Shown here in pieces: positions 1 to 38,931 of a DNA stretch of 38,931 nt (the first letter of the stretch is position 1; the number at the start of each line of letters is the position of its first letter). The stretch is taken from assembly GCA_027484085.1 (NCBI GenBank), contig JAIXQF010000003.1, positions 1 through 38,931 on the forward strand, given 5' to 3'. The notes below the pieces were generated by a model. The model made no database searches. It was not told the DNA's origin and saw nothing but the letters and a program-made list of their open reading frames with translations. Origin of the DNA: Actinomycetales bacterium (GTDB taxonomy: Bacteria > Actinomycetota > Actinomycetes > S36-B12 > UBA5976). A program made the position numbers and the translations under genes.

Positions 1-174
1 CTCTTCTGATTCAAGCTCAGGAGCTGCAAGCATGAACTTAATAAGTGAGTCTTGGGTGATCTCTTCAGCCTTAGCTGAATCCTTCAATACCCGGTTGGCA
101 TGTGCGAGTAGCTCTGAACGGTGCTCAGTGTAAAAAGCCCCCAGTTCAGCAACTGTCCATACGCTAAGTGCCAC
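1..174 (-). CDS. RNA polymerase sigma-70/ECF-family factor, N-terminal part
   Basis: The reverse strand encodes 58 residues from a GTG at 174 and runs off the left edge, so only the N-terminus is visible. The pattern FYTEHRSELLAHANRVLKDS followed by AEEITQDSLIKF matches sigma region 2.1-2.2, the core-polymerase-binding helix (a D/E-rich AEExxQDxL block) of sigma-70 and ECF factors. The GTG start is supported by an AAGGA ribosome site about eight bases upstream; an ATG further upstream in another frame stops after four codons. The product would direct RNA polymerase to promoters. Its neighbour is a polysaccharide exporter on the same strand, but a gap of about 120 bases separates them, so it is probably the cluster boundary rather than part of the pathway. 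Whether it is an ECF factor or a larger sigma cannot be told from the fragment. Confidence 0.72.
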   Translation of the reverse strand, partial: MALSVWTVAELGAFYTEHRSELLAHANRVLKDSAKAEEITQDSLIKFMLAAPELESEE

Positions 175-292
175 TTTATTGATCCTTCATTAACCGGTTT
201 TGGTCTAACAGAGCCAACCGTCGCTGCCTCTATGCCCTACTACGAATCCCAGTCTAGATTGTCGCGGGAAGGAGACAAAACGGGCAAATCAC

Positions 293-2110
293 CTAAAAGC
301 CCATCAATCGTGCTTGCTCGGCAAATTCAGGTACCGCCATTTTCATTTCGTTGAAAGTTCCCGATTTAAGAATTTTTCCGTCTTCCATGTAGTGAATTAC
401 ATCGGACTCCCTAACCGTAGAGAGTCTGTGCGCAATCAAAACTATTGTCACTCCACCCTTTAGTTGATGAACGGCTTCAGAAATACTAGCTTCAGTTGCG
501 CCATCAAGTGCGCTTGTCGCCTCATCAAAGACCAGAAGTCTCGGCTTTGTGAACATTGCTCTGGCTATTCCCAAACGTTGGCGTTGTCCCCCACTTAGCT
601 GGGCACCTCTATCTCCTACTTGAGTATCTAGACCTTTCGGAAGCCCTCTAACGAAATCCGCAAGTTGTGCTATTTCTAATGCACCCCACACTGGATCGTC
701 TTCGAATTGATCAGTGGAATACCCTAGGCAAACATTTTGTCGTATGGTGCCGTTCGAAATCATGACGTCTTGGGGTACATAACCTATTGAGCCTGGCCAC
801 TTTCGGATCGCTTCCAATGGTGGCATATTTTCAATTTGCACTTCCCCAACGTCGGGTTCCAAAATACCCAAAATCAAATCAATTACAGTTGTCTTCCCTG
901 CTCCTGAAGGACCTACGAAAGCAACTACCTGGCCAGGCTTAATTCGTAAGGTTATTTCCTTCACGGCTGGTACATCCTTGGATTGGTATGTCATTGAAAC
1001 AGATTTAAGATTAACTTCACCCTTAAAATCGGCGTGATTGAACTTAAGTTGATCAATTCCGTCATTGCTCAAATTTGCATCTCTAAGCTCTTCAATCAAG
1101 TCAAGAGTTGGCCCCGCAGATCCAATGCTCGACTTGATCAAAACCGCTCCCTGTTGCAATCTCAATATTGCTGGAGAAATACGTGTACTTGCGGCCATAA
1201 AGACAGACAAAACAGCAATGGCTCGCGATGCATCGTTGAGATAAAATTGCAAAGCTGCAATTGCAAGAGTTCCAAGCACAACTGTAGTTTCAATTGCATA
1301 TTTGCTAATATTGGGCATAAAAGCTCTTTCCGCATTGACATCCGCCAATCGAAATCGAATCTTTCCTAATTCGCTGGCATAATAATTTCGCCGGTTACGG
1401 ACAATAACTTCGCGATATGAATTAAGTGCTTCTAATATCTTCTCAGAACTTTCCACTGATAAGTTTCTTTGTTCGTACCCCAAACGAACAGCACGAACTT
1501 GCAGAAGCTGGTAAAGCAAAAAAGCTATAGAAACAAAAGTTAGCATGGAACTTATGGCCACAACTGGATCAACTGCGTAAAGACCTAGTGCGAGGATGAT
1601 AAGTAATGACAAATCACTAATTATTAAAACAGTGGTATTTAATACCCCCAGTGTGATGGCATCTACCCCAGCAGTTACAGCGTATAAAGTATCTTGCATT
1701 GATTTGCTTTGGACACGTACCAAAGGTTGGGAAAAAACCCGCTGGACTAATTCAGATGAAATTTTTGCGCTTCTTCTTGATAAGAAGAAAACTGTTTTCC
1801 GAACAAAAATAACTGAGAACAAAGTTTTTAGAATTAAAATTGTTGCAGCGATTAATCCAATTACGGTCGCTTGTTGCTGTAGTGTGTAGCCTTCGACATT
1901 TAAAAAATCTAGAACTGCGGCAACCCTATCTCCTGGCATTTTTGCTTGTACACCAGTGACAGCTAGAGCGCCTAGAACTCCAACAAGTGCTACACCCGCA
2001 AGGTCAAACAACCCCAATAAAATTTGTATGGCTAGAACTGCAATTACTTTTTTTTGGTCGCCCTTGGAGAGGACCTTGATTGATCGGGCAATGATTGAAG
2101 TCCTGAACAT
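293..2110 (-). CDS. ABC transporter, fused membrane and ATPase domains (PglK/MsbA-like flippase)
   Basis: This 605-residue half-transporter has an N-terminal membrane domain (about residues 20-330, hydrophobic stretches near 22-50, 80-105, 160-200 and 275-305) followed by a nucleotide-binding domain. Visible motifs are Walker A GPSGAGKTT (400-408), Q-loop VPQD (near 445), signature LSGGQ (505-509), Walker B LLVFDE (525-530) and H-loop His561. The domain order is that of exporters that flip lipid-linked sugars or lipids. With no Wzx or Wzy homologue in the window, it is the best candidate for moving the assembled glycan across the membrane; that role is inferred from context. The ATG at 2110 has a good AAAGGA ribosome site. 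A TAGACT -10 box at 2136-2141 (- strand) lies about 26 bases upstream, so this gene has a short leader, unlike several neighbours. Confidence 0.88.
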   Translation of the reverse strand: MFRTSIIARSIKVLSKGDQKKVIAVLAIQILLGLFDLAGVALVGVLGALAVTGVQAKMPGDRVAAVLDFLNVEGYTLQQQATVIGLIAATILILKTLFSVIFVRKTVFFLSRRSAKISSELVQRVFSQPLVRVQSKSMQDTLYAVTAGVDAITLGVLNTTVLIISDLSLLIILALGLYAVDPVVAISSMLTFVSIAFLLYQLLQVRAVRLGYEQRNLSVESSEKILEALNSYREVIVRNRRNYYASELGKIRFRLADVNAERAFMPNISKYAIETTVVLGTLAIAALQFYLNDASRAIAVLSVFMAASTRISPAILRLQQGAVLIKSSIGSAGPTLDLIEELRDANLSNDGIDQLKFNHADFKGEVNLKSVSMTYQSKDVPAVKEITLRIKPGQVVAFVGPSGAGKTTVIDLILGILEPDVGEVQIENMPPLEAIRKWPGSIGYVPQDVMISNGTIRQNVCLGYSTDQFEDDPVWGALEIAQLADFVRGLPKGLDTQVGDRGAQLSGGQRQRLGIARAMFTKPRLLVFDEATSALDGATEASISEAVHQLKGGVTIVLIAHRLSTVRESDVIHYMEDGKILKSGTFNEMKMAVPEFAEQARLMGF

Positions 2111-2128
2111 GGGTTTTCCTTTCGACTG

Positions 2129-2138
2129 CTCTTAAGAG
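2129..2138. promoter_or_regulatory. Perfect 10-bp palindrome in the leader of the ABC transporter gene
   Basis: CTCTTAAGAG is perfectly self-complementary and lies between the TAGACT -10 box (2136-2141, - strand) and the AAAGGA ribosome site of the transporter gene. It overlaps the -10 box edge, so a bound protein would block initiation. Whether it is an operator is unknown. Confidence 0.25.
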
Positions 2139-2379
2139 TCTACCTAGCATTTTGCCGATCCATTCGAGATTCCGAATAGTAAAGCTAGGAAAAATTGACC
2201 CGAGGCGCAATCAAGAATACTTCGGCTTGCCTGCAAGTGGATTTTCTTATCCCGAATGCTTTCACAAGAATTTCCATAGGATGATGAAAAGCATTCGATT
2301 TGTTAAAGGCGACCAGCTATGGACCCCAAATTCAAGCTAGCAGTAAGTCCCACATTTTATTCGTTAGTGCCCATTTGCA

Positions 2380-3381
2380 TTAAATCGATGACTCTACCCA
2401 ACCATCTAGTAATTCAACGATTCCTGGCTCAGTAGCCCACTTGAAAGTCATCATAACGCCGTCTTTCAAATCAACGCTAGGGACGCAATCAGCTAACATC
2501 CTGAGTTTTGTAACATCTGCACAAGTGAAATTGATGTCATTCAGATTCTGTCCTTTTTGCGCAACAAACGATTCAATCTCAGTTTCCCTACTGATTAATC
2601 CAATAAGTTCGTTCAATGAATGTGGGTCACCACCTCCAATATTGACAACATCCGAGAATCCGCTCTCACGTTTTGAAAGCTCCTCGGACAGTTTCACTAT
2701 GGCAACAGTGATGTCATCAACATAGGTGAAGTCTCTTTTAATTTCACCATTACCGAATTTATTAAATTTTGATCCCCCTAGCACCGAATTAATTATTCTG
2801 AAGTAAGCCATATCTGGTCTACCCCAAGGTCCATAAACCGTGAAGAATCGCAGTCCGCGAGTTTTTGTTTGAGTACCCATTGCGTAAGTTGGGGCAAGAA
2901 TTTCATTCGCGAATTTTGTTGCACCATAAACACTTAATGGTCTAATCGAGGAATCGCTTTCACTGTAAGCTCTCGTTCCAGCGTTACCATAGACACTTGA
3001 TGACGATGCATACAAGAAATTAGGCACTGCTTGTTCAATTGAACTTTGCAAAACATTTGTGAACGCAACTAAATTATTCCGAATGTACTTGTAACTTTGG
3101 CTCATGGGTGTACGAACACCCGGCTGTGCAGCGAGATGAATAACAGTTTCTGGGTTGAAATCTTTAATCAGCTCTCGAGTTAGATCTAAATTGGCCAAGT
3201 CAATTTGTTCTACGCTAAGCCCAAGCGGGGTAAGTAATTCCCTGACTCGCAAGTGCTTTAGGCTTGGGGAATAGTACGCATCAAAGTTGTCTAACCCCAA
3301 AACTTGATGACCTAAAGTTGATAGACGTGCGGATAGATGAGACCCAATGAATCCTGCAGCGCCAGTAACTAGGAATCTCAA
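2380..3381 (-). CDS. UDP-glucuronate 4-epimerase (extended SDR)
   Basis: An NAD-dependent sugar-nucleotide epimerase of about 333 residues, predicted to interconvert UDP-glucuronate and UDP-galacturonate in the cytoplasm. The N-terminus carries the Rossmann motif TGAAGFIGSHL, followed by SSSSVYG and the catalytic YGATK (YxxxK). The string FFTVYGPWGRPDMA is characteristic of the UDP-glucuronate 4-epimerase subgroup. The open frame extends to a GTG at 3390, but the AAGGG ribosome site lies immediately beside that codon and at correct spacing from a TTG at 3381, so TTG is preferred, giving RFLVTGAAGFIG at the N-terminus. It is divergent from the glycosyltransferase at 3436 and shares a 45-base intergenic region with it. 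With the UDP-glucuronate decarboxylase at 4512 it would draw on the same UDP-glucuronate pool. Confidence 0.85.
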   Translation of the reverse strand: MRFLVTGAAGFIGSHLSARLSTLGHQVLGLDNFDAYYSPSLKHLRVRELLTPLGLSVEQIDLANLDLTRELIKDFNPETVIHLAAQPGVRTPMSQSYKYIRNNLVAFTNVLQSSIEQAVPNFLYASSSSVYGNAGTRAYSESDSSIRPLSVYGATKFANEILAPTYAMGTQTKTRGLRFFTVYGPWGRPDMAYFRIINSVLGGSKFNKFGNGEIKRDFTYVDDITVAIVKLSEELSKRESGFSDVVNIGGGDPHSLNELIGLISRETEIESFVAQKGQNLNDINFTCADVTKLRMLADCVPSVDLKDGVMMTFKWATEPGIVELLDGWVESSI

Positions 3382-3400
3382 AGCAATCACCCTTCGGTTG

Positions 3401-3429
3401 CTGACACACTTACACGAAAACTCTACACT
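3401..3429 (+). promoter_or_regulatory. Promoter for the glycosyltransferase at 3436, predicted leaderless
   Basis: The -35 CTGACA (3401-3406) is separated by 17 bases from the -10 TACACT (3424-3429), close to sigma-70-type consensus. Only six bases separate the -10 from the GTG start at 3436, so transcription should begin at or within a base of the start codon. No ribosome site is present. Confidence 0.65.
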
Positions 3430-3435
3430 ATTTGA

Positions 3436-4476
3436 GTGAACAGAAAGTCAAAGCTACTGATTTTCAATTTCAAAATGGATATGCACGACGCCCTGCTATC
3501 GCATCAATATCAAGTTGTAAAAGCTTTGGCACGAAATTTTGATGAGGTCACGGTTATTACAGGAAATGTGGGCGAGATTGATTTCTCCTCGAATATCCGC
3601 ATCGTTTCCACATTTTGGAAACCGGGCTCTCCGGTGAAGAACTTGTTTAGTCTCATCTCCACTTCTGTTCCCATAATTGTTCGAGGAGACTTCAGATCAG
3701 TTTTTTTCCATATGACCGATGTGCAGTGCGCAATTCTCTCTCCAATCATTAGAATGCGTGGCAAAAAAGTTTTTCTTTGGTACGCACACACATTTAAATC
3801 AAAATACTTGTCGTTTGCTAGTTGGTGGGTGTCGCGTGTTGTAACTTCAACCCAGGGTTCTTGTCCCATTCAAGGAAGAAAAGTCGTTACTATAGGTCAA
3901 GGTATTGATCTAGAAATGTTTAGGCCTCTCCAAGTTGAAGAAAGGTCGCTCCATAGATTAATTCACATCGGGCGCTTTGATGAATCCAAGAATATACAAC
4001 ACCTGATAGATACTGCATTTGAATTGAGAGTCTTATTTCCAGATATCCATTTGACGTTAGTCGGCTCTCCAAGCAATCAGAAATCTAAACAATGGGCCAG
4101 CCATATAATTAGTTCTTCGAGCGAGCATATCGGAAATGGATGGTTACAGTTTAAGGACGCCATTCATCGATCTGATTTTCCTTCAACTATCGCCGCTGAG
4201 GGATGTTTCTTTCACGCTTACACAGGCTCACTTGATAAATCTTTGGTTGAAGCAACATTACTAAAAGTGCCAGTCTTAACAATTAATGGGGAGTATCTTT
4301 CAATTTTCGGTTCTTGGTCAGGGAAGTTAAACACTGACCTTGCCCAAGAATACAAATCCATGCGGGTAATGAGTGCTGAGCGCCTTGAGAAAGAATTGAA
4401 TAGGCGACTTTACATAGCAAGAGAAGATCATTCATTAAGTGGATGGATTCAACACCTAGCTAACATATTGCAATAA
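3436..4476 (+). CDS. Glycosyltransferase, GT4-like (GT-B fold)
   Basis: A 346-residue protein with the layout of a retaining GT-B transferase. The N-terminal half handles the acceptor and the C-terminal half the nucleotide sugar. Visible family features are GQGID (near 156), the domain-linking RLIHIGRFDESKNIQHLI (near 174-191), TLVGSP (near 212) and a donor-site segment GSLDKSLVEATLLKVPVL (near 269-286) in the position of the GT4 E-x7-E motif, although the first glutamate appears replaced. Similar proteins add single sugars to a lipid carrier-linked oligosaccharide on the inner membrane face. The donor cannot be told from sequence. GTG at 3436 is chosen because a strong -10 box ends six bases upstream. 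The next gene begins 35 bases later on the same strand. Confidence 0.72.
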   Translation: MNRKSKLLIFNFKMDMHDALLSHQYQVVKALARNFDEVTVITGNVGEIDFSSNIRIVSTFWKPGSPVKNLFSLISTSVPIIVRGDFRSVFFHMTDVQCAILSPIIRMRGKKVFLWYAHTFKSKYLSFASWWVSRVVTSTQGSCPIQGRKVVTIGQGIDLEMFRPLQVEERSLHRLIHIGRFDESKNIQHLIDTAFELRVLFPDIHLTLVGSPSNQKSKQWASHIISSSSEHIGNGWLQFKDAIHRSDFPSTIAAEGCFFHAYTGSLDKSLVEATLLKVPVLTINGEYLSIFGSWSGKLNTDLAQEYKSMRVMSAERLEKELNRRLYIAREDHSLSGWIQHLANILQ

Positions 4477-4511
4477 ATGTGCAGCTCTCTGACATGTGAG
4501 AGTATTGGGCT

Positions 4512-5447
4512 GTGAAAATACTTCTTACCGGGGCTGCTGGTTTTCTGGGCTCCCATCTTGTAGCAAAACTCTTGGCTGAAGGTCACGAAGTAATCGGCAT
4601 AGATGATTTATCGACCGGCACACTTGAGAATCTTAAATTTGCTTCAAAATCTAAAGCTTTTGAATTTGTGCGTCATGATGTTCGAGAACCTTACCGAGCA
4701 AAAGTTGATGCCATTCTAAATTTCGCTTGTCCTGCATCGCCCAAGAGTTACCAATTAGATCCAGTACGAACCATTGAGACTAATTTCCTGGGGATTATCA
4801 ACTTGCTTCATCTCGCCAAGGAAACGGGCGCAATAGTGCTTCAGGCATCGACTAGTGAAGTCTATGGCGATCCAACCATTTCACCACAACCGGAAAGTTA
4901 CTGGGGGAATGTGAATCCAATTGGGATCAGGTCTTGCTACGATGAAGGCAAAAGAGCAGCGGAGACTCTGTGCTTTGACTACAAGCGCCAATTTGGAGTT
5001 GACACACGTGTTGTAAGAATTTTTAACACGTACGGTCCCAACATGTCTGTCGGCGATGGTCGCGTAGTTTCTAACTTTATTGTCCAAGCTCTTCAGGGGC
5101 GACCAATTACAATTTATGGAGATGGCTCTCAAACCAGATCATTTTGCTTTGTATCAGATCTTATTGATGGAATTTATAAAATGTTGACGTCAGCAAAAAG
5201 TATTGAATCTCCTATCAACTTAGGAAATCCTAATGAATTCTCTATGCTCCAACTAGCTGAACGAGTGATCCGACTAAATCATTCCACTTCTGAATTAGTA
5301 TTTAAACCTCTCCCTCAGGACGATCCCCAGCAAAGAAAACCGGACATTGGACTAGCGAAAAAGATTCTTGAATGGGGGCCAAAAGTTGACCTTGAAGAGG
5401 GAATTAAATTGACATCGGCATACTTTAGGCAGGAACTAGGAATTTGA
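4512..5447 (+). CDS. uxs: UDP-glucuronate decarboxylase (UDP-xylose synthase)
   Basis: This 311-residue NAD-dependent enzyme should oxidise and decarboxylate UDP-glucuronate to UDP-xylose. It shows the Rossmann TGAAGFLGSHL (6-16), the family string NFACPASPKSYQ (70-81), TSEVYGDP (114-121), YWGNVNPIG (130-138) and SCYDEGKRAAE (141-151), with Tyr143 and Lys147 as the YxxxK pair. This string set is specific to UXS rather than to generic epimerases. The start is GTG; no clear ribosome site lies before it. Its stop codon overlaps the TTG start of the next glycosyltransferase in a TTGA, which implies translational coupling. Together with the 4-epimerase at 2380 it makes uronate-derived donors for the transferases around it. 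Confidence 0.92.
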   Translation: MKILLTGAAGFLGSHLVAKLLAEGHEVIGIDDLSTGTLENLKFASKSKAFEFVRHDVREPYRAKVDAILNFACPASPKSYQLDPVRTIETNFLGIINLLHLAKETGAIVLQASTSEVYGDPTISPQPESYWGNVNPIGIRSCYDEGKRAAETLCFDYKRQFGVDTRVVRIFNTYGPNMSVGDGRVVSNFIVQALQGRPITIYGDGSQTRSFCFVSDLIDGIYKMLTSAKSIESPINLGNPNEFSMLQLAERVIRLNHSTSELVFKPLPQDDPQQRKPDIGLAKKILEWGPKVDLEEGIKLTSAYFRQELGI

Positions 5448-6508
5448 ACTCAGTGCTCCATCTAATTACCACGATAAAACGTGGGGGTGCAGAAAATCAA
5501 TTACTCATCTTGGTTAGAGAGCAAATCAAACTTGGGTTAGAGGTACACATAGCATTCCTGAAAGAAGACCCTGAATTGCTTCCTGACTTTGAAGCTTTGG
5601 GGGCGCATGTCCACTCTGCGCTATCGACACGAAGTATTTTTACTCAGCCTTTACAGCTTCGTAAGATTGTATGCTGGAATAACCCTGTAATTCACGCCCA
5701 CTTGCCTCGAGCCGAATTGGTGGCTCTATTCACTCCAAAGAAATTCAAATTGATTGTCTCGCGGCACAACACTGAGCCCTTTTTTCCAAAAGGTCCGCGA
5801 ATTATTTCTGTTCTCTTATCTAATTTAGTTTCTTTGAGGAGTAATTCAGTTATCGCTATCTCGGAAGCGGTCAAGAGAGAGTTGCTGGATTCAAATGAAA
5901 TATCGAATACGAGTAAAATTCAAGTAGTCCCTTATGGCTATGAGCAAAAAGAAATTAAATCTCAAATTATAATGAAGGAAGACGCAGGGTTATTGAAATT
6001 GGGAACAATCTCGCGGCTTACCGCGCAAAAAGACCTTCCTACTATGCTTAGAGCTTTTGCAGAAGTTAAGAAAATGGGTCAAGGAGCCACCCTAAGTATT
6101 GTGGGGGAAGGAGATCTTGAATCAACATTAAAGATATCGGCAAAAAGCATGGGTGTTGCGAAAGAAGTATCATTTGTAGGCAGAATAAATAATCCTCTCG
6201 AATTCTTAGGTACATTAGACATTTTCTTGCTTACGAGTATCTATGAGGGATTCGGACTTGTCCTTTTGGAGGCGATGGATGCGGGTGTTCCTATCGTTGC
6301 ATCAAGAACTTCAGCGATTCCAGAGGTATTGGGCTCAGATTTTCCTGGGTTGTGTGAGCCGGGTGATCACCTTGACTTTGCTCGAAAGATGCTGATGCTC
6401 AATGATCCAATTTACAGAAGTAGAGTTCTAGAGATTCAACGCCTGCGGTTGAATATGTTCTCCGCAAGCCAAATGGCAAAGGCGATAAATAACAGCTACT
6501 TTGGGTGA
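5444..6508 (+). CDS. Glycosyltransferase family 4
   Basis: A 354-residue GT-B transferase. The N-terminus LHLITTIKRGGAENQLL contains the GGAE/N acceptor loop typical of GT4, and the C-terminal half contains GTISRLTAQKDLPTML (187-201), the GEGDLE segment (221-226) and the donor-binding E-x7-E motif EGFGLVLLE with Glu268 and Glu276. It should transfer a sugar from a nucleotide donor to a growing glycan at the cytoplasmic membrane. The start could be the TTG at 5444, which overlaps the preceding stop, or the GTG at 5453; both have an AGGA-like element at plausible spacing. The 3' end overlaps the oppositely oriented gene at 6496 by 13 bases. Confidence 0.85.
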   Translation: MNSVLHLITTIKRGGAENQLLILVREQIKLGLEVHIAFLKEDPELLPDFEALGAHVHSALSTRSIFTQPLQLRKIVCWNNPVIHAHLPRAELVALFTPKKFKLIVSRHNTEPFFPKGPRIISVLLSNLVSLRSNSVIAISEAVKRELLDSNEISNTSKIQVVPYGYEQKEIKSQIIMKEDAGLLKLGTISRLTAQKDLPTMLRAFAEVKKMGQGATLSIVGEGDLESTLKISAKSMGVAKEVSFVGRINNPLEFLGTLDIFLLTSIYEGFGLVLLEAMDAGVPIVASRTSAIPEVLGSDFPGLCEPGDHLDFARKMLMLNDPIYRSRVLEIQRLRLNMFSASQMAKAINNSYFG

Positions 6509-7572
6509 TCCCGGAATATCTCACTTTCAACATTCATCGCTAGCATTTTTTGACTTGCAAATTGTTTATATCTGGCTTTAATTCTTCTTTCAAAGGGTCT
6601 GCGGGCTTCTACGAATGATAAATTTGTTAGTGCGCTCACTAGATTAGGCGCATTCGCTTCCTCCAAAAAATAAACATCACTTTCTTTGTACAGTTCGAGG
6701 ATTGATTTCGTTCTCATACTTACATAGCACTTTGCAAAATAGCCTGCTTCAAACGCTTTGTGAGGAATCGAGTAATGGATGCGTGGGTTTCTTGAGATTT
6801 GCCCTAGAGCAATGTCTGCTAATTCGTATAAACTTCTCATTTCATCAAATGTTGTTTCCGCAATTACTCGGCAGTTTGCAGGGATGCTTTGAGTAAATTC
6901 CTTAGATCCGATTAGAAAGATGAATCCGATTTCAGATTCTACCTTTTTTGCGGCTTCAAGAATTATTTCAAGGCCTGCTTCGTTATTTATTCGACCTCTG
7001 AAAATTACTATAGTTCCAAACTTATACTTCGATATCCAATCATGTGTTTCGATTACTCTTGAACTTTGAATAAACTTTCCCTTAAACGGAATTTCGTTTA
7101 GTCCCGTAAAAATGACTCTCATTTTCGTTTTTGGCACACCGAATAGTCTATGGATTCGAATTAATTGGGCCTGAGATTCTACAAATGAAATATTAGCCGA
7201 ATGAAAGGACACTAAGTCCAGCAAAAATAGTTGTAGAAGTCGAGGGATATTCCCAAATTTTATTCCCCGTGAGATCATTCCATCCGTTAATGGCCAGCCT
7301 GCATCCAAATATATTTTCCTGGAGAGAATAACTCGGGCAATAAAAGTGATTTTTTGGCAAGGCGACATAATTAGAATTTGCGAACTCCGGCTGATTTCTC
7401 TCCTTATCTTCATTAAATCAAATACCATTGGGATTGTTCCGCTTCGAACTTGTCTATAAATCTTTAGTGTAGTTTTGGAATTAAAATTTAGAAGGGTGCT
7501 CGAGCGAGAGTATTGAGAGCCCACAAAACTGATGAAGAAGATTTCTCTCTGTGCTCCATATTCCGTGGCCAT
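6496..7572 (-). CDS. Putative glycosyltransferase, GT4-like, divergent
   Basis: A 358-residue protein weakly resembling GT-B transferases. The C-terminal half contains KFGTIVIFRGRINNEAGLEI (about 189-208), which matches the domain-start segment of GT4 proteins, and IPHKAFEAGYFAKCYVS (about 269-285), in the place of the donor-site E-x7-E helix. The N-terminal half is basic and unlike standard GT4 N-termini. Function is inferred from fold resemblance and position among other transferases; donor and acceptor are unknown. The ATG at 7572 is preceded by TAAACT and exactly six bases, so the mRNA is probably leaderless. It is divergent from the gene at 7612, whose -10 box lies inside the space where this gene's -35 should be. 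Confidence 0.6.
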   Translation of the reverse strand: MATEYGAQREIFFISFVGSQYSRSSTLLNFNSKTTLKIYRQVRSGTIPMVFDLMKIRREISRSSQILIMSPCQKITFIARVILSRKIYLDAGWPLTDGMISRGIKFGNIPRLLQLFLLDLVSFHSANISFVESQAQLIRIHRLFGVPKTKMRVIFTGLNEIPFKGKFIQSSRVIETHDWISKYKFGTIVIFRGRINNEAGLEIILEAAKKVESEIGFIFLIGSKEFTQSIPANCRVIAETTFDEMRSLYELADIALGQISRNPRIHYSIPHKAFEAGYFAKCYVSMRTKSILELYKESDVYFLEEANAPNLVSALTNLSFVEARRPFERRIKARYKQFASQKMLAMNVESEIFRDHPK

Positions 7573-7578
7573 GAATGC

Positions 7579-7605
7579 AGTTTAATGTTGATCAGCAGAT
7601 ATAAT
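7579..7605. promoter_or_regulatory. Overlapping divergent leaderless promoters
   Basis: On the - strand TAAACT (7579-7584) lies six bases before the ATG at 7572. On the + strand a perfect TATAAT (7600-7605) lies six bases before the ATG at 7612. Each -10 box occupies roughly the place where the other promoter's -35 would fall, and neither has a recognisable -35, so polymerase binding in one direction should exclude the other. Confidence 0.55.
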
Positions 7606-7611
7606 CGAACA

Positions 7612-8451
7612 ATGCGAAGCTTATTTTGCCAACTGAGAATTCATGTTTGGGGTGGCCTTGGATCCCAACTGCATGCGGTAGCCTTGGCGTATAGCATTCA
7701 AAAGAGATATCCTCATCGAGAAATAACTTTGGTATTACACTCGAGCGGAGTCACAAAGCGAAATCCTGAGATTTACGAGCTCTTCCCTGAGTGGCGCTAT
7801 TTGGAAATTGATGATTTCAACACTCGGGATTCAATTCAGACCAAACCGACACTTTTTGTAATCCGACATTTTTTTGGCAAAATAGTTAAGGCGATGTGTT
7901 TGATGAGTGGGATAATTGCGGAAGAGAATGATGGCTGCATGAGAAGGGTTAGAAGCTGGACTATTGCCGTGCGAGGCCATTATTTCCACAGAGAGATAGA
8001 AACCGATTTCTTACAGATACTATCTGAACGATTATCTTCAATCTACAAAATCACTCAAAAAGGAGAGGCTGTTATCCACTACCGGCTTGGGGATTTACTT
8101 GACTTACAATCCAAGCAACCTATCGATGTAAGTAGAATATCGAGAGTTACGGAAGCGACAGCAGTAGATCGAGACTGTTTAGTATTCTCAGACTCTAATA
8201 TTCAGGCAGTCAGATTGCTTGAAAATTTATTGCCGTCGGTCTCCTTCAAAACGGAATCTCTATCAACTCCAGAAACGATATTTATTGCTTCAGAATCTGA
8301 AATATTCATTGGGACCTCCTCTAAAGTTTCGTACTGGATATCGCTTCTAAGAATTAGAGTAAATCAAGCTGAAAAAACATTTATGCCACGCGAAGATACA
8401 ATTACTCTAAGTAAGCTTGGATTGACTGAAGAAGAAATAACATTCTACTAA
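7612..8451 (+). CDS. Putative glycosyltransferase, GT11 (alpha-1,2-fucosyltransferase)-like
   Basis: From the ATG at 7612 the protein is 279 residues. It begins with a GGLGSQLHAVALAYSIQ segment (14-30) that matches the GGLGNQLFQYA motif of GT11, and later has IHYRLGDLL (155-163), equivalent to the HxRxGD donor-binding motif shared by GT11 and GT23. It is therefore a candidate for transferring a 6-deoxyhexose from a GDP donor, which would fit the GDP-mannose dehydratase gene at 29363; that link is inference. The open frame runs upstream to 7513, but this would overlap the divergent gene by 60 bases. A perfect TATAAT box six bases before the internal ATG argues for the shorter form. Confidence 0.6.
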   Translation: MRSLFCQLRIHVWGGLGSQLHAVALAYSIQKRYPHREITLVLHSSGVTKRNPEIYELFPEWRYLEIDDFNTRDSIQTKPTLFVIRHFFGKIVKAMCLMSGIIAEENDGCMRRVRSWTIAVRGHYFHREIETDFLQILSERLSSIYKITQKGEAVIHYRLGDLLDLQSKQPIDVSRISRVTEATAVDRDCLVFSDSNIQAVRLLENLLPSVSFKTESLSTPETIFIASESEIFIGTSSKVSYWISLLRIRVNQAEKTFMPREDTITLSKLGLTEEEITFY

Positions 8452-8595
8452 TTTTGAAAATGACAAACTTAGACTTATCACTACTGCACTCGCAGCCTGT
8501 TCTTCAGATATCTAGATTTTGCCAGCGGCTTCCAATGACTAACAATTTACTGCGTGTCCACTTTCTTGACTACCTAATTTTTCGCTTGCTGAGTG

Positions 8596-8601
8596 TACGC
8601 T
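8596..8601 (+). promoter_or_regulatory. -10 box of the glycosyltransferase at 8608, predicted leaderless
   Basis: TACGCT lies six bases before the GTG at 8608. No convincing -35 is seen at 16-18 bases upstream. This spacing repeats what is seen at 3436, 7572, 7612, 14590 and 32410 and decides the start of the gene. Confidence 0.45.
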
Positions 8602-8607
8602 TTCAAC

Positions 8608-9699
8608 GTGAATGTGGGCTTCGACAATAAAATTTTTATGATGCAACGAGTAGGTGGAGTTTCTCGTTATTTTCTTGAGCTATGTTCTCACTTGTCTTCT
8701 CTTAATTTAGCTGAAACTCGAATTTGTGCTGGTATTCATCAGAATGTCGAACTCAATTCTTCCAACAGGCATTTAAGCAGCGCCATCTATCTAGATTCAT
8801 TCTACTGGAGAAGACCTACATCAAAAATCATTAGATCTATTTCAGAAAAACTTAGCTTGAAACAGCTTAACACTTTTGCACCAGATATCATCCACCAAAC
8901 TTACTATTCAAACTATCAAAATCGTGATGCTCATCCTTTAGTTGTCACGGTATATGACTTTATCCATGAACTTTACTATCCCGAAAACAAGAGAAAAATT
9001 CAGGCAAAGAGAATTTCTATGGGGGTGGCAGATTCCATAATCGCTATTTCAGATAACACGAGAAAGGATCTAATTAGAATATATCCTGAGTACGCTCATA
9101 AAGTTAAAGTGGTTCATTTAGCAGCCAGTAAAATTTTCCATGCTGCTCCAACAGTACTTGAATCCCAGGATCCCTATGTTTTGTTTGTTGGTTCTCGAGG
9201 TGGTTACAAGAATTTCAACTCTGTGCTTCGTTCATTCGCAGAGTCTGAGTATTTAAGTACCAACTTCAAACTTCATGTCTTTGGTAACCAGAATTTCACA
9301 AAGTCCGAATTGGACTTAATTTTCAGTTTGGGGCTGGGAGACACTGTGCGATACTTTTCGGGAGGTGACGAGGAATTGTTAAAGCAATATCAGAATGCCA
9401 GGCTATTCGTTTACCCTTCTCTTTACGAGGGGTTTGGACTTCCAATAATTGAGGCCATGGCAAGCGGGTGTCCAGTTCTCTCAACGAATGCCGGTTCCAT
9501 GGGTGAGGTTTCGGGAGAGGGCGGATATTTCTTTGATGCAAATAAGCAGGGGGATTTACGGCGCAAGCTTGAGGCAGTGCTGAAGTCTGAAACATTAAGA
9601 ACTGAATTGATCAATTATGGATTCATAAATAGTTTGAGATTTGACTGGGAGTCCACTGCACGCGAAACTCACAAAATTTATCTAGAATCTTTGATTTAA
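8608..9699 (+). CDS. Glycosyltransferase family 4 (mannosyltransferase-like)
   Basis: A 363-residue GT4 protein. The N-terminus NVGFDNKIFMMQRVGGVSRYF is typical of the subgroup that starts with xVGFDNQIFxxQxxGGVSRYF, including mannosyl- and rhamnosyl-transferases of capsule and O-antigen clusters. Other marks are VVTVYDFIHELY (112-123), YVLFVGSRGGYKNF (190-203) and the donor motif YEGFGLPIIE with Glu274 and Glu282. The frame is open to a GTG at 8593, but homologous N-termini begin at the later GTG (8608), where a TACGCT -10 box sits six bases upstream. It is followed without spacing by the gene at 9700 (stop TAA directly abuts ATG), so the two are probably one transcript. Confidence 0.82.
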   Translation: MNVGFDNKIFMMQRVGGVSRYFLELCSHLSSLNLAETRICAGIHQNVELNSSNRHLSSAIYLDSFYWRRPTSKIIRSISEKLSLKQLNTFAPDIIHQTYYSNYQNRDAHPLVVTVYDFIHELYYPENKRKIQAKRISMGVADSIIAISDNTRKDLIRIYPEYAHKVKVVHLAASKIFHAAPTVLESQDPYVLFVGSRGGYKNFNSVLRSFAESEYLSTNFKLHVFGNQNFTKSELDLIFSLGLGDTVRYFSGGDEELLKQYQNARLFVYPSLYEGFGLPIIEAMASGCPVLSTNAGSMGEVSGEGGYFFDANKQGDLRRKLEAVLKSETLRTELINYGFINSLRFDWESTARETHKIYLESLI

Positions 9700-10653
9700 A
9701 TGTATGCGTCCGATAATCTCCCGGTTCTTATCGTGGCTTTCAAGCGCCCCGAAATGTTAAAGATGGTACTTCATTCTCTTGGTGAGTCAACTAACCCCGT
9801 CTACATTTGGCTTGACGGACCCCGAAACAATGACGAAGCAGAAGCAATCAGAAAATGCGTTGACGTGATTGATAATTCAGCGACGCTGAATCTCGTAAAA
9901 GTCTTCCATTCTCCTGCAAATATAGGGATCGGGTATGCAATTCCGCGAGCAATTCAATGGGTGTTTAGTTTCGAATCAGCAGTGGTCATTCTAGAAGATG
10001 ATGTTTTGGTTGATCCACATTTTTTTCATTTTGCTGCCTCTTGTCTCGAGAGCTTTAGAGATGATTACAGTGTCACCAGTATAATCGGGTTTAACTGCGT
10101 TCCCAAGACAGAGATACGAAATGCAAACACGAGTTACAGATTTTCGACGTACACTTCCTCATGGGCATGGGCTACTTGGCGTTCTAAATGGAATGAATTA
10201 GAGCCCTATATGCTTGAAGGATCACTCTCTTCATTTGTAGCACCGAGAACCGCAAAAAATTTTGCTGCGAGAATACGTTGGTTACAAGTACACAAAAAAA
10301 TGCACAATGGGTTGCACGTCTCCTGGGATCATCGCTGGCTATTGACTAACTGGAGTCTTAAGAAAATTCAGATTGTGTCAAATAATAATTATTGTGTGAA
10401 TATTGGATTTGGAGCGGACTCGACACACACCGTAGAGGTTCCTAGCTGGATGCCGAATGAAATAGCAGAATCATTTTCTTCCCGGAATGACTCTCTTGAG
10501 ATTGAGCAAGATACTCTTGCCGATCATTGGATGGCTAAACATGTTTACAAAACAAAGAATACGAATCTGATTAAACATTCAACAAAAATTATCTTATCCA
10601 GGATCTTACAATCTTTGAATATTCCTCTTCTACATATTCTGCGGCGTCATTAA
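9700..10653 (+). CDS. GT-A fold glycosyltransferase (GT2-like, LEDD motif)
   Basis: A 317-residue protein whose first part, LPVLIVAFKRPEMLKMVL (7-24), is the start of a GT-A nucleotide-sugar fold. VVILEDDVLVDP (95-106) provides the acidic metal-binding motif in the position of the DxD. The later string YTSSWAWATWRSKW is common in a group of cluster-encoded transferases annotated as sugar transferases or hemolysin-associated proteins. It should use a metal-bound nucleotide sugar; the sugar is unknown. The ATG directly follows the stop of the preceding transferase, giving a two-gene unit. Its last 65 bases overlap the 3' end of the opposite-strand gene at 10589. Both frames encode plausible C-termini, so both are kept. 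Confidence 0.7.
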   Translation: MYASDNLPVLIVAFKRPEMLKMVLHSLGESTNPVYIWLDGPRNNDEAEAIRKCVDVIDNSATLNLVKVFHSPANIGIGYAIPRAIQWVFSFESAVVILEDDVLVDPHFFHFAASCLESFRDDYSVTSIIGFNCVPKTEIRNANTSYRFSTYTSSWAWATWRSKWNELEPYMLEGSLSSFVAPRTAKNFAARIRWLQVHKKMHNGLHVSWDHRWLLTNWSLKKIQIVSNNNYCVNIGFGADSTHTVEVPSWMPNEIAESFSSRNDSLEIEQDTLADHWMAKHVYKTKNTNLIKHSTKIILSRILQSLNIPLLHILRRH

Positions 10654-11776
10654 TATTTACAAATCTCGTGCGCTCATTCGTAGTGTAGAAAAAACTTTTG
10701 TGAGAAACTTTTTGCCGAGACTTAGTTCTATAGAGAACACGATTCAAAATGCTTCCAAATACACCACAACTTTGAAATACGAAGACTGCGAGAGGCAAAA
10801 AAAATATTTCCTTATTTTGAAGAGCTGAAGTTTTCAAAATTTGGCTAAATTCTAGATTTTCCGCCTTCTTTTGGAAGAGTAAATCAAAAGCGACACGTAA
10901 ATTGATTATTAGTTTAATGTGGAAGCTTGATCTGAACGGTATTTGACGTAGGCATTCAGCTAGGTAAATCGATTCAACTTCCATTGAGTGAATCTTTTCG
11001 CTAATTGAAGGGTGGAGAGATAATCTAGAGTGAAGTTCGGGGGTAATTTGGTGTTCTTGATAAATCCGGGAATTCCTACTCATGCTCTTTCCGGATGTTC
11101 CAACAATTGTTAATGGAAAATCAATATCAACAAAATATTTTTCATGTAGTGTCATCAATACAGACGTGTAAATGTCTGGAATTATTGAATGATACAGATT
11201 CCCATCTCCACGAGATTTCAATTCTAAGATGACCTCTCGATGCACCAAACTACATGTATAAATTTGGGGCATATCGAACATGGTGCCCATTCCTAAAATT
11301 GTCTTGTAGAGCCGGCTTATACTTCTTTTTTTGCGCACTTTAGAGGTGCCGCAGATTTCGAATACCCTTTGTCCGTAAATGTCACTGACGTTATTCCAAA
11401 AATAATATGCTCGGCGCCATCTGAATACTCGATTCGATGGAAATCTTGAAATAAAGTTATCTGCAACGCTAAAGAACCAATTTAAAATCGAATCGTCTGC
11501 GCCTAATAATAGTATCCATTCACCAGTCGCATAGGATATTGCCCTTTCATAATTCAAGGACATTTGTAATTCAACTTCATTTTGAATTAATTTAAATCTA
11601 CGATCAAGCTTTAGGGACAACAGCACTTCCGAACTAGTTGTTATGAGATCATTAACAACTATTATGACTTCAAAATCTTGCCTATTTGATTCAATTAGGG
11701 GAATAAGGTTATATGGAAGGTATTCTGCACTATGTCTGATTGGGATAATTATTGAGTATTTAGGCTGAGTAATCAT
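10589..11776 (-). CDS. Glycosyltransferase family 2
   Basis: From the ATG at 11776 the protein has 395 residues. The N-terminus YSIIIPIRHSAEYL (7-20) and EWILLLGADDSI (86-97) are the nucleotide-binding strand and the acidic metal-binding motif of GT2. The C-terminal part is basic and probably contacts the membrane or the acceptor. The frame extends to an ATG at 11794, but AAGG sits five to six bases before the internal ATG, which also begins nearer the conserved fold. It follows the WavE-type gene by one base, so these - strand genes (13756 to 10589) are probably co-transcribed. The 3' end overlaps the convergent gene at 9700 by 65 bases. Donor and acceptor are not deducible. Confidence 0.78.
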   Translation of the reverse strand: MITQPKYSIIIPIRHSAEYLPYNLIPLIESNRQDFEVIIVVNDLITTSSEVLLSLKLDRRFKLIQNEVELQMSLNYERAISYATGEWILLLGADDSILNWFFSVADNFISRFPSNRVFRWRRAYYFWNNVSDIYGQRVFEICGTSKVRKKRSISRLYKTILGMGTMFDMPQIYTCSLVHREVILELKSRGDGNLYHSIIPDIYTSVLMTLHEKYFVDIDFPLTIVGTSGKSMSRNSRIYQEHQITPELHSRLSLHPSISEKIHSMEVESIYLAECLRQIPFRSSFHIKLIINLRVAFDLLFQKKAENLEFSQILKTSALQNKEIFFLPLAVFVFQSCGVFGSILNRVLYRTKSRQKVSHKSFFYTTNERTRFVNINDAAEYVEEEYSKIVRSWIR

Positions 11777-11795
11777 GCTTGCCTTAGTAAACATA

Positions 11796-12845
11796 TCAAA
11801 AACTTTTTTCGTTGATCAGAGATAAGAGCTGATGCCTTGACTTAGCTATGTACTGATCGCTATCTCGATACAATTCAATCCACTCCCAATCTTGCATTGA
11901 GATAAGTCCTAAATCGCTAATCTGAAATCTTGAGCGATTAGATAGCTCTCTCTTAGAGTTCTTCGCCCATACTAAGTCTAAGTTGTTTTCATTTACTATG
12001 ACAAAATAATCACGAATGACGTTTAAGCTTTGGATTAGTGAATAATCAGGAGAAATTCCTTTTTTCATTAAATCCTGAGTAATCAAATACTCCTCAGCAA
12101 ATTGAATTCCGTTCCTTGCCCAGTTAGGCCGTGATACACCTGGATATTCGCCTGGGTTATTGTCGACAATATTTCTATCTTTTGTCATAAAGTCGCAATC
12201 CCAAAACTCGATCAATCGATCTTTTGAAGAGTATTGGATTTGATCGCTTGCTGAATAACATCTGAATTTCATCGAGTTAAAACTTGGTACCAAAATCTTT
12301 GTCTGATTGCCTGCAGTACCGTACTGTGAAAAAATTGATGATAGGTAATCTAAGGCGAGGACGTCATAGATCCTCATATCGGTTCTGGTTTTCAGCACGA
12401 ATTCAATCGAATCATCCAAATTCGACAATCCTGCTCTTGTCGTTTGTATTTGAAGATTCACATTTCCTACCCCGGAGTGACTAATCGGTTCCGAAGTTAC
12501 GACCTTAATTCCTTCTCTTTCAAAATTCAATCTTAGCAAGTCATCTATTTTCCAAGTAGAAAGGATAATTTGAGCATTTGGAAAAAATTTTCTGTACATG
12601 TAAACTGAATTAAAAGTAAATTTTTCCTTGCCTTGCACATCACCTTGCACGAGAACCGCAACTTGAGGATATCTATCGGAGCTTTTGCATAATATTCTGT
12701 TTTCGGTACGTAAGGAATATGACATATTGACATCATGTAACTTCTCTATTCTTTTGAACACCTTCTCGAGGATCGAAATTATCCTGTTAACGCTGAAAAT
12801 GGTTCGTTTAGACTCTCTCAAATTCCAGTGAACCCTGTGTCTCAT
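11796..12845 (-). CDS. WavE-family lipopolysaccharide/polysaccharide synthesis protein
   Basis: A 349-residue protein. The segment QVAVLVQGDVQG (61-72), then YRKFFPNAQIILSTW (84-98) and KTRTDMRIY (152-160), match the WavE family, which is found in LPS core and capsule clusters and has features of a GT-A transferase, with the TDMRIY acidic site as the likely catalytic or donor centre. In Vibrio cholerae WavE is needed for core oligosaccharide synthesis; its reaction is not firmly known. Its start overlaps the stop of the upstream gene in an ATGA, and the downstream GT2 frame starts one base after its stop, so it is in a tight operon. It probably adds a sugar to the same glycan as its neighbours. 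Confidence 0.72.
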   Translation of the reverse strand: MRHRVHWNLRESKRTIFSVNRIISILEKVFKRIEKLHDVNMSYSLRTENRILCKSSDRYPQVAVLVQGDVQGKEKFTFNSVYMYRKFFPNAQIILSTWKIDDLLRLNFEREGIKVVTSEPISHSGVGNVNLQIQTTRAGLSNLDDSIEFVLKTRTDMRIYDVLALDYLSSIFSQYGTAGNQTKILVPSFNSMKFRCYSASDQIQYSSKDRLIEFWDCDFMTKDRNIVDNNPGEYPGVSRPNWARNGIQFAEEYLITQDLMKKGISPDYSLIQSLNVIRDYFVIVNENNLDLVWAKNSKRELSNRSRFQISDLGLISMQDWEWIELYRDSDQYIAKSRHQLLSLINEKSF

Positions 12846-13756
12846 GAAGCACGCCGATTTGAATACATTATTAGCCTTTGAAGTATTCGATTGAAAATTA
12901 TTCTGGCACCTGGATTAATTAGACTCGCCCAGCAAACAATCACAATTTTTATTTTTGAAAACTTGAATGAGGATCCTAGTAAATCTTGAATCGAATCTAT
13001 TTGTTCTTCGGATAAGGACGTAGGCAGTTCTCCAAAAAGTCTTGTTATTTTAGGCAAGTTCCCCTGGAACTCGGCATCTTCTGAATTAATCTCATATGTT
13101 GGGCGGTCAACTCTCGTCAATTTAACATCACGATCAATTATCTGCGAAGGAATCTTGAGTTGAACAGCATATGCGATTTGAGTTCCATATCCCTCTGAAA
13201 ATGTGTACTGCGCTTCGCGTAAAACTCCGTAGAGTTTGGCTAGAAATTGTGGATCACTACTTCCTCCTGCAGTCACAACCTTTAGGCCAGCGCCTTCATA
13301 AAACTCTTGCCGTGAGCTACCCATGTCATGAGGATGGAGACATATTCTCACGGGCTGATAAATGCTTGGGAGGTTTCGAACAAACTCCAGATTTTCCAAA
13401 TCTGAAATTCCCAGCGAAATAACACCTGGAACGCTATGAAATGGGAAAAAAACTGACCCAGCCGCATTGCTTGATTGCTTCCATCCATATTTTTTTGCCA
13501 TCAGTAACCAAGGATGCTTAATACCGACCACTTTACTACCCTTTTTATTTTTTGGATCTTCGGCAATTCGCTTGCTCCAAGTTATGTAGAAAGGAGCGGT
13601 GTCCTGCACGCCTTCTTCTTCGATTTTTAATGATCCGATGGAAACTCCGTGGTCAGAAGAAAAGAATAAAGGAAGAAATCGCGGATAATTTCCCCATCTA
13701 CGAAAGAAAAAACCCATTCCGTAAATTTCAGAAGTAAATGAAAATCTGAATGTCAT
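12842..13756 (-). CDS. Unrecognised polysaccharide-cluster protein, possibly GT-B-like
   Basis: I do not recognise a characterised family. The 304-residue product has no signal peptide. Visible features are SSDHGVSIGS (33-42), IKHPWLLMAKK (79-89), SVFFPFHSVPG (101-111), a ICLHPHDMGSSRQEFYEGAG segment (138-157) and SEGYGTQIAYAVQLKIPSQI (187-206). The last resembles the donor-site helix of GT-B enzymes, where a protein checks whether a sequence S..G.Q.AYA...IP lies beneath the nucleotide. HPHD is reminiscent of the HP motif of CDP-glycerol and sialyl transferases. A role as glycosyl- or glycerophosphotransferase is therefore possible but not shown. It leads the - strand run (this gene, WavE, GT2), overlapping the next start in an ATGA. 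Confidence 0.5.
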   Translation of the reverse strand: MTFRFSFTSEIYGMGFFFRRWGNYPRFLPLFFSSDHGVSIGSLKIEEEGVQDTAPFYITWSKRIAEDPKNKKGSKVVGIKHPWLLMAKKYGWKQSSNAAGSVFFPFHSVPGVISLGISDLENLEFVRNLPSIYQPVRICLHPHDMGSSRQEFYEGAGLKVVTAGGSSDPQFLAKLYGVLREAQYTFSEGYGTQIAYAVQLKIPSQIIDRDVKLTRVDRPTYEINSEDAEFQGNLPKITRLFGELPTSLSEEQIDSIQDLLGSSFKFSKIKIVIVCWASLINPGARIIFNRILQRLIMYSNRRAS

Positions 13757-13858
13757 TGATGTCCAAATAGACTCGAAATCATATTAGGAATATTACTAGA
13801 ACTTTACAGAATTTTGAGAAAAAACATCAATTATGAAGTTTTTTAATAGTCGATTTTG

Positions 13859-14590
13859 TCAATAGCCACATCTTTGACAATGGTAGTGGTACCTTTGAAA
13901 ATGGCCCCGAGAAACTAAATGGAAAGCTCTCAAAGCTAAATCGTATAATTTATCCACAGCGCAAATCCAAACAATTTTGCTAGTGCTAGTTTTGATAAAA
14001 AGTTGATCAAAATAAGATTCGTTTTTACTTATTCGACAAATAGATTTCTTAAACCCTGAACTACACAATAATGTCGCTAGCTCTCTTTCTGTAGGTACAT
14101 CATAGTAGCCCTGATTTGTAATCCCTATTTCGCATACGATGTATCGAACGCGATTGAGAATGCTGGTGGAGCCTACTAGCACATTTAATTCAGCCCCTTG
14201 AACATCTAGAACTAACATCGCATTTGAATCAATCAACTCTCCTTCAAGTGATTTGTCTAATGTTAAAGTTCGAAGGAGCGGGGTTCCTTTTGGTACATGA
14301 AGGGATTCGGGCGTGCTTGCTAATACACTACTATTTTCTGATTGCGCCATCTCGTGAAATTCCAAGAGTAAATCTGGTTGGTTCCAAGCAATTCCTTGAA
14401 AAACGGTGTCTTGAGGGAATTTTTCTCTAAGTTGAATAGCCAGATCGGGCAACGCCTCGAACCAAAAAAAGTTTTCGACGCCCAATTTTTCATAATCTGT
14501 TCGGCCTTGCCCTTTATGCGCTCCAACATGGATAATACTTTTAGGTCTGATGCCAAATCCAAAACGCATGAGACTTGTATTCCTAATCAT
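13859..14590 (-). CDS. FkbM-family SAM-dependent methyltransferase
   Basis: A 243-residue protein beginning with PKSIIHVGAHKGQGRTDYEK (16-35), the SAM-binding GxHxGQ motif of FkbM methyltransferases. It continues with NFFWFEALP, the acidic strand that binds the SAM ribose, NSSVL, and LVLDVQGAELNVLVG (about 121-135), the DVQGAE block diagnostic of FkbM. These enzymes usually O-methylate a sugar hydroxyl, here presumably on the surface glycan. The C-terminal end is His/Tyr/Cys-rich (HFQRYHYHCQRCGY), an unusual tail. The ATG at 14590 follows a TAAAAT box by exactly six bases, so translation is probably leaderless. It is divergent from the nonulosonate operon. Confidence 0.82.
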   Translation of the reverse strand: MIRNTSLMRFGFGIRPKSIIHVGAHKGQGRTDYEKLGVENFFWFEALPDLAIQLREKFPQDTVFQGIAWNQPDLLLEFHEMAQSENSSVLASTPESLHVPKGTPLLRTLTLDKSLEGELIDSNAMLVLDVQGAELNVLVGSTSILNRVRYIVCEIGITNQGYYDVPTERELATLLCSSGFKKSICRISKNESYFDQLFIKTSTSKIVWICAVDKLYDLALRAFHLVSRGHFQRYHYHCQRCGY

Positions 14591-14596
14591 GTCACC

Positions 14597-14602
14597 ATTT
14601 TA
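14597..14602 (-). promoter_or_regulatory. -10 box of the FkbM gene, predicted leaderless
   Basis: TAAAAT on the - strand (14597-14602) is followed by six bases and the ATG at 14590. A TTGTCA hexamer lies 15 bases further upstream and could act as a short-spaced -35. Confidence 0.45.
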
Positions 14603-14769
14603 TCTCAAATAAGGAGTTGACAAATACTTCACGGGAAACAGATTGATATTATCAAGTCATGACTTTGTGTCAATTCCCCTCGACACCTTGGTCAGTTCAA
14701 TCCTATGTCTTCTGGGGACTCCATTTGAGCCGGATTTTATCTTGTGGAATCTTGTTGAATTGAGTTCGA

Positions 14770-14775
14770 TAGACT
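14770..14775 (+). promoter_or_regulatory. -10 box upstream of the nonulosonate operon
   Basis: TAGACT at 14770-14775, within CGATAGACT, is followed by six bases and an ATG at 14782 that opens a 14-codon frame. The same nine bases occur on the - strand at the tmk promoter (32417-32425) and in the 37360 region. It would drive the operon starting at 14855 with a leader of about 75 bases. Confidence 0.45.
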
Positions 14776-14781
14776 ACCTTC

Positions 14782-14826
14782 ATGCCCTTCGAATACTTCT
14801 CTAACCTTGCTTACGGCCTTGCATGA
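14782..14826 (+). CDS. Possible 14-residue leader peptide (uORF) of the nonulosonate operon
   Basis: ATG at 14782 gives MPFEYFSNLAYGLA and stops at TGA. It lies six bases downstream of a TAGACT box, the same arrangement as at several genuine leaderless starts here. It ends 28 bases before the ATG of the oxidoreductase gene, in another frame. It may be a chance frame, a translated leader that helps ribosomes reach the next start (which has no ribosome site), or the product of a wrongly placed promoter. No match to a known leader peptide was recognised. Confidence 0.25.
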   Translation: MPFEYFSNLAYGLA

Positions 14827-14854
14827 ATGTTTTTCTGCCTTTTGAAAGTTTTTT

Positions 14855-15790
14855 ATGCAAGTGATTAAGAATGCGATTCTTCTCGGGCTCGGCAAAATCG
14901 GGCTCGATTATGACCTCTCTCCGTCGGGATTTTTCCCCAATCAAACCATGACGCACTTAAATGCGTTGCTTAAGTCTGATATCTATAGGATCTGCGCCGT
15001 AGCCGATGTTGATTCAACGAAGCGCGAATTTGTAAGAAATTTCTACTTCGGACCAGCTGTTAGTGACTTGAAGCAGCTCAAAGTACTTGGTGGAATCGAT
15101 TTGCTAACATTAGCAACGCCTACCTCTACGCATTTGGCAGTACTTCGCGACCTGCCAGCGAATCTCGTTCCGAAAATTATTCTGATAGAAAAACCTGTCG
15201 GGGTAAATTTGACAGAATGTATAGATATACATGATTGGGCTAGCTCAAACTCCGTTACAGTTTTTGTGAATTACTTCCGACGCCATCTGCCATCTGTAAA
15301 GCAGGCGAGAGATTATATTTCACAGCTCGAATTGGGAAGTCTCTGCTCAGTTTCTGTAGATTCTTATGGAAGCATGTTAAATATTTTTTCCCATTTTATG
15401 GATCTAGGCATGACACTCACGAACAGGAAGTTATATTGTGGCTGCCCTAAATCTAGTCTTATAAATAATGAAACTAAAAAGTCATTAGTTTGCAATAGCT
15501 GCAAAGTGGAGTATTCGTTTGTCGGTTTGCATGGCCCCAAGAAAACTAGTCAAAGCAGAATCTGTTTTGAAAACTATTCAATCGACATCCATCTAGATGG
15601 CATGGAGGTAGTAATAACAAAGTCAGATGGGACAAAGTTGGTTGAATTTAGAACCCCTGAGTCCCTGTACCTCAATTATCAAAGTCTCGTGTACTCTGAT
15701 ATTGGGCATAGATCGGAAGACTGGACCTACTTGATTGGGTTAGATCAGGCTATTCAAATTCATAAATTTGTAGAGAGCATGGTGTCATAG
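14855..15790 (+). CDS. Gfo/Idh/MocA-family oxidoreductase with a Cys-rich insertion
   Basis: A 311-residue NAD(P)-dependent dehydrogenase. The N-terminal Rossmann motif is LLGLGKIGLDYD (9-20), the family signature EKPVG is at 112-116, and SHFMDLG (179-185) holds the histidine usually seen near the active site. Relatives in polysaccharide clusters (WbpB/WlbA) oxidise C-3 of a UDP-sugar before transamination, which fits the aminotransferase that follows. Its substrate here is unknown. Unusual is a CxC-x15-CxxC arrangement at Cys195, Cys197, Cys213 and Cys216 in the C-terminal domain, which looks like a zinc site and is not part of the usual fold. First gene of a tight operon of seven; ATG at 14855 lacks an evident ribosome site. 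Confidence 0.78.
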   Translation: MQVIKNAILLGLGKIGLDYDLSPSGFFPNQTMTHLNALLKSDIYRICAVADVDSTKREFVRNFYFGPAVSDLKQLKVLGGIDLLTLATPTSTHLAVLRDLPANLVPKIILIEKPVGVNLTECIDIHDWASSNSVTVFVNYFRRHLPSVKQARDYISQLELGSLCSVSVDSYGSMLNIFSHFMDLGMTLTNRKLYCGCPKSSLINNETKKSLVCNSCKVEYSFVGLHGPKKTSQSRICFENYSIDIHLDGMEVVITKSDGTKLVEFRTPESLYLNYQSLVYSDIGHRSEDWTYLIGLDQAIQIHKFVESMVS

Positions 15791-15791
15791 G

Positions 15792-17084
15792 GTGGTAAGT
15801 AAGAACGACTTAGCGATTCTCGGTGGCAAACCTTGCATCCAGACGTCATTTATCGATTACAACTCGATCCGTTCGAGCGATGTGAAAGAAGCGTTAAAGG
15901 TCCTGGATAGTGGAAAATTGTCGAGGTTTGTGGGCACGAGTGGTGATTTCTTCTTGGGTGGCGAGTCAGTTAGATCCATGGAGGCTTCCTGGAGCTCGTA
16001 TTTTGGCACTGGCTTTGCAGTTTCATGCAATTCGTGGACTTCGGGGCTCTGGCTGGCTATCGGAGCCCTAGGGTTGGAGCCTGGGTCTGAAATTATTGTC
16101 AGCAGTTGGACAATGGCTGCAACAGCAACCACTATTCTGCATTGGAATTTGATTCCGGTGTTTGCAGACATCGACCGATTTACTTTCAATTTGGACCCGA
16201 TCGATGTAGAGAGTCGAATTACAAAACGTACCAGGGCGATAGTTTCGCCTGATATTTTCGGTCAGTCGGCAGATATTGAAAGCCTTAAAAAAATTTGCCA
16301 AAAATATGATTTGAAATTGGTGAGCGATACTGCCCAGTCCCCAGGGGCAAAACGCAACGGCTATTTTGCTGGGACTGAATCTGACATTGGAGGGTATAGC
16401 CTCAACTACCATAAACACATCCATTCTGGTGAAGGTGGAGTTGCGGTGACTAATTCCCCCGAACTTGCGCAACGAATGCAACTTCTTCGGAATCACGGGG
16501 AAGTAATTGTTGGGCAGAATCCAGAACTCGAAAATCAATTTGGAATTCTTGGCATGAACATGAGGCTCGGTGAAATTGAATCAGCAATTGCCCAAAATCA
16601 ACTTTCTTCTTTGAATGTCGCCATTGAGTCTCGTCGGAAGGCGGCACAAATTTTCTCCAGTCTTATTGCTGATTTCGTGGGAATTTCTTTGCCTGCGTTA
16701 CTGCCAGGTAACGATCATGTTTATTACGTTTATGGTTTGAAATTTAACGTTGAAGAAATCGGCGTAAGTCGCTCTACGCTTGTTAGTGCCCTCAAAGCAG
16801 AAGGAGTTCCTGCCATTCAAGAGGGTTATCAAAATATTCACACTCTGCCACTTTTCCATAAAGAACTGACGTATCGAGGAAATAAACTCCCTTATAGTCT
16901 TCTTCCAAGAAAAAGGAGAAGGGAACTTGCCGCCACTCAATTAACAGTCGCAGAAAGACTCCACCAATCTGAATTTGTAGGAATCAACTGGTGCGCAAAA
17001 AAATATTCTGATTCCGAAGTACGATTACTTGGACGCGCATTTGAAAAAGTGTGGTCTAATTTGAATTTGTTAAGAAAAATATAG
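15792..17084 (+). CDS. DegT/DnrJ/EryC1/StrS-family PLP aminotransferase
   Basis: A 430-residue sugar aminotransferase, longer than the usual 360-400. It shows SCNSWTSGLWLAIGALGLEPG (78-98), the PLP-phosphate region, SDTAQSPGA (178-186) with Asp179 for the PLP ring nitrogen, and NYHKHIHSGEGG (205-216) with Lys208 as the Schiff-base lysine. It should transfer an amino group, normally from glutamate, to a keto-sugar. Position directly after the oxidoreductase (one-base gap) suggests an oxidise-then-aminate pair, as in WbpB/WbpE. It is not PseC, which has its own gene at 24357. The amino group would then be available to the acetyltransferase domain of the next gene. GTG start, weak AGGG nearby. 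Confidence 0.85.
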   Translation: MVSKNDLAILGGKPCIQTSFIDYNSIRSSDVKEALKVLDSGKLSRFVGTSGDFFLGGESVRSMEASWSSYFGTGFAVSCNSWTSGLWLAIGALGLEPGSEIIVSSWTMAATATTILHWNLIPVFADIDRFTFNLDPIDVESRITKRTRAIVSPDIFGQSADIESLKKICQKYDLKLVSDTAQSPGAKRNGYFAGTESDIGGYSLNYHKHIHSGEGGVAVTNSPELAQRMQLLRNHGEVIVGQNPELENQFGILGMNMRLGEIESAIAQNQLSSLNVAIESRRKAAQIFSSLIADFVGISLPALLPGNDHVYYVYGLKFNVEEIGVSRSTLVSALKAEGVPAIQEGYQNIHTLPLFHKELTYRGNKLPYSLLPRKRRRELAATQLTVAERLHQSEFVGINWCAKKYSDSEVRLLGRAFEKVWSNLNLLRKI

Positions 17085-17093
17085 GTCGTTTTC

Positions 17094-18434
17094 ATGCAAT
17101 TTGATATTTTCCGCCTCACCGAAAATCAAATAAGTAATGAATATCTATCTACTTTGAACGATTCCACTTATATGCAATTTAGTCAGCATATGAAGACAAA
17201 GGCCACCAAATTTACTCAGCGCGATTACTTGAGCAGTTTCGACTTCACGACAAACTTTCTTCTTGCGATTACTGATCGACATACTGGTGAACAAGTTGCA
17301 ACGGCATCCCTCCGACTTCTTCCCGGTGGAAAAGTTGTCAACATCGGGTTCTTGGTTTTTAGAAATTTTGGAGGGAAAGGGTTAGGAAAAAAAATCTTTC
17401 GAGAATTGTCTGCCTGGGTCTTTAATCTATTCCCGCTAACTGCGCAGCAAATTGGCACGCGGCAAGAAAATTTTGGCATGCAGAGAATCGCGCTTTCTGC
17501 CGAATTTCTTGTTGATAAAACTCGCAGCGATAGAGAATATGTGTACTTCATTAAAGAGGCAACGATTGCTCCCGAACTCCTGGAATTTATCGATGCGGAT
17601 ATTCACATTGTTTGTAATGACGCTGGAGGTGCGCTAAACATTTCAGCGCTTGCAAACGCTCTTATTCAGAATGCGACCGTGACTTTAGCTGGTCCAGCGG
17701 TAGATATCTTTGCCAATAATTGTCCGGCTATAACCAACTTAGACATCTCCTCTCAACTTCTAGCCGAGAAGAATTTTCTTCTTGGCTCCGGGTTTTACGG
17801 CGGCCTAGAATCTCGGGTGCTAGAAAATATTCATTTCCGTTCGAACAAGAAAGCAGTGCTTATTGATCACTGGGTGAATTACAAGGAAAGATTCGATCCT
17901 AATTTAGAGAATTTGCCCGATGCGATATTTGTTACAAACTTACGGGCAGAGGTTATAGCTAACAAAAACTTTCCACAGACAAAAGTGGTCAGAATTCCGG
18001 ATTTTCTCCTTGCGGATCAGAGGCGAAATTTTTTGACTAGAGAAGTTGTTCAAAATAGCATCTTAGTTATTCTTGAACCGAATCCGCTGAAAGGTTCTGG
18101 CTTAGACTATCAGATTAAAGGATTAGAATCATATTTGCCTACAATTTTTGATTTCTGCCGGAAGCATGAACTGACCGAAGTTATTTTGAGGCCCCATCCT
18201 GCGCAAGCACTCGATAAGAATTTGAATTGGGTTGGAATTGCTACCGGCATTCAGGTTCGTTTTTCCGAGTCTGATTCGCTTGTTGAAGATTTATTAAATG
18301 CCAAAGCGGTATTTGGTTTCCATTCTTCTGCGCTTTATGCTTCTGCAATGTTGGGCGTCGAAACATATAGTTTTTTTGCGAAGAATTCTGGTCACTGGAC
18401 TGGCCTGTTTCCTGAAATTTTAGGGATTGATTAG
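17094..18434 (+). CDS. GNAT acetyltransferase fused to a GT-B-like (sialyltransferase-like?) domain
   Basis: A 446-residue two-domain protein. Residues 1 to about 155 look like a GNAT N-acetyltransferase: the strand ATASLRLLPGGKVVNIGFLV followed by RNFGGKGLGKKIF (about 92-104), the Q/RxxGxG/A acetyl-CoA loop, and a C-terminal strand-helix with RQENFGMQRIALSAEF. Residues from about 165 onwards start with IHIVCNDAGGALNISALANA and later contain RPHPAQ (about 364) and FGFHSSALYASAMLGVETYSF (about 401-421), which resemble the HP and S/T-S motifs of polysialyl- and CDP-glycerol transferase-like GT-B enzymes. The first domain could acetylate the amino group made by the preceding gene or act as PseH; the second could transfer the nonulosonate. 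Both are inferences. A TAGG element precedes the ATG by eight bases. Confidence 0.6.
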   Translation: MQFDIFRLTENQISNEYLSTLNDSTYMQFSQHMKTKATKFTQRDYLSSFDFTTNFLLAITDRHTGEQVATASLRLLPGGKVVNIGFLVFRNFGGKGLGKKIFRELSAWVFNLFPLTAQQIGTRQENFGMQRIALSAEFLVDKTRSDREYVYFIKEATIAPELLEFIDADIHIVCNDAGGALNISALANALIQNATVTLAGPAVDIFANNCPAITNLDISSQLLAEKNFLLGSGFYGGLESRVLENIHFRSNKKAVLIDHWVNYKERFDPNLENLPDAIFVTNLRAEVIANKNFPQTKVVRIPDFLLADQRRNFLTREVVQNSILVILEPNPLKGSGLDYQIKGLESYLPTIFDFCRKHELTEVILRPHPAQALDKNLNWVGIATGIQVRFSESDSLVEDLLNAKAVFGFHSSALYASAMLGVETYSFFAKNSGHWTGLFPEILGID

Positions 18435-18435
18435 C

Positions 18436-19563
18436 ATGAAATACTGCCTAAGGTGCCTTCAGCCAAATTCTAGACCGGGGACAGTATTTATCGAAGGTGT
18501 TTGTCCTGCTTGCGAATTTAAGTTTACTTCGACCAAATGGGACTGGCAAAATCGAAAGCGCATCTTGAAACATGTCGTACATACTCGAAAAGCTGTAGGG
18601 CATGAATCAGGCCATGATTCTGTACTAGGAGTAAGCGGAGGGAAAGACAGTACGCGGTTAGCATTGTTTGCGCGAGATGCTTTGGGTTTGAATCCACTAT
18701 TAGTTGCAGTCACTTATCCACCGGAACAGATGACAATAGCAGGATCGAGGAATTTAAATAATTTAAACAACCTTGGTTTTGACGTGTATCAAACTTCTCC
18801 ATCGCCGACAACCTGGAAATTATTAATGAGAGCTGCATTTCTGGAATCAGCCAATTGGGCTAAGAGCACTGAGCTAGCTCTATTTTCGGGAGTTCCACAA
18901 ATCGCAATAGAGAATGGTCTTGAACTGGTTCTGTGGGGTGAGAATCCGGGACTTCAACTTGGCGCCCTAGAAACTCTGGGAAAAGAAGGATGGGATGGAA
19001 ATTCCCTTAGAAACATGAATACTTTGGCTGGTATGAATGAACAATGGTTACTCGGCCAAAATATTGATGAATCTCATATCGGTCCTTATCTATTTCCAAG
19101 TAAATCTGAATTTGAGAAACACAATCTCCAAGTTGTTTTCTTGGGGTGGGCTATGGGTAATTGGGGTCTACTTGAAAATGGTCTAATGTCGGGTTTAGTC
19201 GGACTTCAAGGTCGAAGAGACTCGGCAACAAATACATCTGATTTGATTTATTTGACGTCTTTGGACGAAGATTGGGTAATTCTTAACCAAATGATTAAGT
19301 ACTATAAATATGGATTTGGACGTGCAACCGACTATGTAAATGAATGGATTAGAACCGGACGGATAACGAGATCTGAAGGCATTCCGTTGGTTCAAAAATT
19401 TGATGGGGTTTGTGCTGATCGTTACATCGAATCGTTTTCCAGTTTTATTGGGATAACCACTCGTGAATTTTGGTTAACCGTGAGGAAGTTTTCAAATGCA
19501 AACCTTTTTGATTTAAGTGGCCATGGGCGCCCTAAACCCCTATTTAATGTGGGGCAATTATGA
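18436..19563 (+). CDS. pseA: N-acetyl sugar amidotransferase, PseA/WbpG-type (first copy)
   Basis: A 375-residue PP-loop ATPase that should adenylate an N-acetyl group and replace its oxygen with ammonia, giving an acetamidino group. It has an N-terminal zinc-ribbon with Cys4/Cys7 and Cys23/Cys26, the ATP pyrophosphate loop SGGKDS (67-72), the WGENPG segment and the C-terminal KYGFGRATDYVNEWIRTGRI typical of this family. In Campylobacter jejuni PseA, with neighbouring HisH/HisF homologues, forms the acetamidino derivative of pseudaminic acid; in Pseudomonas WbpG acts on a ManNAc3NAcA-type sugar. The frame runs upstream to a TTG at 18427, but family members start with MKYCxRC, so ATG at 18436 is chosen, two bases after the previous stop. 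The stop overlaps the HisH start in ATGA. Confidence 0.85.
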   Translation: MKYCLRCLQPNSRPGTVFIEGVCPACEFKFTSTKWDWQNRKRILKHVVHTRKAVGHESGHDSVLGVSGGKDSTRLALFARDALGLNPLLVAVTYPPEQMTIAGSRNLNNLNNLGFDVYQTSPSPTTWKLLMRAAFLESANWAKSTELALFSGVPQIAIENGLELVLWGENPGLQLGALETLGKEGWDGNSLRNMNTLAGMNEQWLLGQNIDESHIGPYLFPSKSEFEKHNLQVVFLGWAMGNWGLLENGLMSGLVGLQGRRDSATNTSDLIYLTSLDEDWVILNQMIKYYKYGFGRATDYVNEWIRTGRITRSEGIPLVQKFDGVCADRYIESFSSFIGITTREFWLTVRKFSNANLFDLSGHGRPKPLFNVGQL

Positions 19564-20156
19564 AAACAGCGGTTGTGGTTGACTATGGGGCGGGTAACGT
19601 TGGATCGATATCAAATTTTCTCAGAAATTTTGATTTTAAGGTTAAAATTTCGAGTGCGGCCAAGTGCATAATGGATGCAGATTTGGTTGTGCTGCCTGGT
19701 GTAGGATCATTTGGACCTGCTAAATTAAGTCTAGATTTCATTCAAGCATGCCAATCAATCCTTAATAGAGCCAGTGCTGGGAAACCAATTCTCGGAATCT
19801 GTCTTGGGTTTCAGCTAATGACAATGTCCTCTCAGGAGTCAGAAGGTACTTCTGGGTTAGGCTTATTTCATGCCACAACGAGAAGACTGATGGATGGCCC
19901 CGTAATCGGTTGGGCCGAAACCTTTCCCAGCAATGCATCAATCACCCCTAATGGATCGTATTACTTCAATCATTCCTTCGGTGTTTTTGAGACATCAGAT
20001 TTTGATGTTTACACTCTTTCTGGGAGCGAGCCCTACATCGCATACGCGCGAAAAAATAAAATGGTAGGAACTCAATTCCATCCTGAAAAGAGTCAGCAGG
20101 CTGGCATTGATTTTTTCGTGACACTTTTGAATGATTGTTGGCAGGAGCTTAAATGA
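19560..20156 (+). CDS. HisH-type glutaminase supplying ammonia to the amidotransferases
   Basis: A 198-residue class-I glutamine amidotransferase. Catalytic Cys81 lies in GICLGFQLM (79-87), and His174 and Glu176 in QFHPEKS; GVGSFG (47-52) forms the oxyanion region. It hydrolyses glutamine and passes ammonia to a HisF-like partner. In histidine biosynthesis HisH/HisF build imidazole glycerol phosphate, but here both lie between two sugar amidotransferases, with ATGA overlaps on both sides, and no other his gene is present. As in Campylobacter (Cj1314-Cj1316) and Pseudomonas (HisH2/HisF2) the pair most likely feeds the sugar amidination step. Confidence 0.88.
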   Translation: MKTAVVVDYGAGNVGSISNFLRNFDFKVKISSAAKCIMDADLVVLPGVGSFGPAKLSLDFIQACQSILNRASAGKPILGICLGFQLMTMSSQESEGTSGLGLFHATTRRLMDGPVIGWAETFPSNASITPNGSYYFNHSFGVFETSDFDVYTLSGSEPYIAYARKNKMVGTQFHPEKSQQAGIDFFVTLLNDCWQELK

Positions 20157-20902
20157 AAAAGCTCGCGGCGACGGTTCTAGTAAAAGACGGGATTGTTGTA
20201 AACTCGTTGAGCTTTCGCAATTATAGGCCAATTGGTTCTGTTGACCAGATTATTACAAGATTGCAGGAGTGGGAGGTCGACGAAATTACTGTTTTGAATC
20301 TTTCTCATTCAAGCAATCCATTGAGGGATTTCAATCAAACATTTTCGGAATCTCTACTAAGTGGAATCAACACACCAATCGCTTATGGTGGCGGGATCAC
20401 AAGTAAGTCAGATGCAGAATCCATCATTGCTGCGGGATCTGAAAGAGTGGTTCTTTCGGCATTTCATTGGACTGCAGAGAAATCAAGGGAAATTTCGGTT
20501 AACCTGGGCGATCAAGCCGTTCTCATCCATGTACCCCTTGTTCAGCGAGGGGGTGTTTTTTTAGTGGGAAATACACCTTCAACTTTTCAAGATTTTCTGG
20601 CCCATATACCCGGGGATTGGGGGGGCGAGTTATTCATTAAGGATCAAAACATGGATGGAAATACATCCCGGGTAGAATTCTTCAAGAGGGTATCGACCTT
20701 CACCAATAATCTAACTTCCCCTATTCTCGCTGGGGGAGGGATATCTAGCTTAAAGGAAGTTGAGGCGCTTCTGCAATTACCCTTTATCAAGGGCGTTGCT
20801 ATCGGTAACTGGCTCAATAGAGAGGAATTGATTATTCCCCGAATTAAACATGGGATTGGAACATCTATACGCTTGCGAGATCTTATGGGGTTTGTAAAAT
20901 GA
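20153..20902 (+). CDS. HisF-type ammonia-channel subunit, apparently without cyclase catalytic residues
   Basis: A 249-residue (beta/alpha)8 protein of the HisA/HisF family. YGGGI (78-82) and AGGGI (193-197) are the phosphate-binding loops, and both N- and C-terminal half-barrels are recognisable. In true HisF, Asp11 and Asp130 catalyse the cyclase reaction. By hand alignment the corresponding positions here are Leu9 (ATVLVKDG in place of ACLDVKDG) and Pro128 (LIHVPLVQRG in place of VAIDAKR), so cyclase activity is probably lost and the barrel acts as the ammonia tunnel between HisH and a PseA-like partner. The start overlaps the stop of the HisH-like gene and the stop overlaps the next start, both as ATGA. 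Confidence 0.82.
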   Translation: MKKLAATVLVKDGIVVNSLSFRNYRPIGSVDQIITRLQEWEVDEITVLNLSHSSNPLRDFNQTFSESLLSGINTPIAYGGGITSKSDAESIIAAGSERVVLSAFHWTAEKSREISVNLGDQAVLIHVPLVQRGGVFLVGNTPSTFQDFLAHIPGDWGGELFIKDQNMDGNTSRVEFFKRVSTFTNNLTSPILAGGGISSLKEVEALLQLPFIKGVAIGNWLNREELIIPRIKHGIGTSIRLRDLMGFVK

Positions 20903-22089
20903 TAGTGAGATGCAGCGAGTGTTTATACTGGTCAAATCATCCCCTCGGAATCACTTTTGATGCACAGGGAGTCTGTTCTGGCTGCCAAGTACATAGAGAA
21001 AAAAATCAGCTTAATTGGAGACAAAGGCAGGCTGAATTAAAAACTATTTTTGATTCTCAGAGGCAGCAGTCCAGATATGACTGCATTATTCCTGTTACCG
21101 GTGGTCAAGATTCTTTTTTTACTGTGCATTATGCAGTTCACATCCTCGGTCTAAACCCATTATTAGTTAACTTTAACCGAACATTCAACAGCAAGGAAGG
21201 AATTCGCAATCTTGCCAAGCTTCGGACCGAGTTCGATGTAGATTTTCGTCAATACAGTATTAACCCAAAGGTAACAAAGGCTGTTATGGCTTGCACTCTT
21301 ACTAATCTAGGCTCATTGAATTGGTTATGGATAGCCGGGCAAACATCACTTCCGGTTCGAATAGCAGTCCAATTGGAAATTCCCTTTATTTTATGGGGGG
21401 CGCACCAAGGTCTTGAGCAAGTTGGAATGTACTCTCACCTTGAGAATGTAGAAATGACGAGGCGATATCGCCGCGAACATGACTTAATGGGGTACGATGA
21501 AACGGGTATTTTTGAGTTTGATCCCAACTTTAGTGAAGAAGATATAGCATCTGTTTCTTATCCCACAGATCAGGAATTAATTAATTCAGGAGTTAGAGGA
21601 ATTTACTTAGGCAATTATGTACGTTGGGATCCCACGGCACAACATACACTTATGTCAAAACTTTACGGCTATGAGGGCAGAAGGGCGATTAGGGGATATT
21701 CTAAGTTCGATAATCCAGATTGCCCAGTGTATTTCGGGGTCCAAGACTTGTTAAAGCAAGCGAAGTTTGGTTACTCGAAGGCCACAGATCAGCTCACCAG
21801 AGAAATTCGACACGGTCGAATTTCGAGAGCAAAGGCCTTGAAGGTCGAAAGACAACTTTTATCCGCAAATCCCGAAGGTGTGCGCGATTTTGCTGACTGG
21901 ATGGGAATTTCCCTCGCTACAGTGAATACCTTACTCCTACAACATTCCCCCGACTTCGCAATTAAGGTTCTCGAGGATGATTGGCGTAATAAAAAGTTTA
22001 ATATTCCGATAAAAGAAAAAATCTCAGCTTTGTTAAGAAGTAAGGAATCAATCGATCACGACTTTCAAAGCATCGGTAAGGGAATCTAA
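20899..22089 (+). CDS. N-acetyl sugar amidotransferase, PseA/WbpG-type (second copy)
   Basis: A 396-residue paralogue of the gene at 18436. It has the same layout: zinc-ribbon cysteines Cys5/Cys8 and Cys26/Cys29, an ATP PP-loop at 67-72, IPFILWGAHQG, and the C-terminal KFGYSKATDQLTREIRHGRI. The PP-loop reads TGGQDS instead of SGGKDS, so Ser becomes Thr and Lys becomes Gln; the family often varies at the fourth position, so activity may be kept. Having two such enzymes around one HisH/HisF pair suggests amidination of two different sites or sugars. Last gene of the operon; its TAA overlaps the TAG of the convergent pseF in the four bases CTAA. Confidence 0.84.
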   Translation: MIVRCSECLYWSNHPLGITFDAQGVCSGCQVHREKNQLNWRQRQAELKTIFDSQRQQSRYDCIIPVTGGQDSFFTVHYAVHILGLNPLLVNFNRTFNSKEGIRNLAKLRTEFDVDFRQYSINPKVTKAVMACTLTNLGSLNWLWIAGQTSLPVRIAVQLEIPFILWGAHQGLEQVGMYSHLENVEMTRRYRREHDLMGYDETGIFEFDPNFSEEDIASVSYPTDQELINSGVRGIYLGNYVRWDPTAQHTLMSKLYGYEGRRAIRGYSKFDNPDCPVYFGVQDLLKQAKFGYSKATDQLTREIRHGRISRAKALKVERQLLSANPEGVRDFADWMGISLATVNTLLLQHSPDFAIKVLEDDWRNKKFNIPIKEKISALLRSKESIDHDFQSIGKGI

Positions 22090-22787
22090 TTGGGTTCAAT
22101 TAATTTACGTGCTTTAAATAACGTGACTGCCAATTCCAGGTCTTCGGGAGTATCAATGTCTATATACTCGTAAGGCTTACAAATTAATCCTTTGGAATCT
22201 TTACCGAAGATTGATACTTTTCTCTCCCATGCTTCTCTTCTTCCCCAATAAAATTGGCCTGTGTCATGATAGGTGGGACGTAAATCCTGAGTTCTCATCA
22301 ATACATTCTGTGGATCAATCATGTTAACCCCTCCGTCTTCTTCTAGGAGTAGACCACGTTGAATTGGGGGTAAGTACTCCTGGACAGGAAAAACATAAGA
22401 GCTTCCAGTTTCAAGCAACATTTTGTAGCCAAGAATCAAATGCGATGGCCGCACAAAGATAGATGAGGGGTATATGCAACAAATATATTCAGGAATTGAG
22501 GCACCTAACCAATCTGTAGATAAAGCATCTGCCATTACATCGTAAGTGTTTGCGAAATCATCACTTAATTCCTTGCTCCGAAGCCTTGGAACGAGCGCTC
22601 CAAATCTTTGTGAAATTTCGGATATCTCTTCGTCATCAGTTGACACAATTACACTCGAAAATATTTCTGACTGAATCGCTGTCAAAACTGCTCTAGCAAC
22701 CATGGGAATTCCATCTACCATCTGAATGTTCTTTCGGGGAATTCGTTTACTTCCACCGCGTGCTGGAATGATTGCAATAGGTTTCAT
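22086..22787 (-). CDS. pseF: Pseudaminic acid cytidylyltransferase (CMP-nonulosonate synthetase)
   Basis: A 233-residue enzyme that should couple CTP to the free nonulosonate to form the CMP donor. The N-terminus IAIIPARGGSKRIPRKNI is the CTP-binding signature of the acylneuraminate cytidylyltransferase family. The later HDTGQFYWGRREAW is the variant seen in PseF rather than in sialic acid synthetases. It follows pseI with an ATGA overlap, which places synthesis of pseudaminate and its activation in one unit. A CMP-legionaminate synthetase is the alternative, but the neighbouring synthase is of PseI type. Last gene of the - strand pse operon; its stop overlaps the convergent amidotransferase. 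Confidence 0.88.
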   Translation of the reverse strand: MKPIAIIPARGGSKRIPRKNIQMVDGIPMVARAVLTAIQSEIFSSVIVSTDDEEISEISQRFGALVPRLRSKELSDDFANTYDVMADALSTDWLGASIPEYICCIYPSSIFVRPSHLILGYKMLLETGSSYVFPVQEYLPPIQRGLLLEEDGGVNMIDPQNVLMRTQDLRPTYHDTGQFYWGRREAWERKVSIFGKDSKGLICKPYEYIDIDTPEDLELAVTLFKARKLIEPN

Positions 22788-23797
22788 TCTAAAAGCTCTG
22801 CTCCCATGGGGGTTCCAGCTTCGTAATTCTCTTTGTATCTTCTCCCAAGCCAGGCCTCAAGATATTTTGGTGGCGCTCCCTCTCCAGGACGTATGGCACG
22901 TAAGTTTTCTTGTGTAACTTTATCTCCAGCTTTCACATCTTTAACAATGAATAGCGATCGCCGGAGTCGTCTAGATTCATATTCTGAGGGTTGGATTTCC
23001 CATTCACGGCTACCTAGAGCCATTTGGGCAGCATTTCCTTCGGCGACCAACATTTCGAATTCGCGGGGCTCCATAGAAAATGCACCGTCCACAGCTCCAG
23101 AACCTCGATCTAAAGTTATATGCTTTTCGATGGCCGTGGCGCCCAAAGCGACAGCCGCGATAGATACTCCAATACCAAGAGTGTGGTCAGACAATCCAAC
23201 TTTGACTTCGAATTTCTCCCGCAATAGGTCCATTCTTCTGAGATTGGCATCCATCGGTTTGGCTGGATAAGAACTCGTACATACCAAAAGAGTTAAGTCG
23301 CTATTTCCTGTTGCTCTAAAAGTGGTCACAAGATCATCTATTTCATCTAATTCTGTTGCACCTGTTGAGATGATCGTTGGTTTCCCAGTTTCACCAACAA
23401 GGCGAATTAGCTGAAGATCTGAGGTTTCCAATGATGCAATCTTGTACATCTGAACATCCAGTGCTTCTAGGAATTCGACCGCCGTGGGATCAAAAGGGGA
23501 ACTGAAAGGGATAACTCCCCGAGAGCGGCAATGATCAAATAGCTCTGCGTGCCACTCCCATGGCGTCATAGCCTCTTCATATAGGCTATAAAGCGTTCTT
23601 CCTCCCCAAAGGTCGTGATCCGATACAACCGAAAATTTATCAAGATTTAGAGTCATCGTTTCGGGCGTATATGTTTGAAATTTTACAGACGTTGCTCCCG
23701 CGGTAGCGGCTGCGTCGACGAGAGCATGTGCCTTGTCAAGAGATCCTGCGTGATTTCCAGATACTTCGGCGATGAAATTAATCTTGGTGCTTATCAC
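22784..23797 (-). CDS. pseI: Pseudaminic acid synthase (NeuB family)
   Basis: A 337-residue synthase that should condense phosphoenolpyruvate with the 2,4-diacetamido-2,4,6-trideoxy-L-altrose released by PseG. The N-terminal barrel contains IAEVSGNHAGSL, VKFQTYTPETMTL, LWGGRTLYSLYEEAMTPWEWH (the PseI-type active-site segment, differing from NeuB of sialic acid), CTSSYPA and GLSDHTLGI. The C-terminal SAF domain is recognisable at RRSLFIVKDVKAGDKVTQEN. Start GTG at 23797 with GGGGA six bases upstream; it lies inside the last codons of the acyltransferase, overlapping by 20 bases. The next gene, pseF, overlaps its stop. Length fits the family (330-350). Confidence 0.9.
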   Translation of the reverse strand: MISTKINFIAEVSGNHAGSLDKAHALVDAAATAGATSVKFQTYTPETMTLNLDKFSVVSDHDLWGGRTLYSLYEEAMTPWEWHAELFDHCRSRGVIPFSSPFDPTAVEFLEALDVQMYKIASLETSDLQLIRLVGETGKPTIISTGATELDEIDDLVTTFRATGNSDLTLLVCTSSYPAKPMDANLRRMDLLREKFEVKVGLSDHTLGIGVSIAAVALGATAIEKHITLDRGSGAVDGAFSMEPREFEMLVAEGNAAQMALGSREWEIQPSEYESRRLRRSLFIVKDVKAGDKVTQENLRAIRPGEGAPPKYLEAWLGRRYKENYEAGTPMGAELLE

Positions 23798-24356
23798 TTA
23801 TTTCCCCATCTAGTAAATTCTTTTCTAATATCAACAAATTTTTACTTCTATTTTTTATTCTTCGCACTGGAGATCCCATGTAAATACCCCAAGGCTCAGT
23901 TGACTTGTTGACCAAAGAATTCGCACCTATTGCACATCCTTCCCCGATGTTCACGTTAGGGAATACAATCGAATTGGTTCCTAATATTACATGTCTTCCT
24001 ATCCTGATCTTTCCGTGACTTATTCTTTTAAATTCCCTCGGCACAGTAGGATTGGTCATGGATTCACCTGAATAATCGTCAGATGATGAAAATAATCTAC
24101 AGCCAAATGCAAGACCTGCAAAATCTTGAATCTCAATTTCCTGCTCACTGGCCACAATCGAATTCATTACAGCGATGTGGACATTCCTTCCGATAGTTAC
24201 CCATCCTGATAATGCGCAGAAGTCATCCACTCTTGAGTTATCACCTATCGACATCAAGTGAGGCTTGTCAAAGCTAGCCAGAGAGCTTAACTTTACATTA
24301 ACGCCGATATACTTAAAATTTAAAGCGTTGATTTCCCGTGGATTCATGAAAGGCAT
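23778..24356 (-). CDS. Hexapeptide-repeat (left-handed beta-helix) acyltransferase
   Basis: A 192-residue acetyltransferase. Repeats of the form [I/V]-G-x-x-x-x are visible (SIGDNSRVDDF, VTIGRNVHIAV, IRIGRHVILGTNSIV, NIGEGCAIGANSLV). The N-terminal half resembles galactoside and amino-sugar O/N-acetyltransferases. It stands between pseC and pseI, the position where other clusters encode the acetylation step (PseH, a GNAT protein). It is therefore a candidate for N-acetylating the 4-amino group of the PseC product, or for O-acetylating the nonulosonate. The ATG directly abuts the pseC stop; an internal ATG three codons later is an alternative start. Confidence 0.75.
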   Translation of the reverse strand: MPFMNPREINALNFKYIGVNVKLSSLASFDKPHLMSIGDNSRVDDFCALSGWVTIGRNVHIAVMNSIVASEQEIEIQDFAGLAFGCRLFSSSDDYSGESMTNPTVPREFKRISHGKIRIGRHVILGTNSIVFPNVNIGEGCAIGANSLVNKSTEPWGIYMGSPVRRIKNRSKNLLILEKNLLDGEISDKHQD

Positions 24357-25484
24357 TTACAATTCGCTTTCGATTGAGATAACTAGTTTCTCAAAATATT
24401 CTTCGGTCCACTGGCTTTCGGAGACCCACATGGGGAGTGAAATTTCTGACTTATAGAATTGTTCACTGTTGGTGAGGGGCAAATCTTTTCTTACGGATTT
24501 TCCAAAGACGGGGTGCCAGTGAGCCGGGATATAGTTTACTTGCACCCCAAAACCATCCATTCGTAATCTTTCAAATATTGCTTTTCTTTTTTCTATCGGC
24601 ACTCTGATTGGGTAGAGGTGCCACATCGGATTGCTATCCGCTAGCCTCCGAGGTAATTTAATACTCGAAATGCCAGATAACGCTAATCCATAATTATCAA
24701 AAAGCTCGTCTCTCTTGGCCTTAAAGTAATCTATCCTACTTATTTGTGAAATGCCTAGAGAGCACAGAATGTCTGAAAGGCGATAGTTAAGTCCAAATTC
24801 ATGCACTTCTTGATGCCAATCACCTTCCGTTTTGATTAGAAACTCATCTTTATCACGAATCAAGCCTTGTCTTGAAAATCGGCGTGCCTTTTGGAGCAGA
24901 TTCGGATGAATCGATGCAACAGCTCCACCCTCTGCTGTTGTCATATTTTTAGTTGGGAAGAATGAGAAAGTGGTTAAATCGGCTATTGAACCGACTGGTC
25001 GGTTTTTGTAAATGCTTCCAATTGAATGCGCCGCATCCTCAATTAAAAATATGCCGTGCTTATTGGCAATAACTCTTAATTCATCAAGGCATGCGGGGTG
25101 TCCAGCAAAATCAACTGCAACAATTGCCTTAGTCCGAGAAGTAATTGCCGCCTCTACAGCGCTGGGATCTATATTTCCTGTGTCTAGCTGGATATCTACA
25201 AAAACAATTTTGGCACCGAGAAGAGCAGCTGTAGCCTGAGTGGCAATAAATGTTATCGGCGGAGTGATGATTTCATCACCAGGTCCAATTCCAAGGGCAG
25301 CATATGCACAATGAAGTGCTGCCGTTCCGGAAGAAACAACTACACATGGTGCGCCTACAACTTGTTCAATTTCCCGCTCGAATAGTTCAACTTGTGGCCC
25401 GGTAGTCAGAAAATCACTTTTTAGGGCACTGATGACAGCTGCAATATCATCGTCATTAATTGACTGTCGTCCATAAGGAATCAT
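24357..25484 (-). CDS. pseC: UDP-4-amino-4,6-dideoxy-N-acetyl-beta-L-altrosamine transaminase
   Basis: A 375-residue PLP enzyme of the DegT family. SSGTAALHCAYAALGIGPGDE (51-71), PPITFIAT, IEDAAHSIG (148-156) with Asp150, and SFFPTKNMTTAEGG (174-187) with Lys179 as the Schiff-base lysine are visible. It should aminate C-4 of the keto sugar made by PseB using glutamate. The C-terminal part HWHPVFG is also seen in PseC. It starts six bases after pseB. Assignment to PseC rather than to another 4-aminotransferase rests on the neighbours. Confidence 0.88.
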   Translation of the reverse strand: MIPYGRQSINDDDIAAVISALKSDFLTTGPQVELFEREIEQVVGAPCVVVSSGTAALHCAYAALGIGPGDEIITPPITFIATQATAALLGAKIVFVDIQLDTGNIDPSAVEAAITSRTKAIVAVDFAGHPACLDELRVIANKHGIFLIEDAAHSIGSIYKNRPVGSIADLTTFSFFPTKNMTTAEGGAVASIHPNLLQKARRFSRQGLIRDKDEFLIKTEGDWHQEVHEFGLNYRLSDILCSLGISQISRIDYFKAKRDELFDNYGLALSGISSIKLPRRLADSNPMWHLYPIRVPIEKRKAIFERLRMDGFGVQVNYIPAHWHPVFGKSVRKDLPLTNSEQFYKSEISLPMWVSESQWTEEYFEKLVISIESEL

Positions 25485-25490
25485 TCTAAT

Positions 25491-26468
25491 TTAGATTTCT
25501 TTAAGAAAAAATTGAATATCTTCTCGTGACATCCATAAGTCGTTGGTGTTGGATTGATAAGCAACACCCTCTTCCATCAATGTCCCCTCTGGTAATTTAA
25601 ATCCCCATTCAGCCACAACGGGAGTAACCACGTATCGGTCTTTCATGAGATAAGTTCTACGACTATCATCAGCAGAAATCATTTCTTCATGCAGTTTTTC
25701 ACCTGGTCGCATTCCTATTTCGAAAAGTGGCGCATCCGCTGCAACCGCAGATGCAAGATCAACAATTCGCATGCTTGGAATTCTAGGTACGTACAACTCT
25801 CCCCCACGCATTATATCCAGTGATTCAATCACAAATTGAACTGCTTGTTCGAGGCTAATCCAGAATCTTGTCATTCTCAAGTCTGTAATCGGAAGCGCGT
25901 GACCAGCCTCGGCCAAAGATTTCCAATACGGGATGACTGAGCCACGACTTCCCATAACGTTTCCATACCTAACGACAGAAAATACTGTTCCATAACTGTA
26001 ACTATAGTTATTAGCCGCCACAAATAATTTATCCGCAGTCAATTTTGTCGCACCATACAGGTTAATGGGAGATGATGCCTTATCTGTTGAAAGAGCAACT
26101 ACCTTTTTGACGCCAGCTTCGATTGAAGCGTCAATCACATTTTGGCTCCCAAGCACATTAGTTTTGATGAACTCCATCGGATTGTATTCACCCGTGTCCA
26201 CCTGCTTTAACGCCGCTGCGTGAATCACGAAATCAACATTATGTAAGGCACGCCTTAGTCTGTCTGCATCTCGGATGTCTCCGATAAACCAACGTAGGCG
26301 CTCGTCCTCCCCAATTTCATTTCGCAGATTGTGTTGTTTAAGTTCATCACGAGAATAAATTGCCATTCTTCGGACCTTAGAACTCTTCAGCAAGTAATTA
26401 ATTAGCGCTTTACCTAAAGAACCAGTTCCTCCAGTAATCAAGACTGAAGCGTTGTCTAACTGAGACAT
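25491..26468 (-). CDS. pseB: UDP-N-acetylglucosamine 4,6-dehydratase (inverting)
   Basis: A 325-residue SDR that dehydrates UDP-GlcNAc at C-4/C-6 and inverts C-5, the first step of pseudaminate synthesis. It has GGTGSLGKAL (13-22), SRDELKQH (39-46), HAAALKQVD, and STDKASSPINLYGATK (127-142) with Asp129, Lys130 and Tyr138 in the spacing known for PseB/FlaA1. RYGNVMGSRGSVIP is also typical of this family. The GTG/ATG choice is clear: ATG at 26468 has GGGGGA about five bases before it. It is divergent from pseG over about 60 bases. Confidence 0.92.
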   Translation of the reverse strand: MSQLDNASVLITGGTGSLGKALINYLLKSSKVRRMAIYSRDELKQHNLRNEIGEDERLRWFIGDIRDADRLRRALHNVDFVIHAAALKQVDTGEYNPMEFIKTNVLGSQNVIDASIEAGVKKVVALSTDKASSPINLYGATKLTADKLFVAANNYSYSYGTVFSVVRYGNVMGSRGSVIPYWKSLAEAGHALPITDLRMTRFWISLEQAVQFVIESLDIMRGGELYVPRIPSMRIVDLASAVAADAPLFEIGMRPGEKLHEEMISADDSRRTYLMKDRYVVTPVVAEWGFKLPEGTLMEEGVAYQSNTNDLWMSREDIQFFLKEI

Positions 26469-26493
26469 AAATTCCCCCGGGGCGGTTCAAAGC

Positions 26494-26521
26494 TTGTGAA
26501 ATATCGAATACAGCATACCCT
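26494..26521 (+). promoter_or_regulatory. Promoter for pseG
   Basis: TTGTGA (26494-26499) and TACCCT (26516-26521) are 16 bases apart. The ATG of pseG at 26530 is eight bases past the -10, so the mRNA would have almost no leader. No ribosome site is seen. Confidence 0.4.
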
Positions 26522-26529
26522 TGTTTCCC

Positions 26530-27501
26530 ATGAGAATCATTTTTCGTGCAGACGCTTCACGGAAAATTGGTGCTGGTCATGTGATGAGGTCATCCGTCTT
26601 AGCCGAGGAAGCGATTCAAAGAGGCTATGAATGTATTTTCGTAGGAAGCGTCACTGGGCTTAGTTGGGTTTCAGGGCATATCAATGCACTTGGTTTTGCT
26701 CAAATAATTGAAGATGAAAATCTATTTGTACCTAAAATCGAATCAGATGTTCTGATCATCGATTCTTACTCAATTCCAATTTCTGACTCATTCATTGTCA
26801 AGAGTAATTGGAAGCTCGTATTGAGTATTTGTGACGAATCTACACCTAGGTATGAATCTGATATCGAGCTTAGGCCGGGACTAGCGAGAATCCTAGGGAG
26901 CGACAACGGTAAATTAGTGTTGTCTGGTCCAGAGTATATTTTGGTTCGTAAGGGTATCGAGAAGAATAGGGTAAGAACAAATACGACAGAAGCCCTCAAG
27001 GTACTGATCATGGGTGGGGGTTCAGATCCATTTGGATTCGTTCCTTCAATTACAAAATTTTTAAGTTCTTTACAATTGAAATTGGAAGTTCATTTATTTT
27101 CAAACACTGAAATCTCTGAGAAATCTACGATGACTTTGATTAATCATCAAGTTGGTTCCGAGCTAGATAGGGTTGCGGGTGAGGTTGACGTCGTGTTCTG
27201 TACAGCGAGCACCTCTAGTCTCGAGTTCATTGCTAGAGAAATTCCAACAGGTGTTGTATGTTCGATAGACAATCAAAACGACTATTACGCTCAGTTGGGG
27301 GAGCTCGGCTTCGCCGCACAACTTGGATATTTAGGTTTAGACGGAAAGTGGGTCTTCAATTTGCAAGAAATACGAGCACTTTTAGAAAACCGAGAGAGAC
27401 GAGATACCTTGGCGAAGGCAACTCACATGTTGATTGATTTACATGGGGCTGCTCGAGTCATAGATATCCTAGAGCTGATGTCAGTTTTAAGCAGCAATTA
27501 G
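26530..27501 (+). CDS. pseG: UDP-2,4-diacetamido-2,4,6-trideoxy-beta-L-altropyranose hydrolase
   Basis: A GT-B-like hydrolase of 323 residues from the ATG at 26530; it removes UDP to release the free hexose that PseI condenses. The N-terminus FRADASRKIGAGHVMRS carries the GxGHxxR pattern with His17, the position reported as the catalytic base in PseG. LIMGGGSDPFG and FCTASTSSLEFIAREIP represent the nucleotide-binding half. A TTG at 26521 could extend it by three residues, but the second Met begins at the conserved strand. It is divergent from pseB. Its TAG overlaps the stop of the convergent VOC gene in TTAG. Confidence 0.87.
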   Translation: MRIIFRADASRKIGAGHVMRSSVLAEEAIQRGYECIFVGSVTGLSWVSGHINALGFAQIIEDENLFVPKIESDVLIIDSYSIPISDSFIVKSNWKLVLSICDESTPRYESDIELRPGLARILGSDNGKLVLSGPEYILVRKGIEKNRVRTNTTEALKVLIMGGGSDPFGFVPSITKFLSSLQLKLEVHLFSNTEISEKSTMTLINHQVGSELDRVAGEVDVVFCTASTSSLEFIAREIPTGVVCSIDNQNDYYAQLGELGFAAQLGYLGLDGKWVFNLQEIRALLENRERRDTLAKATHMLIDLHGAARVIDILELMSVLSSN

Positions 27502-28142
27502 TTTAGAATAACAACACCTTTGGGGGTTGAGAGATAAACCGCAACTATTCCTGATTGATCTTCATTTTCTACTGGGTTAACCCATTCGATGCTAACGTCC
27601 GCTAGAGATTCGAAGATTTCTTCTCTAAACCAAGAATCTTCCAATTGGTTATCGTCTGCAATTACTATTTTTTCAATTTCAGCTTGCGGAGTCCCGTCTT
27701 GTGACGGATGATCAGTTGATAGCCACTGAATAAAGAATGGGAACTCACGAGAATCTGCGATTTCCTTGACGCCGATTTGCTTCCACTTTAAATCAGAACC
27801 GTTTGGGCGAGTGCGATGCCCTTCGATTGCTTCCCGGCCAAACTTGGTTTCAATTGGCGAAATATCCTTTGTGCTAAATACCCAGGTAAACCACCCGCCG
27901 CCCTCGTTAGCCTTCTTGGATACAGCCTTGCCCCAAGGGGTTTGTTCTGTGGCTGGGTGATCAAGTGGGCATACCACTTCGATGTACTGGCCATTTTTCA
28001 ATGAAGCAGTGAAATTTCGTGTACCAAATCGAGGGTGGATGCCACCATCTACGAAAGTGCTGCCCAAGCGGGAACCTAGGCGTTGTACCGTGTCAGCAAG
28101 TTGATCATGGGAAGTCACATAAGAAACATGGTCTAGACGCAT
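27498..28142 (-). CDS. VOC-superfamily (glyoxalase-like) protein
   Basis: A 214-residue protein that begins with MRLDHVSYVTS, the first metal-ligand strand of vicinal-oxygen-chelate domains, followed by GTRNFTASLKNGQYIEVVCP with a second ligand-type glutamate. The layout matches the glyoxalase-like domain group whose members are cytoplasmic and mostly uncharacterised. No substrate can be named. It follows holB on the same strand after 62 bases without a strong promoter and is on the edge of the pse module, so it may belong to the housekeeping part of the genome rather than to the glycan pathway. Confidence 0.7.
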   Translation of the reverse strand: MRLDHVSYVTSHDQLADTVQRLGSRLGSTFVDGGIHPRFGTRNFTASLKNGQYIEVVCPLDHPATEQTPWGKAVSKKANEGGGWFTWVFSTKDISPIETKFGREAIEGHRTRPNGSDLKWKQIGVKEIADSREFPFFIQWLSTDHPSQDGTPQAEIEKIVIADDNQLEDSWFREEIFESLADVSIEWVNPVENEDQSGIVAVYLSTPKGVVILN

Positions 28143-28204
28143 GGTGGAATTCTGCCGTATAGCAAGGGGTGCTCCTGACCACCCTCAAGGGCTGGTTTAG
28201 ATTT

Positions 28205-29362
28205 TTATTTACGCGCTAATTGGCACATCAGCGCTTCGCAGGCAACTAGCGGGGCGGCATTGTGCCCAAGGTTACTGCGGGCTTCCATTAGTGCGTTGAT
28301 CTTGAGGATAGTCGAATGCTCTGGGTGAAATGAAGCGTAGCTTTCAATTTCTTCACGCATATCCGTATTGATCATCGATTCTGTATTGCCGGATTGCACC
28401 ATCATCACATCACGGTAGAAGGTGGCGATATCAAGAAGTGCGCCATCGATGGAGTCGCGAACCATTCGGGTCGAGCGAGACTTCTGCTCCTTTTCAAGTT
28501 CTTTCACGGCTTTAGCTCCACCTGATGCCATGCCCCGACCCGTAGCCCCTTTGCCATAAGCCTCTTGGAGTTTTTCAATTTCTTTTTCATCGCGCTCATC
28601 TGATGATGAATAGGCTTCAGCGGTCGCAATATCTACAAGGGTTTGCGCTGCTTGAAATGCTCCCGCTAGGGAGCCTAATTGCATTGGTAATTGCATAATG
28701 AGCTTGCGATTACTGCGCACTGACTCATCGGTAGCCAAATACTTTGCACGCCCAATATGTCCTTGGCTTACTCGTGCTGCAAAGTCAGCCATTCCCGGTG
28801 CAATGTTGTCACGGTTGATTAAGACTTTAGTAACGGCCTCGAGAGATGGTGTGTGAAGTTGAAGGTGGCGGCAACGTGAGCGAATTGTTGGCAACACATC
28901 ATGAAGTGTGGGAGCGCAGAGCAACCAAACGGTTCTCGCTCCTGGTTCTTCGATAGCTTTAAGTAGAGCGTTAGCTGCTGATTCAGTAAGTCGATCCGCA
29001 TCTTCCATGACAACTACTCGCCAACCACCCATGGAAGGTGCCCAGGCAAAGCGAGTGAGAAGTTCCCGCACTTCTTCCACTTTGATTGATAAACCTTCGG
29101 TGCGAATTATTTCAACATCGGGATGTCCACTAGTTTTGGCTGCTTGGCAGTCCGAGCAGTTGCCACAGCCACTGTTAGTGCAGATCAGCGCTTGTGCAAA
29201 GGCGACTGCAGCTGAAGAGCGACCTGAACCTGGAGGACCCGTGAAGACCCAGGCATGCGTCATTTCCTGTGATTCTTCGCTTGTGCGAGAGGCGACAACA
29301 GCGCCTTCCAGTATCTCAATTATGTGTTCTTGACCTACAAGGTCATCAAATACTGAAGTCAT
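28205..29362 (-). CDS. holB: DNA polymerase III subunit delta'
   Basis: A 385-residue clamp-loader subunit. The N-terminal AAA+ domain shows QEHIIEIL (11-18), the Walker-like GPPGSGRSS (42-50), a zinc module with Cys61, Cys66, Cys69 and Cys72, VVVMEDADRLTESAANALLKAIEEP, and SRCRHL, the sensor-1/arginine-finger region. The length and the Lys/Glu-rich linker near 255-300 fit actinobacterial delta'. In actinobacteria it usually follows tmk directly; here a sugar-nucleotide dehydratase lies between them. Its ATG abuts that gene's TAG. Confidence 0.9.
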   Translation of the reverse strand: MTSVFDDLVGQEHIIEILEGAVVASRTSEESQEMTHAWVFTGPPGSGRSSAAVAFAQALICTNSGCGNCSDCQAAKTSGHPDVEIIRTEGLSIKVEEVRELLTRFAWAPSMGGWRVVVMEDADRLTESAANALLKAIEEPGARTVWLLCAPTLHDVLPTIRSRCRHLQLHTPSLEAVTKVLINRDNIAPGMADFAARVSQGHIGRAKYLATDESVRSNRKLIMQLPMQLGSLAGAFQAAQTLVDIATAEAYSSSDERDEKEIEKLQEAYGKGATGRGMASGGAKAVKELEKEQKSRSTRMVRDSIDGALLDIATFYRDVMMVQSGNTESMINTDMREEIESYASFHPEHSTILKINALMEARSNLGHNAAPLVACEALMCQLARK

Positions 29363-30361
29363 CTACTCTAGCTTCCATTTTCGTTCTGGAGTGTCACTAT
29401 CAAGTATTTCAAGGTCGAAATCAACCATTGCTTTAATCATTACTTGAAAGGTGGTTGTCGGTGCCCAACCCAAAGTTTTGTGGGCCTTCGTTGCATCACC
29501 TACGACAGAAATGACATCTGCAGGCCGAGAAAGTGATGGGTCTATCTGTAGGAAATTCTCCCATTCTAGGATATCAATACAAGCAAACGCTGTTCTAACA
29601 AATTCCCTCAGCGTGTGCGATCTTCCTGTAGCTAAGATGAAATCATCTGGGCTGCTGTGATTAAGTATCGAAATCATTCCATCTACATAATCAGGTGCCC
29701 ATCCCCAATCTCGGGAAATATCAAGATTTCCCAGCGTTATTGAATCAGCCTTACCTCGGGCGATTTTTGCGACACCACTTGTGATCTTTCGGGTTACAAA
29801 TTTTAAGTCTCGCAATGGTGACTCGTGGTTGAAAAGAATCCCAGTTGATGCAAATTGGCCAAAAGATTCACGGTAGTTCACTACCAGGTGGTGTGCCGCG
29901 ACTTTGCTGACTCCATATGGAGATCTTGGGTGAAGTAAGGTTTCTTCTGTTTGAGGGTAACTCTTTGGAAGTCCAAACATTTCACTACTTGAAGCATGAT
30001 AGAAACGAGTAGAATGCATTCTTAGCGCATTAAGCGCATTAAGCCAATTAAGCGTATAAAAAATATTGGTTTGAAGCGTAATTTCTGAGTCACTCCATGA
30101 ATTTGCTACCGAACTCTTTGCGCTGAGGTGGTAAATCTGTTCTGGCTGAGCTCTTTCGAGGAATTCAACCACTGTCTTTAGTACAGAAGAATCCAGTATT
30201 TCGACTTGAATACCTGGGTTGTAAAGCCGCAGAAAAGTCTTCTGCTCTTCATTTCTGACAATACCAATCACATGATGGCCAGCATTTGCGAGCTTTAATC
30301 CGAGAATCAGTCCGTCTTGGCCCGCAGCCCCGGTTATAACAATTCTTTTTGGGGTAGTCAT
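29363..30361 (-). CDS. gmd: GDP-mannose 4,6-dehydratase-like enzyme
   Basis: A 332-residue extended SDR. It has IVITGAAGQDG (7-17), SSSEMFG, SPYGVSK (YxxxK), FNHESP and FVTRKIT, and ISRDWGWAPDYVDGM, a set characteristic of GDP-mannose 4,6-dehydratase. The usual RRG after FNHESP is replaced by LRD, so the nucleotide-binding loop is somewhat divergent. It should form GDP-4-keto-6-deoxymannose, precursor of fucose, rhamnose or perosamine; the second enzyme is not in this window. It is placed exactly between tmk and holB: TAA-ATG on one side and TAG-ATG on the other, with no spare base. Its base composition looks more AT-rich than tmk upstream, closer to the glycan genes. Confidence 0.83.
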   Translation of the reverse strand: MTTPKRIVITGAAGQDGLILGLKLANAGHHVIGIVRNEEQKTFLRLYNPGIQVEILDSSVLKTVVEFLERAQPEQIYHLSAKSSVANSWSDSEITLQTNIFYTLNWLNALNALRMHSTRFYHASSSEMFGLPKSYPQTEETLLHPRSPYGVSKVAAHHLVVNYRESFGQFASTGILFNHESPLRDLKFVTRKITSGVAKIARGKADSITLGNLDISRDWGWAPDYVDGMISILNHSSPDDFILATGRSHTLREFVRTAFACIDILEWENFLQIDPSLSRPADVISVVGDATKAHKTLGWAPTTTFQVMIKAMVDFDLEILDSDTPERKWKLE

Positions 30362-32410
30362 TTACTTTCTAAAGCTTTTCTTCTTAACGTTTTCTACATT
30401 GCGCTTGAGTGAAGGCAATTTAGATACGCGAGCGATGATTTGTGTGTGAATCTCTTCGACTGATTGAGTGCCATCGACTGCGAAGTAACGCTCCGGATCC
30501 ATCATGGCAATTTGTAAGAACTCTTGACGGACTCGTTCGTGGAATTCAGTGGGTTCTGCTTCTAGGCGATCACGAGATTGAAGACGACCGAGTCCAACTT
30601 CTGCGGGGACATCGATAAGAATTGTGAGAGTTGGATACAAACTTTCTGTTGCCCAACGCGAGATTCGCGCAACTTCACTTGGATTAAGTACACGGCCTGC
30701 GCCTTGGTAGGCAGCAGATGAATCGAAGTAGCGATCAGAGATAACAACTTTTCCTTCTGCAAGTCCTGGACGAATAACAGAGAAGACATGGTGCGCACGG
30801 TCTGCTGCATAGAGAAGTGCTTCAGCACGTGGACTGATGACTCCTGTTTCATGGCCAAGAAGAATCTTACGTAAATCTTTTCCAAGTTCTGTTCCACCGG
30901 GTTCGCGAGAGAGAACAACGGTTTCACCTTCTTGTTCAAGCCACTTGGCAAGAAGCTGTGATTGTGTTGATTTGCCGGTTCCTTCTCCGCCTTCGAAAGC
31001 AATGAAGATTCCCTGTGTTGGGACTCCGGTGATTGCACCGAGTTCACCTTGAAGGGCTGAGAGGATGTCAGACCAGAGAGAAACGTTAGGACGATCCTTC
31101 ATCTGGTGATACGAAATGGAACCAATGAGAGCTGCGATAAGACCTGCAAGAAGCATGGTGATCTGTGCTCCGTTGTAGTCGAGTGCAACGTTCTGGAATT
31201 CGTAGTGGTGTTCACCGATTGTGGCGGCGATGATCGGTGCGATTGCAAGGACAGCAACCAAAGTAATGCGGATCAGTGATTGCACGAAGGCAAAGGTGCG
31301 CCCGCGGACATCATCGTGGACTTCCATTCCGAGCATGGTGAAGCCTGTAACCCAGGCGATTCCGCTGAAAGCTCCGAGGATTGCGACGATAACAACAGAG
31401 AGAACTAAGTTAGAGATCAGTGCAAGGAGTACGAGGAATACACCTGAGGTTGTAAGGGATGCACCGAATAAACGACGTCGCGAGAACTGAGCAAATATCT
31501 TGGGACCAAATGCAATACCGAATGCAAGACCGGTGAAGACAGAACCAAAGAGGACACCGTATGCGGCATCTCCACCACCGAGGTCTCCTACGAATGTGCG
31601 GGCAAGGCCGATAACCGCACCAGCTGCAGAGAATGCACCCACCATTCCGATGATGAGGCCGCGAATGATTTTAGATTCAGAGACGGTTTTCCAACCTTGG
31701 ATAAGTGATTGGCCAACGTTCTCATCTTTATTCGTTTTAGATGCTGCACCTTTTGGAATTTCCTTGAGACCGCGAATTGTCCATGCGGCGAAGAGGAACG
31801 AGAGTGCGTTGATATATAGAGCGATGTCTACAGAGTTGCTTGGGAGAAGTGGGCTGACTGCTGCGATTGCACCTGAAAGAAGTGTGAGGAGTGAGAAGAG
31901 AATTGCGGCAACGGGTGCTGTGCCATAGGCCGCAAGGAGTGAAACTTGGTTTGCGTTCTCTAACTCGTCGCGTGGAACAAGGTTGGGTACTGATGCTTCC
32001 TTTGCAGGTGACCAGAAGAGAGTGAGGCATTCGACCAAGATCATTGCGGTGTAGAGCCAGAAGTATGTGTGAACGATTGGGATAGAGATATAGAGAGCTG
32101 CGCGCATGATGTCAACTGAGACCATGAGGCGGCGGCGATCGAAGCGATCGGCGATTACACCTGCGATGGGGCCGAGAAAGACTGCGGGAAGAAGGCGAGC
32201 GATAAAGACACCTGCGATTGCGAAGTTTGCAGTTGCGTAAGAGCCGCCAGAAAGTTGTTGTGCGAGCGCCGTAGTTGCAAGAAGGCCGAGCCAATCACCA
32301 AGGGATGAGAAGAGCATCGAGTTCCAGAGCTTGCGAAAGGCTGGGATTGCCAAGACGCTGCGGCGCGCATCCGGTGCGGGAGCAGCGGGGGTTGGCAGGC
32401 TTGCGGGCAT
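30362..32410 (-). CDS. tmk: MFS transporter-like domain fused to thymidylate kinase
   Basis: A 682-residue fusion. Residues 1 to about 440 are hydrophobic, with about ten to twelve membrane segments and MFS-like loops (GVIADRFDRRRLM near 84-96; FSRRRLFGASL near 309-319). Residues from about 465 are a complete thymidylate kinase: FEGGEGTGKST (472-482, P-loop), REPGGTELG (502-510), SDRYFDSSAAYQG (558-570) with the DR motif, and a lid region after 600. It phosphorylates dTMP to dTDP; what the membrane half carries is unknown. This fusion is known in actinobacteria. The ATG at 32410 follows TAGACT by exactly six bases, so the mRNA is predicted leaderless. Confidence 0.92.
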   Translation of the reverse strand: MPASLPTPAAPAPDARRSVLAIPAFRKLWNSMLFSSLGDWLGLLATTALAQQLSGGSYATANFAIAGVFIARLLPAVFLGPIAGVIADRFDRRRLMVSVDIMRAALYISIPIVHTYFWLYTAMILVECLTLFWSPAKEASVPNLVPRDELENANQVSLLAAYGTAPVAAILFSLLTLLSGAIAAVSPLLPSNSVDIALYINALSFLFAAWTIRGLKEIPKGAASKTNKDENVGQSLIQGWKTVSESKIIRGLIIGMVGAFSAAGAVIGLARTFVGDLGGGDAAYGVLFGSVFTGLAFGIAFGPKIFAQFSRRRLFGASLTTSGVFLVLLALISNLVLSVVIVAILGAFSGIAWVTGFTMLGMEVHDDVRGRTFAFVQSLIRITLVAVLAIAPIIAATIGEHHYEFQNVALDYNGAQITMLLAGLIAALIGSISYHQMKDRPNVSLWSDILSALQGELGAITGVPTQGIFIAFEGGEGTGKSTQSQLLAKWLEQEGETVVLSREPGGTELGKDLRKILLGHETGVISPRAEALLYAADRAHHVFSVIRPGLAEGKVVISDRYFDSSAAYQGAGRVLNPSEVARISRWATESLYPTLTILIDVPAEVGLGRLQSRDRLEAEPTEFHERVRQEFLQIAMMDPERYFAVDGTQSVEEIHTQIIARVSKLPSLKRNVENVKKKSFRK

Positions 32411-32416
32411 GGGCCG

Positions 32417-32444
32417 AGTCTATCGGGCAGATTTTGTCGGTCCA
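32417..32444 (-). promoter_or_regulatory. Promoter of MFS-tmk, predicted leaderless
   Basis: On the - strand, TGGACC (32439-32444) and TAGACT (32417-32422) are 16 bases apart, and the ATG is six bases beyond the -10. A 15-base palindrome (32442-32456) overlaps the -35. Confidence 0.5.
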
Positions 32445-32463
32445 GGTGCAACCTGGGATTTTT
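32442..32463 (+). terminator. Inverted repeat with T-run; terminator-like or operator
   Basis: CCAGGT (32442-32447), a three-base loop GCA, and ACCTGG (32451-32456) form a perfect six-pair stem followed by GATTTTT. As a + strand RNA it resembles a short intrinsic terminator, but no + strand gene precedes it. Because it overlaps the tmk -35, an operator role is equally possible. Confidence 0.35.
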
Positions 32464-32756
32464 CATCTACTGCTATCGCTTCACACGCGTTTAATCCCAT
32501 GGTGGATTGTCACGCACGGAACCAGAGAGAGACATGTGAGCCTAATTGGTCGAAGTTTACTTTTGTGTTGCCAAATATACATCAAGTCGGGGCCACCTTG
32601 TTTAAGGGCTCATGTTCAGGAATATTCTCGTCGTATGAGTGCTGGCTCGATTTTTGGCTAACGAGACTATGTCGGTGGCATTAGAAAAGTTCGATAGTCA
32701 ATCAATCAAGAAGCTTCCGATATCATTTAGTCTAATCGGGAGAAAAAGGTGTGTCG

Positions 32757-33527
32757 ATGAAAGCAGTCATACTTGCTGGTGGTTTTGGCACGCGGATTTC
32801 CGAGGAAACTCATTTGAGGCCAAAACCTATGGTTGAAGTTGGTGGGATGCCAATTATTTGGCACATTATGAAGCATTACTCTCAACACGGAATAAATGAT
32901 TTTGTGATCTGTCTTGGGTACAAGGGCTACATGATTAAAGAATTCTTCTCAAACTATTCCTTGCACAGTTCCGATGTAACCCTCGACTTAGCATCCGGAA
33001 AAGCCTTGATTCATGCAAACAACTCCGAACCGTGGACGATAACACTCGTTGATACTGGGGATGACTCCCAGACGGGTAGAAGGTTGCAAAAAGTAACTAA
33101 CTATGTCGAAGGTGAGGATTTTTGCTTTACATATGGCGATGGTGTTTCAAATGTAGATCTTTCAAACTTGATAAATGTGCACCAAGTCTCAGGTAACATC
33201 GTAACGATGACTGCTATCAGGCCGCCAAGTCGCTACGGTGCTATCAAGTTGGAGAATGACAAGGTTGTTCATTTTTCCGAAAAACCAAAATCGGGTGAAG
33301 AGTATATAAATGGTGGTTTTTTTGTAGTCTCTCCATCCGCTTTGCACTATCTAACTTCTGATAATCAAAGTTGGGAAGCGGATGTTCTGCCGAAAATGGC
33401 GGAAGCAGGGGGCCTGGGCGCATTTAAACACGACGGTTTCTGGCAATCGATGGACACGTTAAGAGATAGAAATTTGTTGGAAGAGCTCTGGAGACAACCA
33501 AATCCGCCTTGGAAAACTTGGGACTAG
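32757..33527 (+). CDS. rfbF: Glucose-1-phosphate cytidylyltransferase
   Basis: A 256-residue nucleotidyltransferase from the ATG at 32757 that makes CDP-glucose from CTP and glucose-1-phosphate. It has AVILAGGFGTRISEETHLRP followed by KPMVEVGGMPIIWHIM, the signature of this enzyme rather than of the dTDP- or UDP-glucose enzymes, with a later FTYGDGVSNVD metal site and the C-terminal MDTLRD. The frame opens at GTG 32751, but AAAAGG stands seven bases before ATG 32757. First gene of a four-gene CDP-sugar operon, one base before rfbG. Confidence 0.93.
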   Translation: MKAVILAGGFGTRISEETHLRPKPMVEVGGMPIIWHIMKHYSQHGINDFVICLGYKGYMIKEFFSNYSLHSSDVTLDLASGKALIHANNSEPWTITLVDTGDDSQTGRRLQKVTNYVEGEDFCFTYGDGVSNVDLSNLINVHQVSGNIVTMTAIRPPSRYGAIKLENDKVVHFSEKPKSGEEYINGGFFVVSPSALHYLTSDNQSWEADVLPKMAEAGGLGAFKHDGFWQSMDTLRDRNLLEELWRQPNPPWKTWD

Positions 33528-33528
33528 T

Positions 33529-34590
33529 TTGGTGATTAATCAGAATTTTTGGAGTGGGAAAAGAGTTTTACTCACTGGTCATACAGGCTTCAAAGGCTCC
33601 TGGATGGGCATCCTTCTCAATATGCTCGGTGCGGAAGTTACAGGACTTTCTTTGCCTGCTGTTGGGTTACAAAATCTCTACTTTGAATTACCAAAAGCTA
33701 TCTGGTCAAAAGAGTTCATGGTTGATATTCGAGATGGACATAACTTAAAAAATTCCGTGGTGGCGGCTAACCCAGAAATCATTCTTCACTTTGCGGCTCA
33801 GGCATCTGTGTTGGAGTCATACCGAGATCCAATTTCGACTTGGCAGACAAATGTTGATGGTACGCAAAATCTCTTAGAAGCTTTAGGTGCGTTGAAAGGA
33901 CCGGTATCTGCATTATTCGTAACCACAGATAAGGTTTATAGGAATAATGATGAGGGAGGAGATTTTAGAGAATCTGATCCTCTGGGTGGAATTGACCCTT
34001 ACAGTTCAAGTAAAGCGGCCGCAGAACTTGTGATTCATTCTTATTCGAAGGGGATTTACGTAACTAGACCCGAAATCAAAATTTGCTCGGCGAGAGCTGG
34101 GAATGTAATCGGTGGTGGTGATTGGCTAGAGAATAGAATCGTTCCCGATATCGTTCGCGCCGCTAAATCGGGAGAGCAATTAATTGTGAGGAATCCTGAT
34201 TCGATTCGCCCTTGGCAACACGTATCTGACCCACTGTTTGGATACCTGGCTCTTGCCGAGCAACTCTCAGAGTCGACCGGCGATGATTTTCAAAGACCAT
34301 TTAATTTTGGACCAGAAGCAGGAAAAAATAGAACTGTCTTGGATTTGATTCACGCAATGAAGAACTATTTTGAGTTCGAATATCGGATTGAAAGTAATGA
34401 GCAATTCCATGAGGCAAAGACTTTGGGTCTGGATATCACACAAGCAAAACAGATGTTGTCCTGGCACCCTCTTCTGAGTTTCGATTTGACCATGGGGTTA
34501 ACCGGTAGTTGGTATGCAGATTACAGGCCAGGCAATGGTTATGAAATTACAACAAATCAGCTAAAGGGAATTCTTAGTCGTGCACGTTGA
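33529..34590 (+). CDS. rfbG: CDP-glucose 4,6-dehydratase
   Basis: A 353-residue NAD-dependent SDR converting CDP-glucose to CDP-4-keto-6-deoxyglucose. It shows VLLTGHTGFKGSWM (14-27), FAAQASVLESYRDP, FVTTDKVYRN and YSSSKAAAEL (YxxxK), and GNVIGGGDWLENRIVPDIVRA plus RNPDSIRPWQHVSDPL, which are specific to RfbG. TTG 33529 or GTG 33532 can be the start. Its stop lies inside the next gene, which starts 11 bases earlier. Confidence 0.93.
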   Translation: MVINQNFWSGKRVLLTGHTGFKGSWMGILLNMLGAEVTGLSLPAVGLQNLYFELPKAIWSKEFMVDIRDGHNLKNSVVAANPEIILHFAAQASVLESYRDPISTWQTNVDGTQNLLEALGALKGPVSALFVTTDKVYRNNDEGGDFRESDPLGGIDPYSSSKAAAELVIHSYSKGIYVTRPEIKICSARAGNVIGGGDWLENRIVPDIVRAAKSGEQLIVRNPDSIRPWQHVSDPLFGYLALAEQLSESTGDDFQRPFNFGPEAGKNRTVLDLIHAMKNYFEFEYRIESNEQFHEAKTLGLDITQAKQMLSWHPLLSFDLTMGLTGSWYADYRPGNGYEITTNQLKGILSRAR

Positions 34591-35101
34591 GCTAGAGATA
34601 CCGGGGGTTCACCTTTTTTCATACCCTAGAAATATGGATGAACGCGGGCATTTTGAACGAGTCTACGATGAGGCAGACTTAATAGTTCTGGGCTTGAATA
34701 CAAATTGGCCCCAACATAATTCAAGTTTTAATAAAAAAGCGGGAACTATCCGGGGCTTGCATTATCAGCTGGAACCGGCAATTGAAGATAAATTTGTGAA
34801 GTGCACCTCTGGCGCGATGTATGAAGTACTAATTGATTTGCGGCCTGGATCCAGCCATTACTTAAAGTGGATATCACTAAACCTCTCAGCAGTAGAGCCA
34901 AAGGGCCTATACATACCGGGCGGTGTGGCACATGGATTTCAAACACTTGAAGTTGGAACCACCGTGAGCTATCTCAACTCCATAAACTACGACCCTTCTG
35001 GACAAGCAGGAGTAAACCCAGTGAGTTCGTCTATAGATTTCGAATGGCCATTAGAATGTGCCGCCATCTCTGAGCGTGATTTATCTTTACCAAGAATATG
35101 A
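34580..35101 (+). CDS. CDP/dTDP-4-keto-6-deoxyhexose 3,5-epimerase-like (RfbC family)
   Basis: A 173-residue cupin. It has RGHFERVYD (22-30), GTIRGLHYQ (about 54-62) with the catalytic His, YEVLIDLRPGS, YIPGGVAHGFQTLE, which holds the second conserved His, and VSYLNS. Length and motifs fit RfbC. In this operon the substrate is more likely the CDP-linked 4-keto-6-deoxyglucose from RfbG than a dTDP sugar, because rfbA, rfbB and rfbD are absent. It should epimerise C-3 and/or C-5 before methylation by the next enzyme. The GTG start at 34580 overlaps the end of rfbG by 11 bases. Confidence 0.82.
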   Translation: MHVELEIPGVHLFSYPRNMDERGHFERVYDEADLIVLGLNTNWPQHNSSFNKKAGTIRGLHYQLEPAIEDKFVKCTSGAMYEVLIDLRPGSSHYLKWISLNLSAVEPKGLYIPGGVAHGFQTLEVGTTVSYLNSINYDPSGQAGVNPVSSSIDFEWPLECAAISERDLSLPRI

Positions 35102-35116
35102 AATGAGAAGATTGTC

Positions 35117-36340
35117 GTGAAATGCAGAAACTGCGGGAGTTCGCTCAGTCTTGAATTGATTGATTTGGGTTTTTCCCCACCATCTAACGCCTACCTATCA
35201 CCCGAGGATTTGAATAAGGTTGAAGTCTGGGTTCCTCTGAAAGTACTTGTGTGCCAAGTTTGTTGGCTTGTCCAAACCCTTGATTTTCATGGTGAGTCAG
35301 ATGTTTTTACGGAAAACTACGCCTACTTTTCTAGCACTTCGACTTCCTGGGTTGAGCATGCTCGAATATTTGTCGAAAATTCTGTTGCCGAATTGGGTTT
35401 GGGAGCAGACTCATTTGTTATTGAAGTGGCTTCCAATGATGGTTACTTACTTCAACATTTCAAGGATAAGGGCATTCCAAACCTCGGAATTGAACCGACT
35501 CGAAGCACTGCTCAGGCGGCTATCTCGAAGGGAATTGAGACTATTGTCGAGTTTCTTAATCCTGAGGTAGCTTCAAATGTGATTGCCACTCGAGGGAAAG
35601 CTGATTTAGTAATTGGTAATAATGTTTTTGCGCACGTTCCGGATATTCGTGGATTTACAGATTCTTTAGCGCTCTTGTTGTCAGAAGAGGGTACCTTAGT
35701 CTTGGAGTTCCCGCTTTTGTTGAAACTTCTTCAAGAAAATTCGTTCGACACAATTTACCATGAACACTTTTCATATCTCTCACTGCACTCATGCTTGGAT
35801 GTACTTTCCAGATCTGATTTACGAATTTGGAGAGTCGAGGAGCTAACGACGCATGGTGGTAGTTTACGGGTCTATGCGTCTCACGTTACGAATTGTAGAG
35901 TTATTGAAGATTCTGTAAACAAATTACTTGAGGTTGAGAGGGAATTTGGAATCAATTCGGCTGCGGCTTACACCAATCTGGCTGATGCTGCAAACAATTT
36001 AAGGGATAAAGTTCTTGATTTCTTAATTGCTTGCCGCAGAAATAATTTAAAGGTCGCTGCATATGGTGCTGCTGCGAAGGGAAATACACTACTTAACTTC
36101 GCTGGTGTTAAGCCCAATTTGATTCAAATGGTTTGTGACTCTGCACCTTCTAAGCAAGGAAAATACTTACCTGGGTCGCACATTCCAATTGTGAGCATGG
36201 ACGAACTGAATGAGTATTGCCCTGATGTTGTGGTCATACTGCCTTGGAATCTCAGCGTAGAGATCCTCACTCTTTTAAGAGCAAACCTGGATGTACGACC
36301 AAAGGTTGTTAGGTTTTCCCCATCCTTTCGAGAGCTCTAG
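35117..36340 (+). CDS. Sugar C-methyltransferase (TylC3/EvaC/NovU-like)
   Basis: A 407-residue enzyme with an N-terminal zinc site (Cys3, Cys6, Cys46, Cys49), a SAM-binding domain with VIEVASNDGYLL (101-112) and NNVFAHVPD, the family string TIYHEHFSYLS, and a C-terminal domain with AAYGAAAKGNTLLNFAG. This is the arrangement of NDP-4-keto-6-deoxyhexose C-3 methyltransferases of antibiotic deoxysugar pathways. It should add a methyl carbon to the CDP-linked 4-keto sugar, giving a branched sugar. GTG start with a weak GAGAAG element. Its TAG shares the four bases CTAG with the stop of the reductase on the other strand. Confidence 0.87.
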   Translation: MKCRNCGSSLSLELIDLGFSPPSNAYLSPEDLNKVEVWVPLKVLVCQVCWLVQTLDFHGESDVFTENYAYFSSTSTSWVEHARIFVENSVAELGLGADSFVIEVASNDGYLLQHFKDKGIPNLGIEPTRSTAQAAISKGIETIVEFLNPEVASNVIATRGKADLVIGNNVFAHVPDIRGFTDSLALLLSEEGTLVLEFPLLLKLLQENSFDTIYHEHFSYLSLHSCLDVLSRSDLRIWRVEELTTHGGSLRVYASHVTNCRVIEDSVNKLLEVEREFGINSAAAYTNLADAANNLRDKVLDFLIACRRNNLKVAAYGAAAKGNTLLNFAGVKPNLIQMVCDSAPSKQGKYLPGSHIPIVSMDELNEYCPDVVVILPWNLSVEILTLLRANLDVRPKVVRFSPSFREL

Positions 36341-37116
36341 TGGTTGGAAAACTTAGGCGCCCAACCGGAACTCACCAAATCATTAGTGTCTGCCATGCCT
36401 TGATAAGAGATTCGCTTTTCTTTCGAGCTTCCCTTGATTATCTCTAAATTCGGAAACAGTGAGGCAAGGAAACTTGAAACCTCTACGGTTTTGCCGGTGC
36501 CAATTTCTACTACCCCTCTGAAGTTAGCTACCAAGGAGTGGACTAATGCACTTGCTGCGTCGCGGACTTCAATAAAATCATGCTTGTCGTCAGGGGTCCC
36601 AAGAGTAAGAGAAACTTTGGATTCGATAGCTTCAGCAGCCTTTTTCAAAACAGCTGGTTTGCCATGTTCCGCTGAATAGACATAATGTAGTTGAAACCAA
36701 ACCCATTCATTAACAGGAGACTGTGAATCCAGGTAACTTCTAATCTCTGATTTACAAGTAGTGTAGACATCTTTGTCGATTATTAGCTTTTCAAGACAAG
36801 TCCCCAGGCCAGCAAATACAATGTGGTGTTTTTTGCAAATTTCCACAATTGCTTGGGTAATCTTCACCCATTCATAGTTTTCAGGTGAACTTCTGTAGTC
36901 AGTGTTGCTTGTTGAATACCATGCTGTTTGAACTAAAATTATCCTTTTCCCAGAATTGGAATTCCTTAATTCTTGGATGAGTGAATCTAGTTTTTTTTCA
37001 TCTCCTTCCCACCTAGGGATTTCAAAACATGGTATTCCAGCTTCAGAACAGGATTGAGCAACATGGCTTCCAATAAACCCATTTGAGCCAATGAGGGCAA
37101 TCACTAAATCATGCAT
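36337..37116 (-). CDS. NAD(P)-dependent SDR, probable CDP-4-keto-hexose reductase
   Basis: A 259-residue protein from the ATG at 37116. It has VIALIGSNGFIGSHV (5-19, Rossmann), GLGTCLEK (103-110) and VYTTCKSE with Tyr118/Lys122 as YxxxK. Similar proteins in CDP-sugar clusters reduce the C-4 ketone to give the final deoxysugar, which completes the rfbF-rfbG-epimerase-methyltransferase chain even though it is on the other strand. An epimerase cannot be excluded. The frame opens upstream to 37167, but AAAGGA a few bases before ATG 37116 sets the start. Its stop overlaps the methyltransferase stop. Confidence 0.7.
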   Translation of the reverse strand: MHDLVIALIGSNGFIGSHVAQSCSEAGIPCFEIPRWEGDEKKLDSLIQELRNSNSGKRIILVQTAWYSTSNTDYRSSPENYEWVKITQAIVEICKKHHIVFAGLGTCLEKLIIDKDVYTTCKSEIRSYLDSQSPVNEWVWFQLHYVYSAEHGKPAVLKKAAEAIESKVSLTLGTPDDKHDFIEVRDAASALVHSLVANFRGVVEIGTGKTVEVSSFLASLFPNLEIIKGSSKEKRISYQGMADTNDLVSSGWAPKFSNH

Positions 37117-37179
37117 TTTTTCCTTTCTCGATCCGCAACGACCTACTTGCGAAATCTTGAGTGGCACTTAATGCAAGAC

Positions 37180-37199
37180 GCGCTTCTAGCGCCTTTTTT
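37180..37199 (+). terminator. Intrinsic terminator-like hairpin
   Basis: GCGCT (37180-37184), loop TCT and AGCGC (37188-37192), followed by C and six T. This is a canonical stem plus U-tract for + strand RNA, although the stem has only five pairs. The only + strand transcript that could reach it is one running antisense through the reductase gene from the CDP-sugar operon. Confidence 0.45.
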
Positions 37200-37223
37200 G
37201 TGCGAGTTCTCAAGTTGAAAATC

Positions 37224-37352
37224 TTAATTGCTCATTTCCAGGGTTACGACTGAAAAGACAGATACGGGACTACTGGCATGAATGATTTCATCGGGGTCAT
37301 GGCTGCCGATGCATCCAGCACCTTTCGATAGCAACCTTGCTTGTTGGGTCAT
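37224..37352 (-). CDS. Possible small protein or leader ORF, 42 residues
   Basis: ATG at 37352 opens a 42-residue frame (N-terminus MTQQARLLSKGAGC) ending at TAA. It lies seven bases beyond TAGACT (37360-37365), inside CCCGATAGACTC, the same 12 bases found at the tmk promoter. No domain or similarity is recognised. It could be a small protein, part of the leader of the reductase gene 100 bases downstream, or chance. Confidence 0.25.
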   Translation of the reverse strand: MTQQARLLSKGAGCIGSHDPDEIIHASSPVSVFSVVTLEMSN

Positions 37353-37435
37353 AGGACTGAGTCTATCGGGGGCTCTGGAAGGCCTATCAGAGTCGAAGGT
37401 GGGCTGATTTCCGTTGGTTATGGCAAGTTGTTAGC

Positions 37436-37462
37436 GGTTACCAACTGATTCTGGGGTTACCA
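37436..37462. repeat. Direct repeat GGTTACCA x2, spaced 19 bases, upstream of the gene at 37469
   Basis: GGTTACCA occurs at 37436-37443 and 37455-37462, start to start 19 bases, so both copies lie nearly on the same face of the helix. Each contains the odd-length palindrome GGT-T-ACC. The second overlaps the likely -10. A regulator site is possible. Confidence 0.3.
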
Positions 37463-37468
37463 TTTCAC

Positions 37469-37972
37469 ATGCTCAGAAAATTCCAAGTCAACCGCAAGTT
37501 CTGGGTTGCTTTCGGACTCCTTGCAATCTCCTTAAGAATTTTTACGGGAGCCCCAGAAGCTCAGGTTAGTTTCTCATCTCTTCTTGTTGATCAAAAGATT
37601 GGCCAAGCGCAGGATTTAGGTCAACAGAGCGGTCATAAGCAGGTTGACTTTTTTTTCTCATCGGATGCTCATACGATTCCTGACAAGCATCGTGAAACTG
37701 CAACTTACAAGAAGTACATTTCACCCGATAACTTTATTGCAACTCTCGTCCACAAGACTCACGTGCCAGAAGTTAGGGATATGCCTCAAGATTTTGTTGA
37801 TTACTCGAGTGAGCTAAAGAGAATTTATCGTCCAACTTCACATTCTCCACCCGCAGTCGTGTCTGCACAGTTATCCACACACACGACTACGGCCGCTAAC
37901 TCGGCGACATTGGAGAAATGTTTTGGAGAGATTTCAATCAATAACAGTGCTAGGGAGTTCCGCAGCCTCTAG
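37469..37972 (+). CDS. Putative membrane-anchored protein of unknown function
   Basis: A 167-residue product. Residues 9-26 (NRKFWVAFGLLAISLRIF) after a basic N-terminus look like a signal peptide or membrane anchor. The rest is hydrophilic and rich in Ser, Thr, His and Gln, with no recognised domain. The ATG is preceded by TACCAT and five bases, so it may be leaderless. The last 50 bases overlap the SGNH-like gene in the +1 frame. It may be a secreted partner of that enzyme, or the two may be one gene broken by a frameshift. Function is not known. Confidence 0.5.
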   Translation: MLRKFQVNRKFWVAFGLLAISLRIFTGAPEAQVSFSSLLVDQKIGQAQDLGQQSGHKQVDFFFSSDAHTIPDKHRETATYKKYISPDNFIATLVHKTHVPEVRDMPQDFVDYSSELKRIYRPTSHSPPAVVSAQLSTHTTTAANSATLEKCFGEISINNSAREFRSL

Positions 37973-38648
37973 CTTTAAGAGTGAAGATCAAAGCAAATCC
38001 TGGCCATTGCTCTTGAAAAATGAGCTGCCAGAAGAAATCTATTTTAATGTTCGAATCAGAAGTGGGCTCACTTTAGTGAGATCGATCCCTGAGCTTGTTC
38101 AAGACGACTTGGTGGATTTATTCATCTTCCACTTTGGGACAGCGATTGGCTGGCCTAATTCTGTCGTCAAGCAAGGCATATTGTTTGGTGTCAATTTCAC
38201 TTCTGAGTTCGGTTTCCACCAATCCGCATTCAGAAGTTTAAACCGAAGTAGCCGGCTTAAGGCCAAGCTTCGTGCAATTCTTAGAAATTCAATAAAGTAC
38301 GCTCTTTTCTTTGCTGGCCAATACAGAACTCGGATTAGTAAAAGAGAGCTTGAGGATCAAATCCAAGCTGTCATAAGTTTAGCTCAAAATAAGAGTAGGC
38401 ACATAATTTGGATACAACATCAGGCGCTCCAACACCGAAGTATTTTCGTAGAAAGACTTAGTTATCTTCGCTACTACAAGGAAATAATTAGGTGCCTGGA
38501 AAAGTTCAAATCCCAGAATTTCACAGTCGTTACACTCCCAGAAAGTTTCTTGGTTCAGGATAACTACCTGCTAGATTCTGTCCATCTAAGTGAAGAAGGG
38601 CACCAGGAGCTACACAAACTGGTTCGTGAAGCGTATGAGCAATTTTAA
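37923..38648 (+). CDS. SGNH/GDSL-like hydrolase or acyltransferase
   Basis: A 241-residue protein. The N-terminal ITVLGSSAA (7-15) fits block I of SGNH hydrolases, where GxS carries the nucleophile, and the C-terminal LDSVHLSEEGHQEL contains the block V DxxH pair. The middle, with FIFHFGTAIG, corresponds roughly to the G/N blocks but is divergent. Such enzymes in glycan clusters add or remove acyl groups, commonly O-acetyl. The start is a TTG with GGAG seven bases upstream; a GTG at 37947 is possible. It overlaps the previous gene by 50 bases. Its TAA shares TTAA with the stop of the convergent GalE-like gene. Confidence 0.6.
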   Translation: MERFQSITVLGSSAASSFKSEDQSKSWPLLLKNELPEEIYFNVRIRSGLTLVRSIPELVQDDLVDLFIFHFGTAIGWPNSVVKQGILFGVNFTSEFGFHQSAFRSLNRSSRLKAKLRAILRNSIKYALFFAGQYRTRISKRELEDQIQAVISLAQNKSRHIIWIQHQALQHRSIFVERLSYLRYYKEIIRCLEKFKSQNFTVVTLPESFLVQDNYLLDSVHLSEEGHQELHKLVREAYEQF

Positions 38649-38931
38649 AAGAGGCTTTTAACGCTGGCTTCGAGTGAATATTGCGCAGTGAATCCCATTG
38701 CGCTCTTTGCGAGGTTGATGTCGGCACAAAGAAAAGCTGGATCGCCGGAACGGCGCGGGCTTTCAATAACTTGAGTATCTGATTTGTTGATTGCTTTGAG
38801 GACAAGGTCAATTACTTCCCGTACTGATGCACCGCGACCAGTACCGATGTTGAGCGCTGGTGGAAGTGGTTGGGTGGCGTCCGCTGCAGCTAGGTGTGCA
38901 CGGGCGATGTCACGAACGTCTACGTAATCGC
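38645..38931 (-). CDS. UDP-glucose 4-epimerase-like protein, C-terminal part
   Basis: The reverse strand encodes the last 94 residues of an extended SDR running in from the right edge. DYVDVRDIARAHLAA, then PALNIGTGRGASVREVID, is the C-terminal substrate-binding part of GalE (RDYxHVxDxAxAH and NxGTGxGxSVxE), followed by SPRRSGDPAFLCADINLAKSAMG, which is the sugar-nucleotide binding Arg-x-Gly-Asp segment. It would interconvert UDP-glucose and UDP-galactose. The 3' end is defined by TAA at 38645-38647; the start is outside the window. Composition appears more GC-rich than the adjacent glycan genes, so this may be a housekeeping flank. Confidence 0.85.
   Translation of the reverse strand, partial: DYVDVRDIARAHLAAADATQPLPPALNIGTGRGASVREVIDLVLKAINKSDTQVIESPRRSGDPAFLCADINLAKSAMGFTAQYSLEASVKSLF

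Follow-up and report, generated by a model that had tools for sequence, protein, structure and literature searches.

Two NASAT-family proteins flanking one HisH/HisF pair in an actinobacterial pseudaminic acid locus

Gene content of the locus

The window analysed here, a stretch of 38,931 nucleotides from an Actinomycetales bacterium, carries two genes of the N-acetyl sugar amidotransferase (NASAT) family, SynA and SynB (Table 1). All open reading frames at the coordinates given were intact in an ORF check of the window. The plus-strand operon comprises seven genes (Gfo/Idh/MocA, DegT2, GNAT-GT-B, SynA, HisH, HisF-like and SynB) with gaps of fewer than 10 bases or short overlaps between them. 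SynA, HisH, HisF and SynB are joined by four-base overlaps, the 3' end of SynB overlaps the end of pseF, and the operon faces pseB-pseC-AcT-pseI-pseF and pseG. An alternative upstream TTG start is possible for SynA at 18427. The ORFs and TIGR03573 scores bear out the preliminary description of two NASAT genes flanking one HisH/HisF pair in an overlapping operon that faces pse genes. That description had placed the operon at 18436-22089; the overlaps are as described, but the operon is longer, as three further genes lie upstream in the same run.

Table 1. Genes of the NASAT operon and the facing pseudaminic acid genes
Gene product	Position	Strand	Family match
Gfo/Idh/MocA oxidoreductase, at the head of the operon	14855..15790	+	PF01408 41.5 bits
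DegT2, DegT/DnrJ sugar aminotransferase	15792..17084	+	PF01041 245.8 bits
GNAT N-acetyltransferase domain fused to GT-B domain	17094..18434	+	PF13302 (GNAT)
SynA, N-acetyl sugar amidotransferase (NASAT)	18436..19563	+	TIGR03573 224.8 bits
HisH-type class I glutaminase	19560..20156	+	TIGR01855 143.4 bits
HisF-like subunit, putative ammonia conduit	20153..20902	+	PF00977
SynB, second NASAT-family protein	20899..22089	+	TIGR03573 277.9 bits
PseF, CMP-pseudaminate synthetase	22086..22787	-	TIGR03584 257.9 vs cut-off 205.7
PseI, pseudaminate synthase	22784..23797	-	TIGR03586 427.2 vs cut-off 340.3
Hexapeptide-repeat acetyltransferase, NeuD-like	23778..24356	-	PF00132
PseC-like aminotransferase	24357..25484	-	TIGR03588 388.3 vs cut-off 423.5
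PseB, UDP-GlcNAc 4,6-dehydratase (inverting)	25491..26468	-	TIGR03589 468.8 vs cut-off 407.8
PseG-like UDP-sugar hydrolase	26521..27501	+	TIGR03590 88.4 vs cut-off 153.6, best match

PseB, PseI and PseF exceed their equivalog cut-offs, in support of the pseudaminic acid setting, while PseC and PseG are best matches that remain under theirs. The hexapeptide-repeat acetyltransferase is a probable stand-in for PseH. The source genome gave no match to the flagellin N-domain. Among the upstream genes, DegT2 is PseC/LegC-like but under the cut-offs of both (PseC 192.8 vs 423.5). The following gene encodes a fusion of a GNAT domain (approximately residues 1-155) and a GT-B domain (approximately residues 167-446), which are encoded separately in other genomes; its model has a mean pLDDT of 74.5. 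The GNAT domain, a second N-acetyltransferase beside the hexapeptide enzyme, gave fold matches with Z up to 15.9, including PseH (4ri1, Z 14.1). Pfam and PDB sequence searches with the GT-B domain gave nothing convincing. The modelled domain resembles a bacterial polysialyltransferase with CDP (5wcn, Z 13.9, 255 residues aligned), but at an rmsd of 5.8 and with the model pLDDT given above; such a likeness would suit a CMP-nonulosonate transferase.

HisH exceeds the TIGR01855 cut-off of 105.4 bits and, aligned to 1ka9_H, retains the catalytic Cys-His-Glu triad (Cys in GICLG, plus QFHPEKS). The best matches of the HisF-like protein are far below cut-off (WbuZ, TIGR03572, 84.4/299.7 bits; AglZ/HisF2, NF038364, 72.6/310 bits), and Leu and Pro occupy the positions of HisF Asp11 and Asp130, a loss that the genome's own HisF does not share. 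The loss of both cyclase aspartates suggests that this protein is most likely an ammonia-conducting barrel with no cyclase activity. Separate hisA and hisF genes lie elsewhere in the genome (contig C2), indicating that the operon pair is dedicated, as had been proposed. On these grounds, together with the lost aspartates, a function of the pair in histidine biosynthesis was rejected.

Retained and lost residues in SynA and SynB

SynA and SynB both score above the curated TIGR03573 cut-off for NASATs (203.2 bits). They share 26% identity and fall into two distinct clades, each with 100/99 support, in a tree reconstructed without the pocket columns and without the named references WbpG, PseA and PtmG. 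A recent tandem duplication was rejected in view of this identity and of the two clades, both of which have orthologues spread over several phyla. The SynA and SynB distance matrices are correlated (r 0.49), with values as high in 74 of 5000 permutations.

The alignment shows that SynA keeps every family-invariant pocket residue, with an intact SGGKDS PP-loop, GEN motif and zinc cysteines C4, C7, C23 and C26. To compare SynB, residues were counted in 121 aligned NASATs, leaving out a 5-member SGGVDS-type subfamily, so that 98 SynA and ordinary NASATs are set against 18 SynB proteins. The PP-loop Lys is present in 98/98 of the former and 0/18 of the latter, the third PP-loop Gly in 98/98 and 3/18, and the Glu of the GE motif in 97/98 and 0/18. 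The window SynB has TGGQDS at the PP-loop and GAHQ at the GE motif (Ala for Glu). SynB loops elsewhere read SGARDS, TGAYDS, TSSSDS, TAANDS, SGTGDD, VGSGDD or RGTPEY, and the mildest changes are TGGQDS in the window, SGGQDS in G1486, which belongs to the cyanobacterial class, and SGGRDA at locus L139.

Other features of SynB are strictly retained. The four zinc cysteines (CxxC...CxxC) and Lys291 occur in all 18 proteins, and approximately 30 positions, many of them in residues 10-34, 92-103 and 174-194, are conserved in at least 17 of the 18 and rare in other NASATs. Together these residues suggest that SynB is under selection for another role. The SynB model (pLDDT 82.6) matches the fold of Legionella LpNASAT (PDB 8wex) with Z 34.5 over 332 residues, at 22-23% sequence identity; LpNASAT shares the four zinc cysteines and differs in its intact SGGKDS and GEN motifs. 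A decaying pseudogene was rejected given the intact frame in all loci, the invariant zinc cysteines and the private conserved residues. Such a pattern fits an enzyme that has become a partner subunit, and SynB, judged from its sequence, is probably a conserved, non-catalytic partner of SynA. The preliminary description named an inactive paralogue as a finding that would count against two active synthetases; the degenerate pocket of SynB points in that direction, but the window copy is among the least degenerate, which leaves room for a second or residual activity. No SynB relative was found in viral contigs or phage records, and the plasmid search turned up nothing beyond lone NASATs of the ordinary type, with identities of about 31% or lower.

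LpNASAT is the one solved NASAT that we found in the literature, where its SGGKDS loop has been put forward as the ATP-pyrophosphatase site (PMC10607449); we found no structure of a NASAT complex, nor any test of the catalytic need for the PP-loop Lys or GE Glu in a NASAT. The LpNASAT crystal is a dimer, and in genome G1363 two intact NASATs are fused in a single protein of 830 residues; both observations indicate that NASATs are able to pair. Intact NASATs are likewise paired at two loci in Omnitrophota (L191 and L192). In the sister group of SynB the motifs are unbroken (SGGKDS), and one member (L183) is a natural fusion of HisF to a NASAT, which fits SynB as a HisF-docking subunit.

Distribution of the gene order and comparison with known systems

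When 84,980 species were scanned with a SynB alignment, 11 loci were recovered, and whole-genome surveys added more. The order SynA-HisH-HisF-SynB, for which a search of related genomes had been suggested, recurs across several phyla: Actinomycetota, Omnitrophota, Pseudomonadota, Cyanobacteriota, Marinimicrobia and Myxococcota. Throughout, the genes are one-to-one orthologues: in Actinomycetota (the window, G057 and casp15-mb.155), in Omnitrophota, in Gammaproteobacteria including SAR86, in Marinimicrobia, in a Myxococcota/'Deltaproteobacteria' genome, and within the cyanobacterial class in Prochlorococcus plus two other genomes. The order HisH-HisF-SynB-SynC is found in G948, in one genome of Planctomycetota and in another of SAR86; its last gene, SynC, encodes an intact NASAT from a third clade. 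An intact NASAT lies adjacent to SynB or across HisH-HisF in 17/17 SynB loci with visible flanks (14 SynA, 3 of another clade); this count excludes L074, where the contig stops before the expected place of SynA. It should be noted that at L025 (G160) the contig stops 158 bases past SynA, so that the presence of SynB cannot be judged there. Locus L139 reads DegT2-SynA-SynB, with no HisH/HisF within 18 kb.

SynA-HisH-HisF-SynB is an old unit. We found no description of it in the open-access literature on NASATs, pseudoenzyme partners and triamino nonulosonates; this NASAT/HisH/HisF variant is real, conserved and undescribed in the papers searched. What is new relative to those papers is the fixed flanking order; two NASATs near one HisH/HisF pair were already known. 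The unit points to a nonulosonate pathway, widespread and uncharacterised, in aquatic bacteria, among them Prochlorococcus and SAR86 relatives, for which surface sugars matter in encounters with phages and grazers.

The gene trios WbpG/HisH2/HisF2 of Pseudomonas aeruginosa and WbuX/WbuY/WbuZ of Escherichia coli O145 resemble the present system in joining a NASAT to a dedicated glutaminase and a HisF-like conduit to make an acetamidino sugar, but they have one NASAT, no SynB and hexose substrates. In Campylobacter jejuni and C. coli, we know of no dedicated HisH/HisF pair other than Cj1315c/Cj1314c. WbpG and WbuX are cited as NASATs in PMC10607449. The Campylobacter pair accompanies both PseA (Cj1316c) and PtmG (Cj1324) (PMC12102941), which are acetamidino synthases (PMC13317340), so that one synthetase per ammonia-supplying pair, given as the rule in the preliminary description, does not hold. 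The likeness to the window extends to two NASATs with one HisH/HisF pair nearby in a nonulosonate setting (PMC12102941, PMC13317340); however, PseA and PtmG act on different sugars, Pse and Leg, and their genes do not lie on either side of the pair.

Proposed mechanism, alternatives and substrate

We consider it fairly probable that 18436-22089 encodes one amidine-forming system, with SynA as the synthetase, HisH/HisF as the ammonia supply and SynB as a non-catalytic partner. HisH would free ammonia from glutamine, and the HisF-like barrel would convey it without cyclase chemistry. The SynA PP-loop, with ATP, would activate one N-acetyl carbonyl of the sugar, and SynA would then exchange the oxygen for NH, so that a sugar of the pseudaminic acid type would end up with one acetamidino group. 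SynB would be an obligate, probably non-catalytic subunit of the NASAT fold, most likely docking SynA to the HisF/HisH supply or shaping the substrate site; of these, HisF docking is the natural guess from its relatives. Two observations run counter to this model, namely that TGGQDS in the window and SGGQDS in G1486 stay near the SGGxDS consensus, and that L139 carries SynA-SynB without the ammonia-supplying pair.

The preliminary description took as its simplest reading that two N-acetyl groups become acetamidino groups. SynA and SynB would then both be active on different N-acetyl groups, of one nonulosonate or of two sugars, and share HisH/HisF. Both proteins exceed the family cut-off, the window SynB keeps TGGQDS and the four zinc cysteines, Campylobacter has two NASATs with one HisH/HisF pair, and the Omnitrophota pairs are intact. 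However, in the clade to which SynB belongs the PP-loop Lys and GE Glu are missing from 18/18 members, including the window copy, and the third PP-loop Gly from 15/18, making two active synthetases unlikely and one amidine likelier than two. Alternatively, SynB may be active in a changed way, binding ATP or the sugar for another step, such as binding or handing over an intermediate. The SynB-private positions and the retained fold are consistent with this, but they indicate no known reaction, and loops such as RGTPEY, TAANDS and SGTGDD make ATP use unlikely in those members; we regard a changed activity as quite improbable. With SynB as the probable non-catalytic partner of SynA, the reading of such clusters changes, in that a pair of NASAT genes does not have to imply a pair of amidines. 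An intact and a degenerate NASAT around HisH/HisF would also provide a natural handle on ammonia delivery and sugar binding. Likewise, the 'strongly cationic' nonulosonate proposed earlier gives way, by chemical inference, to a zwitterion, since one amidine merely balances the carboxylate.

Under any of these roles for SynB, the amidine may be placed not on the 5- or 7-N-acetyl group but on an extra amino group, at C8 of the nonulosonate for instance, that Gfo and DegT2 introduce and the GNAT domain acetylates, or else on a separate sugar. A DegT2 orthologue is present in 12/15 SynA-SynB genomes and 0/3 SynB-SynC genomes, and Gfo, GNAT and GT-B genes mostly co-occur with it; the Gfo gene is also found with the cassette in other phyla. 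At L072 the pse genes run on into the cassette in the order pseF-pseG-pseI-Gfo-DegT2-GNAT-GTB-SynA-HisH-HisF-SynB, and 8-amino nonulosonic acids occur naturally in Flexibacter maritimus (PMC3210612). The co-travelling Gfo, DegT, GNAT and polysialyltransferase-like genes hint that the sugar gains a further amino group and has a transferase of its own; a route in which an amino group, perhaps at C8, is first acetylated and later amidinated would be consistent with them, though unproven. Against this, L193, of the cyanobacterial class, carries the cassette inside a complete pse operon on a single strand (pseB-pseC-pseF-SynA-HisH-HisF-SynB-pseG-pseI) in a genome with no DegT2 orthologue, and Prochlorococcus G888, a possibly incomplete genome, shows no DegT2. 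We regard amidination at an extra amino group, or on a separate sugar, as possible but less likely than not. A fuller scheme, in which a heteromeric amidine synthetase with an obligate pseudo-synthetase, found in many phyla, works with Gfo, DegT and GNAT to make a triamino acetamidino nonulosonate that a dedicated CMP-sugar transferase attaches to the surface, appears unlikely. At L080 the cassette also lies among pse genes.

NASATs in other genomes

In Omnitrophota (L191 and L192), paired intact N-acetyl sugar amidotransferases (NASATs) occur as a single 830-aa fusion or as tandem genes, with SGGKDS in both pockets, unlike the window's SynA-SynB pair. The 681-aa fusion in L183 falls within the group that is sister to the SynB clade. 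At L139, where the aminotransferase DegT2 accompanies SynA-SynB, HisH/HisF was absent from the 18 kb read around these genes; either the pair is located elsewhere or ammonia is used directly.

Coordinates of the features discussed
Feature	Location	Remarks
Paired intact NASATs, Omnitrophota	L191:7270-9762 (G1363)	both motifs SGGKDS
Paired intact NASATs, Omnitrophota	L192:8264-10780 (G1321)	both motifs SGGKDS
HisF-like domain + intact NASAT, natural fusion, 681 aa	L183:1426-3471 (G1510)	- strand
DegT2-SynA-SynB	L139:6855-10640 (G1209)	18 kb read
GNAT domain fused to GT-B domain	window 17094-18434	polysialyltransferase likeness from fold comparison
GDP-mannose dehydratase-like gene	window 29363-30361	name not assigned by eye

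Window genes and the sugar island border

The GT-B domain of the GNAT fusion has no Pfam coverage and matches bacterial polysialyltransferase by fold only.

In the region 28205-32410, where all names except that of the dehydratase-like gene were assigned by eye, housekeeping genes adjoin the sugar island. The dehydratase-like gene has a DNA polymerase III delta'-type gene on one side and, on the other, a gene whose product looks by eye like a fusion of an MFS transporter with thymidylate kinase.
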